Assembly: GCF_016756775.1 (NCBI RefSeq)
Contig: NZ_JAERMU010000005.1
Location: 62,001-126,000, forward strand
DNA: 64,000 bases
Direction of reading: 5' to 3'
From: Dryocola clanedunensis subsp. sulfonylureivorans
Lineage (GTDB): Bacteria > Pseudomonadota > Gammaproteobacteria > Enterobacterales > Enterobacteriaceae
In this document: piece by piece, positions 1 to 64,000 of the stretch
Layout of the letters: every line of letters starts with the position of its first letter
Numbering within the stretch: position 1 is the stretch's first letter
Made by a program: the position numbers and the translations under genes
Notes under the pieces: generated by a model
What the model was told of the DNA's origin: nothing
The model's database searches: none
The model's input: only the letters and a program-made list of their open reading frames with translations

Positions 1-298
1 GGCTGGTGCCGGAGTTAAACGTCAGGGTAATGGTCACGCCGCCGGCCGAGTCGCTGGTGGAGGACATGTACATCAGGTTATCGATGCCGTTCATGTTCTG
101 CTCGATAACCTGGGTCACGGTATCCTGCACAGTCTGCGCATCGGCCCCCGGATAGGTTGCGGTTATCGCTACGGCGGGCGGCGCAATCGTCGGGTACTGG
201 GCAACGGGCAGCTTAAAGATCGCCAGCGCCCCGGCGATCATCAGGATGATCGCCAGCACCCACGCAAAGATAGGTCGTTCAATAAAAAACTTAGCCAT
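1..298 (-). CDS. RND multidrug efflux pump inner-membrane subunit, N-terminal part only (runs off the window)
   Basis: The first 99 codons of an AcrB/AcrF-type proton-driven pump lie here; the rest is beyond the left edge. The start ([16 protein letters not shown]) is the standard beginning of this family, followed by the first membrane helix (about residues 10-28) and the start of the porter domain, including [13 protein letters not shown]. The gene begins 13 bp after the membrane-fusion gene on the same strand, so the two are almost certainly co-transcribed. The stretch closely resembles the first 99 codons of the complete RND gene at 1579-4689, at roughly three bases in four by eye, so the two pumps are paralogues. 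An outer-membrane channel gene may follow outside the window. Substrate range cannot be read from the sequence. Confidence 0.9.
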
Positions 299-311
299 TA
301 CAAAACTTACC

Positions 312-1466
312 TTAGCGGGTCTGAGCGGCAGCGCTGTCCGGCACTACCTGAACAGGAGCTCCCGGACGCACTCTTTGCAGCCCGCTGACAATAATCTGGT
401 CGCCCGGCTGCACGCCTTTGGTCACCAGCCATTTATCGCCGATGGCCTGAGGAGCCACAATTTCACGCATCTGGGCGGTGTGGTTTTTATCGACCACCAT
501 CACCGTGGCGTCGCCGCGCGGGTTGCGGGTTACGCCCTGCTGCGGAACCAGAATGGCTGACGGCTGCACGCCTTCATCAATTTTTGCGCGAACGTACATG
601 CCCGGCAGCAGCTGGAGCTGCGGGTTCGGGAAGACCGCACGCAGGGTGATGGAGCCGGTGGTCTGGTCGACGGTAACGTCGGAGAACTCAAGCTGGCCGC
701 TGAGCGGATAGGGCTGGCCGTCTTCCATCACCAGCTGGACGGACGTTTTACCGTCGCCTTTTTTCAGGCTGCCCTGCTCGATAGACTGCTTAAGCTGCAT
801 AAAGTCGTTGCTGGACTGGGTAACGTCGACGTAGATCGGGTCGAGCTGCTGGACGGTCGCCATCGCCGTGGCCTGGCCGTTGGTGACCAGCGCCCCTTCG
901 GTGACGCTGGATTTACCGATGCGTCCGTCAATAGGCGACGTGACTTTGGTGTAGGCCAGATTGATGCGGGCGTTATCCACGTCGGCTTTTGCAGCTTTGA
1001 CTTCTGCATCCGCCTGCTCCGCCGTAGCAACGGCCTCATCGTATTCCTGCTGGCTGATGTATTTTGTGCCCAGCAGCGGAACGTAACGTTTAACCGTCAG
1101 GTGGGCGATCTTCGCCGCAGCCTGCGCTTTGGCAAGCGAGCCCTGCGCGCTGTTCCAGGCCGCCTGATAGGTCGCTGGGTCGATCTGATACAGAGACTGA
1201 CCCGCGACAATATCGCTACCTTCAACAAAATTGCGCTTGAGGATAATACCGCTGACCTGTGGACGAACTTCCGCTACGCGGTACGCATCGGTACGCCCCG
1301 GAAGTTCAGTCGTCACGGATAACGGCGCAGCCTTAGCGGTAAAGACATTCACCTGTGCTGCCGGCATTTTCGCCTTTGCATCGCCGTTGTCATTACAGCC
1401 CGTGAGGAGTCCTGCAGTGATCAACAGCACGGAAGGCAGGATGATGAACTCGCCATATTTCTTCAT
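312..1466 (-). CDS. RND efflux periplasmic adaptor (AcrA/AcrE-type membrane fusion protein)
   Basis: A 384-residue periplasmic adaptor that would link an inner-membrane RND pump to an outer-membrane channel such as TolC. It begins with a lipoprotein signal ending in the lipobox LLTGC, with the acylated Cys at residue 24. It then has the half-motif ELPGRT with the lipoyl/barrel-sandwich domain, an alpha-helical hairpin at about residues 100-170 ([19 protein letters not shown]), and a beta-barrel with GALVTNGQ and LLPGMYVRA. It matches remembered E. coli AcrE better than AcrA. It lies between two RND genes on one strand, so a single adaptor may serve both pumps. The family assignment is firm. 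Which pump it pairs with is inference. Confidence 0.9.
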
Positions 1467-1578
1467 TACGGTTCCTTAATAATACAAGCGTACAAATGCC
1501 CACAGGGGCAACGCTGAACATGATTCTCAAACAAAAGTGACGACCGGCGGGCCTCGGCCCACCGGCAACGGATCTCAG

Positions 1579-4500
1579 CTATTTCACTTTGCCAAAGCGG
1601 CGGCTTATCACGACAAAGAAGACCGGGACAAAGAAGATGGCCAGCAGCGTGGCGGACACCATGCCGCCCATTACCCCGGTCCCCACCGCGTTTTGCGCAC
1701 CACTCCCCGCCCCGCTGCTGATAACCAGCGGAAGGACGCCGAGGATGAAGGCCAGTGAGGTCATGAGGATCGGACGCAGGCGCATACGCACCGCTTCGAG
1801 CGTGGCGTCGAGCAGTCCTTTGCCTTCTTTATCAATGAGATCTTTGGCGAATTCGACGATAAGAATGGCGTTCTTCGCCGACAGGCCGATGGTGGTCAAC
1901 AGCCCCACCTGGAAATAAACGTCGTTATTGAGCCCGCGCAGGCTCGCCGCCAGCAGCGCGCCCACCACGCCAAGCGGCACGACCAGCATGACAGAGAAAG
2001 GTATCGACCAGCTTTCATAGAGCGCCGCCAGGCACAGGAACACCACCAGCAGCGAGATGGCGTACAGCGCAGGGGCCTGGTTGCCGGAGAGCCTTTCCTG
2101 ATACGACATCCCCGTCCAGTCAAAGCCGATCCCCACCGGCAGTTTTGCCGCCATGTTTTCCATCAGCAGCATCGCCTCCCCGGTACTTTTACCCGGCGTG
2201 GATTCTCCGAGGATCTCCATCGACGGCAGGCCGTTGTAGCGTTCCAGACGAGGCGAACCGTAGATCCAGCGAGCGGTAGCGAAAGAAGAGAACGGCACCA
2301 TCTGCCCGCTGCTGCCCCGCACGTACCAGCTATTGATATCCTGTGGCAGCATGCGGCTGGACGCCCGGCCCTGCAGGTAAACCTTTTTCACGCGCCCATG
2401 GTCGATAAAATCATTCACATAGGTGCTGCCAAGACCGGTAGCGATGGTCTGGTTAATATCTGAAATACTGACGCCCAGCGCCTGGGCTTTCTCCTGGTCA
2501 ACGTCGAGTTTGAACTGCGGCGTATCTTCCAGCCCGTTTGGACGTACGCGGACCAGCACGTCCGGGCGTTTGGCGACCATGCCCAGCAGCTGATTTCGCG
2601 CCTGGGTAAGGGTATTGTGGCCAAGGCTGGCCTGGTCGATTAACTCGAAGTCAAAGCCGGTTGCGGTACCCAGCTCGGTGATTGCCGGCAGGTTAAAGGC
2701 AAAGACCAGGCCATCTTGGATCTGACTGAACGCGCGGGTGGCACGTCCGACAATGGCCGTGACTTCGTTTTCTTTGCCCTTACGCTCTGACCAGTCTTTC
2801 AGACGCACAAACGCCAGACCGTTGTTCTGGCCCTTGCCGCTAAAGCTGAAGCCGTTAACGGTGAATACCGATTCAACGTTGGCGGCCTCTTTGGTCAGAT
2901 AGTAATGCGTTATCTGGTCCATGATTTTTTCGGTGCGTGCCTGAGTCGCCCCGGCAGGCAGCGTCACCATGGTCAGGAACACACCCTGATCCTCTTCGGG
3001 CAGGAATGAGGTTGGGAGATGCAGGAACAACATCGCCATACCAGCGACAATCAGCAGGTACACCACCATATAGCGACCGGTACGTTGCAGAATGCCGCGC
3101 ACGCTATCGGTGTAGTGATGCGTGCTTTGTTCAAAACGGGCGTTAAACCAGCCGAACAGCCCGCTTGTCGTGCCGTGGCTGCCTTTGGGTACAGGTTTGA
3201 GAAGCGTGGCGCACAAAGCGGGTGTGAGGATCAGCGCAACCAGAACGGACAGCGCCATTGCAGAAACGATGGTGATAGAGAACTGACGATAGATAACCCC
3301 GGTTGACCCTCCAAAGAAGGCCATCGGAATGAACACCGCGGAGAGCACCATCGCAATGCCGACCAGCGCGCCCTGGATCTGCGTCATGGATTTCTGGGTA
3401 GCTTCTTTCGGCGGCAGCCCTTCCTCCGCCATGACGCGCTCGACGTTTTCCACCACCACGATGGCGTCATCCACCAGCAGGCCTATCGCCAGCACCATGC
3501 CGAACATCGTCAGGGTGTTAATGGAGTAGCCGAAGGCCGCCAGGATCGAGAACGTCCCCAGCAGCACGACGGGCACGGCAATCGTTGGGATCAGCGTCGC
3601 ACGGAAGTTCTGCAAAAACAGATACATGACGAGAAACACCAGCACGATGGCTTCAATCAGCGTTTTAAAGACTTCACGAATAGAGATCTTAACGAACGGC
3701 GTTGTGTCGTAGGTGTAAACCACTTTCAGCCCGTGCGGGAAATAAGGTTCCAGCTTGTTCATCTGTTCCTGAACTGCTTTCGCCGTATCCAGAGCGTTCG
3801 CCCCGGTGGCTAATTTAATCCCCAGACCGGCTGCGGGTTTGCCATTGTAGCGGGCAACAATGTTGTAGTTTTCCCCACCCAGCTCGATGCGGCTCACATC
3901 GCGCAGCTCTACTTTAGCGCCGTCCGGCTGCACTTTGAGCAGGATATGGCCAAACTCTACCGGGTCGCGTAGCCGGGTCTGAGCAATGATAGAGGCGTTC
4001 AGCTGCTGGCCGGGAATAGCCGGCGTTCCGCCTAATTGCCCGGCGGCAACCTGAGCGTTCTGGGTTTTGATCTGATTAATGACGTCGAGGGTCGTCAGCT
4101 GGTACTTGTCGAGCTGGTTAGGGTCGAGCCAGATACGCATGGCGTACTGGGCGCCAAATAGCTGCACGTCCCCTACGCCAGCGGTACGGCTGATGGGATC
4201 TTTAATGTTAGAGGAGATGTAATCCGCAATATCGTCCTGGCTCATGCTGCCGTCGTCGGAGATAAAGCCGGCGACCATCAGGAAGCTGCTGGAGGATTTT
4301 TTGACGCTAATCCCCTGCTGCTGTACTTCCTGCGGCAGCAGCGGCATGGCGAGCTGAAGTTTGTTCTGTACCTGCACCTGGGCGATATCCGGATCGGTAC
4401 CGGACTGGAAGGTGAGCGTGACGGTCACGCTGCCGGACGCATCGCTGGTAGAGGACATGTACATCAGGTTATCGAGGCCATTCATATTCTGCTCAATGAC

Positions 4501-4689
4501 CTGCGTCACCGTATCCTGAACCGTGCTGGCATCCGCACCAGGATAAGTGGCATTAATGGCTACCGCCGGTGGCGCAATCGTTGGATACTGTGCAACCGGC
4601 AAATTAAGAATAGAAAGCACGCCGGCCAGCATCAAAATGATTGCCAGCACCCAGGCAAATATGGGGCGCTCGATAAAAAACTTCGCCAT
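1579..4689 (-). CDS. RND multidrug efflux transporter (AcrB/AcrF-type), complete
   Basis: A 1036-residue proton-antiporting drug pump of the hydrophobe/amphiphile efflux class, the usual length for AcrD and AcrF. The proton-relay residues are present: the Asp pair in [14 protein letters not shown] of TM4 (near residue 407), the Lys in [17 protein letters not shown] of TM10, and the Arg in [13 protein letters not shown] of TM11. The large periplasmic loops after TM1 and TM7 are intact. It is the first gene of the minus-strand set and is divergent from the TetR-type regulator. A 112-bp gap separates it from the adaptor gene. A pump upstream of its adaptor, plus a second pump after the adaptor, is not the usual acrAB order. 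Duplication of an ancestral pump gene is the simplest explanation. Confidence 0.93.
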
Positions 4690-4926
4690 GAGATTTTTTC
4701 CCTGTTAACGGACGTCTGCTGCAATAGATATAGGGAGCGTCAGCTTAACAGAGGGTTTCAGGATTAATTATTCATGCCTGAATGTATAAAGTTTGCACTG
4801 ATGCTGGACTTCTTAATAGTTAAGTTTCACAATCTGAGAATTATTCACCGGTCATATTTAAAATCAGTGAAATATATAATTATTTGTTAATTCCTGTAAC
4901 CAATTCCCTGAGGGAGTTAATTTATC
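4690..4926. promoter_or_regulatory. Divergent control region between the RND operon and its TetR-type regulator
   Basis: This 237-bp AT-rich stretch separates two divergent genes and must hold both promoters. The inverted repeat ATTCA-TGCC-TGAAT at 4770-4783 has five-base arms and resembles the centre of AcrR-type operators, so it is the best candidate repressor site. This is inference from one short palindrome. No clear sigma-70 promoter pair was identified. Confidence 0.4.
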
Positions 4927-5544
4927 ATGGCAAGAAAAACCAAAGCTGAGGCGTTAAAAACGCGTCAGCACCTGATTGATGTCGCCATTACGCTGTTTGC
5001 CGAACAAGGCGTATCAAGCACGACCCTTGCGGACATTGCTGACGCAGCGGGCATGACGCGCGGTGCCATCTACTGGCACTTCGACAGCAAGATTTCCCTG
5101 TTTAATGAAATCTGGAATCTCCAGGAAAATGTAACACAGGAAATAAGAAGAAAACTAAATACACATCTTAAAGATGATGGCCTGAGTTTATTACGCGAAT
5201 TGATGATCGAAACGCTGCGTATCATTGCCCGCGATCCACGCCAGCATCAGTTATTACAAATTCTATACCATACGTGCGAATTTAACGGCGAGATGTATAG
5301 TGAAAAAGAAATTCGCGAGCGGCTGTGGTTTAACCGGGAAAGATTCAGAAAGCTGTTGCAAAATTGTATTTCAAAAGGGCAGGTTCCGGTTAATACCAAT
5401 ATCGAATTACTGACAACAATTGTTCACGGTTATTTTAGCGGTATCGTGAAAAACTGGCTGATGCAGCCGGAGAACCTCGATCTGTACGAGCAGGCACCGG
5501 AGCTGGTGGACAACATTCTGCTGCTGGCGCGGAAATCGATTTAA
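4927..5544 (+). CDS. TetR-family repressor of the AcrR/EnvR type
   Basis: A 205-residue one-component regulator. Residues 1-60 hold the TetR helix-turn-helix, with the recognition part TTLADIADAAGMTRGAIYWHF as in AcrR and EnvR (AcrS). The rest is the helical ligand-binding and dimerisation domain (QLLQILYHTCEFNGEM is typical of the AcrR group). It is divergent from the RND operon, an arrangement in which such proteins repress the pump until an efflux substrate binds. The start is preceded by GAGGGAG, a slightly distant ribosome-binding site. The family is certain. Control of the adjacent pumps is inferred from position. Confidence 0.88.
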   Translation: MARKTKAEALKTRQHLIDVAITLFAEQGVSSTTLADIADAAGMTRGAIYWHFDSKISLFNEIWNLQENVTQEIRRKLNTHLKDDGLSLLRELMIETLRIIARDPRQHQLLQILYHTCEFNGEMYSEKEIRERLWFNRERFRKLLQNCISKGQVPVNTNIELLTTIVHGYFSGIVKNWLMQPENLDLYEQAPELVDNILLLARKSI

Positions 5545-5552
5545 ACAGCATT

Positions 5553-5812
5553 GGTGGATGACGCTTACGCTTATCCCCCCTACAAATCCTTGCTTTACGT
5601 AAACCGGATATGCTTTGCGCCATCCGGCATAGCTACCAAAAAAGGTGGATGACGCTGACGCTTATCCCCCCTACAAATCCTTGCTTTACGTAAACCGGAT
5701 ATGCTTTGCGCCATCCGGCACGGCTACCAAAAAGGTGGATGGCGCTTACGCTTATCCCCCCTACAAATCCTTGCTTTACGTAGGCCGGATAAGCGCAGCG
5801 TCATCCGGCGTT
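5553..5812. repeat. Three tandem REP/BIME-type units with a ~90-bp period
   Basis: Three near-identical units start at 5553, 5644 and 5734. Each begins GGTGGATGACGCTTACGC (with small changes) and continues through CCCCCCTACAAATCCTTGC to a second arm, ACGTAAACCGGATATGC, ending near GCCATCCGG. Both arms resemble enterobacterial REP palindromes (GCCGGATAA, GCGTCATCC). The third unit has the more canonical right arm GTAGGCCGGATAAGCG. The array lies between the convergent ends of the TetR gene and chbG. Such elements commonly affect mRNA 3' ends, gyrase or IHF binding; nothing specific is shown here. Confidence 0.85.
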
Positions 5813-5832
5813 ATCCAGCCTGCATATAAAGA

Positions 5833-5862
5833 AAGGCAATGCACCCGGCATTGCCTTTTTTG
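5833..5862 (-). terminator. Rho-independent terminator after chbG (may act both ways)
   Basis: The inverted repeat AAGGCAATG / CATTGCCTT encloses a CACCCGG loop directly after the chbG stop codon. A T-run follows on the plus strand and a slightly broken one (TTTCTTT) on the minus strand, so it may end transcripts from both sides. Confidence 0.75.
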
Positions 5863-6624
5863 TTATAAATCTTTAAACGACCCCAGCCGGTAGCCGCGTT
5901 CGGCAATCGCCTTTCTCAACGATCCGGAAGTGAGCACGTCCATCTCCGCAAGGCGCGGATAGCAATATTTACTGGCAAGGATCGTGTTGTCGATAAACGA
6001 AGGGTGGCACATGATCTCCAGGGAGTGCTCGTTGCGCGCGCTGCTGCGCTCAAGCGTCTCGAGGAACAGCGCCTCGCTAATGGCGTCGCCATAAAAACCG
6101 CTGTCGAAGCCCTGGCTGCTTTTCGCCCCCTGTAGCTGCATTTCACCTTTGCGCAGATCGTCGCGGTCGATGCGGATCGCAATCCCCTTCTCTTTCGCGA
6201 ACGCTTCCACTATCGGGAAAATTTGCGGGATCATGTGGACGTGGTGGTGGCTGTCGAGATGCGTTGGCAGCCGGCCAAAAAGATCGATAAAGCGCGCAAA
6301 CTGACATTCCAGCTCGTGCTCTATTTCATCCAGCGGCAGCGTGCCCGCTTCGCCCATCTCCCAGATCCATTTGCCCAGCTCGCCGTTTTCACGGGTCAGC
6401 CCCGGCATGGCGGAAAGCGGACGGCCCAGCGTCAGCACAAAGTGCATGCCCACGGCCAGATCGGGATGCGCCTTGCTCAGCTCCGCGGCGTGCACGATGC
6501 CCGCCGCATTAACCATTGCGGTGGTGGACGTCACCACGCCATGGCTGAACGCCTCGATAATGCCGTAGTTCTGCGCCTTGCAGAGGCCAAAATCATCGGC
6601 ATTGACGATCAATAACTTTTCCAT
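5863..6624 (-). CDS. chbG: Chitooligosaccharide deacetylase ChbG (YdjC/carbohydrate deacetylase family)
   Basis: This 253-residue cytosolic enzyme removes one acetyl group from phosphorylated chitobiose or chitotriose, a step needed to make the inducer of the operon and the substrate for ChbF. The YdjC-family metal site is visible: [17 protein letters not shown] at residues 4-20 (the Asp pair) and the [10 protein letters not shown] cluster in the middle. The ATG at 6624 is chosen over an in-frame start 27 codons upstream because it has AAGGA seven bases before it and matches the E. coli protein start; the upstream part is REP sequence. It is the last gene of chbBCARFG. Confidence 0.93.
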
Positions 6625-6637
6625 ACAGGCTTTCCTT

Positions 6638-6706
6638 TTGTCGGATGACGCTATGTCCCGCCCTGCTGCACCCGTGTAGGGTGGATAAGCGTAAGCGTCA
6701 TCCACC
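6638..6706. repeat. REP element between chbF and chbG
   Basis: GTCGGATGACGC at the left and the arm at 6676-6706 (GTAGGGTGGATAAGCGTAAG, then CGTCATCCACC) form an imperfect REP pair. The right arm is the reverse complement of the unit start in the array at 5553-5812, with one difference. It sits inside the operon between chbF and chbG and could stabilise the upstream message or reduce chbG expression. Confidence 0.7.
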
Positions 6707-6712
6707 GTGAGG

Positions 6713-8056
6713 TTATTTCAGACCCGCAATGGTGCCTGCGAAGTTAGGCAGCAGTGCTTCGTGCGCCAGCAGCATGTCCCGAGCCAACCTTTCCGCGTCT
6801 TTATCGGAATGGATCAGCGGACTGAGATTCAGCGCCAGCAGCACATCATTGAATTGACCGCTTAACGCCGCTTCGCTTGCCGCGATTTCAAAGCCTTTGA
6901 TGGTGTACACCAGGCCCAGCACTTTCTCATCAAAATGTTTGATGCGCGGCGAAGGCGTTGCGCCGTCGCGACCGATAGTGCAGGTCATTTCGATAGCCCA
7001 GTCTGCCGGGATATTGTCAATATGGCCCTTGTGCGGGAAGTTAACGTAGTGCTCGGTCTGCTTGTCGTTGTAAATCGCGCTGATGACTTCGCACGCCGCG
7101 TCGGAATAGTACGCACCGCCACGCAGCTCCAGCTCTTTAGGCTTCACGTCCAGATTTGGATCTTTATACAGCTCGAACAGCTGCTTCTCGACCTGCTGTA
7201 CCACCGTTGCACGAGCGCCGCCTTTGTAGAACTCGCCCATTTCGATCGCCAGCATCTCTTTTGGCTTGAAGTAGTAAAGCAGATAAGAGCAAGGCAGCAG
7301 GTTCAGCGAACGAATCAGCCCTTCGCTGAACGGCAGGTCAAAGATGTTTTTCACACCGCTTGGCTTCAGCGTACCGGACGCCACGCCGTCCAGCAGTTCG
7401 GCAAAACGTGATTCGCCGTTAACCAGCACATCACGGATAAACACCAGGTGGTTCAGGCCGAACAGATCGATGTTCAGCTCGTCCTCCGGCTTCACCTTCA
7501 GCACGTCCTGAATGAACATCTTCATGCCCACCGGGATGTTGCACACGCCGATAAACTTCTTGAAGTTGGTGTGGCGGAAGACGGCTTCCGTCACCATACC
7601 GGCCGGGTTGGTGAAGTTAATAACCCAGGCGTTCGGGCAGATTTCTTCCACGTCTTTAATGATGTCGAAAATCACCGGAATGGTGCGCAGGCCTTTGAAC
7701 AAGCCGCCCGCGCCGTTGGTCTCCTGGCCAAGATAACCCTGGCTTAGCGGAATACGCTCGTCCAGCTCACGCGCTTTTAACTGCCCTACTCGCAGCTGGG
7801 TGGTGACAAAATCAGCGTCAACCAAAGCTTCGCGGCGATTCAGGGTTTTGTAGATAGCAATCGGGACACCCGCATGTTCCACCATACGCAGACAGAGGTC
7901 GAAAATAATATCCTGCTTCTCTTTTCCGGCTTCAACATCCACCAGCCACAGTTCCGTGATGGGTAATTCGTCGTAACGCTTAATAAAACCTTCAAGTAAT
8001 TCTGGGGTATAGCTGCTTCCGCCACCAATAGTGACCACTTTCAGTTTTTTGCTCAT
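6713..8056 (-). CDS. chbF: 6-phospho-beta-glucosidase / diacetylchitobiose-6-phosphate hydrolase ChbF (GH4)
   Basis: A 447-residue family-4 glycosidase that cleaves mono-deacetylated chitobiose 6-phosphate in the cytosol. GH4 enzymes use NAD+ and a divalent metal in an unusual oxidation-elimination mechanism. The NAD+-binding loop [16 protein letters not shown] is at residues 9-24. NFTNPAG and GVCNIP carry the substrate and metal Cys region, and FGLNHL supplies the metal His. Length is close to E. coli ChbF (450). It follows chbR by 98 bp on the same strand. The family and pathway calls are firm. Confidence 0.95.
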
Positions 8057-8154
8057 AGGAACTCCCGTACAATCTCATTGCACTATAAATTAAAGACCGC
8101 GTTATAGATGAATAAACGATGATTAAATTTAATCTGAATGAATTCACCTACAGA

Positions 8155-8994
8155 CTAGTTATTGATACTGCACAATTGCTTGCGGTAATGCTTTGGCGTG
8201 AATGACGTTAGCTTCTTAAAGTTTTTAATAAACATGCTCGGGCTGCTGTAACCTGATTCAAAAGCAATATCAGTCACCGAGTAATTGGTTATCTCCAGCT
8301 GCTTTTTAGCAAAATCAATGCGGATTTCATTAATAATCTGCATCGGCGTTTTGCCATAATGACGCTGGGTTGCGCGAGTCAGATACTCCTGCGACTTCCC
8401 GGATAACTCAACCATATTGGCCAGCGCTTTATCGCCAAAGCGAGCTTTGTCATGCATTTTCTCGACGGTAATCTTCAGCCACACAGGAATATCCGTAATC
8501 ACTTCAGATTCCCGATGGTGGCGTAACCGATTAACGATATAAAAGGTCACCACTTCTAAAAACTCATTAAACTCCCCGTTTCTGAAGTTTAGCGAGGCAA
8601 TCACCGATTCAATATAAGTCAGGAATTCATTCTTAACCTGGTAAACCTGTGATGCCACAAAGCGCGGTGGTAATAACGGTAAGTAGTGCTGTTCAAAAAA
8701 CGCTTTGCTGATACCCACATTTAATATTCTGGTGGCACCAAATTCATAATAGCTCTGGTGGTTAGATCCCAGCGGGATAAAAACAAAATCTCCGCGCTCT
8801 AACAGCACCCGCTTGCCGTTAATATCCTGGTAATATCGCCCGGTCAGCACTACGGTAAATTCGTAGTAGTCATGTTCATGCAGCCCGGAGATGCTCTCTA
8901 CTTTGTTGTAGATAAAAACGTGGAAATTTTGACCATCGAAGAGTTGATTTTCGCGTGCTGTCTTGATTTCCATGCTCAGTACCGGTGTCTGCAT
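8155..8994 (-). CDS. chbR: Chitobiose operon regulator ChbR (AraC family)
   Basis: A 279-residue regulator with an N-terminal cupin-like sensing domain ([19 protein letters not shown]) and two C-terminal AraC helix-turn-helix motifs, the second in [21 protein letters not shown] followed by FTPKHYRK. In E. coli it represses the operon without inducer and activates it with CRP once deacetylated chitobiose phosphate is made. It lies inside the operon it controls, 14 bp after chbA, so its supply is coupled to operon transcription. Confidence 0.94.
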
Positions 8995-9008
8995 TATGAC
9001 TCCCTACG

Positions 9009-9356
9009 TTATTTTATTTTTTCATGAAGCTCAATGAGTTCGGTCACGAGTTCACGTGCAAGCATGGAAGTCATCAGATGATCCTGTGCGTGGACCAGCA
9101 CCAGACTGACTTTTGTTTTCCCTTCACCCTGGTCGCCTTCAATCAATTTGGTCTGCACCAGATGCGCTTCATTCAACGCCAGGCGGGATTTGCCCATCAG
9201 CTCTTTCGCCTGCTCAAAATCTCCTGCCTTTGCCTGCTTCAGTGCGGCGTAGGCCAGGCTGCGCGCCTGTCCTGAGTTGATGATTAAGCCCATTACAACT
9301 TCTTCAAGATCCTGAACTTCGTCGTCCGTCTCTACAATATCGTCTAAATCAAACAT
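9009..9356 (-). CDS. chbA: PTS enzyme IIA, N,N'-diacetylchitobiose-specific
   Basis: A 115-residue lactose/chitobiose-family IIA protein. It takes phosphate from HPr on the conserved His (residue 89, in VLVHAQDHLM) and passes it to ChbB. GLIINSGQARSLAYAALKQAK and ALNEAHLVQTKLIEGD are near-identical to E. coli ChbA, and the acidic N-terminus is typical. It forms a soluble trimer of helical bundles. It sits between chbC and chbR; the ATG follows GGGAAAG. Confidence 0.95.
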   Translation of the reverse strand: MFDLDDIVETDDEVQDLEEVVMGLIINSGQARSLAYAALKQAKAGDFEQAKELMGKSRLALNEAHLVQTKLIEGDQGEGKTKVSLVLVHAQDHLMTSMLARELVTELIELHEKIK

Positions 9357-9411
9357 GTTTCTTTCCCTTTAAGTCTGCGGGTAGCGGGGAGGCGCACCTC
9401 CCCGTGCCGGA

Positions 9412-10770
9412 TTAGAATTTCAGTGCGTTCGCAATATCTTCTTCGCTTTCTTCTTCTTCGATGACCGCCTGCGCTTTGTTCGACAGGATGACGAATGGCA
9501 TGTAGACCAGCGTCGAAACCCCCAGGTTGAACAGCGCGACTATCAGGGCGGCAATGCTGCCGTTAGAGTTGAAGAAGGCGCCAAGGCCGGTTGGCATCAC
9601 CCACGGAGCCAGGTTTGTCACCGGTGGAATAATGCCCATGGAGTACGCCGCGAGCGTGATGGCTGCCAGAATCGGCTGGATCAGCACGAACGGGATGAAC
9701 ATCACCGGGTTCATGATGATTGGCAGACCGAACAGGATTGGCTCGTTAATCTGGAAGATGCCGGAAGGCAGCGCCAGCTTAGCCACCTGCCGATGGTCAG
9801 CGCGGCGTGAGACAATAAAGATAGCGATGATAAGACCCAGCGTCGCCCCGGAACCGCCCAGCAGGATGTAGGAGTCGAGCATTGGTTTTGCCCAGAAGTG
9901 GAACTGTTTACCGGCGTCGATTGCTGCCTGTACAGAACCATACTGGTTGTAGATAGCAATGTTCTCCAGCGCCCACGGGGTCATGATGCCGTTATCCAGC
10001 GCGGTCAGCGCCAGTGAACCATGCACGCCGAAGAACCACAGCAGGGAGTTGAAGATTACATACGCCCAGCCTACAACGGCCCCCATCGACGCCAGCGGCG
10101 TTGAGATGGAGTCCATAATGATCTGGTGGAAGTTACTGCCGTAGCTGGCCAGCAGCCAGGAAATAATCCCGAAAATAGACAGAATAATAAAGCCTGGAAT
10201 GATCGCCGAGAATGAACGAGAAACGGAGGTCGGCACGCTGTCTGGCAACGTAATAACCCAGTTGCGGCGAATAACAAAGGTAAACAGCTCTGCGACAACC
10301 AGACCAATAATAATACCAGAGATAATATTCTGACCGCCTAACCAGTTAGCACCAACGGCATAAGCTTCGCCCACGCTATATGGGGTGACGGTCATAAATG
10401 CAGCGACGGATAATAAGCCTGCTGCCATTGGGTCGACTTTCCTTTCCTCAGCCAATGCCATGCCAATGAAAAAAGGAGCCATCAATGACATTATGCCCAA
10501 CGTACCGTTGTACACGTTGCCGCCGATGGCTTTTAACCCATTGAGGGTTTCAATAGTCGAGGGATCTAAACGAACACCTAAAGAATAAAAGAATGAACCA
10601 GCACCAAAACTTAAAAATACGTTATTGATGAGAACAAACATTGCCCCCGCCAGCGTTAACGGCATTAACTTAATAAAACCATTTTTAATTGCGTTAACGT
10701 GGGGTTGTTTTCCTATTTTGACGGCAAAAGGAAGGAGTACCTTTTCAAGTGAATCAATGACTTTACTCAT
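9412..10770 (-). CDS. chbC: PTS enzyme IIC, N,N'-diacetylchitobiose permease
   Basis: A 452-residue inner-membrane permease with about ten hydrophobic helices that brings chitobiose across the membrane as it is phosphorylated at C6. The family signatures are present: the N-terminal [21 protein letters not shown], the substrate-site region [14 protein letters not shown] and the [14 protein letters not shown] loop. The acidic C-terminal tail ([11 protein letters not shown]) is cytosolic. It is translated 85 bp after chbB, with the ChiX-like pairing region in between. Confidence 0.95.
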
Positions 10771-10825
10771 TTGCAGTTTCCTTTAATGCCGCCGGGTCGG
10801 CGGCCAGGGTGTGTAAGGTCGTTCT

Positions 10826-10854
10826 TTGACGGAAAAATAAAAACAAAAATGAAT
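10826..10854 (-). promoter_or_regulatory. ChiX small-RNA pairing site (trap) in the chbB-chbC spacer
   Basis: The DNA strand opposite the mRNA reads TTGACGGAAAAATAAAAACA followed by AAAATGAATT, which resembles the internal part of ChiX (TGACGGCATAATAATAA then AAAAATGAAATT, recalled from memory). The chbBC message can therefore pair over much of this stretch. In E. coli and Salmonella this spacer traps ChiX when the operon is induced, which frees chitoporin (chiP) mRNA. A GC-rich hairpin, GCCGCC-GGGTC-GGCGGC at 10788-10804, lies nearby. The match is seen; the function is by analogy. Confidence 0.65.
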
Positions 10855-10855
10855 T

Positions 10856-11179
10856 TTAATTATTTGCTGCTGCTTTCTTGATTGACGCGACGGCCGCTTT
10901 CAGAACACCGAGTCCATCAACTTTGCCGTACATTGCCGAGTCAATAACTTCAACCGGCTTGTTCGGTAATATTTTTTGAATTTCTGGCAGCATGTAAGCA
11001 ATTTGTGGGCCGAGCAGAACCAGATCCGCTACGCCGCCCTTTTCGCCTGCCAGGGTTTCAGGAAATGCTTCAATAATGACCGGAACCTCATACTTCTCGG
11101 CCTGGGCCTTCATTTTAGACACCAGAAGAGAAGTGGACATGCCGGCGGAGCAAAACAGGTAGATAACTTTCTTTTCCAT
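10856..11179 (-). CDS. chbB: PTS enzyme IIB, N,N'-diacetylchitobiose-specific
   Basis: A 107-residue IIB protein carrying phosphate on Cys10 ([20 protein letters not shown]), from ChbA to the incoming sugar. The fold is Rossmann-like, with the conserved [10 protein letters not shown] stretch. The ATG at 11179 is used because it follows GAGGATTTC and matches the family start; the reading frame stays open 19 codons upstream. It is the first gene of chbBCARFG. Confidence 0.94.
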
Positions 11180-11240
11180 GATGAAATCCTCATATTCCAG
11201 TAGGTTGCAGGTCAGACAAAGGTCCTTCTTTATCATTGTG

Positions 11241-11256
11241 TTGACGGGCCAATAGC
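11241..11256 (-). promoter_or_regulatory. Second ChiX-complementary stretch in the chbB 5' leader
   Basis: The plus strand reads TTGACGGGCCAATAGC, which equals the 16 nt at the start of the ChiX terminator stem as I recall that RNA. The chb mRNA, transcribed from the minus strand, would thus be perfectly complementary over 16 nt in its leader, about 60 nt before the chbB start. I know of no described ChiX site here. The call depends on my memory of ChiX. Confidence 0.4.
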
Positions 11257-11294
11257 CGAAAATTTAAAAGTACTGATTGTCTCTGCTTGAGTCG

Positions 11295-11323
11295 AGTATA
11301 CGGCATCGCAGTAGACCAGGATA
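11295..11323 (-). promoter_or_regulatory. Probable chb operon promoter
   Basis: Read on the minus strand, TATACT at 11300-11295 is a good -10 hexamer. The -35 position (TATCCT at 11323-11318, 17-bp spacing) is poor, as expected for a promoter needing CRP and ChbR. It predicts a leader of roughly 110 nt. Confidence 0.4.
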
Positions 11324-11403
11324 ATTCTTGTGATTCAAAAATTGTCTCTCCTTGACCAATCATTTTGACAACCCTCACATTTCGGGTAAATAATTCGCGC
11401 AAA

Positions 11404-11431
11404 TAAAAAAGCCCAAACGGAGTTTGGGCTT
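11404..11431 (-). terminator. phoH: Rho-independent terminator after phoH
   Basis: The perfect inverted repeat AAGCCCAAAC / GTTTGGGCTT with a three-base loop, followed on the minus strand by TTTTTTATTT, lies 23 bp beyond the phoH stop codon. Confidence 0.9.
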
Positions 11432-11453
11432 TTCAAATCGTTAACAATCAGTA

Positions 11454-12242
11454 TCAATCGTAAGCGTTTAACGTCCTCTGGCACAGCGCCGAGCGGACAC
11501 AATCCTGCTTGCCAAATCTGACTACACCCACCATCTCATCTTCTTCAAAGCGCGCCAGCGCATCGCTAAGACCAGACTGCACACCCGCAGGTAAATCACA
11601 CTGCGTGATGTCGCCGTTGACGATAACCGTGACGTTTTCCCCGAGGCGAGTCAGGAACATTTTCATCTGCGCTGCGGTAACGTTCTGCGCCTCGTCAAGG
11701 ATCACCACCGCATTTTCAAAAGTACGTCCGCGCATATAGGCGAACGGCGCAATTTCAACTTTACCGATTTCGGGACGCAGGCAGTACTGCATGAAAGACG
11801 ACCCCAGTCGCCGCACCAGGATGTCGTACACCGGGCGGAAGTAAGGAGCGAATTTTTCCGAAATATCCCCGGGCAGGAAGCCGAGATCTTCGTCAGCTTG
11901 CAGGACCGGTCGGGTGACAATTATCCTGTCGACATCCTTATGAATCAGGGCTTCAGCGGCTTTCGCCGCGCTGATATACGTTTTACCGCAGCCGGCTTCA
12001 CCGGTGGCAAATATCAGCTGTTTTCTCTCGATGGCGTTAAGATAGTGCTCCTGAGCTTCGTTTCGCGCGGCTATTGGCGAGTTGTCGCGGCAATCTCTTG
12101 CCATGCCAATAGATTCCACGCCGCTCATCTGCACAAGCGATGTGACCGATTCCTCTTCACGTTGCCTGTGGCTCCGCGAATCTCGTCTCAGCACACGTTT
12201 TGCTTCACGACGAGCTTTGATCACTGCTTTCTGTCTTCCCAT
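11454..12242 (-). CDS. phoH: PhoH, phosphate-starvation-inducible P-loop ATPase
   Basis: A 262-residue cytosolic ATP-binding protein of uncertain biochemical role; PhoH2 relatives have RNA helicase/RNase activity. Walker A is ATGEAGCGKT and Walker B is VVILDEAQN, with the SF1-like VIVNGDITQCDLP motif after it. The start MGRQKAVIKARREAKR is chosen because AAGGTG stands seven bases before this ATG. The frame is open a further 93 codons upstream to 12521, and E. coli PhoH has been listed at 354 residues, so a longer form is possible, although that upstream part looks unlike a conserved domain. In E. coli the gene is in the Pho regulon. Confidence 0.9.
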   Translation of the reverse strand: MGRQKAVIKARREAKRVLRRDSRSHRQREEESVTSLVQMSGVESIGMARDCRDNSPIAARNEAQEHYLNAIERKQLIFATGEAGCGKTYISAAKAAEALIHKDVDRIIVTRPVLQADEDLGFLPGDISEKFAPYFRPVYDILVRRLGSSFMQYCLRPEIGKVEIAPFAYMRGRTFENAVVILDEAQNVTAAQMKMFLTRLGENVTVIVNGDITQCDLPAGVQSGLSDALARFEEDEMVGVVRFGKQDCVRSALCQRTLNAYD

Positions 12243-12660
12243 GGATGGCACCTTACAGTTGGTTTCATTTCCCGCGTCACTGTGGTGTACGCGATTATGC
12301 TCACTAACGGATGAGGTTTGGCTTCCTTGTAAGCCATGAACTGCCGGTTGAGATGATGCGCCAGTCAGACGGCAGGCGTCGCTTAGCACATCGTTAATAC
12401 GTTGAGTGGAGGTGGATTCAGGATATTGAGCGGTGAAGATAGCGAAGCCGGAGGAGAAACCTCCGCGCTGGTTTGTGCGGGTAAGATGTTTTTTGAGCCG
12501 TCCACTACAGGACCCTACCATTCGCGATCTCCATTGTGATTGAACTTCACAGCCGGGAACTACCGCTCATGCTTTAAGTACATCAAAAATTATCTAAAAC
12601 GCAACATCATTTTTACTTTAATTCAACATAAGCGCATCGCGGCGCGAGTGCAATGGTTAT

Positions 12661-12678
12661 GTCATAGTAATATTACAA
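12661..12678 (-). promoter_or_regulatory. Candidate Pho box upstream of phoH
   Basis: On the minus strand TTGTAAT-ATTA-CTATGAC gives two imperfect 7-bp repeats spaced like a PhoB site (CTGTCAT-N4-CTGTCA), with about five matches in seven each. It lies 420 bp before the chosen phoH start in an AT-rich 630-bp gap (12243-12875) that otherwise holds no convincing gene. Confidence 0.3.
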
Positions 12679-12790
12679 TTTTATATCAAAGGGATAGTCA
12701 TACGAATTTATTATTTTCTGCGCCGGGGCAAATTGTTAGCAAATGAAAAATTAGCAGGGAAAGGATGAGTGATTTTGTAGAGCCGGGACG

Positions 12791-12874
12791 CCCTCACCCC
12801 AGCCCTCTCCCCCAGGAGAGGGAGAACACCGATCAGTCCCCTCTCCCTTGAGGGAGAGGGTTAGGGTGAGGGGG
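12791..12874. repeat. 84-bp CT/AG-rich intergenic palindrome after efeB
   Basis: CCCTCACCCCAGCCCTCTCC at the left pairs with GGGAGAGGGTTAGGGTGAGG at the right, and each side also has an internal hairpin (CCCTCTCCCTTGAGGGAGAGGG is the right one). It ends just before the efeB stop codon, so it lies in the efeB 3' UTR and could work as a terminator or a repeat-family element. I recognise the type from other enteric genomes but cannot name a family. Confidence 0.75.
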
Positions 12875-12875
12875 A

Positions 12876-14159
12876 TTAAGCCTCCAGCAGCCCCTGCCCC
12901 AGATAATGCTGCTTATCCGGCACGCCCGGCAGTGCGAAGAAGTAGCCGCCGCCGATGGGCTTCACGTATTCTTCCAGCGCTTCACCGTTCAGCCGCTTCT
13001 GTACGGTCAGAAATCCTTTTTCCAGATCGTGCTGATAGCAGACAAACAGCAGCCCCATATCGAGCTGGCCTGACTTTGAAACGCCAAGTGAATAACTGTA
13101 GCCGCGACGCATCATCAGGTTGGACTGCGTCTCTTTGGTACGCGGGTTCGCCAGACGAATATGGGCGTCCAGCGCAATGATGTTGCCATCCGGGTCAGCG
13201 GCGTAGTCTGGCTCATCGTGCTCATTCTTCATGCCCAGCGGCGCACCGCTGTGCTTGTCGCGACCAAAGATCGTTTGCTGCTCCTTGAGCGGCGTGCGAT
13301 CCCAGAATTCAACGTGAAACTGGATGATGCGGATAGCCTGATAGCTTCCGCCCGTACTCCACGCTGGTTCACCCTGCTCTTTCGTGACCCATACCACGTC
13401 GTCCATCAGCGGCTTATTGCTGCTGTCCGGGTTAGCCGTGCCGTCTTTAAAGCCCAGCAGGTTGATTGGCGTCTCTTTGCCGCGGCTGCGCGCGGCATGG
13501 TTAGAGATGAAACCTTCCCGTTTCCAGCGCACGCTCAGTAAATCCGGCGTGTGCTTGATGATATCGCGCAAGGCGTGAATGACCGTGTCGGTAGTGTTGG
13601 CGCAAATCTGTAGCAGCAGGTCGCCGTGGCACAGGCTTGCGTCCAGGGAGTCATTGGCGAACCGCTCCATTTTTTGCAGCTTAGCTGGCTTCTGCTCTTG
13701 CAGGCCGTAGCGATCGTCAAATAATGAGTTGCCCACGGACAGGGTTATCGTCAGGTTATCCGGGTATATCTCGGCCCCCAGAATGCCGGAGTCCATCGGC
13801 GGCAGGCGCGGATTAGGCGTGTCCGGTGCGGCGCCCCCGGTGGTAAGAAAGTCAAAACGAGACGACAGAAGGCGAAACAGCCGTTCAAGTTCGGCTTTGT
13901 CCGCAGCCAGGACATCGAAAGCCACCAGCATCATTGAAGCCTGCTGTGGCGTCAGGATCCCCGCCTGATGCGGCCCGTAAAACGGCTGTTTTTCCCTCCG
14001 CGCATCGGGTGGAAGCGTGCCGGGAGATGTCTCATTTTTTGCCGCATGGGTGACAGGGCAGCCTCCCGCTACGGCAAAAGCGCCCCCGAGGGCGCCCAAC
14101 GTTTTCAGTAACCGGCGGCGCGCAGGCATATGCGCGCCATTTTTTGTTTTATCATCCAT
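12876..14159 (-). CDS. efeB: EfeB, Tat-exported haem peroxidase/deferrochelatase of the ferrous iron uptake system
   Basis: A 427-residue periplasmic dye-decolourising (DyP-type) peroxidase. The twin-arginine signal [15 protein letters not shown] at residues 14-28 sends it out folded with haem. The DyP signature GFKDGTANP is present, as are the conserved [14 protein letters not shown] and IRLANPR segments. Within EfeUOB it is thought to oxidise Fe2+ or supply iron to EfeO; release of iron from haem has also been reported for the E. coli protein. It lies 5 bp after efeO and shares its transcript from the Fur-controlled promoter. Confidence 0.95.
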
Positions 14160-14164
14160 AACGC

Positions 14165-15289
14165 TTAGTCCAGGCCCAGTACACCACGCAGCTGCGACAA
14201 GTCTTCTGCCAGTGCCGTCACCGGCCCTTTCAGCGCGTTACGGTCAGCGTCCGTCAGCTTGTCGTAAGTTTCATAGCCGTCTTTGGTGCGGTATTTCGCC
14301 AGAATAGTGTCCACTTTTTTGAAGTTCGCATCGACCTTCGCCAGCAGCGGCGCATTGTCTTTACTCAGCATTGGGCGGAGCAGGTCGACAATCTTCTGTG
14401 CGCCATCGACGTTAGCCTTGAAATCCCACAGATCCGTATGGCTGTAGCGATCTTCTTCACCGCTGATTTTGCTTGCGGCAACTTCTTCAATCAGGCCGGC
14501 GGCTCCGCCAACCACTTTGCTCGGCGGGAACGCCAGCTCAGAGATGCGGGTTTGCAGATCCAGCACGTCGGTATTCAGCTGGTCTGCGTATTTTTCCATG
14601 CCCTTAGTGGAGTTATCGCCAAACAGCGCTTTCTCCAGACGGTGGAAGCCGGTGAATTTCGGGTCGTTAGCTTTCTGCTCGTAATCATCTTCACGAGCGT
14701 CAATGCTGCCGTCCAGGTCAGAGAACAGCTCGGCGATGGGTTCAATACGCTCGTAGTGCTGGCGCGTCGGCGCGTACAGGGATTTCGCTTTTTCGATGTC
14801 CCCCGCTTTCACCGCGTCGGTAAACGCTTTGGTGCCTTTGACCAACTCTGCAACTTCGGCGGTGACGTAGGCTTTGTATTCAGTAATCGGCCCCGTTAAT
14901 GCCATCAGGTCGTTCTTAGGGGCAGCCTGATCGCCTGCTGCCTTCACCACCAGCTTACCTTTCGGGTTGCTAAGCAGGCCACAGGTCATGTCGTACTCAC
15001 CCGCCTGCAGGTTGGCGGTCATCTTCTGGGAGAAGCCTGGCGCGATGTTTTCACGCTCTTCCACCACCATAACGCCCTTAAGAATTTCCCACTCCAGCGC
15101 TTTCTGGCTGTTGTTCTGGATGATGAACTGTGTTTTGCCCGCGTTAACCGTAATGTTCATCGGCTCACACTGTTTATCCGTAACGGTAACTTTTACCTGA
15201 GGAACATCCGCGGCCTGCACAGCAAAGGCAGATGAAACGAGGGTGAACAGCGCAGCGTGCAAAGCCTTACGGCGAAAATGTGTAGTCAT
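14165..15289 (-). CDS. efeO: EfeO, periplasmic iron-binding component of EfeUOB
   Basis: A 374-residue exported protein with a Sec signal ending VQA-A, a cupredoxin-like domain (about residues 25-120, with DKQCEPM and EYDMTCGLL), and an M75 peptidase-like helical domain whose metal motif is [10 protein letters not shown] (HxxE). It is thought to bind Fe2+/Fe3+ and hand iron to EfeU. The ATG at 15289 has AAGGGA seven bases before it and matches the E. coli start; a TTG two codons earlier is less likely. It is followed by efeB and preceded by efeU. Confidence 0.95.
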
Positions 15290-15352
15290 GGCCAATCCCT
15301 TTAAAACATTAGTATGTTGTAACTAAGTGGCAGTATCCCCGCCACAAGCAGA

Positions 15353-16186
15353 TTAACGAGCGTTATTTGTCGCCTGATTACTCAGCCGCGGCGGCATGGT
15401 GAACAGCACCAGGGCCGGAATAAGGTAGATAAAGTAAACGGCCACTTCGCTGACGGTCGGCGCTTCCTGGTAACCGAAGATACCTTCCAGCAGCGTACCG
15501 GTCAGAGAATGGGTGGAAAGAATGTTACTCAGATCGAAAGCTATGTCCTGGAAGTGGTTCCACAGGCCCGCTTCGTGGAAGGCGCGAATCGCCCCTGCCG
15601 CAAGCCCTGCCGCTACCAGCAGAATAAACAGGCTGGTCCACTTGAAGAATGCGCCCAGGTTCAGGCGAATGCCGCCCCAGTAGATCAGGAAGCCAAGCAC
15701 GATGGCCGTTGCCAGACCGAGCATCGCCCCCAGCGGCGGCATGATGCCCACGTCCTGCTGGAATGCTGCCAGCAGAAAGAACACCGACTCCAGGCCCTCG
15801 CGGGCAACCGCGAAGAAGACCATGCCGATCAGCGCCCAGCCGTGGCTGCCTTTGTTGTTCAGCGCGTTGTCCACCGCCTGTTCAAGCTGGACCTTCACGT
15901 TGCGCGAAACTTTACGCATCCAGAACACCATCCAGGTGAGGATCACGACGGCGACGACCGCCACAATACCTTCAAACAGCTCCTGCTCTTTTTGCGGGAA
16001 CTCTCCGGTGGTTTCATTGATGAAGATGCCGAGCGCCAGGCAGAGCGCGGCGGCAGCCACTACCCCAACCCACATCACGCCAATCCACTGGCCGCGCTGG
16101 GTGCGTTTTAGATAGCTGGCAATCAGGCTGACAATCAGCGCCGCTTCCAGCCCTTCGCGTAACATGATGAGAAACGGAACAAACAT
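15353..16186 (-). CDS. efeU: EfeU, ferrous iron permease (OFeT/Ftr1 family)
   Basis: A 277-residue inner-membrane permease with seven predicted helices. It carries the two REGLE motifs of the Ftr1 family, MLREGLEAAL near the N-terminus and VAREGLESVFF in the middle, which bind iron in transit. The ATG at 16186 follows AGAGGTG and matches the family start. E. coli K-12 carries a frameshift in this gene, but here the frame is intact, so the efeUOB system should work. A strong Fur box lies 60 bp upstream. Confidence 0.95.
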   Translation of the reverse strand: MFVPFLIMLREGLEAALIVSLIASYLKRTQRGQWIGVMWVGVVAAAALCLALGIFINETTGEFPQKEQELFEGIVAVVAVVILTWMVFWMRKVSRNVKVQLEQAVDNALNNKGSHGWALIGMVFFAVAREGLESVFFLLAAFQQDVGIMPPLGAMLGLATAIVLGFLIYWGGIRLNLGAFFKWTSLFILLVAAGLAAGAIRAFHEAGLWNHFQDIAFDLSNILSTHSLTGTLLEGIFGYQEAPTVSEVAVYFIYLIPALVLFTMPPRLSNQATNNAR

Positions 16187-16246
16187 CCAGTGCACCTCTG
16201 GTGTGAAGTCAGGTCAATCAGGGTAAAGAAAAGTAAAAAGAAGAAC

Positions 16247-16265
16247 GATAGTGATTATCATTACC
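16247..16265. promoter_or_regulatory. Fur box controlling efeUOB
   Basis: GATAGTGATTATCATTACC matches the 19-bp Fur consensus GATAATGATAATCATTATC at 16 positions. It lies just upstream of efeU, where it would block transcription in iron-replete cells. Confidence 0.85.
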
Positions 16266-16309
16266 GCAAAAAGAAATACAAGCGGCTTCGTCGGGTTATT
16301 TATATCCAG

Positions 16310-16339
16310 ATGTAAAAAAGGCCGGGAAGCCCGGCCTTA
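16310..16339 (-). terminator. putP: Rho-independent terminator after putP
   Basis: AAGGCCGGG / CCCGGCCTT with an AAG loop is followed on the minus strand by TTTTTTAC. It ends the long putP 3' UTR. It lies between efeU and putP, both on the minus strand, so it separates the put transcript from the efe promoter. Confidence 0.85.
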
Positions 16340-16360
16340 GAAAACTTATTTGCTCGTTAT

Positions 16361-16438
16361 TAGGGGAAACCTGGGGTCAGGTTCCCGGAGGGACGCCTTA
16401 CCCCAGGGTCGCCCCGGATATCTCGGGACAACAGGCGA
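16361..16438 (-). other. Structured GC-rich putP 3' UTR element, possibly a small RNA
   Basis: Between the putP stop codon and its terminator the minus-strand RNA can form a hairpin from CCTGGGGT (16407-16400) and ACCCCAGG (16377-16370), with an inner CCTCCGGGA loop, and another from CCCG/CGGG at 16427-16413. With the terminator this makes a 120-150 nt, three-hairpin transcript end, the form of many Hfq-bound 3'-UTR small RNAs. I do not recognise it as a known riboswitch or sRNA. No open frame is evident. Confidence 0.4.
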
Positions 16439-16492
16439 GACTTTTACGGCGTATTGTGCTGCCGCTTATCCGACCTAACAGACTACTGGCAG

Positions 16493-18001
16493 TTACTCAG
16501 CCTGCAATTTAGAAGGTGCTACCGAGTGGTAGATCTCATCTGCATCCGCAAAGCGCTTGCTCATCGCAGCAGATGGCGCTTTGCCCGCCAGGCTGACCAG
16601 CACGATACCGATGCTGGCGAAGAGGAACCCAGGGATAATTTCGTACAGCCCCAGCCATGCAAACTGCTTCCAGACGATCACGGTCACCGCACCGATAATC
16701 ATGCCGGCCAGCGCGCCGTTACGGGTCATACGTGACCACAGTACGGAGAACAGGATCACCGGACCAAAAGCGGCACCGAATCCTGCCCATGCGTAGCTCA
16801 CCAGACCCAGCACTCGGTTCTCTGGATTAGCGGCCAGGGCAATGGCAACCAGCGCAACGACCAGCACCATAATACGCCCCACCCACACCAGCTCTTTCTG
16901 ACCCGCACCTTTGCGGAAGAATGCTTTGTATAAATCCTCGGTAATGGCGCTGGAGCAAACCAGCAGCTGACAGCTCAGGGTCGACATGACCGCTGCCAGA
17001 ATCGCCGACAGCAGGATGCCTGCAATCCACGGGTTGAACAGAAGCTGTGCCAGCTCGATGAACACACGCTCGCTGTTCTGGCTAACGCCACCGGCCAGCG
17101 CCGGGTTGTTGCTGAAGTAGGCGATACCAAAGAAGCCAACCGCACAGGCCCCGCCCAGACAAAGGATCATCCAGGTCATGCTGATACGACGCGCGTTGAC
17201 GATAGTATGGTGGGAATCTGCCGCCATAAAACGAGCCAGAATGTGCGGCTGCCCAAAGTAGCCAAGGCCCCAGCCCATCAGCGAGATGATGGCAACAAAG
17301 TTCAGCCCTTTCAGCATGTCGACGTTCTCGATGCTTTTTTGCTTGATGACCATCAGAGAATCATCCAGGCCGCCCACCGCCATGATAACCATGATCGGGG
17401 TAAGGATCAGGGCAAAGAACATCAGGCTGGCCTGCACGGTATCGGTCCAGCTGACTGCCAGGAACCCACCCACAAAGGTATAGAGAATGGTAGCGGCGGC
17501 ACCGGCCCACAGCGCCGTTTCGTAGCTCATACCAAAGGTGCTTTCAAACAGACGCGCCCCCGCAACGATGCCGGATGCACAATAGATGGTAAAGAACAGC
17601 AGAATAACGAGCGCGGAGATAATACGCAGCAGGCGGCTGCTATCTTCGAAACGCCCGGTGAAATAGTCCGGCAGCGTCAGCGCATTGTTGTTCAGCTCAG
17701 TGTGAACACGCAGGCGGCCCGCGACCAGTTTCCAGTTGATATAAGCCCCTACGGTCAGCCCGATGGCAATCCAGCTTTCGGAGATACCGGAAAGAAATAT
17801 CGCGCCGGGCAGGCCCATTAACAGCCAGCCGCTCATATCCGAAGCGCCGGCAGATAGCGCTGTGACCAGGCTACCGAGGCTACGTCCGCCGAGAATGTAG
17901 TCGTCAAAGTTTTTCGTTGAGCGCCAGGCGATAAACCCTATCAATATCATGCCAAAGATATAAACAAGGAAAGTCACCAGCATTGGTGTACTCATGGTCA
18001 T
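16493..18001 (-). CDS. putP: PutP, sodium/proline symporter
   Basis: A 502-residue inner-membrane symporter of the solute:sodium symporter family (13 helices, LeuT-like core), the same length as E. coli PutP and nearly identical through much of its length. NFDDYILGGRSLG is in the first loop and ALSAGASDMSGWLLMGLPGA carries Na+- and proline-site residues of TM2. It imports proline for breakdown by PutA. It is divergent from putA and repressed by PutA through the shared control region. The ATG follows GGAGAAGAAGC. Confidence 0.97.
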   Translation of the reverse strand: MTMSTPMLVTFLVYIFGMILIGFIAWRSTKNFDDYILGGRSLGSLVTALSAGASDMSGWLLMGLPGAIFLSGISESWIAIGLTVGAYINWKLVAGRLRVHTELNNNALTLPDYFTGRFEDSSRLLRIISALVILLFFTIYCASGIVAGARLFESTFGMSYETALWAGAAATILYTFVGGFLAVSWTDTVQASLMFFALILTPIMVIMAVGGLDDSLMVIKQKSIENVDMLKGLNFVAIISLMGWGLGYFGQPHILARFMAADSHHTIVNARRISMTWMILCLGGACAVGFFGIAYFSNNPALAGGVSQNSERVFIELAQLLFNPWIAGILLSAILAAVMSTLSCQLLVCSSAITEDLYKAFFRKGAGQKELVWVGRIMVLVVALVAIALAANPENRVLGLVSYAWAGFGAAFGPVILFSVLWSRMTRNGALAGMIIGAVTVIVWKQFAWLGLYEIIPGFLFASIGIVLVSLAGKAPSAAMSKRFADADEIYHSVAPSKLQAE

Positions 18002-18192
18002 GCTTCTTCTCCAGATTTATTTACCGGCTACTTTTTAACCGTATTTGCCGGTAGCGCCTCACCGGAACGCGGTGCGGCTTGTTGTTGTGTCGGTGTCCGA
18101 CCGTAGCCTGACGGAAGCCTTATTTATTCACAGACGTTTTAACACGTCATTTACAATAAATTCACCCTGTAAAAACCGACTTTTTCCCGTAG

Positions 18193-18371
18193 GTTGCACT
18201 CGCTCACGCTTTTCATGGTTGCACCTACAGAAAGTGTTAACTATGTCGGCTATTTCACCCCGTCTGCAATGGACTAATCAGATCAATTTCTTATTTAACT
18301 ATTTAACAATCCCACTCTTTTCCCGACCTGTTATCTGGCTCACATTTAACAAGGTTGCACAAAGTTGCAAC
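18193..18371. promoter_or_regulatory. put control region with PutA operator hexamers
   Basis: The PutA recognition hexamer GTTGCA occurs at 18193-18198, 18218-18223, 18354-18359 and 18364-18369; the last is in the palindrome GTTGCAAC and so also reads on the other strand. In E. coli several such sites between putP and putA let proline-free PutA repress both genes. The 481-bp gap (18002-18482) holds no gene I can support. Confidence 0.8.
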
Positions 18372-18482
18372 ATGGTAGATATTGCCGGATAACTTTCATC
18401 AACCACCAATTTATTCTCCCGAATCAGGCGAGTGGCCGCATGGCAATGGCTCGTAGCATGACGGGGAATGGGAGTCTCAGGC

Positions 18483-21400
18483 ATGGGCACCACCACCATG
18501 GGCGTTAAACTCGACGAAGCTACCCGCGAACGAATCAAATACGCCGCATCACGCATTGACCGCACGCCACACTGGCTCATTAAACAGGCCATATTCAATT
18601 ATCTTGAACGCCTGGAAAATAACGACGAACTGCCTGAGCTACCTGCCCTGCTCGCCGGCGCCGCTAACGAAAGTGATGAAAGCGCACCGGTTGTGGAAGA
18701 GACGCAGCAGCCATTCCTCGATTTTGCCGAGCAGATCCTGCCCCAGTCCGTTTCCCGCGCCGCGATTACCGCCGCGTGGCGACGCCCGGAAACTGACGCC
18801 GTGCCGATGATTCTGGAACAGGCCCGTTTACCCCAGTCCATTGCCGAACAAACCCACAAACTCGCGTACCAACTTGCTGAAAAGCTTCGTAATCAGAAGA
18901 GTGCGTCTGGCCGGGCGGGCATGGTACAAGGTTTGCTGCAAGAATTCTCCCTTTCCTCGCAGGAGGGGGTGGCGCTGATGTGCCTGGCGGAAGCGCTGCT
19001 GCGTATCCCGGACAAGGCCACGCGCGATGCGTTAATCCGTGACAAGATAAGCAACGGCAACTGGCACTCCCACATTGGCCGCAGCCCGTCGCTGTTCGTG
19101 AACGCCGCCACCTGGGGCCTGCTGTTTACCGGTCGCCTGGTCTCCACCCATAACGAAGCGAGCCTCTCCCACTCCCTGAATCGCATCATCAGCAAGAGCG
19201 GCGAGCCGCTGATCCGCAAGGGTGTGGATATGGCGATGCGCCTGATGGGCGAGCAGTTTGTGACCGGCGAAACCATTTCTGAAGCGCTGGCGAATGCCCG
19301 TAAACTCGAAGAGAAAGGCTTCCGCTATTCCTACGATATGCTCGGAGAAGCCGCGCTGACGGCGGCCGACGCGCAGGCGTATATGGTCTCCTACCAGCAG
19401 GCCATTCACGCCATAGGTAAAGCGTCTAACGGGCGCGGTATTTATGAAGGCCCGGGTATCTCAATTAAGCTCTCTGCTCTGCATCCGCGCTATAGCCGCG
19501 CACAGTACGATCGCGTAATGGAAGAGCTTTACCCACGGCTGAAGTCCCTGACGCTTCTGGCGCGCCAGTACGATGTCGGGCTTAACATCGACGCCGAGGA
19601 GGCCGATCGCCTTGAGATCTCTCTCGACCTGCTGGAAAAACTTTGCTTTGAGCCAGAGCTGGCGGGCTGGAACGGCATCGGATTTGTGATTCAGTCCTAT
19701 CAGAAGCGCTGTCCGTTCGTTATCGATTATCTGATCGATCTCGCCAGCCGAAGCAGCCGCCGTCTGATGATTCGCCTGGTGAAAGGCGCATACTGGGACA
19801 GCGAAATCAAACGCGCGCAGATGGAGGGGCTGGAAGGCTATCCGGTTTATACCCGTAAGGTGTATACCGATATCTCTTACCTGGCCTGTGCGAAAAAACT
19901 GCTTACCGTACCGAATCTCATTTACCCGCAGTTTGCCACCCATAACGCCCATACCCTGGCAGCGATTTATAACCTCGCCGGACAGAACTACTATCCAGGC
20001 CAGTACGAGTTCCAGTGCCTGCACGGCATGGGTGAGCCACTCTACGACCAGGTTGTCGGTAAAATTAGCGATGGCAAACTGAATCGCCCCTGCCGTATTT
20101 ATGCGCCGGTAGGCACCCACGAGACGCTGCTGGCCTATCTGGTCCGTCGCCTGCTGGAAAACGGGGCTAACACCTCGTTTGTTAACCGCATCGCCGACAA
20201 CACGCTGCCGCTGGATGAGCTGATCGCCGATCCGGTTACGGCCACTGAGGCGCTGGCCAGTAAAGAGGGTCAGCTCGGTTTGCCGCACCCGAAAATTGCC
20301 TTACCCAAAGACCTTTACGGTGCGGACCGCAGCAACTCCGGCGGTCTGGATCTGGCAAACGAACACCGCCTCGCGTCGCTCTCCTCAGCCCTGCTCAACA
20401 GCGCGGCGCAGAAGTGGCAGGCGTTGCCAATCCTTGAAGAAGCCGTTGACGAAGGTGAGTTGGTCGCCGTTAAGAACCCGGCAGAGCCGAACGATATTGT
20501 TGGCTTTGTGCGAGAGGCGAGCAAAGAAGAGGTTTCCCGTGCGCTGGAAAGCGCGGTGAACAACGCGCCAATCTGGTTTGCTACGCCTGCGCAAGAACGC
20601 GCCGCTATCCTTGAGCGCGCGGCGGTGATTATGGAAGGCCAGATGCAGCAGCTCATCGGCATTCTGGTGCGTGAAGCGGGGAAAACCTTCAGCAATGCGA
20701 TTGCCGAAGTGCGTGAAGCGGTTGATTTCCTGCATTACTATGCAGGCCAGGTACGTCACGATTTCGATAACGAAACGCACCGTCCGCTTGGGCCGGTCGT
20801 TTGTATCAGCCCGTGGAACTTCCCGCTGGCTATTTTCACCGGCCAGATTGCCGCAGCCCTGGCCGCAGGCAACTGCGTGCTGGCTAAACCCGCCGAGCAA
20901 ACCCCGCTGATTGCCGCTCAGGGCATTGCCATCCTTCTGGAAGCCGGCGTGCCTGCGGGCGTACTGCAGCTGCTGCCTGGCCGTGGCGAAACCGTTGGCG
21001 CACAGCTAACCGGCGATGCCCGCGTGCGCGGCGTGATGTTCACCGGCTCAACCGAAGTCGCCACTCTGCTGCAGCGCAACATCGCAGATCGCCTGGATCC
21101 GCAGGGTCGTCCGACGCCGCTGATTGCCGAAACGGGCGGCCTGAACGCCATGATTGTGGACTCCTCCGCGCTGACCGAACAGGTCGTGGTGGACGTGGTG
21201 GCATCCGCGTTTGATAGTGCGGGCCAGCGCTGCTCCGCTCTGCGCGTGCTGTGCATCCAGGAAGATGTCGCCGAACACACGCTGCAAATGCTGCGTGGCG
21301 CAATGGCAGAATGCCGGATGGGTAACCCAGGCCGCCTGACGACGGATATCGGCCCGGTTATCGATGCGCAAGCGAAAGAGAACATTGATAAGCACATCCA

Positions 21401-22445
21401 GGGGATGCGTGCGAAAGGCCGTAAGATTTTCCAGGCCGCGCGTGAAGTCGATATGGATGTGAAAGAGTGGCAAAGCGGCACCTTCGTAGCGCCTACGCTC
21501 ATCGAGCTGGACAGCTTCGACGAGATGCAGAGAGAGATCTTTGGCCCGGTGCTGCACGTGGTGCGCTACAACCGCAACAATCTTGAGGCGCTGGTCGAGC
21601 AGATTAACGCGGCGGGCTACGGCCTGACGCTCGGCGTGCATACCCGTATCGATGAAACTATCGCTCAGGTGACCGGTTCAGCCCACGTGGGCAATATGTA
21701 CGTGAACCGCAACATGGTCGGCGCGGTCGTAGGCGTCCAGCCGTTTGGCGGTGAAGGCCTGTCCGGGACTGGCCCGAAAGCAGGCGGCCCGCTTTATCTG
21801 TATCGCCTGCTGGCTAACCGCCCCGAAACGGCGTTGCTGACCACATTTAACCGTCAGGATGCCGAACTGCCCGTCGACACCACGCTGAAAGCCAGCCTGC
21901 AGGAAGCGCATCAGGCGCTCACCGAATGGGCTGCCGCTCGAGGCGAACTTCAGACTCTTTGTCAGCGCTTCGGCGAGCAGGCACAAAGCGGGACGCTGCG
22001 CCTGCTGCCAGGCCCAACGGGCGAGCGTAATACCTACGCGCTGATGCCGCGTGAACGCGTATTGTGCATTGCTGATAGCGAGCAGGATGCGCTGGTGCAG
22101 CTGGCCGCAGTCACAAGCGTAGGCAGCCATGCGCTCTGGGCTGATGACAAACTGCATCGCGATCTGGCTAAACTGCTGCCTGCGCTGGTACAGCAGAAAA
22201 TTGATTTTGCCAAAGCGGAAACGCTGCTGGAACAGCAGTTTGATGCGGTTATCTATCACGGGGATTCCGATCAGCTGCGCGAACTGTGCGGGAAAGTCGC
22301 CGCCCGTGAGGGAGCGATTGTTTCCGTACAGGGCTTTGCCCGGGAAGAAACTAATCTGCTGCTGGAACGTCTGTACGTAGAACGTTCGCTGAGCGTCAAC
22401 ACCGCCGCGGCGGGTGGCAACGCCAGCCTGATGACAATCGGCTAA
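18483..22445 (+). CDS. putA: PutA, trifunctional proline dehydrogenase / P5C dehydrogenase / transcriptional repressor
   Basis: 1320 residues, the same as E. coli PutA. Residues 1-47 form the ribbon-helix-helix DNA-binding domain ([20 protein letters not shown]). The FAD-dependent proline dehydrogenase barrel covers about 260-610 ([32 protein letters not shown]). The NAD+-dependent glutamate-semialdehyde dehydrogenase covers about 650-1130, with catalytic Cys in [12 protein letters not shown] and Glu in [10 protein letters not shown]. It oxidises proline to glutamate at the membrane and represses put genes when proline is scarce. The ATG at 18483 is chosen by homology and by GGGAG nine bases upstream; an ATG five codons earlier is in frame. 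Confidence 0.97.
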
Positions 22446-22474
22446 GTTTTCACTACTCTTTCGTAGCGTTATGA

Positions 22475-22544
22475 GGTGGATAAGCAGCGGCGTTATCCAC
22501 CTTTAATCATCCCGGCGGGTGACGCTCTGCTTGCCCGCCCTACG
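22475..22544. repeat. REP-like palindromes after putA
   Basis: GGTGGATAA-N9-TTATCCACC (22475-22501) is a perfect 9-bp inverted repeat, followed by a second short one, GGCGGGTGACGCTCTGCTTG then CCCGCC. Both use the REP vocabulary seen at 5553-5812. They may also end the putA transcript; there is no clear T-run. Confidence 0.55.
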
Positions 22545-22566
22545 AAAATCATCAGGAAAAGTTGAC

Positions 22567-22959
22567 ATGAAACGCGTTAGTTTACTGATTGCTGGCTTGC
22601 TGCTGAGCGCCAACGTGCTGGCCGACAGCTGCGACAACGAAACCTCGCAGGCCGGGCTGAATGAGTGCTACGGAAAAGAGTACAAAAAACAGGATGATTT
22701 ACTGAACCAGACCTACGGACAGGCCATGAAACTCGGCACCGATGCCCAAAAAGCCCAGTTGAAAAGCGCGCAAAAAGCGTGGATTGCCTTTCGCGATGCC
22801 GACTGTGCTTTCCTCTCTTCCGGGGCTGACGGCGGATCCGTGGCGCCAATGGTGCACGCCCAGTGCATGACAGATAAAACCGTTGAGCGCACAGAGCTGC
22901 TTAAAAGCACGCTGCACTGCGATGAAGGCGACGTCAGCTGCGTCTTTCCCCCGCGCTAA
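22567..22959 (+). CDS. Small secreted LprI-type protein (DUF1311, lysozyme-inhibitor-like)
   Basis: A 130-residue exported protein. A Sec signal ending NVLA-DS is followed by the Cys-containing LprI N-terminal-type domain (SCDNETSQAGLNECYGKEYKKQDDLL split by the repeat AQLKSAQKAWIAFRDADCAF), with eight Cys in the mature part for disulfides. Relatives include M. tuberculosis LprI, a lysozyme inhibitor, and E. coli YecT-type proteins; the role here is not known. The ATG at 22567 has AGGAAAA before it. Its last four bases overlap the end of the convergent rutR gene. I do not recall it at this position in E. coli. Confidence 0.75.
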   Translation: MKRVSLLIAGLLLSANVLADSCDNETSQAGLNECYGKEYKKQDDLLNQTYGQAMKLGTDAQKAQLKSAQKAWIAFRDADCAFLSSGADGGSVAPMVHAQCMTDKTVERTELLKSTLHCDEGDVSCVFPPR

Positions 22960-23600
22960 CGCACCCGAATCCCTTCGATAATCATCCGCTGCACGTTCTC
23001 TACCGTGCGGCGGAAAAACTCTTCATCACTCAGATTACTGCCGGTCACCGCTTCCACCTGGCTTGCGAAATCCGCGTAGTGTTGGGTTGTGGCCCACAGC
23101 ATAAAGATCAGATGATGCGGGTCGACATTCGCCAGTTTGCCGCTGGCAACCCAGCCGGCAATAATCGCCGACTTGTCTTCCACCAGCGTTTTTAAATCCC
23201 CGGTCAGCTCTTCTTTTAACAGCGGCGCGCCCTGCAGCATTTCAAGGCAGAAGAGGCGTGAAGCCTGCGGATAGTCGCGGGACACCTCGAGTTTAAGGCG
23301 GATGTACTCGCCAATCGCCACCAGCGGCTCAAAATCCTCGCGAAAGGCACGCAGCGGCGCGAGCCAGATGTCCAGTATCTGCTTGAGCACCGCCACATAC
23401 AGCGCTTCTTTGGAAGGATAGTAATAAAGGAGATTGGTCTTGGAGACGTCGGCCCGCTCTGCCACGCGCTCGATACTGGTGCCGTGAATACCGTACTGAG
23501 AGAAAAACTCCAGCCCTGCTTCGAGGATCGCCTGCTTTTTGGCGGCTACGGCCAGTGAACGTCGTCCGGTTTGTTTAGTCTGCACTGCGCCTGCGGCCAT
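22956..23600 (-). CDS. rutR: RutR, TetR-family regulator of pyrimidine utilisation
   Basis: A 214-residue TetR-family protein close to E. coli RutR (212 residues) through the whole ligand domain (NLLYYYPSKEALYVAVLKQ, RLKLEVSRDYPQASRLFC). RutR senses uracil or thymine and represses rutABCDEFG; in E. coli it also acts on carAB and other loci. The helix-turn-helix (GTSIERVAERADVSKTNLLYY) is more diverged than the rest. The start at 23600 is chosen by homology. The rut operon, normally divergent next door, is absent here: ymdF follows directly. It may now serve only distant targets. Confidence 0.88.
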   Translation of the reverse strand: MAAGAVQTKQTGRRSLAVAAKKQAILEAGLEFFSQYGIHGTSIERVAERADVSKTNLLYYYPSKEALYVAVLKQILDIWLAPLRAFREDFEPLVAIGEYIRLKLEVSRDYPQASRLFCLEMLQGAPLLKEELTGDLKTLVEDKSAIIAGWVASGKLANVDPHHLIFMLWATTQHYADFASQVEAVTGSNLSDEEFFRRTVENVQRMIIEGIRVR

Positions 23601-23610
23601 GCGCACTCTC

Positions 23611-23631
23611 CTTGAATCAATTTGATCCAAG
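23611..23631. promoter_or_regulatory. Imperfect palindrome upstream of rutR, candidate RutR operator
   Basis: CTTGAATCA-ATT-TGATCCAAG has 9-bp arms with one mismatch, 10 bp before the rutR start. It resembles the E. coli RutR site TTGACCA-N2-TGGTCAA in layout but not closely in sequence, so auto-regulation is a guess. Confidence 0.45.
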
Positions 23632-23689
23632 CATAGCAAAGGTGTGGATTGACAACGACTTGTTTAAGGTGGCTTGCAACGGCGGACAA

Positions 23690-23717
23690 TAAAAAAACCG
23701 CCGGACGGAACCGGCGG
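23690..23717 (-). terminator. Rho-independent terminator after ymdF
   Basis: CCGCCGG / CCGGCGG hairpin followed on the minus strand by TTTTTTTATTG. It lies 58 bp beyond the ymdF stop codon and between ymdF and rutR. Confidence 0.85.
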
Positions 23718-23775
23718 CGGGACATGCACTTAGCCATGATTTATCGAACTGCCAGGCTAATCGCTAAAGCTTCGG

Positions 23776-23964
23776 CTATTTGCTTTTGCTGCTACCGCTA
23801 CTGCTGCCGTGGCTGTTTTTGCCCCCTTTCTGGCCTGCTTCTGATGCGCGCTGCGGGTCATTTTTGAAGTTCCCACCGCTATGCTGGCCACCTTTACGAC
23901 CTGCTTCTGATGCTCTTTCACGGTCTTCAGCGAAATTACCTGAACCACCACGATGGTTTGCCAT
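23776..23964 (-). CDS. ymdF: YmdF, small KGG-repeat stress-induced protein (con-10 like)
   Basis: A 62-residue, very hydrophilic protein with repeated RASEAGxKGG units (RERASEAGRKGGQHSGGNF, then QRASEAGQKGGKN) and a Ser/Gly/Lys tail. This is the KGG motif of general-stress and conidiation (con-10) proteins; relatives in E. coli are induced by the stationary-phase sigma factor. No enzyme function is known. The ATG at 23964 (MANHRGGSGNF) is preceded by GGAGGTTAG and matches E. coli YmdF; an in-frame start 15 codons upstream is unlikely. Confidence 0.88.
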   Translation of the reverse strand: MANHRGGSGNFAEDRERASEAGRKGGQHSGGNFKNDPQRASEAGQKGGKNSHGSSSGSSKSK

Positions 23965-24951
<987 letters not shown>

Positions 24952-24966
24952 TTTCTGGAGAAGCAT

Positions 24967-25194
24967 ATGCCAACTCAAGAATCTAAAGCTCATCACGTGG
25001 GTGAATGGGCAAGTCTACGCAACACCTCGCCTGAGATAGCGGAAGCTATTTTTGAAGTGGCGAAATACGACGAAAAACTCGCGGAGAAAATCTGGGAGGA
25101 CGGCAGCGATGAGGTGCTGCTGAAGGCGTTTGAGAAAACCGATAAAGACTCGCTGTTCTGGGGCGAACAAACTATCGAGCGGAAGAACGTTTAA
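24967..25194 (+). CDS. yccJ: YccJ, small conserved protein of unknown function
   Basis: A 75-residue acidic cytosolic protein without signal or membrane segment ([29 protein letters not shown]). It is conserved beside wrbA in enteric bacteria and co-transcribed with it: 15 bp apart, with CTGGAG before the ATG. In E. coli the pair is RpoS-controlled. No function can be read from the sequence. Confidence 0.92.
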
Positions 25195-25198
25195 CGCA

Positions 25199-25226
25199 AA
25201 ATCCCCCCGTAGCGGCGGGGGGATTT
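25199..25226 (+). terminator. Terminator after yccJ
   Basis: AAATCCCCCCG / GGCGGGGGGATTT is a strong hairpin 5 bp after the yccJ stop codon; the T-run is short (ATTTCATCC). Confidence 0.75.
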
Positions 25227-25246
25227 CATCCAGTAATACCGACATT

Positions 25247-25280
25247 CGTAGGTCGGATAAGCGAATGCGCCATCCGACAA
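25247..25280. repeat. REP element between yccJ and agp
   Basis: GTAGGTCGGATAAGCGAATG then CGCCATCCGAC is a typical single enterobacterial REP palindrome located between convergent gene ends. Confidence 0.75.
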
Positions 25281-25283
25281 AAA

Positions 25284-26531
25284 CTATTTACCGGCCACCG
25301 TCTTGTTCAGCACTTCGGTAAATTTATCCCACGGGCAAAAACCATTCGCATCCGTCGGGCAGCCGGCGAGCTGCAATGTGACGCGCTGCGGCGGCTGCTG
25401 CAGGCTTAAGACTTCGCCTTTTCTCAGCTGATCGCTACTCTGATAGACGTATTCCACCTTCATCAGTTCACGGTTAGCATTTTGGTCGTGCCAGCGCTGG
25501 AACATAATCTTGCCGCCGATAGGCGTACGTTCGTTCTGCTCGGGCAGCTGATAAGGCTTAAAGTCCAGCGCCGTCAGCAGCGAAGCGATGTTCGAGTCAT
25601 GCCCCACCAGCAGGGTCATTTTCGGCCCTTTCTCCGTCTGGCCCGCTAACGCCTTCTGAATATATTTCACCAGCGGTGCGGCAACGTTGCGGGCCACCTC
25701 CGGCGAGGTAAACAGCGTATCCTGATAGCCGTTTTTCAGCTGGGAAAGGACCTGCCACTGTTTGTCAGTTTTAATTTGCCCCCACGCCACCTGATCCAGC
25801 GGGAAGCCTTCGTAATACTGCAATGTAAAAGCATCAACCAGCGAATTGCCTACTTTTAGCGGCCCACTGACGCCCGGCTCTTCGGTAGCGTTGGCGCTGA
25901 ATTTGTCCTTCGATGCCGTTAAGTCACACTGCTGCTTCTCTTTACAGGTTGGTGAGCTGCTGTAGGCGGTGACCTGTTCCAGCAGCTTATAGCTGTCGTC
26001 CAGCTTGTAGTGTTCGCGCTGGGTTTCCATCGCCTTAACCGCGGCCTGTTTAAATTCAGGCGAGTCATTGGTGATGACCGGGTTAAACGTTGGATCCATG
26101 GTGCCCATTTTTTCCTGATGATGGACAGGCACGTCACAGCCGGGGAATGCACCGGTGATAAAGAACTGCGCGGTGGCGACGGTGCGTTGCAGGCTGTTAG
26201 CATAGGCGTAAACACTCTGCGGCGTCGGGCACTCACCGCTCTTCACCAACCCCTGCTGCGCCAGCCATTCACGCATGTAGTGGCCCATATAGACCTCCAG
26301 CACGCCCCCTTTGGTGGTGAGCTGTCCGCCGGGAACGTCCCATTCAGGCCACGATTGCGCGGTGGATTGCTCCAGCACGCTGCCGTTATTGGCCAGCGGC
26401 GCGCGCAGGTTGTGGCGACTCATCAATAAAACCTGCTCAAGCTTGTAGCCATCCGGCGTGGCCTCAGCCTGCACCAGGCCTGGGGTAAAACAGGCCGTCA
26501 TCAGCAGCGAGGTGATTATTTTTTTATTCAT
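25284..26531 (-). CDS. agp: Agp, periplasmic glucose-1-phosphatase (histidine acid phosphatase)
   Basis: A 415-residue periplasmic enzyme that releases phosphate from glucose 1-phosphate and shows some phytase activity. The Sec signal ends VQA-EA. The phospho-acceptor motif is MSRHNLRAP (residues 37-45) and the proton-donor region is [13 protein letters not shown]. Six Cys are probably paired. E. coli Agp is similar in length (413). araE lies upstream on the same strand, 108 bp away, enough for a separate agp promoter. Confidence 0.95.
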
Positions 26532-26639
26532 CCCTTATTCCTCAAGAGGTTATTACAGCAATAGCGACGCCCTGAGTGTGGCAGAAAAATGCGCTCGTGC
26601 CTGGTAAGAGGATCGCAAAACCAGCGATGAACCTTTTGT

Positions 26640-28058
26640 TTATAGCCCAATATCCCGCAGCTTTTCCCCGGACATCAACTTCTTCTCGATGTTTTCAAGC
26701 GTCACGCCTTTGGTTTCCGGGATCAGCCAGTAGGTAATCCCGACAAACGCCAGGTTCAGCACGGTGTAAATCCAGAAAGTAGAAGCGGCACCAAAGTTAT
26801 CCAGCAGCGTCAGGAAGGTCGCGCCAATAATCATATTGGAGACCCAGTTGGTGGTCGTTGAACAGGTGACCCCGAAATCACGGCATTTCAACGGCTGAAT
26901 TTCCGAGCAGAGGATCCAGACAACCGGTGCGGCACTCATCGCATAACCCGCGATGCACATCATTGTCATACCAACAGCCAGCCAGGAAAGCCCGCCTGAA
27001 GCCGCGCCGCTGTCAACCTGCATCAGGCAGTAGCCCAGCACCAGCGTGCCCAGCGCCATCACGGTAAAACCAATTTTTAATGCGGGCTTGCGTCCGTTTT
27101 TATCGACGGTGAATACAGCGATAAAAGTCGCAAACATGAAGGTTAAGCCAACCACCACGGTCGCTATCATCTGCTCATGGGTTGTGCTGAACCCGGCCAT
27201 TTCGAAGATTTTCGGCGCGTAATACATGATGATATTCATGCCGGTGAATTGCTGCATCGCCTGTAGCAACATCCCCAGGTAGACCGCACGCCTGACGTTG
27301 CGGTTACTTTTGAACAGCGCCCACCCACCCTGTTTGACCTTCAGGCTCTCGCGAATTTCGTTCAGCTCTTCACGTGCCTTTTCTGAGGTATCGCGCAGCA
27401 TGCGTAGCACTTCCTCCGCCTTCACGTGTTGGCCCTTCGCCGCCAGCCAGCGCGGACTATTTGGCAGGAAGATCACCATCACCAGCAAAATGACGGCAGG
27501 CAGCGCCAGCACGCCGAGCATCGCTCGCCAGTTGCCGCTGTAGCTCAGCGCGGTATCAGACAGGAAGGCCAGCACGATGCCAAGCGTCACCATCAGCTGG
27601 TACATGCTGATCATTTTCCCGCGGACCTTTTCCGACGCCATTTCAGACAAATAAAGAGGAGCCGTGTAAGAGGCTATCCCTACCGCGACCCCAAGTATCA
27701 CGCGGGCAAAAAGCAGAACCTCAAGATTGGTGGCAAACGCGGATCCAAGCGAACCTGCGATAAACAAAATCGCCCCGGCCAGCAGGCTGTACTTGCGCCC
27801 CAACCGATGAGACAGCCAGCCATTAAATAGCGCGCCGAGCGCAGCGCCCAGCATCATGCTGCTGACCACCCACTCCTGAGCGCGGCTGGATAAGGAGAAA
27901 TGGTCGGTCAAAAACGGCAGCGCACCGGCAATCACACCGATATCCAGACCGAACAGTAATCCGGCAACCGCGGCAGAGACTGAGACGAACATATTCATGC
28001 GGCGAACGTTACGTTCATGCGCTTGCTGGATTAGCGGGGCATCACTGACATACGACAT
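26640..28058 (-). CDS. araE: AraE-type arabinose:H+ symporter (MFS, sugar porter family)
   Basis: 472 residues, the same length as E. coli AraE and near-identical over long stretches. Twelve membrane helices are expected; sugar-porter signatures include [22 protein letters not shown] and the C-terminal [12 protein letters not shown]. It imports L-arabinose with a proton. Sites resembling AraC half-sites and a CRP site lie upstream. In E. coli araE stands alone elsewhere on the chromosome, so its place beside agp and a ROK/MFS cassette marks a rearrangement. If a second araE exists in this genome, this would be a paralogue. Confidence 0.9.
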
Positions 28059-28124
28059 GCTACAACTCCTGCCTGTACGGAAATATTGGTTTTCCTAACG
28101 GTATGAGATTACACACCACGCAGG

Positions 28125-28191
28125 TCAGGCCTAAACAGGTGAAGAGATGGATAAACCTGCTACACCACTGCGTTTTGTGATGCAGGTTTCA
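28125..28191 (-). promoter_or_regulatory. AraC half-sites and possible CRP site upstream of araE
   Basis: Read on the minus strand, TAGCAGGTTTATCCATC (28162-28146) matches E. coli araI1 (TAGCATTTTTATCCATA) at the key TAGC and TATCCAT parts. A weaker half-site, CACCTGTTTAGGCCTGA, follows exactly 21 bp downstream, the spacing of araI1 and araI2. TGTGATGCAGGTTTCA at 28176-28191 is a half-conserved CRP site just upstream. Confidence 0.6.
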
Positions 28192-28556
28192 ATTACACAC
28201 TGTCGAGACTGGTGAAAAAAACCCGTCAACCATTTATATTTAAAGATAAAAATTTTAAACATTATGATACATGGGAAACAGTTAACTTAAATGGATATGG
28301 ATGATTTTCTCTATCAATGTGAATAAAACAAAGGCCACCTGAATTACGTGCGGCGCATGACAAGACGGTAATGATCCAGATAAAGGCAAATAACCCTCAA
28401 ATAAGTCACACCAGACAAGCTGCACGATAACAACTGAGATGAAGTAACCCTCTCTCCAGGAGATCATTTTTTAACCTGTTTTGTGATCCACTCCAAAAAT
28501 AGACAAAGCAAACTATATGCGCACTTAAAAAGCATTTAACTCTCACTAATACGATG

Positions 28557-28620
28557 TTAGTTTGTTTTTTAGACACATCATTGCCGATTAAACGCTCAAT
28601 TAGTTTTGAATACAAACTAA
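28557..28620 (+). promoter_or_regulatory. Putative operator of the ROK regulator (TTAGTTT inverted repeat)
   Basis: TTAGTTT-N7-AAACTAA at 28600-28620 is a perfect 7-bp inverted repeat ending just before the ribosome-binding site of the ROK gene. A further half-site, TTAGTTTG, lies at 28557-28564 and a reversed one, CAAACTA, at 28509-28515. The arms are those of XylR-type ROK operators in Gram-positive bacteria (TTAGTTTGTTT...AACAAACTAA, recalled). Auto-repression is the likely role. Confidence 0.6.
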
Positions 28621-28631
28621 GGAGGTACGTC

Positions 28632-29819
28632 TTGAACCTCAATGTTCCCAATACGTTACGACGGATGAACGCTTCTGTCGTGCTCAATGTGATTCGTCAA
28701 AATTCACCGCTTTCACGCGCTCAGATCGCCAAGCTAACCGGGATCACGAAGGCCACCGTTTCTGAAATAGTCAGCGACTTACTGGATGAGAAAATTATCT
28801 ATGAGAGTGGGTTCAGCGAAACAGGAGGGTTAGGTCGTAAAGGAGTGCTGGTAAATTTTGATCCTGACCACGGGCTTGGAATTGGTATTGACCTGGGAGG
28901 AACGAAAATTACTTTCTCGCTGTTTAATTTAAACGCAGAAATATTAGCCCAACGTCAGGAGCCCACTTATCCGGTCACCACACGCATTGAATTTATCGAC
29001 AGGTTTAGTGCAAGTATTCAGGCATTTATTGAATATCATCAAGTTCCCCGGGAAAAATTAAGAGTCATGGGTATCGCGACGCCAGGCATTGTTAATCATC
29101 TTAGCGGCGTCGTTTTAGAAGGTTCGCCAAATCTCCCCGAGTGGGACAACATTCCTCTCGCCGCAGAGCTGAGCAGCAGGTTGAATATCCGGGTAATTCT
29201 GGAAAATGATATTCGTGCGGCTCTTGTCGGGGAGATGTGGCGCGGTAAATGTCGGCATGTGCATAGCGCGGCGTTGATCGGGATAGGTACAGGGCTGGGC
29301 GCAGCGTTGCTTGTCGATGGAAAAATCATCCGCGGCGTTAATAACGCAGCGGGTGAGATTGGATACATGATGTTTGAGCGTAGCCATTTGAGCCAGAACT
29401 GGCGAAATAAAGGTTGCTTCGAGAATTACTGCTCGGGATCGGGTCTATCCGGTCGAATAGAAGAGCTAAGTGGCGCCTCAATGTCGGCGAAAGAGATCCT
29501 ACAGGCGGCAGCCAGCAGGGAACATTTGCCCAATCAGGTGGTTGAAGAACTGGCAGATTATCTCACCATCGGCATCATTAATATCGTCAATATTGCCAAC
29601 GTTGAGAAAATTATCCTTACTGGCGGCGTTGCTCAATCAGCTGCACTCTTTCTGCCACGTGTGCAGGCTAATCTCGATCGGCATCTTTTTGCTAATACCC
29701 GGGTTTTTGTTGAACTTTCAGAGCTGAAAGAACAGGCACCGTTATATGGAATTGCGATGTTGGCATTAGACGTCGTTTACCCTTCCATTCATTTTATGCC
29801 CGATACCCAGATCAATTAA
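28632..29819 (+). CDS. ROK-family transcriptional regulator (NagC/Mlc/XylR type)
   Basis: A 395-residue regulator. Residues about 8-60 form a winged helix-turn-helix (NTLRRMNASVVLNVIRQNSP, then LSRAQIAKLTGITKATVSEI), followed by the ROK sugar-kinase-like fold with GIGIDLGGTKITFSLF. The usual ROK zinc motif CxCGxxGCxE is degraded: only NKGCFENYCSGSG remains, so it is probably not a kinase. The start is a TTG at 28632 with AAGGAGG six bases before it; the frame is open 26 codons upstream but lacks such a site. It leads a 3-gene plus-strand cassette. The inducer is unknown, probably a sugar or sugar phosphate. Confidence 0.88.
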   Translation: MNLNVPNTLRRMNASVVLNVIRQNSPLSRAQIAKLTGITKATVSEIVSDLLDEKIIYESGFSETGGLGRKGVLVNFDPDHGLGIGIDLGGTKITFSLFNLNAEILAQRQEPTYPVTTRIEFIDRFSASIQAFIEYHQVPREKLRVMGIATPGIVNHLSGVVLEGSPNLPEWDNIPLAAELSSRLNIRVILENDIRAALVGEMWRGKCRHVHSAALIGIGTGLGAALLVDGKIIRGVNNAAGEIGYMMFERSHLSQNWRNKGCFENYCSGSGLSGRIEELSGASMSAKEILQAAASREHLPNQVVEELADYLTIGIINIVNIANVEKIILTGGVAQSAALFLPRVQANLDRHLFANTRVFVELSELKEQAPLYGIAMLALDVVYPSIHFMPDTQIN

Positions 29820-29852
29820 ATACAGTCGTTATAAACAATACAGGAGTCAACT

Positions 29853-31118
29853 ATGGCGGGGATACATCTGCACCCTCACGATATTCTTGACGAAGGCGTC
29901 GGACCGATACTCAAGCGTATTGGTAAAATGAAAACGGTAAAGGATCTCTTTATCGAAGTGAATACCATCTTCGAACGTAATCCTTATCCTGTTGGTTCGT
30001 TGCCGCATAATCCTAAAAATTCATTTATTCAAGGTACAGGGACCCTACACGTCAAAATAAATGCTCAATCACAGCGTCTTTATCAGCGAATTGATCCAAC
30101 CATTGATCAGGGAAACGATCCGCTGAAAATATTGAAGGATGCGACTGAAGGTAGCACCTGGCGGGTGATCCCCTGGGCAAATATCCTGAATGGGGATTTC
30201 GGCGGTACGGTTGCTGAAAATCAGGTTATTGATTTTAATGGTGATCCTATTGAACATTGGCTATGCCCGAACGGGCCGGATGTTATTGAATTCTGGAAAA
30301 TGACCTTTCGCGCCATCAAAGAACAATATGGCTATTCGACTTTTTTAATTGACCGTATTCGTTATCCGGACTGGGCTGGCAAAAACGTCCGGCCTGGCGG
30401 GCTGTTTACCTGTTTTTGCCCTCATTGTCAGCGAGAAATGGAACAAACGGGGATCAGCGTTGCGGCCGTTCGTGGAAAGCTTGCGACGCTCGCGGCGCTC
30501 TTAAATAAAGGATGCTTTGATGAAACAGTCGATGCCTTACTCAAGGATCCTTTATTGCAGCGCTGGCTAGCCTTCCGACAGAACAGCGTGTCACGTTTCG
30601 TACAGCGCTTGCTGGCAGAAATTGATGAAATGAGTGACGGAAAAACAGAATTATGGCTCGACTTATGGCCACCCGCCTACGCCTGGATTTTGGGTCAGGA
30701 TTACAGCGCGCTAACTCAGTGTTCATCCACCCTCAAACATTTCCCATATCATAAGCTTGGCGGCGGCGCCGATGTTCAAGGATTGATTGAGTATTTTGCC
30801 CATGACCCCCAGCAGCATGAACGTGCATTCACCGCTTTTAAGCGGTTATTTAATCTGCCCTATGCTCTTAGTTATCGGCAATTTAAGGCCAACGGTTTTC
30901 CCATCGCGTTTGTGCAACAGCAAAATAATCTGGTGCGCAAACAATCCCAGCCAGGGACGTTTATTTATAGCGGAATTCAAATGTGGAATATTGCCCCCGC
31001 GCCTCTACTTGAAGCAGTTGAAGCCGCTGAACAAAGCGACTGTGATGATCTTCTTTACTACTGCTATGGATGGGCTGAGGAAGAGCTATTTGATTCGATG
31101 AGCCGTCACGGGCGATAG
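29853..31118 (+). CDS. Unassigned 421-residue protein, possibly a TIM-barrel glycoside-hydrolase-like enzyme
   Basis: I do not recognise a characterised family. There is no signal peptide or membrane segment, so it is probably cytosolic. The segment LCPNGPDVIEFWKMTFRAIK, then STFLIDRIRYPDWA, then the Cys cluster FTCFCPHCQREME recalls predicted TIM-barrel hydrolases, in which an Asp at a strand end (here in LIDRIRYP) is followed by a CxCxxC element. A second acidic strand, KTELWLDLWPPAYAW, and YKxK-like aromatic stretches near the C-terminus (YSGIQMWNIAPAP) fit a sugar-binding barrel. CAGGAG precedes the ATG. It lies between the ROK regulator (33 bp) and an MFS permease (28 bp), so it probably acts on the imported compound. 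The enzymatic role is inference. Confidence 0.6.
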   Translation: MAGIHLHPHDILDEGVGPILKRIGKMKTVKDLFIEVNTIFERNPYPVGSLPHNPKNSFIQGTGTLHVKINAQSQRLYQRIDPTIDQGNDPLKILKDATEGSTWRVIPWANILNGDFGGTVAENQVIDFNGDPIEHWLCPNGPDVIEFWKMTFRAIKEQYGYSTFLIDRIRYPDWAGKNVRPGGLFTCFCPHCQREMEQTGISVAAVRGKLATLAALLNKGCFDETVDALLKDPLLQRWLAFRQNSVSRFVQRLLAEIDEMSDGKTELWLDLWPPAYAWILGQDYSALTQCSSTLKHFPYHKLGGGADVQGLIEYFAHDPQQHERAFTAFKRLFNLPYALSYRQFKANGFPIAFVQQQNNLVRKQSQPGTFIYSGIQMWNIAPAPLLEAVEAAEQSDCDDLLYYCYGWAEEELFDSMSRHGR

Positions 31119-31146
31119 TCTAAAAATACATTCGGAGGTATCAGAT

Positions 31147-32313
31147 ATGGCTAATAAACAAAAGTGGAAAGTCTTTTTCCTGCTATTTGTCACCATGTTC
31201 CTGCTTGGTGGAATACAGAATACCAAAGGGCTGATCCTTGAACAGGTTCAGCATGATATTAATCTCGATATTGGCCAGATCGGTACGCTGATAGTCGTGT
31301 TCCAGATAGGATTTTTAGTAGCAAGCTTGTTGACAGGTTATTTGACGGACAAGAAAGGCCTGAAGATCATGATGCTTACCGGCTCCGTGATGATGGCGGC
31401 AGGTCTTATTGGCACAAGTCTGGCATACGGTATCCTTTTCTTCTTTGGATTCTATTTGATTATCGGCGTCGGTATCGGATCAATGCTGGTATCGATAGTT
31501 ACGGTCATTCCGACATTCTACAAAGAGAAAAGCGGTATGATGTTTAATATCTCCAACGCGATGTTTGGCGTGGGTATGATTGTAACGCCTCTTATTTTGC
31601 AACAACTTTTCTCTCATGATATCTCATGGCGTATTTTTTATGTTGGAATTGCTGTCATTGTGGCGATCATCATTATAGTGCTTGCCAGCCTGAAACTGGA
31701 TAAAGCACAGGGCATGGAGATGCATCTTTCTGATTTTGTTTGCCTGCTCAAACATGGACGATTGATGCTGGTGATCTGTTTTATTGTCTTCTATGTTGCA
31801 GCCGAAGCGGCATTTTTAAACTTCTTCCCTATCTTCTACGGTTCCCTGGATATCAGCGGGTCATCTACGCAAGATAAGATGGCGACGGCGGCTTATGTGA
31901 TATCCAGCTTCGCCGTGCTGTTTACCGTCGGACGCTTTATCGGTGGTTTTATTAATATGAAGTTGGGAGATCGTAAGACGTTAATTTTATTCTCGCTTTT
32001 CTCACTGATTTCCATTGTTATCAGCCGACAGTTTGCGGAGAGTTTTGTCTATCTGTTTATGGTGTTTGGTTTTTCTATGTCAGTGCTTTTCCCAACCGCC
32101 TCAGCCGCTGCGACAAAGCTAACGGATAAGAGTGGTTCCGCTATGGGGCTTATTTATGTCGCGTCAGGTTTGGGCGGAGCCTTCGCGGGCTGGCTGATTG
32201 GGCAGGTTTCTCAGCTGTACGGCGTATCAGTAGGATTCAACTTAATCATTGGTTTTGTTGCCATCTCATTTATCCTTACCCTCTTTATCCGTGAGAAAAC
32301 GGTCACTTCATAA
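31147..32313 (+). CDS. MFS permease of the ROK cassette, substrate unknown
   Basis: A 388-residue membrane protein with about twelve hydrophobic helices and the MFS loop motif in LTGYLTDKKGLKIMMLTG (loop 2-3) and its partial repeat GGFINMKLGDRKTLILFS in the second half. It resembles fucose/glucose-porter-like MFS members (LGGIQNTKGLILEQVQHDINLD near the N-terminus) but I cannot name the substrate. GGAGGT stands before the ATG. It is the last gene of the ROK operon, so it probably imports the compound that the 421-residue protein acts on. Confidence 0.85.
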   Translation: MANKQKWKVFFLLFVTMFLLGGIQNTKGLILEQVQHDINLDIGQIGTLIVVFQIGFLVASLLTGYLTDKKGLKIMMLTGSVMMAAGLIGTSLAYGILFFFGFYLIIGVGIGSMLVSIVTVIPTFYKEKSGMMFNISNAMFGVGMIVTPLILQQLFSHDISWRIFYVGIAVIVAIIIIVLASLKLDKAQGMEMHLSDFVCLLKHGRLMLVICFIVFYVAAEAAFLNFFPIFYGSLDISGSSTQDKMATAAYVISSFAVLFTVGRFIGGFINMKLGDRKTLILFSLFSLISIVISRQFAESFVYLFMVFGFSMSVLFPTASAAATKLTDKSGSAMGLIYVASGLGGAFAGWLIGQVSQLYGVSVGFNLIIGFVAISFILTLFIREKTVTS

Positions 32314-32385
32314 TGCATTGATACCTCTGATAAGTCAGCTCACTTAATCAAATCGTGACTGACTTGCCAGGGGATAGGCACTTAT

Positions 32386-32408
32386 CTGGTTGATACCAGC
32401 AGTTTTTT
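32386..32408 (+). terminator. Weak terminator after the MFS gene
   Basis: CTGGT-TGAT-ACCAG hairpin followed by CAGTTTTTT, 72 bp past the MFS stop codon. The stem is only five pairs. Confidence 0.45.
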
Positions 32409-32491
32409 AACATTTCCTGCCGCAATGACCAGCAGGCGGACGAGTGCGCTCAAGCAATACTTAATAACATGCCGAAAAGTCGCAGCAACGA

Positions 32492-32523
32492 AAAAGCCCC
32501 AGCTTATTTCTAAGCTGGGGCTT
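32492..32523 (-). terminator. serT: Rho-independent terminator after serT
   Basis: AAGCCCCAGCTTA / TAAGCTGGGGCTT perfect inverted repeat followed by TTTTCG on the minus strand, 6 bp beyond the tRNA 3' end. Confidence 0.9.
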
Positions 32524-32529
32524 AAATGT

Positions 32530-32617
32530 TGGCGGAAGCGCAGAGATTCGAACTCTGGAACCCTTTCGGGTCGCCGGTTTTCAAGACCGGTGCCTTCAAC
32601 CGCTCGGCCACACTTCC
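32530..32617 (-). tRNA. serT: tRNA-Ser (anticodon UGA)
   Basis: An 88-nt class II tRNA. The minus strand reads GGAAGTGTGGCCGAGCGGTT at the 5' end, has anticodon loop CTTGAAA with TGA as anticodon, a long variable arm, GTTCGAATC as T loop, and the acceptor end CGCTTCC-GCCA with CCA encoded. This is serT, which decodes UCA codons (UCG and UCU more weakly). In E. coli serT lies near yccA; here an oppA-like gene lies between them. Confidence 0.97.
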
Positions 32618-32767
32618 AACGAGGCGAACTATAAACATACCCATACTTCATGTAAAGCACGAATTTGTTCGTTCGCCTGAAAAACAGCCAAATTTAATCC
32701 ATTTGACTGAAACACCAACAATTTGATTAGTTTAACAACACTTTTAGCTGTCTTTTTCTGACTGGCG

Positions 32768-34396
32768 TTAGTGCTTTTTGATGTACATATCTTTGGTGTA
32801 GTAGAACGCGAGGTTGTTTGGCGCATAGCCACCGACATAGGGTTTTACCAGCTGTGCCAGAACATAGTGGTAAACGGGGATGGCAGGAACGTCTGTTGCC
32901 AGCCGATCTTCAGCCTGCTGATAGTATTTACCCCGCTCTGCCACATTATCCGCTTTTGCTGCGTGCTTAAGCGCATCGTCAAACGCCGCGTTGCTGTACT
33001 GGGAGGTGTTCTCAGAATCGCCGGTTCGGAAGTTATTGAGAAACGTTGCGGCATCATCATAATCTGCAATCCATGCATAGCGTACCGCGTCGAAGTTGCC
33101 GCTGTGCATAGTATCGAGCATGGTTTTCCATTCCTGATTTTGCAGCTTCGCCTCCACGCCCAGCTTTTTACTCCACATTGAGCTCACCGCAATGGCTATG
33201 CGCTTATGGCTTTCGGAAGTGTTGTAGAGCAGATTGAAGCTCAGCGGATGGGATGCATTAAAACCAGCCTCTGCCAGCAGTTTTTTAGCCTCTGCGACAC
33301 GCTTTTCATGACTCCAGTTCGCATAGTCAGGGGATTTCAGCTCCACGCCACCAATTATCTTCTGGCTGAAGACCCAGGCCGGGATCTGCCCCTGCCCCAG
33401 CACTTTCCCGGCAATAATGTCTTTATCCAGAGCCATATTTAATGCACGGCGAACCCGGGCATCATTAAACGGTGGTTTGGTGGTATTAAACTCGTAGTAG
33501 TAAGTCGCCAGTTTTGGGGTGACATGAACCTGATCGGGAATGGATTTTTTCAGCGAGGCGAACAGCGTCTGGGGTATCGTAAAAACAATGTCTATTTCAC
33601 CCGCTTTGTAGCGGTTGACATCCGCCGTTTCAGAGCTGATTGGCAGATAGGTCACCTGATTAATTACGGTATGGCTGTTATCCCAGTTCTGCGGATTACG
33701 CTGAGCCACAATCTTCTCGTTAACGACCCACTGCGATGGCTTATACGCCCCGCTGCACACAAAGTTTGCGGGCTGGGTCCATTTCTCACCAAACTTCTTA
33801 ATAATAGCTTGATTGACGGGAACTAACGACGGGTGCGCCAGCATGGCAAGGAAGGAGGCTGTGGGTTGAGTCAGGGTTATTTGTAGCGTGTTAGCATCCA
33901 CCGCCTTGACACCCAGGGTATCTAACGACTTTTTACCTTCTGCAATGTCGTGCGCGTTAACGACATGCATATTTCCCAGATAGCTCGCGTAAGGTGAACC
34001 CGTTTTAGGGTCAACCAGCCGCTGCCAGCTCCAGACCACATCCTGCGCGGTAATTGGCTGCCCGTTTGACCATTTGATACCCGGCCTGAGATGGAACGTC
34101 CAGACGGTGCTCTCCTTCTCTTCCCATTTATCCGCCAGCCGCGGCTCAATGCTGCCATCGTTTCTCACGGAGACCAGGCCATCGAAGAAATCGCTTATCA
34201 GGTTAAACTCAACGTCACTTTCAACCTTATGAGGATCAAGGGAAGCTGGCTCACTACCGTTATTGCGAACCAACTCCTGTTTTGCTGCCAGTTCGGTCCC
34301 TGCGGGTACGGTCGCGGCCCATGTTCCACACGCAGTAGCTGTTAAACTGAGCGCGACAAAAGTTTTGATCAATGTGTTGTGGTTGTTTGCTTTCAT
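32768..34396 (-). CDS. Orphan OppA/MppA-type periplasmic peptide-binding protein
   Basis: A 542-residue SBP family-5 protein with a Sec signal ending TWA-AT. The body follows OppA and MppA throughout: QELVRNNGSEPASLDPHKVE, WTFHLRPGIKWSNGQPITAQ, VVNEKIVAQRNPQNWDN, and RLVKPYVGGY-like text (QLVKPYVGGY) ending DMYIKKH. Such proteins bind oligopeptides or murein peptides for an ABC importer. No permease or ATPase genes are next to it, so, like MppA, it may use the Opp translocator encoded elsewhere. It lies between serT and yccA, where E. coli has none. Ligand unknown. Confidence 0.88.
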   Translation of the reverse strand: MKANNHNTLIKTFVALSLTATACGTWAATVPAGTELAAKQELVRNNGSEPASLDPHKVESDVEFNLISDFFDGLVSVRNDGSIEPRLADKWEEKESTVWTFHLRPGIKWSNGQPITAQDVVWSWQRLVDPKTGSPYASYLGNMHVVNAHDIAEGKKSLDTLGVKAVDANTLQITLTQPTASFLAMLAHPSLVPVNQAIIKKFGEKWTQPANFVCSGAYKPSQWVVNEKIVAQRNPQNWDNSHTVINQVTYLPISSETADVNRYKAGEIDIVFTIPQTLFASLKKSIPDQVHVTPKLATYYYEFNTTKPPFNDARVRRALNMALDKDIIAGKVLGQGQIPAWVFSQKIIGGVELKSPDYANWSHEKRVAEAKKLLAEAGFNASHPLSFNLLYNTSESHKRIAIAVSSMWSKKLGVEAKLQNQEWKTMLDTMHSGNFDAVRYAWIADYDDAATFLNNFRTGDSENTSQYSNAAFDDALKHAAKADNVAERGKYYQQAEDRLATDVPAIPVYHYVLAQLVKPYVGGYAPNNLAFYYTKDMYIKKH

Positions 34397-34617
34397 TAAA
34401 CACGCCTTATTTGAGTTATAAATGACGGTACCGTTACAACTCTTAACGATGAACGTATTGAAAAGCTATAGTTTTCAGCAAAGTATAAGCAACCAATCTG
34501 GAACGAAACCTGTACATTTTTACGCCACCAGCAGGTAAAGATGGGTAAAAGAACTTTCGTTCACCAGGGCCCCCGCTTATTCTCCGTGACTATATACACC
34601 TACAAGAGAGTCTCTGA

Positions 34618-35277
34618 ATGGATCGCATAATTACCTCCTCGCGTGACCGTTCGTCACTGTTAAGCACTCACAAGGTGCTGCGAAACACCTATTTCCTGCT
34701 CAGCCTGACCCTGGCATTCTCCGCAATGGTGGCGACGGCCAGCACCGTGTTGAACCTGCCGTCACCGGGGCTGATTCTGACGCTGGTTGGAATGTATGGT
34801 CTGATGTTCCTGACCTACCGTCTGGCCAACAAACCTACGGGTATCATCGCCGCCTTCGCCTTTACCGGCTTCCTGGGTTACATCCTGGGCCCTATCCTTA
34901 ACGCTTATCTGTCTGCCGGTATGGGCGACGTTATCGGTATGGCGCTGGGCGGCACCGCGCTGGTGTTCTTCTGCTGCTCGGCCTATGTGCTGACCACCCG
35001 TAAGGACATGTCTTTCCTGGGCGGTATGTTAATGGCGGGTGTGGTCGTGGTGCTGGTAGGCATGGTGGCGAACATCTTCCTGCAGCTGCCGGCTTTGCAC
35101 CTGGCAATCAGCGCGGTGTTCATTCTGATCTCCTCCGGCGCAATCCTGTTTGAGACGAGCAATATCATTCGCGGCGGCGAGACCAATTACATCCGCGCCA
35201 CGGTGAGCCTGTATGTTTCTTTGTACAACATCTTCATCAGCCTGCTGAGCATTCTGGGTTTCGCCAGCCGCGACTAA
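34618..35277 (+). CDS. yccA: YccA, FtsH modulator (BAX inhibitor-1 family)
   Basis: A 219-residue inner-membrane protein with seven hydrophobic helices, the E. coli length. The N-terminal tail ([20 protein letters not shown]) is the part by which FtsH starts to degrade it. YccA slows FtsH proteolysis of jammed SecY translocators and is controlled by Cpx in E. coli. The BI-1 signature [18 protein letters not shown] is present. AAGAGAG precedes the ATG. Confidence 0.95.
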
Positions 35278-35309
35278 CGGCAGCGTAAACAGTTTATTCA
35301 GGCCATAAA

Positions 35310-35347
35310 AAAGCGGGGAGTGTCATATGACGCTCCCCGCTTTTTTT
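35310..35347. terminator. Bidirectional terminator between yccA and eptC
   Basis: AGCGGGGAG / CTCCCCGCT with extension through TGTCATATGACG; A-run on the left and TTTTTTT on the right, so it works for both convergent genes. Confidence 0.9.
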
Positions 35348-35380
35348 ATCTACAGCGATTCAATACCGCCGTTTAACGAT

Positions 35381-37114
35381 TTACTGATTACCGATTTGAT
35401 CGCCGTACGGCAGCGAGTCGTAATCAAACAATCCTTTTTTCTTGTAAGGATTACCAATCCAGCGGGTGGTCTCCACAAACTGTGGGCTGGTGATTGCACG
35501 AGTCGCATCGTAGCCGTCATAGCTTAAACCGGCCATATCGGACCAGGTGTGGATCAGTTCCGAGCTGCTGTATTTGCGGTTTACATCATCAGAGAAATCG
35601 CGTGGATGGTTCTCCTGCCACTTCGGTGATGTCCAGAGAATAAACGGCACGGTATACATATGGCGCGTTGGGCTTGCTTCGTTACGCCCCTGCGTCTGAT
35701 GCGGGGCCGTATCGTAAACTTCTTCACCATGGTCAGAGAAATAAAGCAGGAAGCCGTTTGGATCCGTCGCTTTGTAGTCTTTGATGATCGAAGAAACTAC
35801 GTGGTCATTGAACAGGTTCGCGTTGTCATAACTGTTGTATGACTCCTGCTGGCTCTGGCTCAATCCCGGTGGCAAGCCATCAGTCTTACCGCTAAATTTA
35901 TTCCAGCCGTCCGGGTAGCGGAAATCGTAGCGGATGTGCGTGCCCAGCAGATGCACAATGATGAACTTCTTCGGTGCCGGGTCTGCCAGGACTTCTTTAA
36001 ACGGTGCCAGCACGTTCGTGTCGTACTCACGCGCACTCTGAGTACGCTGCTGGTTCATGTAATACTGTTTATCGGTTTGTCTCGAGAAAACAGTCAACAT
36101 GGTGTTACGCGCGGTCATCGTCTGTTGGTTGGTGATCCAGAAGGTTTTGTAACCCGCCTGCTTCATCATGTTCATCAGCGAAGGCTGTGACAGATAAAGA
36201 TCGGGGTTTTTCTCATCAGCAAAGGTCAGCGCCTGCTGAAGGATTTCGATGGTGTAAGGACGGGAGGTCACGACATCATTGAAGACCGTCAGTTGCGGAT
36301 CGGTTTTATGCAGCTTATCCAGCTCAGGGGTCGTCTCGCGAGGGTAGCCGTACAGGCTCATACGTCCGCGCTGAGTTGACTCGCCAATAACCAGGACTAA
36401 AGTGCGCGGCGCGGCTCCAGACGAATCCTTAAGATTTTTCAGTGGGGGAAGCGCATTGTTAGAGCTGAGTAAATTATTCAGGCTTGCCAGCTGCTGGCGA
36501 TACTCCGTATAAGCAACAATCAGCTGCCATGGCGCAGCAGGCTCAAGGCGGGTGGACAGCTTAGCGACTGAATCGCCGAAGTCACGCTTTTTGAAAAGCA
36601 TTTCTTTGCCGATCGGTTGCAGTATCAGACCATACAGAATGGCAAAGGAGACCAGCCAGCGCCACGGTTTTGGAATGTAAACAGGGCGCAAACGCGTCCA
36701 GAGAAAAATGACCACGGCCGTATAGGCCAGGGCGACCAGCAACAGTTTCAGGCTGAAATACTGGCTGATGAATTCGCTGGCCTCACTGGCATTGGTTTCA
36801 AACATCACGAACAGGACGCTCTGAGAGAACTCCTGTCCATAAACGACGTAATAACCCAGCGCCGCGAGAGAAGCTGCCCAGAGGACGATACCCAGCACAG
36901 CTGCGATAATACGGGTTCGGTCAGGGAAGAGGAAAACCGGAATCAGCCAGAGAGAGCTGAACAGCAAGGAGTCACGCAGACCGTTGCTGCCGCTGTAGCC
37001 GTTGAATAAAATGACAATCTGTAAAACCGAAGAGAAAAACCAAAAATAGAGCAAAAGCCATCCTAATGCTTTTGCACTGAACTGACGTTCAGCGGGATTT
37101 GAAGTGATACGCAT
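35381..37114 (-). CDS. eptC: Phosphoethanolamine transferase of the EptC/CptA type
   Basis: 577 residues, the length of E. coli EptC (CptA, YijP). Five N-terminal membrane helices precede a periplasmic sulfatase-fold catalytic domain (about residues 220-560). The nucleophile Thr is in LVIGESTQRGRMSLYGYPRE and metal ligands are in YFSDHGEEVYD. It transfers phosphoethanolamine from phosphatidylethanolamine to lipopolysaccharide core heptose, lowering negative charge. In E. coli eptC lies elsewhere, so this position between yccA and tusE is a difference in gene order. It may be the only copy or a paralogue. Confidence 0.88.
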   Translation of the reverse strand: MRITSNPAERQFSAKALGWLLLYFWFFSSVLQIVILFNGYSGSNGLRDSLLFSSLWLIPVFLFPDRTRIIAAVLGIVLWAASLAALGYYVVYGQEFSQSVLFVMFETNASEASEFISQYFSLKLLLVALAYTAVVIFLWTRLRPVYIPKPWRWLVSFAILYGLILQPIGKEMLFKKRDFGDSVAKLSTRLEPAAPWQLIVAYTEYRQQLASLNNLLSSNNALPPLKNLKDSSGAAPRTLVLVIGESTQRGRMSLYGYPRETTPELDKLHKTDPQLTVFNDVVTSRPYTIEILQQALTFADEKNPDLYLSQPSLMNMMKQAGYKTFWITNQQTMTARNTMLTVFSRQTDKQYYMNQQRTQSAREYDTNVLAPFKEVLADPAPKKFIIVHLLGTHIRYDFRYPDGWNKFSGKTDGLPPGLSQSQQESYNSYDNANLFNDHVVSSIIKDYKATDPNGFLLYFSDHGEEVYDTAPHQTQGRNEASPTRHMYTVPFILWTSPKWQENHPRDFSDDVNRKYSSSELIHTWSDMAGLSYDGYDATRAITSPQFVETTRWIGNPYKKKGLFDYDSLPYGDQIGNQ

Positions 37115-37387
37115 GTTGTTCCCTGTCCTGATAAAGTACTAATAACCGTAATGTTTCAATCTTAAGAAAGCCTTAATGCCACCTGCCGATCAGCGCAGAT
37201 TAAATGCATCCGGCGGCGCAGTTTACCGATATATTTGAAGTGTTGCTAAAACAACCGCAAAAATCTTTCTCTTGCTCTGGCTCCATCAGTATCCGGTTAT
37301 TCCCCATTGACCTCCCGCGGGCACTCTTTTTTCACGGCCTGTAAATTTGGTACACTGCTTCTGGTTTGAATAATTTCGTGGATGAAT

Positions 37388-37717
37388 ATGTTAATTTTCG
37401 AAGGTAAAACCATCGAGACAGATGCTGACGGCTATCTGAAAAACAGCGCTGAGTGGAGTGAATCGCTTGCCGTTGCGATAGCAGAAAAAGAAGGGATTAC
37501 GCTTGCGGTTGAGCACTGGGAAGTGGTGCGCTTTGTGCGCGAGTTCTATCTGGAATTCAATACTTCCCCGGCTATTCGCATGCTGGTGAAAGCCATGGCC
37601 AATAAGTTTGGCGAGGAAAAAGGAAACAGCCGTTATCTGTACCGCCTGTTCCCTAAAGGGCCAGCCAAACAGGCCACGAAAATCGCAGGCCTGCCCAAGC
37701 CGGTGAAGTGCATTTAA
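37388..37717 (+). CDS. tusE: TusE, sulfur carrier for tRNA 2-thiouridine synthesis
   Basis: A 109-residue DsrC-family protein. TusE takes persulfide sulfur from TusBCD on the penultimate Cys (KPVKCI at the C-terminus) and hands it to MnmA, which makes mnm5s2U at the tRNA wobble position. [20 protein letters not shown] and [20 protein letters not shown] are diagnostic. The second of two close ATGs is used, as in E. coli; the first is at 37382. The end overlaps the convergent acyP by four bases. Confidence 0.95.
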
Positions 37718-37995
37718 TAGCGAATGCCAAAGTTGGTCCACTCCCGGTCCGGGTGATGCGGTTCAGTCAGAACTTTATCGACCCTGGCACTCCGTGGACC
37801 ACCAGCTTTCAGCCATTCGATCAGTTGCTCCACCTTTCCAGCCTCACCGCACGCCAGCACTTCCACGCTGCCGTCATCCATGTTGCGGGCATAGCCCGTT
37901 AACCCCAGATTCTGCGCTTCGCGCTGCGTGCTGTAACGAAATCCAACGCCCTGAACCATGCCGTGGACCCAGGCGAGCGTACAAACAGATGCCAT
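37714..37995 (-). CDS. acyP: Acylphosphatase
   Basis: A 93-residue cytosolic hydrolase of carboxyl-phosphate bonds such as acetyl phosphate. The signature [15 protein letters not shown] holds the phosphate-binding loop with the catalytic Arg, and [12 protein letters not shown] has the catalytic Asn. GGAGGAAGTTATGGC surrounds the ATG, giving a strong ribosome-binding site. It is convergent with tusE and divergent from rlmI. Confidence 0.95.
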
Positions 37996-38085
37996 AACTT
38001 CCTCCGTTAAAGGTTCTTACGTTGCATTTCGCGGGTGTAACCCGGAAAATGACGACCAATTCTTAGCAAAACAGCATAGCAAAAT

Positions 38086-39276
38086 ATGACCGTACGTTTA
38101 GTGTTAACCAAAGGGCGTGAAAAATCTTTATTACGCCGTCATCCGTGGGTGTTTTCCGGTGCAGTAGCCCGCATGGAAGGAAAAGCGAATCTCGGTGAAA
38201 CCGTCGACGTTGTGGACAGCAACGGCAAATGGTTAGCCCGTGCCGCGTACTCCCCATCTTCGCAAATTCGTGCCCGCGTCTGGACGTTCGATGCCAGTGA
38301 AGAGATTGATATCGCCTTCTTCACGCGCCGTTTACAGCAGGCGCAGCAGTGGCGAGAATGGCTTGCGAAACGTGACGGTCTGGACAGCTATCGTCTGATC
38401 GCCGGTGAATCCGACGGCCTGCCGGGTGTGACCATTGACCGCTTTGGTGATTTTCTCGTTCTTCAGCTACTTTCTGCTGGTGCAGAATATCAGCGCCCTG
38501 CGCTGGTCGCCGCGCTACAGAGCCTTTACCCACAATGCGCCATCTATGACCGCTCGGACGTTGCGGTACGTAAGAAAGAGGGGATGGAGCTGACTCAGGG
38601 GCCGGTAAGCGGTGAGTTGCCGCCTGACCTGCTGCCTATCGAAGAGCACGGTATGAAGTTGCTGGTGGATATCAAAGGCGGTCATAAAACGGGTTATTAC
38701 CTCGATCAGCGCGACAGCCGTTTTGCCACTCGTCAATACGTGAAGGATAAGCACGTACTTAACTGCTTCTCCTACACCGGCGGCTTTGCGGTTTCTGCGT
38801 TAATGGGCGGCTGCAGCCAGGTCGTGAGCGTTGATACGTCTCAGGACGCGCTTGACGTGGCTAAGCAGAACGTCGAGCTGAATAAACTGGACCTGAGTAA
38901 GGCAGAGTTCCTGCGTGATGATGTCTTCAAACTGCTGCGTAAATACCGCGATGCAGGCGAGAAGTTCGACGTTATCATCATGGATCCGCCAAAGTTCGTG
39001 GAAAACAAAAACCAGCTGATGGGCGCGTGTCGTGGCTACAAAGATATCAATATGCTGGCCATCCAGCTGCTGAATCCCGGCGGCATTCTGATGACGTTCT
39101 CCTGTTCAGGTTTGATGACAACCGATCTGTTCCAGAAAATCATCGCCGATGCCGCCGTAGATGCCGGACGTGATGTACAATTTATAGAGCAGTTCCGTCA
39201 GGCGGCCGATCACCCGGTGATCGCAACCTATCCGGAAGGTCTGTATCTGAAAGGGTTTGCCTGTCGCGTCATGTAG
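38086..39276 (+). CDS. rlmI: RlmI, 23S rRNA m5C1962 methyltransferase
   Basis: 396 residues, as in E. coli. The N-terminal PUA domain ([19 protein letters not shown], with RARVWTF) binds RNA, a middle [20 protein letters not shown] region follows, and the Rossmann methyltransferase has [14 protein letters not shown] (SAM binding) and the catalytic stretch [11 protein letters not shown], with the active Cys in TFSCSGLM. It methylates C1962 of 23S rRNA. Confidence 0.96.
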
Positions 39277-39337
39277 CTTGAAAAGGGGGAAATTGACCGC
39301 ATATCCCAATGCAGAGCAATATTCCCGGGAGGTGACT

Positions 39338-39655
39338 ATGATTGCCAGCAAATTCGGTATTGGTCAGCAGGTCAGACACTCGCTGCTGGGTTATTTAGGG
39401 GTGGTCGTGGATATTGACCCTGAGTATTCCCTTGATGAACCGGCAGAGGACGAACTGGCCGATAACGACGCCCTGCGTGCCTCACCCTGGTATCACGTGG
39501 TGATGGAAGATGATGATGGCCAGGCGGTGCATACCTATCTTGCCGAGGCCCAACTAAGCTGGGAAGCTCAGGACGAACACCCTGAGCAGCCGTCAATGGA
39601 CGATTTAGCTGCCTCAATACGGCAACAGCTTCAGGCACCTCGCCTGCGTAACTGA
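39338..39655 (+). CDS. hspQ: HspQ, heat-shock protein / Lon specificity enhancer
   Basis: A 105-residue hemimethylated-DNA-binding (YccV) domain protein: [20 protein letters not shown] and [20 protein letters not shown] are conserved. HspQ helps degrade unstable DnaA and activates Lon; in E. coli it is heat-induced. The ATG at 39338 follows GGGAGGT; the open frame 27 codons upstream overlaps rlmI and has no such site. Confidence 0.94.
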
Positions 39656-39656
39656 C

Positions 39657-39679
39657 AAAACCCCGCAAATGCGGGGTTA
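39657..39679 (+). terminator. hspQ: Terminator after hspQ
   Basis: AAACCCCGC-AAAT-GCGGGGTT hairpin directly after the hspQ stop codon; only a short T stretch follows. Confidence 0.7.
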
Positions 39680-39689
39680 GATTGCTGAC

Positions 39690-39721
39690 AAAGAAGGAAA
39701 AAACGTGTTTTTTCCTTCTTT
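39690..39721. other. Perfect 14-bp hairpin behind hspQ
   Basis: AAAGAAGGAAAAAA-CGTG-TTTTTTCCTTCTTT is an exact inverted repeat. It could form a second terminator for hspQ. Its stem is purine on one arm and pyrimidine on the other, so it can also form unusual DNA structures. The following 130 bp up to yccU hold no clear gene. Confidence 0.6.
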
Positions 39722-39855
39722 GTGGTAAGCAGGCGAAACTCAATGAATTGATTTTCCTTGTTATTTATTCGGTGAGATCTTTGCGAAGCTCATTCGCTTT
39801 AGGTTTGCGATCGGTCTGGTTTTTTTATTCGCTAGTAAAGAAAAGCGAGATGTGC

Positions 39856-40269
39856 TTATTTCGCCAGTCCCAACCTTGGGATTTCAATGGCCGGACAACG
39901 GTCCATCACCACGTTAAGCCCTGCATCCTGCGCCAGTACCGCCGCCTGCTCATTGATGACGCCCAGCTGCATCCAAAGCGTTTTAGCGCCAATGGCAATG
40001 GCGTCTTTCGCAACTTCCCAGGCCGCTTCTGAATGACGGAACACGTCCACCATATCCACTTTTTCAGGGACTTCTGCCAGCGTGCCATACCCCTGCTGAC
40101 CCAGCAGCGTTTTTCCGGCCACTTTCGGCGAGACGGGAATAACGTGGTAGCCCTGATCCAGCAGATAGGCCATCACCCGATAGCTTGGGCGATCTGGCTT
40201 ATCGCTGGCTCCCACTAAAGCAATGGTCCGCGTGTTTTTTAAAATACTTTCAATATCCGTCTGTTTCAT
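39856..40269 (-). CDS. yccU: YccU, CoA-binding domain protein
   Basis: A 137-residue single-domain Rossmann protein of the CoA_binding_2 family: TIALVGASDKPDRPSYRVMA near the N-terminus resembles the nucleotide-binding loop of succinyl-CoA ligase alpha. KTLWMQLGVINEQAA and NVVMDRCPAIEIPRL are the conserved core. No enzyme activity is known. The start at 40269 (MKQTDIES) is taken by homology and GCGGAGAG upstream; the open frame extends 29 codons more. Confidence 0.93.
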   Translation of the reverse strand: MKQTDIESILKNTRTIALVGASDKPDRPSYRVMAYLLDQGYHVIPVSPKVAGKTLLGQQGYGTLAEVPEKVDMVDVFRHSEAAWEVAKDAIAIGAKTLWMQLGVINEQAAVLAQDAGLNVVMDRCPAIEIPRLGLAK

Positions 40270-40456
40270 GACGCTCTCCGCCTGAAGGGTGTAGCCAGAA
40301 GTGTATGCCAAAGGTTTCACCCTCACCATCTTTCCCATACGGATGTATGAGAGCAAAAACCCAGAATATGTCTATATGTTAATGAGGTGGGATGGTGAAA
40401 AATTTTGATACATTCAGTCATGATTTCTTTGGGACGCGCAGGCAATGGAGAACAGA

Positions 40457-41122
40457 ATGATTATCAGGCCAAAACGCTTTCTATTGTGCGCCCTGCTCTT
40501 GCCCGCTGTCGGTTGGGCTACCACCCTGCGTCTGTCGACGGATATCGACCTGCTGGTGCTTGATGGCAAGAAAGTTTCAAGCTCGCTGTTAAAGGGTGCA
40601 GACAGTATTGAGCTGGACAACGGCCCACATCAGATAGTGTTCCGCGTCGAAAAAAACATCCGTGCTAACCCCCGTGAACAAAGGCTCTATATTTCCCCAC
40701 CGCTGGTCGTCAGCTTTAACACGCAGCAGATAAGCCAGGTCAATTTTAATCTTCCCCGCATCGAAAACGAGAAAGAGAGTGAAGCCTTTGACAGCACTCC
40801 CCATTTGCAGCTTCTGGATGGCAGTTCGGCGATGATTCCTATCAAGCTCGATGTGTTGACGCTGAAACCCGGCTCGCAGGGCTTTGATTATGAGAACGAT
40901 ACTCAACGCTACAATAAAGCGGGTAAGCCCGCTTCCATTCCCCAGTTTGCCGTCATGATGGCAGACGACAGCGCTTTACTGTCAGGGAGTTCTGAGCTGG
41001 ATCCTCCCGTACGCTCATCAGAAACGCTTACCGAGCAAAGGCTTAAATACTGGTTTACTCAGGCGGATAAAACCACTCGCGAGAACTTTCTACGGTGGGT
41101 TAAAGAACACCCATCGCAGTAA
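40457..41122 (+). CDS. yccT: YccT (CsgI), exported DUF2057 protein that limits curli assembly
   Basis: A 221-residue secreted protein with signal [20 protein letters not shown] and cleavage after GWA. The body follows E. coli Ycc[51 protein letters not shown] and [10 protein letters not shown]. In E. coli it has been described as a periplasmic inhibitor of curlin polymerisation. The ATG at 40457 has GGAG six bases before it and is preferred over an ATG four codons earlier. Confidence 0.9.
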
Positions 41123-41206
41123 TCAGCCACATTTTTGATTCCCTTCTCTTGCGGCATCAGCGACTTCCAGTAAGCTGTAGCCAACGCAAATTAACCGGAT
41201 AATTCT

Positions 41207-41665
41207 ATGGAATCGACAAGCCGCACCCTTTCTGCCCAGAAGCACATTGCGCTGGTGGCACACGATCACTGCAAAAAAGCGCTTTTGAATTGGGTTGAGC
41301 GCCACAAATCCTTGCTGAGTCAGCATGTTCTCTACGCTACTGGCACAACAGGTAACCTTGTTCAGCGAGCCAGCGGGCTGGAAGTGAACGCTATGCTAAG
41401 CGGCCCAATGGGCGGCGATCAGCAGGTAGGTGCTTTGATTTCAGAAGGGAAAATTGATGTGCTGATTTTCTTTTGGGATCCGCTAAATGCAGTCCCGCAC
41501 GATCCCGATGTGAAGGCGCTACTGCGCCTGGCAACCGTGTGGAATATTCCTGTCGCCACTAACCTCTCCACCGCCGATTTTATTATTCAGTCGCCGGCAT
41601 TCAGCCGGGATGTGGAAATCCTCATCCCGGAATATCAGCGCTATCTTGCCGAGCGCCTGAAGTAA
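41207..41665 (+). CDS. mgsA: Methylglyoxal synthase
   Basis: 152 residues, as in E. coli. It converts dihydroxyacetone phosphate to methylglyoxal and phosphate, a bypass of lower glycolysis that relieves sugar-phosphate stress. The phosphate-binding part [13 protein letters not shown], the catalytic-Asp region [29 protein letters not shown] with the active His, and [13 protein letters not shown] are intact. It ends one base before the convergent helD stop. Confidence 0.97.
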
Positions 41666-43720
41666 TTAAGGCCGACCCGCCGCGGGCACGCCGAGGCGTT
41701 TGAGGATGTCGACAAAATCAGACGGCTCTTTTTTATTAAACATCAGCCAGACACGATGGCGTGCCCGCGTCATCGCAACATAAAGCAGTCGCCGCTCCTC
41801 GGCATCCAGATACTCTTCCGGCTGCGGTAACAGGGCCTGCTCCATTACCGACTCCCTTGCCGGCGCCGGGAAACCGTCTTTCCCCTGCTGTAAACCCAGC
41901 ACGATAACGTAATCCGCCTGCTGGCCCTTGCTGGCATGAATCGTCATAAAATCGATAGCCAGTTTTGGCCAGCGCGTTGCCGCCTTTTCCAGGCTTGCCG
42001 GACGCAGGTGGTGGTAACGGGCCAGCACCAGTATTCGTTGTTCCGGTTTCGCGTAGCCACTCAGCTTGTCCAGCAAGGCTTCAAGCCGATCGTCCACCAA
42101 CAGCGTCACCGACTTTTTATCACCTTTCGATAAGCTATTGAGCGGTTTCGCCAGCTGATTCGGGTTTTGCTGAATAAAGCTGTTGGCAATTTCACCAATG
42201 CGATCGTTAAAGCGATAGGTCGTGTCGAGCGCGCACTGGTCACCTTCACCAAAGTGGTGGGTAAAGGCCGTTGTCAGCGCCATTTCCGCCCCGCTGAAAC
42301 GATAGATTGCCTGCCAGTCGTCCCCTACCGCATAGAGGGATGTGTGTGAGTTCTGGCGGCGGAGCGCAGCCAGCAGCGCCGCACGCTGGGGGGAGATGTC
42401 CTGGAACTCATCCACCAGAATGTGCTTCCACGGGCTGATAAACCGGCCCTTTTCCAGCACGTTTACCGCCTGATGAATCAACCCCGAGAAATCCACGGCT
42501 TCCTCTGCCTTTAATGCACTCTTCCAGCATTTAAGTAAGGGGGCCATTAGTTTGACGCGTTTAGTAAAGACGTCGCGTATCTCTTCCGGGCAGTTGGCGA
42601 TCATTTCCGCCTGCGAACCGCCGTGCATACGCATCAGACTCAGCCAGCGATCCAGACGGCTGGCGAGCCGTTTGGCCAGGCGCTCATCACGCCAGTATTC
42701 ACCTTCGGGAACCTCCCACTCCAGCTCTTCGCTAAGCCATTCACGCCAGCCTTTGGCCTGCGCTTTTTTCTCCCGGCACTGCTGCTGCCAGTTTTCGATT
42801 AAGAGCTTATGGCGTGCGCTGGTGTCTGACTCCAGCTCGCTGATACGCGGCGCTTTCTTGCTGCCCTGTTGGATAATGTGTAGCGCCAACGCGTGGAAAG
42901 TCCGGGCGGTAATCGCATCGGTATGTAAGCGTTCGGCAATTCGCTCATCCATTTCCTGTGCGGCCTTGCGCCCAAACGCCAGCAGCAGAATCTGATCTTC
43001 CGTCGCCTCGCCCCGTTGCAGAAGCCAGCCAGCACGGGCCACCAGCACCGATGTTTTACCGCTCCCTGCACCAGCGAGCACCAGTAGGGAATCTTCACCG
43101 TTGACGACGGCGCGTGCCTGGGATGGGTTTAAGGGGGAACTTTCTACCTGCTCGAAGAAACTGGCATACTTTTCAAGCATGCGCTCTGTGTAGGCTGCGT
43201 TTCGCTCATGGCGGCGTCTGTCGCCCTGCTCAAGCCATGCTTTGCAGTTCAGCCAGGCTTCGCGACAATTATCAAACTCTTCCAGCCGCTCCTGAGGCAA
43301 GGGTAACGCGGCAAATGCCCCCCTGACATTCTGCTGTAAGGCTTGCATATCACTGCGTTTGAACCATTTTTCCTGCTGCGTCCGGAGCATTATTTCATCG
43401 TACTGTTCACAAAGAACCTGCGCTGCAACCTCGCTCATCTCTGCACTCCAGGCCTGCCAGAGCGTATCAAGATGGTGGTAAAAACGCTGAGTCTCCCCCC
43501 ACTCGGTGCCGTGCAGCCGCACAACTTTATCTTCCGGCAACAGAAACTCCAGCTCACCCCACACCAGACCACGCTTGATGTTGATCGCCACCAGCTGGTT
43601 GAATGGGATAAGGTATTCATGACGATCGCCCTTTACCTCAACGCCCGCGCTGAGGAGCTTCACGCGATTGTACGGGTGCTGTGCTAAATGTTTGCCAAGG
43701 GCGGTCGCTTTGAGTTCCAT
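41666..43720 (-). CDS. helD: DNA helicase IV
   Basis: 684 residues, as in E. coli HelD. A UvrD-like SF1 helicase with 3'-5' activity: Walker A AGAGSGKTSVLVARAG near residue 220, Walker B LVDEFQDISPQRAALL, motif III VGDDWQAIYRFSGAEM, and the C-terminal VAMTRARHRVWLMF. The N-terminal 200 residues are the family's own extension. It takes part in recombination (RecF-type) and DNA repair. The end touches mgsA. Confidence 0.96.
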   Translation of the reverse strand: MELKATALGKHLAQHPYNRVKLLSAGVEVKGDRHEYLIPFNQLVAINIKRGLVWGELEFLLPEDKVVRLHGTEWGETQRFYHHLDTLWQAWSAEMSEVAAQVLCEQYDEIMLRTQQEKWFKRSDMQALQQNVRGAFAALPLPQERLEEFDNCREAWLNCKAWLEQGDRRRHERNAAYTERMLEKYASFFEQVESSPLNPSQARAVVNGEDSLLVLAGAGSGKTSVLVARAGWLLQRGEATEDQILLLAFGRKAAQEMDERIAERLHTDAITARTFHALALHIIQQGSKKAPRISELESDTSARHKLLIENWQQQCREKKAQAKGWREWLSEELEWEVPEGEYWRDERLAKRLASRLDRWLSLMRMHGGSQAEMIANCPEEIRDVFTKRVKLMAPLLKCWKSALKAEEAVDFSGLIHQAVNVLEKGRFISPWKHILVDEFQDISPQRAALLAALRRQNSHTSLYAVGDDWQAIYRFSGAEMALTTAFTHHFGEGDQCALDTTYRFNDRIGEIANSFIQQNPNQLAKPLNSLSKGDKKSVTLLVDDRLEALLDKLSGYAKPEQRILVLARYHHLRPASLEKAATRWPKLAIDFMTIHASKGQQADYVIVLGLQQGKDGFPAPARESVMEQALLPQPEEYLDAEERRLLYVAMTRARHRVWLMFNKKEPSDFVDILKRLGVPAAGRP

Positions 43721-43849
43721 TACGCTTTATCTGCTCCTGAGTGAAGTTGCTGCTAAGTTTACCTGCCGAAGGAATGACGCTCCAGGGTAAAAACGCGTTA
43801 CAATTGTTGTGGTTATTCATTGTATGACATTTACTAACGAAGAGTGCTT

Positions 43850-44296
43850 ATGCGTACTGTCCTTAATGTATTGAACTTTGTACTGGGTGGTTTTTTAACA
43901 ACCCTCTCCTGGTTACTGGCCACCTTCGTCAGTATTATTTTTATTTTTACGCTGCCGCTAACGCGATCCTGCTGGGAAATTACCAAACTTTCCCTCGTAC
44001 CCTACGGTAACGAAGCTATTCATGTCGATGAACTTAATCCACAAGGGAAAAGTTCACTCCTCAATACCGGCGGCACGCTGCTGAACATCTTGTGGCTGAT
44101 TTTCTTTGGCTGGTGGCTATGCGTGATGCATATCATGACCGGGATCGTGCAATGCGTGTCTATTATCGGTATCCCGGTAGGCATCGCCAATTTCAAAATT
44201 GCCGCCATTGCCTTGTGGCCGGTGGGACGCCGCGTGGTCCCGGTCGAGGTTGCTCAAGCCGCACGTTCCGCCAACGCGCAACGTCGTTTTCAGTAA
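43850..44296 (+). CDS. yccF: YccF, small inner-membrane protein (two DUF307 repeats)
   Basis: A 148-residue membrane protein, as in E. coli, with two DUF307 repeats, each carrying a LNxxxxxxGxxxxxxW and PLTRSCW / GIPVGIANFKIAAIALWPVG stretch and about four helices in total. No transport function has been shown. The ATG at 43850 matches E. coli; a GTG two codons earlier is also in frame. yccS follows 21 bp later. Confidence 0.93.
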   Translation: MRTVLNVLNFVLGGFLTTLSWLLATFVSIIFIFTLPLTRSCWEITKLSLVPYGNEAIHVDELNPQGKSSLLNTGGTLLNILWLIFFGWWLCVMHIMTGIVQCVSIIGIPVGIANFKIAAIALWPVGRRVVPVEVAQAARSANAQRRFQ

Positions 44297-44317
44297 TGCA
44301 AAGGAAAGTAGCTACTA

Positions 44318-46453
44318 ATGCTTAGTCCTATTTTCCGTCGCTACACCTGGAACAGTGCCTGGCTCTATAACTTACGCATTTTTATTGCGTTAACCGGTAC
44401 GGCAGCCCTTCCCTGGTGGCTCGGGGAGGTCAAACTCACCATTCCGCTGACACTTGGAGTCGTTGCGGCAGCGCTGGCGGACCTGGACGATCGCCTGACG
44501 GGCAGGCTGCGTAATCTGCTCATCACCCTGGTGAGTTTTTTTATTGCCTCAGCTTCTGTCGAACTGCTGTATCCCTGGCCGTGGCTTTTTGCGCTTGGAT
44601 TGATGATTTCAACCAGCGGATTTATTCTGCTCGGCGGACTGGGCCAGCGCTACGCTACCATCGCCTTTGGCGCGCTGCTCATCGCCATCTACACGATGTT
44701 GGGCATTTCTCTCTACGATCACTGGTATCAGCAACCGCTGCTGCTGCTGACCGGGGCCGTCTGGTATAACTTGCTGACGCTTGCTGGCCATCTGATCTTT
44801 CCGATTCGTCCGTTACAGGACAATCTGGCCCGCTGTTACGAACATCTTGCACAGTTTCTGGACGTTAAAGCCACGCTGTTCGACCCCGATATTGAAGACG
44901 AAAGTCAGGCTCCCATGTTGGGGTTAGCAATGGCTAACAGCCAGTTGGTTACCACGCTCAACCAGACAAAAGCCTCTTTGCTGACCCGCTTACGGGGCGA
45001 TCGGGGGCAACGCGGTACACGGCGTACGCTGCACTATTATTTTGTAGCCCAGGATATTCATGAGCGCGCCAGCTCATCGCATATTCAGTACCAGGCCTTA
45101 AGAGATAAGTTCCGCTACAGCGACATCATGTTCCGTTTCCAGCGGCTGCTCACCATGCAGTCCCAGGCCTGTCAGCAGCTTTCACGCTCTATTTTGTTGC
45201 GCATGCCTTATCAGCACAATGACCGCTTTGAACGTGCATTTACGCATCTTGAATCGGCAATAGATCGCGTCAATGCAGCCGACCCGGCAGGCAGCGAGAA
45301 AAAAGCGCTCGGCTTCCTGTTAAACAACCTGCGAGCCATCGACGCTCAGCTTGCCACCATTGAATCTGAACAGGCTCTGGCTGCCCCGCTGAACGAAATG
45401 GAAACCCGGCTCGCCGATGACAGACTGACGGGCTTTGGAGATATCTGGCAGCGGTTGACCCGGAACCTGACGCCCGAATCAGCCCTGTTCCGCCACGCTG
45501 TACGCATGTCTACCGTGCTTTGTGTCGGTTACGCGTTTATCCAGTTTACCGGCCTGCAGCACGGGTACTGGATACTGCTAACCAGCCTCTTTGTTTGTCA
45601 GCCCAATTACAGTGCGACGCGCCGTCGTCTGGCATTGCGTATTGTGGGAACCCTGGTCGGAGTGGCGATTGGCCTGCCCATTTTGTTTTTTGTCCCTTCA
45701 CTGGAAGGGCAACTGATTCTGATAGTGATAACAGGCGTACTGTTCTTTGCGTTTCGTCATGTTCAATACGCTCACGCAACGATGTTCATTACCCTGCTTG
45801 TTCTGCTGTGCTTTAACCTGCTGGGTGAAGGCTTCGAAGTGGCCCTACCGCGTATTGTCGACACGCTTTTGGGTTGTGGTATAGCCTGGGCCGCGGTGAG
45901 TTTCATCTGGCCAGACTGGCGTTTTCGCCGCTTACCTCTTGTTGTCGAGCGGGCGTTTAATGCAAACTGCCGCTATCTGGACGCGATTCTTGAGCAGTAC
46001 CATCAGGGAAGAGATAACCGTCTCGAGTATCGAATCGCGCGGCGTGATGCCCATAACCGCGATGCGGATTTAGCCTCAGTGGTATCCAATATGTCCTCTG
46101 AACCCCGGGTCACACCAGAAACCCGTGAGACTGCGTTCCGCTTGCTGTGCCTGAATCATACTTTTAACAGCTATGTTTCAGCGCTGGGTGCGCACCGCGA
46201 GAAACTGACCAATCCTCAGATCCTGCTGCTGCTTGACGATGCGGTTTGTTACGTCGATGACGCTCTGCATCATCTTCCTGCGGACGAAGAACGCGTTCAG
46301 AAATCTCTTCGCGGTCTGTCAGAGCAGATCGCGAAAATCGAACCCTGCTCGGAGACAAAAGAACCCTTAGTCGTGCAGCAAATTGGTTTGCTGGTCGCTC
46401 TGCTACCGGAAATCTCGCGTCTCCGGCAGCACATTGTTCAGGAGATTGATTAA
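44318..46453 (+). CDS. yccS: YccS, FUSC-family inner-membrane protein
   Basis: A 711-residue membrane protein with two blocks of about six helices (residues 15-160 and 390-530) separated by a large soluble part, as in the aromatic-acid exporter/FUSC family (related to AaeB and YhfK). Conserved stretches include GLGQRYATIAFGALLIAIYT and YWILLTSLFVCQPNYSATRR. It may export small organic compounds, but none is proven. Four terminal bases overlap convergent sxy. It is probably co-transcribed with yccF. Confidence 0.93.
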   Translation: MLSPIFRRYTWNSAWLYNLRIFIALTGTAALPWWLGEVKLTIPLTLGVVAAALADLDDRLTGRLRNLLITLVSFFIASASVELLYPWPWLFALGLMISTSGFILLGGLGQRYATIAFGALLIAIYTMLGISLYDHWYQQPLLLLTGAVWYNLLTLAGHLIFPIRPLQDNLARCYEHLAQFLDVKATLFDPDIEDESQAPMLGLAMANSQLVTTLNQTKASLLTRLRGDRGQRGTRRTLHYYFVAQDIHERASSSHIQYQALRDKFRYSDIMFRFQRLLTMQSQACQQLSRSILLRMPYQHNDRFERAFTHLESAIDRVNAADPAGSEKKALGFLLNNLRAIDAQLATIESEQALAAPLNEMETRLADDRLTGFGDIWQRLTRNLTPESALFRHAVRMSTVLCVGYAFIQFTGLQHGYWILLTSLFVCQPNYSATRRRLALRIVGTLVGVAIGLPILFFVPSLEGQLILIVITGVLFFAFRHVQYAHATMFITLLVLLCFNLLGEGFEVALPRIVDTLLGCGIAWAAVSFIWPDWRFRRLPLVVERAFNANCRYLDAILEQYHQGRDNRLEYRIARRDAHNRDADLASVVSNMSSEPRVTPETRETAFRLLCLNHTFNSYVSALGAHREKLTNPQILLLLDDAVCYVDDALHHLPADEERVQKSLRGLSEQIAKIEPCSETKEPLVVQQIGLLVALLPEISRLRQHIVQEID

Positions 46454-47064
46454 CGTCGTTTACGCTGCTCGTACTGTTTGTACCATTCAGCTAGCTCCTG
46501 GCGAGTTCTCGCCGGGAGCGCTGCTTCATGAATCCCGGATATTGCTCCCGCCAGGGATAAAAGAATTTTCAGGCCAACGCACTTTTTAACGGTGCGCAAC
46601 TTAATCCAGCTACGCCGTGCTCCGTAAGCATACAGCGTGCGGATGTCCGTAATACCTGCTTCCCAGAGCATAATTTCCAGATTTGCAGACAAGTTGGGCA
46701 AATCTTTCAAACGCTTCTGGAGCTTACGTCCTGAACGTTCCCGACGGGCGCTTCTTAACGCTTCCGATGAGAGATGCAGCAGTTTATTCGAATCCTCCCA
46801 AAGCTCATCATCAACGCGGTAATAGTTCAGCGCTATGGGGCGGCCGCGTTTGCTGAAAATCAAAGGCGGAGAAGCTTTCGTCACAAAATAACTTTCACAC
46901 TCTTCGCATGCCCGCAGATAAAGTTCCCCTTCAGAAATCATGGCAAAAACCACAGTTTCAACGGAAAGACTGTAGCCACCGAACTGCGCATGATATTCAA
47001 CATCGCCCAGAGGTGAGAGATATTCTTGCGACTGATGTATCCTTTCGTAAGACTTCATACTCAT
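46450..47064 (-). CDS. sxy: Sxy/TfoX, CRP-S gene activator (competence regulator)
   Basis: A 204-residue protein with a TfoX N-terminal domain (EYHAQFGGYSLSVETVVFAM) and a helical C-terminal TfoX domain (LPNLSANLEIMLWEAGITDI). With CRP-cAMP it turns on DNA-uptake genes with CRP-S sites. The chosen ATG (MSMKSYERIHQS) has AAGGA seven bases upstream; ATGs at 47058 and 47085 are alternatives. The sequence drifts from E. coli Sxy in the middle, as expected for this quickly evolving protein. Confidence 0.92.
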   Translation of the reverse strand: MSMKSYERIHQSQEYLSPLGDVEYHAQFGGYSLSVETVVFAMISEGELYLRACEECESYFVTKASPPLIFSKRGRPIALNYYRVDDELWEDSNKLLHLSSEALRSARRERSGRKLQKRLKDLPNLSANLEIMLWEAGITDIRTLYAYGARRSWIKLRTVKKCVGLKILLSLAGAISGIHEAALPARTRQELAEWYKQYEQRKRR

Positions 47065-47171
47065 GAATATATCCTTACTTTTCATGGATTAAATTACGCT
47101 TTATTTATTACCCCTTCCCGTAACAGAAAAATAAGTAACCTGACTGCCGGCTGCAACAGCAAATTAAAAAA

Positions 47172-47197
47172 TGCGCAATTTGTATGAAAAAATTGCG
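47172..47197. other. Inverted repeat in the sxy-sulA divergent region
   Basis: TGCGCAATTT and AAAATTGCGA face each other across a 6-base spacer about 110 bp before the sxy start. The TGCG/CGCA ends resemble CRP-S sites (TGCGA-N6-TCGCA) in content but not in spacing. It could be a hairpin in the sxy leader or a regulator site. Confidence 0.35.
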
Positions 47198-47241
47198 AGA
47201 CGTCTTCCGAAATTTTGATTGATCTTTGCCCGAACAGGCAT

Positions 47242-47261
47242 TACTGTATATGCATACAGTA
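47242..47261. promoter_or_regulatory. LexA box of sulA
   Basis: TACTGTATATGCATACAGTA is a perfect match to the SOS box (TACTG-TATATATATA-CAGTA layout with CTG-N10-CAG). It lies 21 bp before the sulA start codon, so LexA would cover the promoter. Confidence 0.95.
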
Positions 47262-47282
47262 ACCCACCAGGCGGGATTCACT

Positions 47283-47792
47283 ATGCATACTAATAACTAC
47301 CGAACTCATCTTGCTCATCGCGCGACAAAAGCGCTCTCCCCTGCCGCTACACAGGCAGACCATGAGATCAGAGGATTGATTAGTGAAGTGGCCTACAGCG
47401 AAGACCAGCCATGGATGACTCAACTGTTGCTGCTACCGCTTTTACAACAGCTCAGCCAACAATCACGCTGGCAGCTTTGGCTCACGCCAAAACAAAAATT
47501 GAGTCGCCAGTGGGTTGAGGCGTCAGGGTTACCTCTTGCCAAAGTCATGCAGGTGAGTCAACTGGATGCACTTTTCACTGTTGATGCTATGGTAAAAGCA
47601 CTGGAGACAGGAAATTACAGTGTTGTTATCGGCTGGTTATCGGATGAACTGACAGATGAAGAGCATTATCGACTGACTAATGCAGCTGAAAAAGGTAATG
47701 CGATCGGGCTCATTATGCGACCGAATCGCCCCCAGGGAACCGCTAACAGACCACGCAGTGGGCTAAAAATTCATTCTAGTTTGTATCATTAA
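47283..47792 (+). CDS. sulA: SulA, SOS-induced cell-division inhibitor
   Basis: 169 residues, as in E. coli. SulA binds FtsZ monomers and blocks Z-ring assembly during DNA damage; Lon removes it later through the C-terminal SLYH tail, present here. [20 protein letters not shown] and [17 protein letters not shown] are conserved, while the N-terminal 35 residues are not. The start follows GGCGGGA; the open frame continues upstream through the LexA box but is not likely to be used. ompA lies downstream on the same strand. Confidence 0.96.
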
Positions 47793-47980
47793 GTAAATTT
47801 AAGATAAATCCTGGAACTTTTTATGTGATTCCTATAACGCCCTGTGTTTATTCGTGAATCCCCTTCGCAAGCCGCTTATGGCGCGACTCCAGGCCGAATC
47901 TCAAGCTTAATTTACCGCCAGAGATGTTAGCAAATGTGTACGCCAGTCGTTTTTTTTCATATGCCTGACCGAGTTCACAC

Positions 47981-48008
47981 TTGTAAGTTTCTAACTACGT
48001 TGTAGACT
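47981..48008 (+). promoter_or_regulatory. ompA promoter
   Basis: TTGTAA at 47981-47986 and TAGACT at 48003-48008 with a 16-bp spacer match the E. coli ompA promoter as I recall it, and give a start at about 48016. The 190 bp between sulA and this promoter show no other feature. Confidence 0.75.
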
Positions 48009-48015
48009 TTAGCTC

Positions 48016-48147
48016 GCCAGGGTTGCTCTTCATAACACCGATTGATCGGTAGAGTAACAATTGAGCGTGTACCCGGGCGAAGGATTAAACCCTGGGCTTT
48101 AAGATTTAAGGCTCATGGCCTATTTGGATGATAATGAGGCGCAAAAA
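48016..48147 (+). promoter_or_regulatory. Long structured ompA 5' UTR with MicA target
   Basis: A leader of about 132 nt beginning GCCAGGGTTGC, as in E. coli, where its 5' hairpin (GATTGATCGGT region) protects the mRNA from RNase E. The last 25 nt (TTTGGATGATAATGAGGCGC) are the ribosome-binding region that the envelope-stress sRNA MicA pairs with. A short in-frame extension upstream of the ATG is leader, not protein. Confidence 0.75.
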
Positions 48148-49215
48148 ATGAAAAAGACAGCTATCGCGATTGCAGTGGCACTGGCTGGCTTCGCTACCGT
48201 AGCGCAGGCCGCTCCAAAAGATAACACCTGGTATGCAGGTGGTAAACTGGGCTGGTCTCAGTTCCATGACACCGGTTTCTACGGCAACGGCTATCAGAAC
48301 AACAACGGCACAACTCACGAAAGTCAGTTGGGTGCTGGTGCGTTCGGTGGCTATCAGGTTAACCCGTACGTTGGCTTCGAAATGGGCTACGACTGGTTAG
48401 GCCGTATGCCTTATAAAGGCGACCAGGTTAACGGCGCGTTCAAAGCACAAGGCGTTCAGCTGACGGCTAAACTGGGCTACCCAGTTACTGACGATTTAGA
48501 TATCTATACTCGTCTGGGTGGTATGGTATGGCGTGCTGATTCCACCAACAACGTTGTTGGTGTAGGTCGTCAGAGCGATCACGACACAGGTGTTTCCCCA
48601 GTATTCGCTGGTGGTGTTGAGTGGGCTATGACCCGTGACATCGCTACCCGTCTGGAATACCAGTGGGTTAACAACATCGGTGATGCACAGACCGTTGGTA
48701 CTCGTCCAGACAACGGCATGCTGAGCCTGGGTGTTTCCTACCGTTTCGGTCAGGAAGATAATGCACCAGTTGTTGCTCCTGCTCCAGCACCAGCTCCAGA
48801 AGTACAGACCAAGCACTTCACTCTGAAGTCTGATGTTCTGTTCAACTTCAACAAATCTACTCTGAAGCCGGAAGGTCAACAGGCACTGGATCAGCTGTAC
48901 ACCCAGCTGAGCAACCTGGATCCGAAAGATGGCTCTGTTGTCGTTCTGGGCTTCACCGACCGTATCGGTTCCGACCAGTACAACCAGAAGCTGTCTGACA
49001 AGCGTGCACAGTCTGTTGTTGATTACCTGATCTCTAAAGGTATCCCAGCTAACAAGATCTCCCCACGTGGTATGGGCGAATCTAACCCAGTGACTGGCAA
49101 CACCTGTGACAACGTAGGTCCTAAAGCTAAGCTGATCGATTGCCTGGCTCCAGATCGTCGCGTAGAGATCGAAGTTAAAGGTGTTAAAGACGTTGTAACT
49201 CAGCCTGCGGCATAA
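48148..49215 (+). CDS. ompA: OmpA, major outer-membrane protein
   Basis: 355 residues. Signal peptide [20 protein letters not shown] is cleaved after AQA. Residues about 22-190 form the eight-strand beta-barrel ending in LGVSYRF, followed by the Pro/Ala hinge [13 protein letters not shown] and the OmpA-like peptidoglycan-binding domain ([20 protein letters not shown], and [20 protein letters not shown] with the key Asp and Arg). A Cys pair lies near the C-terminus. It anchors the outer membrane to peptidoglycan and serves as a phage and colicin receptor. Codon choice is strongly biased, as for very highly expressed genes. GAGGCG precedes the ATG. Confidence 0.98.
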
Positions 49216-49228
49216 GTTACCGTTATAA

Positions 49229-49256
49229 AAAAACCCCGCCAAGGCGGGGTTTTTTA
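49229..49256. terminator. Bidirectional terminator between ompA and matP
   Basis: AAACCCCGCC-AA-GGCGGGGTTTTTT with an A-run on the left and T-run on the right, 14 bp after the ompA stop codon. Confidence 0.92.
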
Positions 49257-49301
49257 TTGTCTGAAATCGGGGGAAATCGATAAGCGCCGGAGGAAAAAGC
49301 T

Positions 49302-49754
49302 TTATTCCTTACCGAGCAAAGCTTGCAGGTCCTGTTTCAGATTCGACATCTGACTGGCGTATTTCTCTTTGCGCTCAGCATCTTCAATCAGCTGTACAAT
49401 CGTTTCTGACAGCGTACACCCGCGGCGCTGAGCCAACCCCGCCAGTCTTTGCCAGACCAGATATTCCAGATCGATAGATTTCTTGCGAGTGTGCTGATGC
49501 TCAGCGTTAAAATGACGCTTGCGGCGAGCACGAATCGTCTGCTTCATACGATTATGAAGCACAGGATTCATATGCTGCTCTATCCACCCAATGACCTGGA
49601 CCGGTTGATTTTCAAGGCTAAGCAACGTATCTACGGCCTCTTTTGCCGCACTGGCCTCAATGTACCGTGTAATCAGTTCTCCTTCACGGTGCTTCTTAAC
49701 CAGATACTTCCACTTCCAGCCGCTCTCGAGATTTTCTAACTGTTGATATTTCAT
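49302..49754 (-). CDS. matP: MatP, Ter macrodomain organiser
   Basis: 150 residues, as in E. coli. MatP binds matS sites to condense the terminus region and links it to the divisome through ZapB. The N-terminal helical bundle ([20 protein letters not shown]), the ribbon-helix-helix ([20 protein letters not shown]) and the C-terminal coiled coil are conserved. The ATG at 49754 is used by homology; another lies two codons before it. It is convergent with ompA and divergent from lonH. Confidence 0.95.
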
Positions 49755-49927
49755 CGTCATCTCAGTGTGACCGCGTAACTTACTTCAGGATAACAGTTTT
49801 TACCGCTTTCGCTCATCTGAAAAATGAAAGCTGTGAGCCTGATGAAGTTGTTATCAGCATTAACCGTGTGCTGCCCTCTCTATTCTTGTATAATCGCGCC
49901 TTTACATCTAATTAATAAATAGCGACT

Positions 49928-51682
49928 TTGACGACTAATCGACTTGAATGGCGAGCCCTTGTTCCCGATACCGAGAGTTATCTGGAACTGTTTGCGCAGC
50001 CTTATGACACCGACTCTGCTCCCTTCTGTGCTGTCCAGCCGCGTCTGTTTTACGGCCTGCAACAGCTAAGCCAACCGGTAGCCTCGGCTGATCTGATGCT
50101 GGTAAAAGCCGCTGAAGAGTTCGAGTACCTTAATCTGATAGCCACGGCAACGCGCGAAGTCTGGCAGCCCAACGAAACGCTGACGGGTGGCCAATATGCA
50201 ATCGAAGGCAACCATGTCACGCTTCGCCCTGCGCAAGAAAACGATGATAAGTTCTGCGGCTACGGCGAAGTGGTCGTTGCTGACTGGATTGAAGCTGAGC
50301 AGCTGTTTGGCTGCGTACGCCAGTTTAACGGCGATGTTAGTCTTACCCCCGGCCTGATTCACCGCGCAAACGGTGGTGTCCTGGTGTTATCCCTGCGTAG
50401 CGTGCTGGCACAGCCGCTGCTTTGGTTACGCCTGAAACAGATGGTCATCCAGAAGCGCTTTGACTGGATCTCCCCGGACGAAACACGGCCGCTGCCGATC
50501 AGCGTGCCTTCCCTGCCATTAGATCTTAAGCTTGTCCTTGTCGGCGAACGGGAATCTCTTGCTGATTTCCAGGAGATGGAGCCGGAACTGGCTGAGCTGG
50601 CAATTTACAGCGAGTTTGAAGAGAACCTGCAAATTACCGCTGCGGAAGAGGTTGCGCTGTGGCGCCAGTGGATCCATGCCACTGCCCAGGCGAAGCAATT
50701 ACCCTCTCCAGGAGAAGATGCCTGGACAACATTGATTCGCGAAGCTGTACGCTATACGGGCGATCAGGAAACGCTGCCGTTATCTCCCCTCTGGTTAACC
50801 CGCCTGCTTCGAGAAGTGACTGCCTTTACCGAGAACGATACTTTTAGCGGTGAGCAACTCACGCAAATGTTGGTTCAACGAGAATGGCGTGAAGGCTACC
50901 TTGCGGAGCGCATGCAGGATGAAATATTGCTCGAACAGATCCTCATCGAAACCGAAGGGGAAATGGTCGGGCAAATTAACGCGCTGTCAGTGATTGAATT
51001 CCCAGGCCATCCACGAGCCTTCGGCGAACCGTCGCGTATCAGCTGCGTCGTGCATACAGGCGACGGTGAGTTTACGGATGTGGAACGCAAAGCTGAGCTG
51101 GGCGGCAACATTCACGCGAAGGGCATGATGATCATGCAGGCGTTTCTGATGTCGGAGCTGCAGCTGGAACAGCAGATTCCCTTCTCGGCCTCCCTCACCT
51201 TTGAGCAATCCTACAGTGAAGTGGACGGTGATAGTGCGTCAATGGCTGAGCTGTGCGCATTAATCAGCGCCCTTGCAAATGTCCCTATTTATCAACATAT
51301 CGCCGTGACAGGTTCAGTTGACCAGTTTGGCCGCGTACAGCCAGTGGGCGGGCTTAACGAGAAGATTGAAGGTTTCTTCCGCATCTGTCAGCAGCGCGAG
51401 CTGACGGGCGTGCAGGGAGTGATTATCCCTGTTTCTAACGTACGACATCTCTGCCTGCATCAGGACGTACTCGATGCAGTCGAAAAAGGACAATTCACGA
51501 TATGGGCCATCGATGAAGTTGCTGATGCGCTACCCTTATTAACGAATTTGCCATGGGATGGCGAAGGACAAAATACGCTGATGCGGGCGGTCCAGGAGCG
51601 CATTGCTCAGGCCACCGCTCAGGACATTCGGCATCGCTATCCCTGGCCACTGCGTTGGCTCAACTGGTTCAACCACAACTGA
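49928..51682 (+). CDS. lonH: LonH (YcbZ), Lon-protease-like protein without the AAA+ domain
   Basis: A 584-residue protein with a Lon-type S16 protease domain at its C-terminal end (about residues 380-560) containing the catalytic Ser in EVDGDSASMAELCALISA and Lys in VGGLNEKIEGFF. The N-terminal 350 residues hold no intact Walker motifs. The start is a TTG at 49928, with a weak ribosome-binding site; I recall the same for E. coli, which supports a low translation rate. Substrates are unknown. Confidence 0.9.
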   Translation: MTTNRLEWRALVPDTESYLELFAQPYDTDSAPFCAVQPRLFYGLQQLSQPVASADLMLVKAAEEFEYLNLIATATREVWQPNETLTGGQYAIEGNHVTLRPAQENDDKFCGYGEVVVADWIEAEQLFGCVRQFNGDVSLTPGLIHRANGGVLVLSLRSVLAQPLLWLRLKQMVIQKRFDWISPDETRPLPISVPSLPLDLKLVLVGERESLADFQEMEPELAELAIYSEFEENLQITAAEEVALWRQWIHATAQAKQLPSPGEDAWTTLIREAVRYTGDQETLPLSPLWLTRLLREVTAFTENDTFSGEQLTQMLVQREWREGYLAERMQDEILLEQILIETEGEMVGQINALSVIEFPGHPRAFGEPSRISCVVHTGDGEFTDVERKAELGGNIHAKGMMIMQAFLMSELQLEQQIPFSASLTFEQSYSEVDGDSASMAELCALISALANVPIYQHIAVTGSVDQFGRVQPVGGLNEKIEGFFRICQQRELTGVQGVIIPVSNVRHLCLHQDVLDAVEKGQFTIWAIDEVADALPLLTNLPWDGEGQNTLMRAVQERIAQATAQDIRHRYPWPLRWLNWFNHN

Positions 51683-51712
51683 TCGGACTTGTTGAGCGTA
51701 CACGTGTTAGCT
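51677..51712 (+). promoter_or_regulatory. FadR and FabR sites of the fabA promoter
   Basis: AACTGATCGGACTTGTT (51677-51693) matches the FadR activator site (AACTGGTCnGACnTGTT). Directly adjacent, AGCGTACACGTGTTAGCT (51695-51712) is the palindrome bound by the FabR repressor at fabA and fabB in E. coli. The FadR site starts inside the last codons of lonH. Confidence 0.85.
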
Positions 51713-51750
51713 AACCTGCGTGCTTCTTTATAAAAAGGCTTACTGTAGAC

Positions 51751-52269
51751 ATGGTAGATAAACGCGAATCCTATACAAAAGAAGATCTTCTTGCCTCTGG
51801 TCGTGGCGAACTGTTTGGTGCTGAAGGCCCACGCTTACCTGCGCCACCCATGCTGATGATGGACCGCGTGGTCAAAATGACCGAAGACGGCGGTCACTTC
51901 GATAAAGGTTACGTTGAAGCTGAACTGGATATTACTCCGGACCTGTGGTTCTTTGCGTGCCACTTCATTGGCGATCCGGTCATGCCTGGCTGTCTGGGCC
52001 TGGATGCCATGTGGCAGCTGGTAGGTTTCTATCTGGGCTGGCTGGGTGGCGAAGGCAAAGGTCGTGCGCTGGGCGTAGGTGAAGTTAAGCTCCAGGGCCA
52101 AATCCTGCCTACTGCAAAGAAAGTGACGTACCGTATTCACTTCAAACGCGTTATTAACCGTCGCCTGATCATGGGCATGGCGGACGGTGAAGTTCTGGTG
52201 GATGGTCGCGTGATTTACACCGCCACCGACATGAAAGTGGGTCTGTTCAAAGACACCACCGCTTTCTAA
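51751..52269 (+). CDS. fabA: FabA, 3-hydroxydecanoyl-ACP dehydratase/isomerase
   Basis: 172 residues, as in E. coli. FabA dehydrates beta-hydroxyacyl-ACP and isomerises trans-2- to cis-3-decenoyl-ACP, the branch point to unsaturated fatty acids. The hot-dog fold shows the catalytic His71 and Asp85 in [15 protein letters not shown] and [16 protein letters not shown]. It is essential in enteric bacteria. The start is followed by [14 protein letters not shown], as expected. Confidence 0.98.
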
Positions 52270-52281
52270 TCCCCGAAAACG

Positions 52282-52311
52282 TGAAACCTCCGCCATGCGG
52301 AGGTTTCTTTT
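52282..52311 (+). terminator. fabA: Terminator after fabA
   Basis: GAAACCTCCGC-CAT-GCGGAGGTTTC followed by TTTTTC, 13 bp past the fabA stop. Confidence 0.9.
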
Positions 52312-52327
52312 TCTAAAGAGACAGTGA

Positions 52328-52495
52328 TTACGCGGTAACCGCCCTGTCTTCCATGGCTTCTCGCCAGCCTCCCATCCAGTACGACCTCTGATTTAGTGTC
52401 TGGTAAGGACATATCTCTTTGGAGCGTCCTGCGATACCTGCCTGATAACCACGTTGATGAGCCCGTTCCAGGCGATCTCGTTTTTGTCTCTTCAT
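52328..52495 (-). CDS. rmf: Rmf, ribosome modulation factor
   Basis: A 55-residue basic protein: MKRQKRDRLERAHQRGYQAG, then GRSKEICPYQTLNQRSYWMG with GWREAMEDRAV near the end. It joins 70S ribosomes into inactive 100S dimers in stationary phase. The frame differs from a longer spurious minus-strand frame over the same bases. GAGGC precedes the ATG. The sequence differs from E. coli Rmf at only a few places. Induction by ppGpp is expected. Confidence 0.96.
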   Translation of the reverse strand: MKRQKRDRLERAHQRGYQAGIAGRSKEICPYQTLNQRSYWMGGWREAMEDRAVTA

Positions 52496-52693
52496 GCCTC
52501 GTTTCCCTCATTACTTTAGTCTGGTGGAAAGAAAACAGTGATTACAAAGCGTGCAACCACATCTAACGAATACCTGTAAACACCAGCATCGTCAATGCGC
52601 AAAATTCACGCCAATGTCATATTTGTGAGCTACACGGGATATCATTTGTACAAAAAATGTGAACTCGCACAGGTAACGAATTCAGCCCAAAAG

Positions 52694-52735
52694 AAAAGCT
52701 GCGCTTTACCGGAGAAGTAAAGTACGCAGCTTTTT
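52694..52735 (-). terminator. Rho-independent terminator after pqiC
   Basis: AAAGCTGCGCTTTAC ... GTAAAGTACGCAGCTTT with a CGGAGAA loop; T-rich on both sides. It ends the pqiABC transcript before rmf. The 155 bp between it and rmf must contain the rmf promoter. Confidence 0.85.
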
Positions 52736-52752
52736 TGTGCGGTACGGACTAA

Positions 52753-53319
52753 TTAATTCAGGCGTGAAAGCTCGCTTGCGATGCTTTGAGCCTCTTGCTG
52801 CCAGGCCTGAGCGAGCGTTTTCACCATCGCATCATAACCATCTTCCTGCTGTTTGATCTCAATATGGAACGGCTTTTTGATGAGCTGTCCCTGATGATTT
52901 AACAGCCACTCGCCGCTGACCACAACTTTGCCGTCATAACGCCCGTGGAAACCGGTGACGTTAATATTCAGAGTATCCTGATCGTAACCCAGCGGTTGAG
53001 AAGCCACTACCCAGCCTGGTAATGCGCTTCCCAGGTTACTGACAAGCGTGGTCCGCAACTGCTGGTCCAGAGGACTTGCCCACAGATTATTGGTCGCAAT
53101 GACGTACTTCACATCGCTGGTCTGGTAAACCACGCCGTTGCCGGCGAGGTAATCAGGCACAGAAACCTGCTCAACCCATAACAGATGAGTACCTGGCTGG
53201 CTCACAGCCTGCATAGCAGGCTTTGAGCTTTGAGGCAGCTGGTAATACGTTTTGCCGTCATCGCTGCTGCTACAGGCGCTCAGCGTCATTACCGCGAATA
53301 GCGTTAGCCACTTTTTCAT
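52753..53319 (-). CDS. pqiC: PqiC, outer-membrane lipoprotein of the Pqi lipid-transport system
   Basis: A 188-residue lipoprotein (DUF330/ABC-type transport auxiliary fold). The signal ends LSACSSSDD with Cys16 as the acylated residue. It sits under the outer membrane and docks the tip of the PqiB tube. It begins with an ATGA overlap with pqiB, so translation is coupled. Confidence 0.94.
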   Translation of the reverse strand: MKKWLTLFAVMTLSACSSSDDGKTYYQLPQSSKPAMQAVSQPGTHLLWVEQVSVPDYLAGNGVVYQTSDVKYVIATNNLWASPLDQQLRTTLVSNLGSALPGWVVASQPLGYDQDTLNINVTGFHGRYDGKVVVSGEWLLNHQGQLIKKPFHIEIKQQEDGYDAMVKTLAQAWQQEAQSIASELSRLN

Positions 53320-54956
53320 TCTTTAGCCCTCTTCGGCTGGGGGTCCTTTTTATCCTTCGCTTCAAAGATCAGCGAATTGCTCTTATCGTTCAGTGTTCGC
53401 AGAACCGGCTGTAGCTCACGCAGCACCTGATCAAGGCGTTGCATATCCCCTACCATCTTATTGTAGGCGGCAGAACCTGGCTGGAAGCCTTGCATGCTGC
53501 GGTTCAGCTCGCGGAGCGTCGCCTGCATGTTTTCCGGCAAGGATTGCGTAGCCTTGTTGGACATCAGCTTATTCATGCTGTCGATGGTCACCTGCAGACG
53601 CTGCATCGTCCGCTGCGTTTCAGCGAGTGATTTAGTCGACTGTTCAATCATCGGGTTCAGCGGCAGATTGTTAATTTTATCCAGCGTTTGCAACAGGCTC
53701 TGTTGGATCTGCGCAAGGCCACCGCTCATGGTAGGAATGATCGGATAACCGCCAAAGGTTCTCATCTCCTTAATTGGATCGGCCTTCGGATAGAAATCAA
53801 GATCGACGTACAGCGCGCCTGTAATCAGGTTGCCAGTTTTCAACGAACCGCGTAACCCGCGCTTAAGCAGGCTTGCCAGACTGTCTTCAACATCAGTTTC
53901 GGAACCAACAATTCTCTGTAAGCGTTCAGGTTCAACACGAATCAGAATCGGAATGCGGAAATCATCGTTAAGTTTCTGACGCATACCTGAGGTGAAGAAC
54001 GGGACTCGTGCCACTGTACCCAAACGAATACCGCGGAACTCAACCGGCGCCCCAACCTGGAGACCACGAACGGAGTCTTTGAAGAACATCATGTAGTCGA
54101 TATGCTCGGTATAGAGCGAATCCTGAATACTTTTCTGATCGTCAAAGAGCTTGAATTCGCTTCCCGTTTGTACCGGCTCACCTGTCTCAAGGCTCTCAGG
54201 TACATCAAAGCTTACCCCACCGCTGAACAGCGTGGTCAGAGAACCCATCTCTACGCGCATGCCCTGCGAGGAGAGATCAACCGCCACCCCGCTGTCTTTC
54301 CAGAAGCGGACATTATTGGTGACCAGACGATCGTTTGGCGCACTGATAAACAGCTGATAACGCATGCTACGCTTTGTCGGATCGAAGGTGCTGGTTTCAA
54401 CGGAACCGACGCGATATCCGCGGAACAGAACGGGATCGCCTGGAGAAAGCTGGCCTGCTTTATTACTGTCGAGAATAACCCGAATCCCTTTGGCATCAGG
54501 CGAAGCCAGAGGTGGCGAATCAAGCAGATCGTAGCGCTCCGGCTGCGGTCCTTTTGTGCCAGGCTGCAGCTCTATATACGCACCAGACAGCAGGGTGCTC
54601 AGGCCGGAGACGCCGCCACGCCCTACCTGCGGCTTAACGACCCAAAACACCGAGTCCTTATGCAGCAGTTTTTCCATTCCGGAATTGAGACGCGCGGTGA
54701 TCTGAACGTGCAGCAGGTCATCAGAAAGCACGGTGCTTTCCACGACGCCGACATCCACGCTGCGGCTTTTAATGGTGGTTTTACCCGCCTCAATGCCTTC
54801 CGCGCTGGTAGTAATCAGCGTCACTTCCGGTCCCTGATGGCTGTAGTGATAAAACAGGATCCATGCGCCAATCAGCGCAGTCACTATGGGAAATATCCAC
54901 ACTGGTGACCAGTTTTTCACCTTGTGAACCTTCGCTTCCCCGCTTTTATTTTCCAT
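53316..54956 (-). CDS. pqiB: PqiB, MCE-domain tunnel protein
   Basis: 546 residues, as in E. coli. One N-terminal membrane helix (SPVWIFPIVTALIGAWILFY) is followed by three MCE domains (about 45-130, 160-240, 285-390) and a long C-terminal helix region that forms a periplasm-spanning needle. Hexamers make a lipid channel between PqiA and PqiC. The start at 54956 is chosen by homology; it overlaps the pqiA end by 11 bp. Confidence 0.95.
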   Translation of the reverse strand: MENKSGEAKVHKVKNWSPVWIFPIVTALIGAWILFYHYSHQGPEVTLITTSAEGIEAGKTTIKSRSVDVGVVESTVLSDDLLHVQITARLNSGMEKLLHKDSVFWVVKPQVGRGGVSGLSTLLSGAYIELQPGTKGPQPERYDLLDSPPLASPDAKGIRVILDSNKAGQLSPGDPVLFRGYRVGSVETSTFDPTKRSMRYQLFISAPNDRLVTNNVRFWKDSGVAVDLSSQGMRVEMGSLTTLFSGGVSFDVPESLETGEPVQTGSEFKLFDDQKSIQDSLYTEHIDYMMFFKDSVRGLQVGAPVEFRGIRLGTVARVPFFTSGMRQKLNDDFRIPILIRVEPERLQRIVGSETDVEDSLASLLKRGLRGSLKTGNLITGALYVDLDFYPKADPIKEMRTFGGYPIIPTMSGGLAQIQQSLLQTLDKINNLPLNPMIEQSTKSLAETQRTMQRLQVTIDSMNKLMSNKATQSLPENMQATLRELNRSMQGFQPGSAAYNKMVGDMQRLDQVLRELQPVLRTLNDKSNSLIFEAKDKKDPQPKRAKE

Positions 54957-56214
54957 GCTCAGACGACTCCTCATGGGTTGAATCTGATGCGCGATCCCAG
55001 GACAAGCGAGGGTCAAAGGTCATCGCAGCAAACATTGTCAAAATGACTACAAATGCAAACATAATGGCGCCGATCGCCGGATAGATATTCATCAGTGCGC
55101 CCATTCGTACAAGGGCTGAAAGAACGGCAATGACAAAAACATCGATCATCGACCAGCGGCCAACAAATTCCACAACTTCATAAATCAAATGCATCCGCTC
55201 GCTGTCGCGATCGCCATGGCCTTTGGCATCCCAGCACAGCCAGGCAATAGCCAGCATTTTCAGGGTTGGCACCATAATACTGGCGATGAAAATAACCATT
55301 GCCACCGGGAACGAACCCTCATTCCACAGCAGAATGACGCCGGCCAGAATCGTCGAGGGATACTTACTTCCGAGCAGCTCAGTCACCATGATAGGCAACA
55401 GATTTGCCGGCAGGTAAAGCATGATAGAGGTAAGCAGTAATGCGACGGTCCACTGCAGGCTATGCCGCTTTCTGATATACCCTTTGCTTTCGCAGCGGGG
55501 GCAAACCAGCTGGTCCGCGGGCACAATAGCGGTGCAGCAAGGACAGGAGCGCAGGCCCTGATTGATTCCCGGCACGCCCACTTTCAGCGGTTGGTCAATG
55601 ACCGGCATGGGGGCAATATCGTCCCATAGCCAGCGTCTGTCGACGCACTGAAATGCCCGCAGCTGCAGAAGGCAGAACAGACACCAGGGAAGAAAGCTGC
55701 TGCCCACGCCGATATCGCCATAGGCCATCAGCTTAACAAAGCTGACCAGTACGCCGGCCAGGAAGATCTCCGCCATGCCCCAGGATTTCAGCTGGAAGAG
55801 CAATCTTGCCAGGGTGCGCTTAAGTTTGTCCGGCAAATTAACCTGATTAACCAGCACCAGAACAGAGATCAGGCAGAGCGCAGGTACGGCCTGAACGAAC
55901 AGCATAAAAAAGACGCCGAGGCTTGAATAATCCTCAGAGAACATCACACCGGGGATTTCCAGCAGCGTAACTTCACTGGTAATACCGGCGACTTTCATGT
56001 TGATAAACGGGAAGAGATTAGCCAGCAGCAGCATAAAGAGCGCGACGATGGCATAAGCGGTAGGCCGCTGACGCGGAGATTCCCATTGGGTGACAAGCGT
56101 TGTGCCACAACGTGGGCAGGCGGCCTTATGGCCGTCCTGCAATACTGGCAGTGCTACCAGTAAATCACATTGTGGACACAATATGTGCGAACTCGGATGA
56201 TGCGTGGCACACAT
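54946..56214 (-). CDS. pqiA: PqiA, inner-membrane protein of the Pqi system
   Basis: A 422-residue membrane protein with two PqiA domains, each with four helices and a zinc-ribbon-like pair of CxxC motifs (CPQC and CPRC near the N-terminus; CPCC and CPRC near residue 230). It is thought to feed lipids to PqiB. E. coli pqiAB responds to superoxide (SoxRS) and stationary phase. The gene starts 16 bp after uup, so it can be co-transcribed with it or use a promoter inside uup. Confidence 0.95.
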   Translation of the reverse strand: MCATHHPSSHILCPQCDLLVALPVLQDGHKAACPRCGTTLVTQWESPRQRPTAYAIVALFMLLLANLFPFINMKVAGITSEVTLLEIPGVMFSEDYSSLGVFFMLFVQAVPALCLISVLVLVNQVNLPDKLKRTLARLLFQLKSWGMAEIFLAGVLVSFVKLMAYGDIGVGSSFLPWCLFCLLQLRAFQCVDRRWLWDDIAPMPVIDQPLKVGVPGINQGLRSCPCCTAIVPADQLVCPRCESKGYIRKRHSLQWTVALLLTSIMLYLPANLLPIMVTELLGSKYPSTILAGVILLWNEGSFPVAMVIFIASIMVPTLKMLAIAWLCWDAKGHGDRDSERMHLIYEVVEFVGRWSMIDVFVIAVLSALVRMGALMNIYPAIGAIMFAFVVILTMFAAMTFDPRLSWDRASDSTHEESSEHGK

Positions 56215-56230
56215 ATTGGGTCTCCTTTAT

Positions 56231-58138
56231 TTACGCGCCGTTTTTCAGAGACTCGAGGTGCTCCCAGCGTTCAAAAGCATCTTCCAGTGCTTTCTCTGCC
56301 GTAGCCAGTTCGCTCAATACTTTTTGCGTTGTGTCATGCGGTTGATTAAAGAATTCCGCATCGCCCACTTTCGCCTGCAGCTCACCCAGTTCCGCCTCAA
56401 GTTGTTCAAGGCGTTGAGGTAACTGCTCCAGTTCGCGCTGCAGGTTATAGCTTAGTTTGCTATTGCCGCGTTTTACAGCTTCGGCCTTTACAGGCTCGCT
56501 CTTTTGTTGCTTATCCTGAGCGGGCTCACGCAAAGAACGGGCTGAGCCCTGCTGGCCTTTCGCGTCATGATAGCCACCGACGTAACGACCAACATGCCCT
56601 TCACCTTCGAAGATCCAGCATTCGGTGACGGTATTATCAACAAACTGACGGTCGTGGCTCACCAGCATAACGGTGCCCTGATAGCCGTCGATAAGCTCCT
56701 CAAGCAGTTCGAGCGTTTCGACATCCAGGTCGTTTGTCGGTTCATCGAGGATCAGAAGATTACTGGGCTTCAGGAATAATCTTGCTAATAACAGACGGTT
56801 ACGCTCACCACCGGACAAAGCTCGTACCGGTGTCATGGCACGTTTTGGATGGAACAGGAAGTCCTGCAGATAACCCAGGACGTGGCGCGGCTTGCCGTTA
56901 ACCATCACTTCCTGTTTACCTTCCGCCAGGTTATCCATCACCGTACGATCTGGATCGAGTTCTGCACGGTGCTGATCAAAGTAAGCAACTTCCAGCTTCG
57001 TACCGCAATGGACACGCCCGCTGTCGGCCTCCAGCTGGCTGAGCATCAGCTTCAGCAAAGTGGTTTTACCGCAGCCGTTCGGGCCGACCAGCGCGATTTT
57101 ATCGCTGCGCTGCACCTGAGCAGAAAAATCTTTAACCAGCACCTTGTTGGCGATCTGGTAGCAGACGTCTTCCATTTCAAAGACGATCTTGCCGGAACGG
57201 GCCGCTTCTTCAACCTGCATTTTGGCACTGCCCATCACTTCACGGCGCTCGCCGCGTTCACGACGCATCGCTTTCAGGGCACGAACACGCCCTTCGTTAC
57301 GCGTACGACGCGCCTTGATCCCCTGACGGATCCACACTTCTTCCTGGGCGAGCTTGCGGTCGAATTCTGCGTTTTGCAGCTCTTCCACGCGCAGCGCTTC
57401 CTCTTTCGCCAGCAGGTACTGGTCGTAGTCGCCAGGATAGGAAACGAGCTTGCCGCGGTCGAGGTCGACAATACGCGTTGCCATATTGCGGATAAAGGAA
57501 CGGTCGTGGGAGATGAAGATAATGCTGCCCTGGAACTCTTTTAAGAAGCCTTCGAGCCAGTCGATGGTTTCAATGTCCAGGTGGTTCGTTGGCTCATCAA
57601 GAAGCAGAACGCGAGGCGAGCTTACCAGCGCACGGCCCAGCGCGGCTTTACGCAGCCAGCCGCCGGAAAGCGCCGACAGCTCAGTGTCTGCATCCAGACC
57701 CAGCTGTTCGAGCACTTCGTTAATACGGCTGTCCAGCTGCCAGAGGTTCTGGTGATCCAGAATCTCCTGGATGCGCGCCATTTCGTTAAGATTCTTGTCG
57801 CTTGGGTCAGTCATGACCTTGTGCGAGATGTCGTGATAGGCCTTCAGATATTCAGCCTGCTCCTCAACCCCTTCAGCAACGAAGTCGTAAACGGTGCCCG
57901 CAACGTTACGCGGCGGATCCTGTTGCAGGCGCGCAACGATCAGATCCTGTTCGTAGACCATGCGGCCATCATCCAGCGGCACTTCGCGGTTGAGGATCTT
58001 CATCAGCGTTGACTTGCCGGCGCCGTTACGGCCAACCAGACATACGCGTTCATTTTCTTCGATGTGCAGTTCAGTGTTATCTAACAGCGGCGCGTCGCTA
58101 AACGACAGCCAGGCACCGTGCATACTAATTAGTGACAT
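56231..58138 (-). CDS. uup: Uup, ABC-F ATPase
   Basis: 635 residues, as in E. coli. Two ATP-binding cassettes without membrane segments: Walker A GRNGAGKST and GPNGCGKTT, signatures LSGGWLRK and LSGGERNR, Walker B LLLDEPTNHLD and LILDEPTNDLD. A C-terminal coiled coil (about 560-630, LEQLEAELGELQAKVGD) binds DNA. ABC-F proteins act at the ribosome; Uup also limits transposon precise excision. It starts 5 bp after rlmL. Confidence 0.96.
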   Translation of the reverse strand: MSLISMHGAWLSFSDAPLLDNTELHIEENERVCLVGRNGAGKSTLMKILNREVPLDDGRMVYEQDLIVARLQQDPPRNVAGTVYDFVAEGVEEQAEYLKAYHDISHKVMTDPSDKNLNEMARIQEILDHQNLWQLDSRINEVLEQLGLDADTELSALSGGWLRKAALGRALVSSPRVLLLDEPTNHLDIETIDWLEGFLKEFQGSIIFISHDRSFIRNMATRIVDLDRGKLVSYPGDYDQYLLAKEEALRVEELQNAEFDRKLAQEEVWIRQGIKARRTRNEGRVRALKAMRRERGERREVMGSAKMQVEEAARSGKIVFEMEDVCYQIANKVLVKDFSAQVQRSDKIALVGPNGCGKTTLLKLMLSQLEADSGRVHCGTKLEVAYFDQHRAELDPDRTVMDNLAEGKQEVMVNGKPRHVLGYLQDFLFHPKRAMTPVRALSGGERNRLLLARLFLKPSNLLILDEPTNDLDVETLELLEELIDGYQGTVMLVSHDRQFVDNTVTECWIFEGEGHVGRYVGGYHDAKGQQGSARSLREPAQDKQQKSEPVKAEAVKRGNSKLSYNLQRELEQLPQRLEQLEAELGELQAKVGDAEFFNQPHDTTQKVLSELATAEKALEDAFERWEHLESLKNGA

Positions 58139-58143
58139 TAAAA

Positions 58144-60261
58144 TTAATCCTTGGCTTGATGAGTAACAAGCCAGCAGTTATGAATCTGGCGATTACGGGC
58201 GAAGTCTTGCGACAGGGTTTTCTGTGTAATTTCTTGTGCTGCCAGTCCCAGTTTTGCAAGCCCGTCAAAGTCCATTTTGAAGCCACGTTTGTTGTTGGAG
58301 AACATGATAGTGCCGCCGCGGCGCAGCAGACGCTTCAGATCCGTCATCAGATCAATGTGATCGCGCTGCACGTCAAACGACTCTTCCATACGTTTCGAGT
58401 TTGAGAACGTCGGCGGATCGATAAAGATCAGGTCAAACTGTTCATCGGTTTCGGCAAGCCACCCCAGGCAATCAGCCTGAATCAGGCGATGATCGCGACC
58501 GGTCAGCCCGTTCAGGCGCAGGTTGCGCTCAGCCCACTCCAGATAGGTCCGTGACATATCGACCGTGGTCGTTGTTTTTGCTCCGCCCAGACCTGCATGA
58601 ACCGTGGCGCTACCGGTATAAGCAAACAGGTTCAGGAAGTCTTTACCCTTGCTCATTTTGCCGAGCATGTGGCGCGCAATACGGTGGTCGAGGAACAGGC
58701 CGGTATCCAGGTAATCCGTGAGATTAACCCAAAGACGCGCGTTATATTCGCCGACTTCCATGAAGTCGCCCTTCTCATCCATTTTCTGATACTGGCTTTT
58801 GCCTTTCTGGCGTTCGCGCGTTTTCAGGATCAGACGGTTAGATGGCAGCGACAGCACGGACAGCGTAGCGGCGATGACATCAAACAGACGCTGACGCGCT
58901 TTATTGGCATCGACGGTTTTCGGCGGGGCGTACTCCTGCACCACAACCCAGTCACCGTAACGATCGACGGCGACGTTGTAGTCTGGCAAATCTGCATCAT
59001 AAACGCGATAGCATTCTATGCCTTCCTGGCGCGCCCACTTATCCAGCTTCTTAATATTCTTGCGCAGACGGTTGGCATAATCCTCTGCCAGCCCGCCGCT
59101 TACCGCCCCGGAGGTGTTCTCGGCCAGCTGATAATTTTTCTGCACGCAGTCCAGCGGGCCGTTTTTGGCTTTGAACTGACGGTCGGCGCGCAGCTGCAGG
59201 CAGCTCAGCAGCTCTGGTGAGGCGCTGAACAAAGAGAGATTCCAGCCGCCAAAGTGCGCTTTCATGTTGCGCCCCAGCAGGCTGTGCAGTGCAATCAGGG
59301 CAGGTTCGCTGTCCAGACGCTCGCCGTAAGGAGGGTTGCTGACAACCGTACCCACAGGGCCTTCCGGCAGCGGATTAGTCAGTTTCGCAACATCTTTAAC
59401 TTCGTAGCTGATCAAATCGGCCAGGCCCGCGCGGCGGGTATTGGCGCGCGCGCGCTCAATGACACGAGAGTCGTTATCGGATCCGAAGAAACGTGAGGTG
59501 TATTCGCCCAGGCCTTTACGAGCGCGCACCTGTGCTTCGGTGGTCACTTCTTTCCAGAGTTCTACGTTGTGTTTTGCCCACCCCAGGAAGCCCCAGTGTT
59601 TACGGTGCAGGCCAGGCGCGCGGTCGGTAGCAATCATGGCAGCTTCAATCAGCAGCGTACCTGAGCCGCACATTGGATCCAGCAGCGGCGTGCCCTGCAC
59701 CCAGCCAGAGCGCATGACAATAGCTGAAGCCAGCGTTTCTTTAATCGGTGCCGCACCGGTGCTGTCACGGTAGCCGCGCTGATGCAAGCCTTCACCGCTT
59801 AAATCCAGCGCAATGCTGGCGGTATCTTTGTTCAACCAGACATTGATACGCAGATCTGGCTGTTCGCGATCGACATCAGGACGAGGCAGATTTTTGCGGG
59901 TAAAGGAGTCAACAATCGCATCTTTTACCTTCAGCGCACCATACTGGCTGTTACGAATGGTTTCATTCAGCCCGCTGAAGTGGACGGCAAAGGTCGCATT
60001 CGGGCCAAAAATAGCCGGCCAGTCGATAACCTGTACGCCAAGATATAAATCCAGGTCGCTGTAGACCTTACATTCACTCAGCGGCAGCAGGATGCGGGAT
60101 GCCAGACGGCTCCACATCAGGCTTTGGTAGACCAGACGATCGTCCCCCTGGTAATGTACGCCGCCCTGAACCACCTGGCAGCCTTGCGCGCCGAGGCCTT
60201 CCAGTTCAGTTTTTAACAGCTCTTCGAGCCCACGCGCCGTACTGGCAAACAGAGAATTCAT
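58144..60261 (-). CDS. rlmL: RlmKL, bifunctional 23S rRNA methyltransferase (m7G2069 and m2G2445)
   Basis: A 705-residue fusion of two methyltransferases. The N-terminal half has a THUMP domain and the N6/N2-type motif [13 protein letters not shown] (RlmL, G2445). The C-terminal half has [16 protein letters not shown] and [13 protein letters not shown] (RlmK, G2069). Both act in ribosome assembly. First gene of a minus-strand series rlmL-uup-pqiABC with no gap over 17 bp, so a common transcript is likely. Confidence 0.96.
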
Positions 60262-60370
60262 ATCGTCACTTATTGGTCAGAAAAAGAAAATAGTGGCGCA
60301 TTATAGCTAATCCACACCGCATGTCATAAAGTTGCCATTCATTATTGTATATTCCCGCATGGAGGCTTTC

Positions 60371-61483
60371 TTGATCAGCTTATCCCAACTCTATATTCAC
60401 CCGGTTAAATCCATGCGCGGGCTGGCTTTGTCCCACGCGAAGCTGGCCACCAGTGGCCTGGCATTTGATCGCATATTTATGATCACCGAACCGGACGGCA
60501 CCTTTATTACCGCGCGCCAGCATCCGCAAATGGTGCTTTTTACCCCGGCAATTCAGCACGATGGCCTATATTTGAGTGCACCCGACGGCAGCTCGGCGGC
60601 GGTACGCTTCGCCGATTTCGAGCCAACCCCTGCCGCAACGGAAGTCTGGGGAAATCATTTTACTGCGCTCATCGCCCCGGACGAAATTAACAGCTGGCTC
60701 AGCGGCTTTTTCTCACGCCCGGTGCAGCTACGTTGGGTGGGCGAACAGCCAACGCGCCGTGTTAAGCGTTTCGAAGAAGTCCCGCTCTCCTTTGCCGACG
60801 GCTTTCCTTTCCTGCTCACCAATGAAGCGTCGCTGCGTGACTTGCAAAATCGCTGCCCTGCCGGCGTCAAAATGATTCAGTTCCGCCCCAATCTGGTCGT
60901 CACGGGTGCCGAAGCCTGGGCTGAAGATAGCTGGCAGGTCGTGCGTATTGGCGGCGTGACCTTTGACGTGGCGAAACCCTGCAGCCGCTGTATTTTTACC
61001 ACCGTCAGCCCGGAGCGAGGACGCAAGCATCCCGGCGGCGAGCCGCTGAAAACCTTGCAAAGCTTCCGCACGGCCCAGGACAACGGCGCCGTAGATTTCG
61101 GACAGAACCTTATCGCCCGGAGCAGCGGTATTATTCGTGTTGGTGATGAGGTAGAGGTGCTGGCGAGCAAACCTGCCAAAGTTTACGGCCCGGGCGCTGC
61201 TGAAGAAGAGCAGGAGCAACTTGAACAGCAGGAAAGTCTGGTTTCGATTAGCTGGCAGGGTGATGAGTTCCGCGGGGACAATCAGCAACTATTGCTTGAA
61301 CAGCTTGAACAACAGGGTATTCGTGTCCCCTATTCCTGCCGAGCCGGGATTTGCGGTAGCTGCCGGATCCGACTGCTTAAAGGGGAAGTCAAAGCACTGA
61401 AGAAAAACGCCGTGAGGGACGACGGTACTATTCTGTGCTGCAGCTGCGTTCCGGCGGGAGATTTGAAGCTGGAAAAAGTTTAA
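60371..61483 (+). CDS. ycbX: YcbX, MOSC-domain molybdoenzyme for N-hydroxylated compounds
   Basis: A 370-residue protein: MOSC N-terminal barrel ([20 protein letters not shown]), MOSC domain with the Mo-binding Cys region [16 protein letters not shown], and a C-terminal 2Fe-2S ferredoxin domain ([15 protein letters not shown] plus CCSC). It detoxifies N-hydroxylated bases such as 6-hydroxylaminopurine. The TTG at 60371 is chosen because GGAGG stands five bases before it and it aligns with the E. coli start; an in-frame ATG four codons earlier would hold that GGAGG within the coding part. Confidence 0.92.
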
Positions 61484-62022
61484 ACGGCTTGATCAAGGCT
61501 AAGGCTATTGCCAACAGGCAGGGGTCTTAGTCTGTCGTTCATCACTTTAATAGCGTCGCCAAGCTGCATAGTGCGGCCCGCAAGCTGCAGGCCGGGCTGG
61601 GCAAGTAAACAAAGTGCCGCGTTGTCACCTGTTTCAACAACCAACAGATTAACCTGCTGCATACCTTCGCTTACCCAGACACAGGCGGCATCACCTGGCG
61701 CCGGTTGCCAGCATTCACCGTGGGAGATAAAGTGCCAGCTTTTAGGCATTTGCGGTTTAAGATAGCGAATCGCCACCAGCGCGTTTAACACCAGTTCGGC
61801 ACGCTGCTCATTGCTGACCTCAAGCTCACGGCACTTCTCATCAAAGGAGAAGAACAGCGCCGCATCATCCACACAAAATCCTGAAGTTTCAAAGGCATCC
61901 GGGGTTAGCATTTTACGTGGAAAACGAGAACGGAAAATCATACCATTGGCCAAATCGAGCATCATACGATCGTGCTCTTCATCGAAATACCAACGCCAAT
62001 TATCGTCCGGTTTTATCCGCAT
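61480..62022 (-). CDS. zapC: ZapC, FtsZ-bundling cell-division protein
   Basis: 180 residues, as in E. coli (YcbW). It binds FtsZ and promotes lateral contacts of protofilaments at midcell. [20 protein letters not shown] and [15 protein letters not shown] are conserved. It overlaps the convergent ycbX end by four bases and follows pyrD on the same strand after a terminator. Confidence 0.94.
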
Positions 62023-62141
62023 AATGACTTACCCTTTTGTCTATTCCGCAAACTTAAAACATCCTTATCGCTACCTGATTATCAGGTCATATTAATAAAA
62101 GACCAATATGTATAATTAAGCAACATCTACGGAATATAAAA

Positions 62142-62171
62142 CAACCAGGGCTGAAAATAAAGCCCCGGTTG
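62142..62171 (-). terminator. pyrD: Terminator after pyrD
   Basis: CAACCAGGGCT / AGCCCCGGTTG stem with GAAAATAA loop; TTTTATATT on the minus-strand side. 14 bp past the pyrD stop. Confidence 0.85.
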
Positions 62172-62184
62172 TCTGTAAATCGTT

Positions 62185-63195
62185 TTAAAGATGATTCACA
62201 ATTTCTTTAATCAACGGTGGGCCTTTAAATATGAAGCCAGAATAAATCTGAATTAGCGATGCACCTGCTGCCATTTTTTCTCGCGCAGCGATCACCGAAT
62301 CAATACCGCCGACACCAATTACAGGCAGGCGACCATTTAATTCTTGCGACAGACGGCGAATAATTTCTGTACTTTTAAGCTGAACCGGACGGCCGCTCAG
62401 GCCCCCCATTTCATCGCAATGCTTCATGCCCTGGACAAGGCTGCGATCTAACGTGGTATTAGTCGCAATGACCCCATCAATATTATGGCGAACTAAACTG
62501 TCTGCTACCTGGATCAATTCTTCCTCAGAAAGATCCGGCGCGATCTTAACAGCGATCGGCACATATTTATGGTGCAGTTCCTGGAGCGCCTGCTGCTTAA
62601 TTTTGATCGCGCCAAGAAGATCGTCTAACGCTTCTCCGTATTGCAGAGAACGTAAACCCGGGGTATTTGGGGAAGATATATTGATCGCAATATAGCCGGC
62701 GTACGGATAAATTTTATCCATACAGATCAAATAATCATCTTTACCCTGTTCAACCGGGGTGTCTTTATTCTTACCAATGTTGATCCCAAGCACACCATCA
62801 AAATGCGCTTTTTTAACGTTCTCAACCAGGTTATCAACACCCAGGTTATTAAAGCCCATACGGTTGATAAGCCCTTCTGCCTCAACCAGACGGAAGATGC
62901 GCGGTTTGTCGTTACCCGGCTGCGGGCGCGGTGTCACGGTACCGATCTCAATGGAGCCAAAGCCCATGGCACCAAAGGCGTCGATGCATTCGCCGTTTTT
63001 ATCCAGGCCTGCGGCTAAGCCAAGCGGGTTCTTGAAAGTCAGCCCCATGCAGGTCACAGGTTTTGACTGGACGTTTTGACGCACCAGCCACTCGAGCGGG
63101 GTACCCGTGACTCGACGTAATTGCTGAAATGTCATTTCATGAGCGCGCTCAGGATCGAGCTGGAATAGAGCTTTACGAACGAAGGGGTAGTACAT
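62185..63195 (-). CDS. pyrD: Dihydroorotate dehydrogenase (class 2, quinone-dependent)
   Basis: 336 residues, as in E. coli. It oxidises dihydroorotate to orotate with FMN and passes electrons to ubiquinone, the fourth step of pyrimidine synthesis. The N-terminal helices ([20 protein letters not shown]) insert into the membrane. FMN-site [11 protein letters not shown] and the catalytic Ser in [12 protein letters not shown] mark class 2. The ATG at 63195 follows CAGGAGAG; the upstream open frame is leader. Confidence 0.97.
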
Positions 63196-63210
63196 GAACT
63201 CTCCTGGATT

Positions 63211-63226
63211 CCGGTGTGCAAACCGG
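63211..63226 (-). promoter_or_regulatory. pyrD leader hairpin (pyrimidine control by start-site switching)
   Basis: On the minus strand CCGGTTTGCACACCGG forms a hairpin that ends four bases before the sequence CCAGGAGAG, the ribosome-binding site. In E. coli, high CTP favours a start at C that includes this stem and blocks translation, while low CTP favours a start further down. The run CGGCCCCGG just upstream fits the switching start sites. Confidence 0.75.
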
Positions 63227-63289
63227 GGCCGTATTATTATCGATTCCGGACGTGAATGGAATTGACCTGCAACAAAAAATCCCGAATCG

Positions 63290-63305
63290 GCGCAATCGTT
63301 TTCTC
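63290..63305. promoter_or_regulatory. PurR box upstream of pyrD
   Basis: GCGCAATCGTTTTCTC matches the PurR consensus (AnGCAAnCGnTTnCnT) at nearly every fixed position. It lies about 95 bp before the pyrD start, as known for E. coli pyrD. Confidence 0.7.
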
Positions 63306-63442
63306 TCCTCAACGGTGCTTATGCGTTTTCTGGCAAATGTTAACCATATAAATCATTTAAATGAATAACGCAGCTCTGCCACTATCCTCTCAATTGTTAT
63401 CAAAGTTAACAATAACCAAACAAAAAGTTATAAGGAGCTAAG

Positions 63443-64000
63443 ATGCGTGTGATGACTCTCGCCGGAAGCCCTCGCTTTCCGTCCCGCTCCAGCGCGTTGC
63501 TGGAATACGCTCGTGAAAAACTCAGCGCGTTAGATATAGAGGTATGTCACTGGCATCTGCAAAACTTTGCGCCGGAAGACCTGCTCTACGCCCGCTTTAA
63601 TAGCCCGGCGATTCAGACGCTGGTCGAACAGCTGGAGGGTGCCGATGGCCTGATCATCGCAACGCCCGTCTATAAGGCTTCCTTTGCCGGCGCGTTAAAA
63701 ACCCTGCTCGACCTTTTACCTGAGCGGGCGCTGGAGAAGAAAATTGTCCTGCCGCTGGCTACCGGCGGCACCGTTGCTCACATGCTGGCGGTGGATTATG
63801 CCCTCAAACCCGTCCTCAATGCGCTGAAGGCTCAGGAGATCCTGCACGGCGTCTTTGCGGACGACAGCCAGATTGCCGACTACCAGCACAGGCCCGCTTT
63901 TACCCCGAATCTACAGCAGCGGCTGGACACGGCGCTGGAAACCTTCTGGCAGGCCCTGCACCGCAGGGAGTTCTCTGTCGCCTCACCTTTTATCCAACAA
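63443..64000 (+). CDS. ssuE: SsuE, NADPH-dependent FMN reductase (cut by the window end)
   Basis: The first 186 codons with no stop before the edge; E. coli SsuE has 191 residues, so nearly the whole gene is present. It supplies FMNH2 to the alkanesulfonate monooxygenase Ssu[21 protein letters not shown] begins the flavodoxin-like fold, [20 protein letters not shown] is the flavin-binding part, and [20 protein letters not shown] follows. AAGGAG stands six bases before the ATG. In E. coli the ssuEADCB operon needs Cbl and sulfate limitation. Confidence 0.95.

Follow-up and report, generated by a model that had tools for sequence, protein, structure and literature searches.

A putative ROK-controlled amino-sugar scavenging cassette built around a remote GHL10/GHL6 relative in Dryocola clanedunensis

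We analysed a 64-kb stretch of Dryocola clanedunensis subsp. sulfonylureivorans DNA (hereafter, the window), in which positions 28632-32313 hold the genes of a ROK regulator, a 421-aa protein that we call MID, and an MFS transporter, arranged as a single plus-strand operon behind an operator palindrome (Table 1). The open reading frame list confirmed the layout given by an earlier note on this DNA: three plus-strand genes with gaps of 33 and 28 bp; by eye, each is also preceded by a purine-rich ribosome-binding site. The same note had erred in starting the ROK gene at 28557, which opens a TTA codon rather than a start codon and at which a partial operator copy begins. Translation probably does not start at the first ATG (28554) either; an AGGAGG site precedes the TTG at 28632, ROK homologues start near the same residue, and translation from this TTG would probably yield the 395-aa protein. 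The hairpin 3' of the MFS gene is a weak terminator candidate, since eight such sites were found in the region against 5.0 expected.

Table 1 Features of the cassette and its surroundings, in window coordinates
Feature	Position	Strand	Remarks
Sugar-porter MFS gene	26640-28058	-	Between agp and the cassette
TGTGATC, possible CRP half-site	28482..28488	+	Candidate; read in sequence
Partial second operator copy	28557..28577	+	3 mismatches
Operator palindrome TTAGTTT-N7-AAACTAA	28600..28620	+	Perfect 7-bp arms, 0 mismatches; abuts ribosome-binding site
AGGAGG, ribosome-binding site of ROK gene	28620..28625	+	Read in sequence
ROK-family transcriptional regulator	28632..29819	+	395 aa, TTG start; HTH, DLGGTK and N-D kept; ExGH replaced by EIGY; zinc motif lost
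MID	29853..31118	+	421-aa predicted TIM-barrel protein, remote GHL10/GHL6 relative; putative intracellular amino-sugar conjugate-processing enzyme
MFS transporter	31147..32313	+	388 aa, probable importer; PF07690, E 1.7e-35; co-occurs with MID
Terminator-like hairpin, then T run	32386..32399	+	3' of MFS gene; weak
tRNA-Ser (TGA)	32530..32617	-	Probable hotspot

The palindrome occurs without mismatch only once in the whole window, and a similar site (12-14 of 14 positions, spacer 7) lies upstream of all 22 close ROK genes tested, so the cassette does appear to carry its own operator, as had been proposed. The partial second copy does not lie where the second site of the relatives is found. The TGTGATC heptamer, a possible CRP half-site, recurs at about the same distance in nine of 19 enterobacterial upstream regions and is missing from the other ten. 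A promoter scan of positions 28300-28632 found no promoter-like site; the five sites that it returned for the region fall below the 9.2 expected.

The regulator matches the ROK family in Pfam (PF00480; E 6.4e-54, 183.9 bits against a cut-off of 22.9). As in operons governed by NagC/Mlc-type repressors, an HTH and a ROK domain are combined with a palindromic operator, and NagC is the best NCBIfam match (NF047937). It differs from these repressors in scoring far below the NagC cut-off (165.5 against 650 bits), in having E-I-G-Y at the ExGH position in 21 of 21 aligned sequences, in lacking the zinc motif, and in heading a three-gene cassette of its own. As the earlier note had recognised, the usual CxCGxxGCx(E/D) motif is gone; a GC-FE remnant is left, with a single cysteine retained in 20 of the 21 sequences. 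The alignment retains DLGGTK throughout (21/21), along with N-D in the active-site loop (that is, DxGxT and the catalytic Asp), and the cassette includes no separate kinase. Both observations would fit a repressor that doubles as a sugar kinase, phosphorylating the MID product and closing the pathway. We consider such a dual role improbable, given the EIGY substitution and the lost zinc motif; DxGxT is often retained in ROK regulators, and its retention proves nothing. The definitions of DxGxT and the catalytic Asp follow PMC5458393, in which Listeria NanK, a ROK-family N-acetylmannosamine kinase, has the same His-to-Tyr change as seen here; according to a figure legend in that source, the zinc motif is visible in E. 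coli NanK only.

The three genes form a conserved, co-inherited cassette. MID was detected in 15 of 392 Enterobacteriaceae genomes (source genome counted), including named Klebsiella and Raoultella strains. Comparing genomes for the same three-gene order showed that the trio does co-occur, a lack of which would, by the earlier note, have refuted its proposal: the MFS partner was present in all 18 MID-positive genomes examined and in none of 13 MID-negative ones, and pairwise distances of ROK, MID and MFS correlate at 0.91-0.96 (105 pairs, 15 loci). This co-inheritance, together with the conserved operator-like palindrome, supports the original description of a compact, self-regulated uptake unit. 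Of 369 gammaproteobacterial genomes searched, one had MID, the source genome itself, and no spread through Gammaproteobacteria beyond the family was seen. It was recovered from two of 398 genomes in the class of Calidifontibacillus at E 1e-10 (both known seeds), from three of 249 in its order at E 1e-20 (seed counted), and from one of 39 in the order of a Brevibacillus metagenome-assembled genome at E 1e-20 (the seed). Among the papers listed in literature searches, which covered few subscription articles and no bioRxiv preprints, we found no description of the cassette or of the MID family.

The present copy was probably acquired, as the earlier note had suspected. It is indeed AT-richer than its neighbours, with a GC content of 46.1%; 104 overlapping segments of equal length from elsewhere average 53.1% (sd 2.5%), and no segment is as low. 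As a general mark of acquisition, low GC was rejected, because in 16 other copies the GC of the cassette is within 4.4 points of that of the flanks analysed. The cassette sits at differing chromosomal sites across genomes and here adjoins a tRNA-Ser gene, just beyond whose 3' end homology with all five same-genus genomes stops. Its placement between agp and serT was roughly right, except that a sugar-porter MFS gene on the minus strand intervenes on the agp side. No convincing repeat of the tRNA end was found elsewhere in the window (a 12-bp match and a terminator stem only). One same-genus genome, L096, carries two copies of a stretch of about 55 bp from the 3' half of the tRNA, separated by about 1.9 kb.

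The transporter matches MFS_1 (PF07690) at 123 bits against a cut-off of 33.4, and no NCBIfam model scored above its cut-off. Eight genomes outside the family carry, in place of the MFS partner of MID, an ABC system of SsuA or ribose type, and the ROK regulator is mostly retained. At L061-L063, ribose-type (CUT2-like) ABC genes adjoin MID, assigned by Pfam for the L061 permease and binding protein and by eye for the rest; for a fourth ABC type, beside MID in L074, the assignment was by eye alone. Were the MFS protein an efflux pump and MID an enzyme that inactivates a toxic glycoside, the cassette would be an export or detoxification unit. The MFS_1 fold is compatible with such a role, and drug exporters are among the proteins that the transporter weakly resembles. 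The role is nevertheless very improbable, since binding-protein-dependent ABC importers replace the MFS protein in other genomes and its best NCBIfam matches, all below cut-off, are TsgA, lactate carriers and oxalate/formate carriers.

MID itself had been described as belonging to no nameable family. This holds for direct searches: no Pfam family matched even at E≤10, no sequence matched in a PDB set that includes PgaB, and the single NCBIfam match (E 0.12) is far below its cut-off. It does not hold for distant kin, which the profile and structure-prediction searches that the earlier note had suggested brought to light. The L061 copy matches PF02638 below the gathering cut-off (E 0.0022; 17.6 bits against 27.9), and the L073 and L074 copies do not match it at E≤0.01. 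A MID profile aligns with a GHL10-like set over 261 columns (hhalign probability 99.7, E 3e-25), a partly circular match because it was the MID profile that first turned up seven of the nine set members; DigH alone, which we take to be a GHL10 member, was barely recognised (probability 8.6%). The predicted model, of moderate quality (pLDDT 77.8; residues 39-72 under 50), matched barrel-type folds, in line with the barrel-like pattern noted before. Its nearest fold is the glycosidase domain of PgaB (4p7q; E 5.5e-9, TM 0.59 by query, 10% identity), and no entry named Cwp19 appears among the best 50 fold matches listed. Together, these profile and model comparisons establish MID as a predicted TIM barrel remotely related to the GHL10/GHL6 glycosidase-like barrels.

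MID shares with GHL10 (PF02638; Cwp19, DigH) and GHL6 (PF14871) the G-DPL, W-CP, (I/L)D-x-I-R-Y and CFCP motifs, as well as Y-(S/A)-G-I-Q at strand 7. It differs in matching no Pfam family, in having no signal sequence visible by eye, in its location in an uptake operon, and in its active-site region. The presumed GHL10 active-site Asp at strand 4 (Cwp19 D196) corresponds to Arg168 of MID, with Asp167 at the D195 position, and therefore GHL10 catalysis is not transferable to MID. By Cwp19-PgaB equivalence and our alignments, PgaB catalytic Asp474 (B. bronchiseptica numbering) would likewise fall at Arg168, and Gly374 aligns with Gly328 in Cwp19 and with a Glu in PgaB. Cwp19 cleaves peptidoglycan (PMC6016235), DigH cleaves denuded peptidoglycan glycans (PMC12288456), and PgaB, which unlike MID is a periplasmic polymer enzyme and has a C-terminal domain classed as GH153, cleaves deacetylated poly-GlcNAc (PMC5933820).

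Among the sequences aligned, an HxHD motif at strand 1 and an invariant HFPYHKLGGGAD loop are specific to MID. All 17 aligned MID rows share His7, His9 and residues 295-307 without variation; Tyr299 excepted, these are absent from the aligned GHL10, Rhizobium and haloarchaeal relatives. Such refitting, together with Arg168 and Gly374 at the positions compared above, could indicate that an imported sugar acid or amino sugar is acted on by a lyase, an isomerase or a metal-dependent enzyme. We regard a non-hydrolase as unlikely, given that Asp/Glu is kept at position 167 in nine of nine aligned sequences and could serve as a catalytic acid.

The gene neighbours of MID in three other genomes suggest a role with amino sugars rather than with generic carbohydrate. 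In L021 and L022, whose operons are related, nagB lies directly 3' of MID (TIGR00502; 275 and 296 bits, cut-off 237) and is the sole nagB match in each genome. At L074/L092, MID opens a run of 16 same-strand genes that includes nanE (307 bits, cut-off 189), nagZ (219.7, cut-off 207), a ROK kinase (Pfam only), nagB (302, cut-off 237) and nagA (369, cut-off 226). Clusters for muropeptide or N-acetylglucosamine salvage combine nagZ, a kinase, nagB and nagA; this single copy of MID stands at the head of such a cluster, and the remaining copies differ in having no nagA, nagZ or nanE nearby. By tblastn, NagA, NagB, NagZ and NanE were absent from the 10-17 kb around every enterobacterial MID copy, from the remainder of the window, and from the surroundings of MID in L020/L076, L061-L063 and L073. 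The link to amino-sugar-phosphate genes is therefore limited to three of the eight genomes outside the family (a raw count). NanE scored above cut-off in 10 of 18 MID-positive and seven of 13 MID-negative family genomes (one of the seven as two fragments only); a dependence on NanE as a general rule was rejected on these counts, and a product specific to N-acetylmannosamine is unlikely because NanE is about equally frequent with and without MID.

MID could instead be a glycosidase of neutral-sugar, plant or aryl glycosides, with the nag genes of the three genomes incidental or a later specialisation. The ribose-type ABC genes, the loci devoid of nag genes, and the remote Rhizobium relatives, which neighbour Gfo/Idh/MocA oxidoreductases and sugar phosphate isomerases, all point in this direction. 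We give it a small though appreciable chance: nagB, nanE, nagZ and nagA do share the MID run in those three genomes, and the closest fold and the characterised kin work on amino-sugar polymers.

On our best reading, MID would be an intracellular enzyme that frees an amino sugar from a small conjugate after its import. With a probability of roughly one half, we interpret the whole cassette as an operon for scavenging amino sugars, acquired horizontally and repressed by the ROK protein. The ROK protein would sit on the palindrome and block its own operon until it binds an inducer, either the substrate or the amino-sugar product. The MFS protein would import a small amino-sugar conjugate. In the cytoplasm, MID would then cleave or convert this conjugate, yielding glucosamine, N-acetylglucosamine or the 6-phosphate for core enzymes (a kinase or PTS, NagA and NagB) to pass on to glycolysis. 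These remaining steps belong to enterobacterial core metabolism, so three genes would suffice in Enterobacteria; in some Bacilli, nagB or a whole nag set lies within the MID run.

A broader and more tentative proposal, which we hold to be somewhat doubtful, is that MID is the founding member of a new enzyme family that has built a catalytic apparatus of its own on a GHL10 barrel. Its specific substrate would be a small amino-sugar conjugate so far overlooked, and a nutrient widespread enough for the regulator-enzyme pair to have moved between phyla and been refitted with three or more unrelated transporters (MFS, SsuA-type ABC and ribose-type ABC). With a conserved operator and exchangeable transporters, the question lends itself to a direct test, as a compound that releases the ROK protein would point to the MID substrate. 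A 2017 study (PMC5765458) called the GHL families mostly uncharacterised. If our reading is true, these families would gain a member with a refitted active site, and an unannotated protein family would become a named step of amino-sugar scavenging in Enterobacteriaceae and some Bacilli.

The ORF coordinates confirmed a compact unit of three plus-strand genes, encoding a ROK regulator, a 421-residue protein (hereafter MID) and an MFS transporter, with gaps of 33 bp (ROK–MID) and 28 bp (MID–MFS); the host genome comprises 5.1 Mb in 88 contigs. The earlier note had started the regulator at 28557, but the evidence favours a TTG at 28632: AGGAGG at 28620 precedes it and homologous ROK proteins begin near the matching residue, making the ATG at 28554 an unlikely start. 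The proposed placement between agp and serT held only roughly, since a sugar-porter MFS gene separates the cassette from the upstream, opposite-strand gene that we take to be agp (25284-26531). Downstream, the genes adjacent to an OppA-like gene are not ABC permeases, and a further gene is presumably YccA-like.

Features of the window and of a related cluster (window coordinates unless a locus is named).
Feature	Position	Strand	Comment
Sugar-porter MFS gene	26640-28058	-	upstream of cassette
Operator palindrome, TTAGTTT-N7-AAACTAA	28600-28620		sole perfect match in window
ROK regulator gene	28632-29819	+	TTG start
MID gene	29853-31118	+
MFS transporter gene	31147-32313	+
tRNA-Ser	32530-32617	-	downstream of cassette
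OppA-like binding protein	32768-34396		downstream, beside tRNA-Ser; PRK15104 721 bits, cut-off 947
cptA			downstream, past OppA-like and presumed YccA-like genes
Amino-sugar run, Calidifontibacillus order	L092:8713-18679 with L074:147-10013		one genome

MID was present in 15 of 392 Enterobacteriaceae genomes, the window's own included, and in 8 of 154 genera, and was found in none of the five other same-genus genomes searched. Adding the genomes of three named loci (G395-G397), the suspected co-occurrence was evident: the MFS gene (E 1e-20) occurred in 18/18 MID-positive genomes versus 0/13 MID-negative genomes taken from a total of 377, and the order ROK-MID-MFS was unbroken in 17 of the 18. 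This count includes L029, where the ORF filter lost MID to an overlapping frame and the MID match sits between ROK and MFS. In the eighteenth genome, G180, contig edges cut off two copies within MID, and other contigs carry two MFS ends. Pairwise distances were correlated (ROK-MID 0.945, MID-MFS 0.907, ROK-MFS 0.959; 105 pairs from 15 loci). This count excludes the G180 copies, which are incomplete, L024, which shares a contig with L023, and two loci with the full trio, L019 and L029. Clustering of neighbours revealed several distinct flanking gene sets, and the cassette has therefore moved. A literature search returned no paper describing it among the matches listed.

The cassette is, as suspected, AT-richer than its neighbours (GC 46.1% versus 53.1 ± 2.5% elsewhere in the window). 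Acquisition at a gene-order break near serT gained support: in 5/5 same-genus genomes without MID, homology spans the yccA side, interrupted in L093 by a gap, and ends at 32487-32525, adjoining the 3' end of tRNA-Ser, which suggests insertion at a tRNA hotspot. In one same-genus genome (L096), roughly 55 bp from the 3' half of tRNA-Ser occur twice (4283-4374 and from 6218, some 1.9 kb apart), a pattern like that left by integration of a small element. Other per-kilobase GC dips in the window (8001-9000, 42.5%; 47001-48000, 44.4%; 62001-63000, 45.1%) may be other acquired pieces.

The proposed operator of the cassette's own was supported by a perfect palindrome with counterparts at all 22 close loci. 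With up to three mismatches, the window holds six matches versus 1.95 expected, a count reached by 1 of 100 shuffles. Ahead of the 22 close ROK genes, of which 19 are enterobacterial (G180 contributing two) and three come from Bacilli, the best site always had a spacer length of 7 and reached a score of 12-14 out of 14, lying 44-47 bp before the reference codon in enterobacteria and 48-72 bp in the Bacilli; at each locus, this score was reached by at most 4 of 200 shuffles. At the distant loci L061 and L063, scores of 11 and 10 were equalled by 7 and 20 of 200 shuffles. A second site, with an uncontrolled score of 10-13, lies 148-150 bp upstream in 14 of the 19 enterobacterial regions; the window is not among these and carries a partial operator copy at 28557 instead. 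The T-rich left and A-rich right layout agrees with ROK sites described in PMC4856308. We infer that ROK probably represses its own expression through this predicted operator.

As had been read from the sequence, the regulator lacks the CxCGxxGCxE zinc motif: in 21/21 aligned ROK sequences (L017, which escaped the motif search, lies outside this count) only a GC-FE tail remains, its Cys absent in L020. DLGGTK and the active-loop N-D are retained throughout the 21, which all carry EIGY in place of ExGH. PMC5458393 describes the same His-to-Tyr replacement in a Listeria ManNAc kinase; in a figure of that paper, the zinc motif is visible in E. coli NanK only.

The description of MID as unnamed and barrel-like was partly upheld. 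No Pfam model matched it at E≤10 or the related L073 and L074 proteins at E≤0.01, and its structural model (pLDDT 77.8, pTM 0.82) best matched PgaB, beta-amylases, GH18 chitinases and GH42 enzymes, with no row named Cwp19 among the best 50 fold matches listed; however, a remote kinship to GHL10, a glycosidase-like TIM-barrel family, emerged. An eight-sequence MID profile searched against 398 genomes of the Calidifontibacillus phylum gave 16 matches: the seed, three clear relatives (G646, G716, G597), the L064 protein (E 6e-17, over no family cut-off) and eleven weak ones. Eight of the weak loci were read and four scanned for domains; three exceeded the GHL10 cut-off (two also that of GHL6) and one was borderline GH42-like. 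A 17-sequence MID profile matched nine GHL10-like sequences with probability 99.7 (E 3e-25, 261 columns). This comparison is partly circular: DigH and the L092 protein aside, its members (seven of nine) had originally been retrieved with the MID profile, and only four of the nine were confirmed to exceed the GHL10 cut-off. DigH alone reached just 8.6%.

Remote relatives in Rhizobium and haloarchaea comprised 38 plasmid records, with 22-24% identity among the 20 listed; the three loci read differ in setting from the MID cassette. On a Rhizobium plasmid (L068:3727-9164), one such relative, annotated hypothetical, accompanies a sugar ABC importer, two sugar phosphate isomerase/epimerase genes and two Gfo/Idh/MocA oxidoreductases. 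Remote MID-like proteins also lie near annotated creatininase-family genes on a haloarchaeal plasmid (L070:2930-8131) and, in a further genome, near a creatininase-like gene, under cut-off (L064:7632-9751).

Across 17 MID rows, hand-chosen and two nearly identical, His7, His9, Asp10, Glu41, Asp167, Cys187/189/192 and HFPYHKLGGGAD were invariant. MID departs at the active site from the characterised relatives in this comparison: it has Asp167-Arg168 where DigH shows D-D-Y and Cwp19 D195-D196-Y197, so that Arg replaces the Asp considered important in Cwp19. The preceding acid (Asp167 in MID) is Asp or Glu in 9/9 sequences. Since the N-terminus forms the first barrel strand and no signal peptide was seen by eye, MID is probably cytoplasmic.

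Outside Enterobacteriaceae, clear MID relatives occurred in eight genomes: three with named records, three from the phylum profile search and two from a search of the Calidifontibacillus order. Loci L020-L022 have the order ROK, SsuA/TauA-kind ABC genes, MID (the ABC genes under NCBIfam cut-offs; L020 scanned, L021 partly, the rest by clustering or eye), and in L021 and L022 MID is followed by the sole nagB match of each genome. Two loci (L061, L063) read ROK, ribose-type permease, binding protein, ATPase, MID, the L063 MID being broken by an N run, and the short contig L062 holds only the last three. In the L074/L092 genome, MID opens a same-strand run of 16 genes (largest gap 158 bp), continuing with DUF624, NanE, an AXE1 esterase, an RpiR regulator, an FAD oxidoreductase, two permeases and a binding protein (all three by eye), a GHL10/DUF4985 protein, DUF4127, NagZ, GNAT, a ROK kinase, NagB and NagA. 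In L073, MID adjoins a 596-residue protein (L073:10200-11990) matching no Pfam or NCBIfam model at E 1e-5. By tblastn, NagA, NagB, NagZ and NanE had matches in L021, L022/L075, L074 and L092 only, and none around any enterobacterial MID copy; amino-sugar genes thus neighbour MID in 3 of the 8 genomes.

Across loci, MID is the constant element, mostly with a ROK regulator, while the transporter type varies, which argues that MID should act on whatever compound the transporter brings in. Its kinship makes glycosidic-bond cleavage the most likely chemistry. The product would join metabolism via NagB, or via a kinase, NagA and NagB, enzymes that enterobacteria already possess and that some Bacilli add near MID (NagB, or all three); GlcN or GlcNAc, free or phosphorylated, would therefore be the most economical product. 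ManNAc as the product is disfavoured, NanE occurring in 10/18 MID-positive versus 7/13 MID-negative genomes. Because its active site differs from those of characterised relatives, we give roughly even odds (about 0.5) to the full reading: an acquired, ROK-repressed operon in which MID would process an imported amino-sugar conjugate in the cytoplasm.
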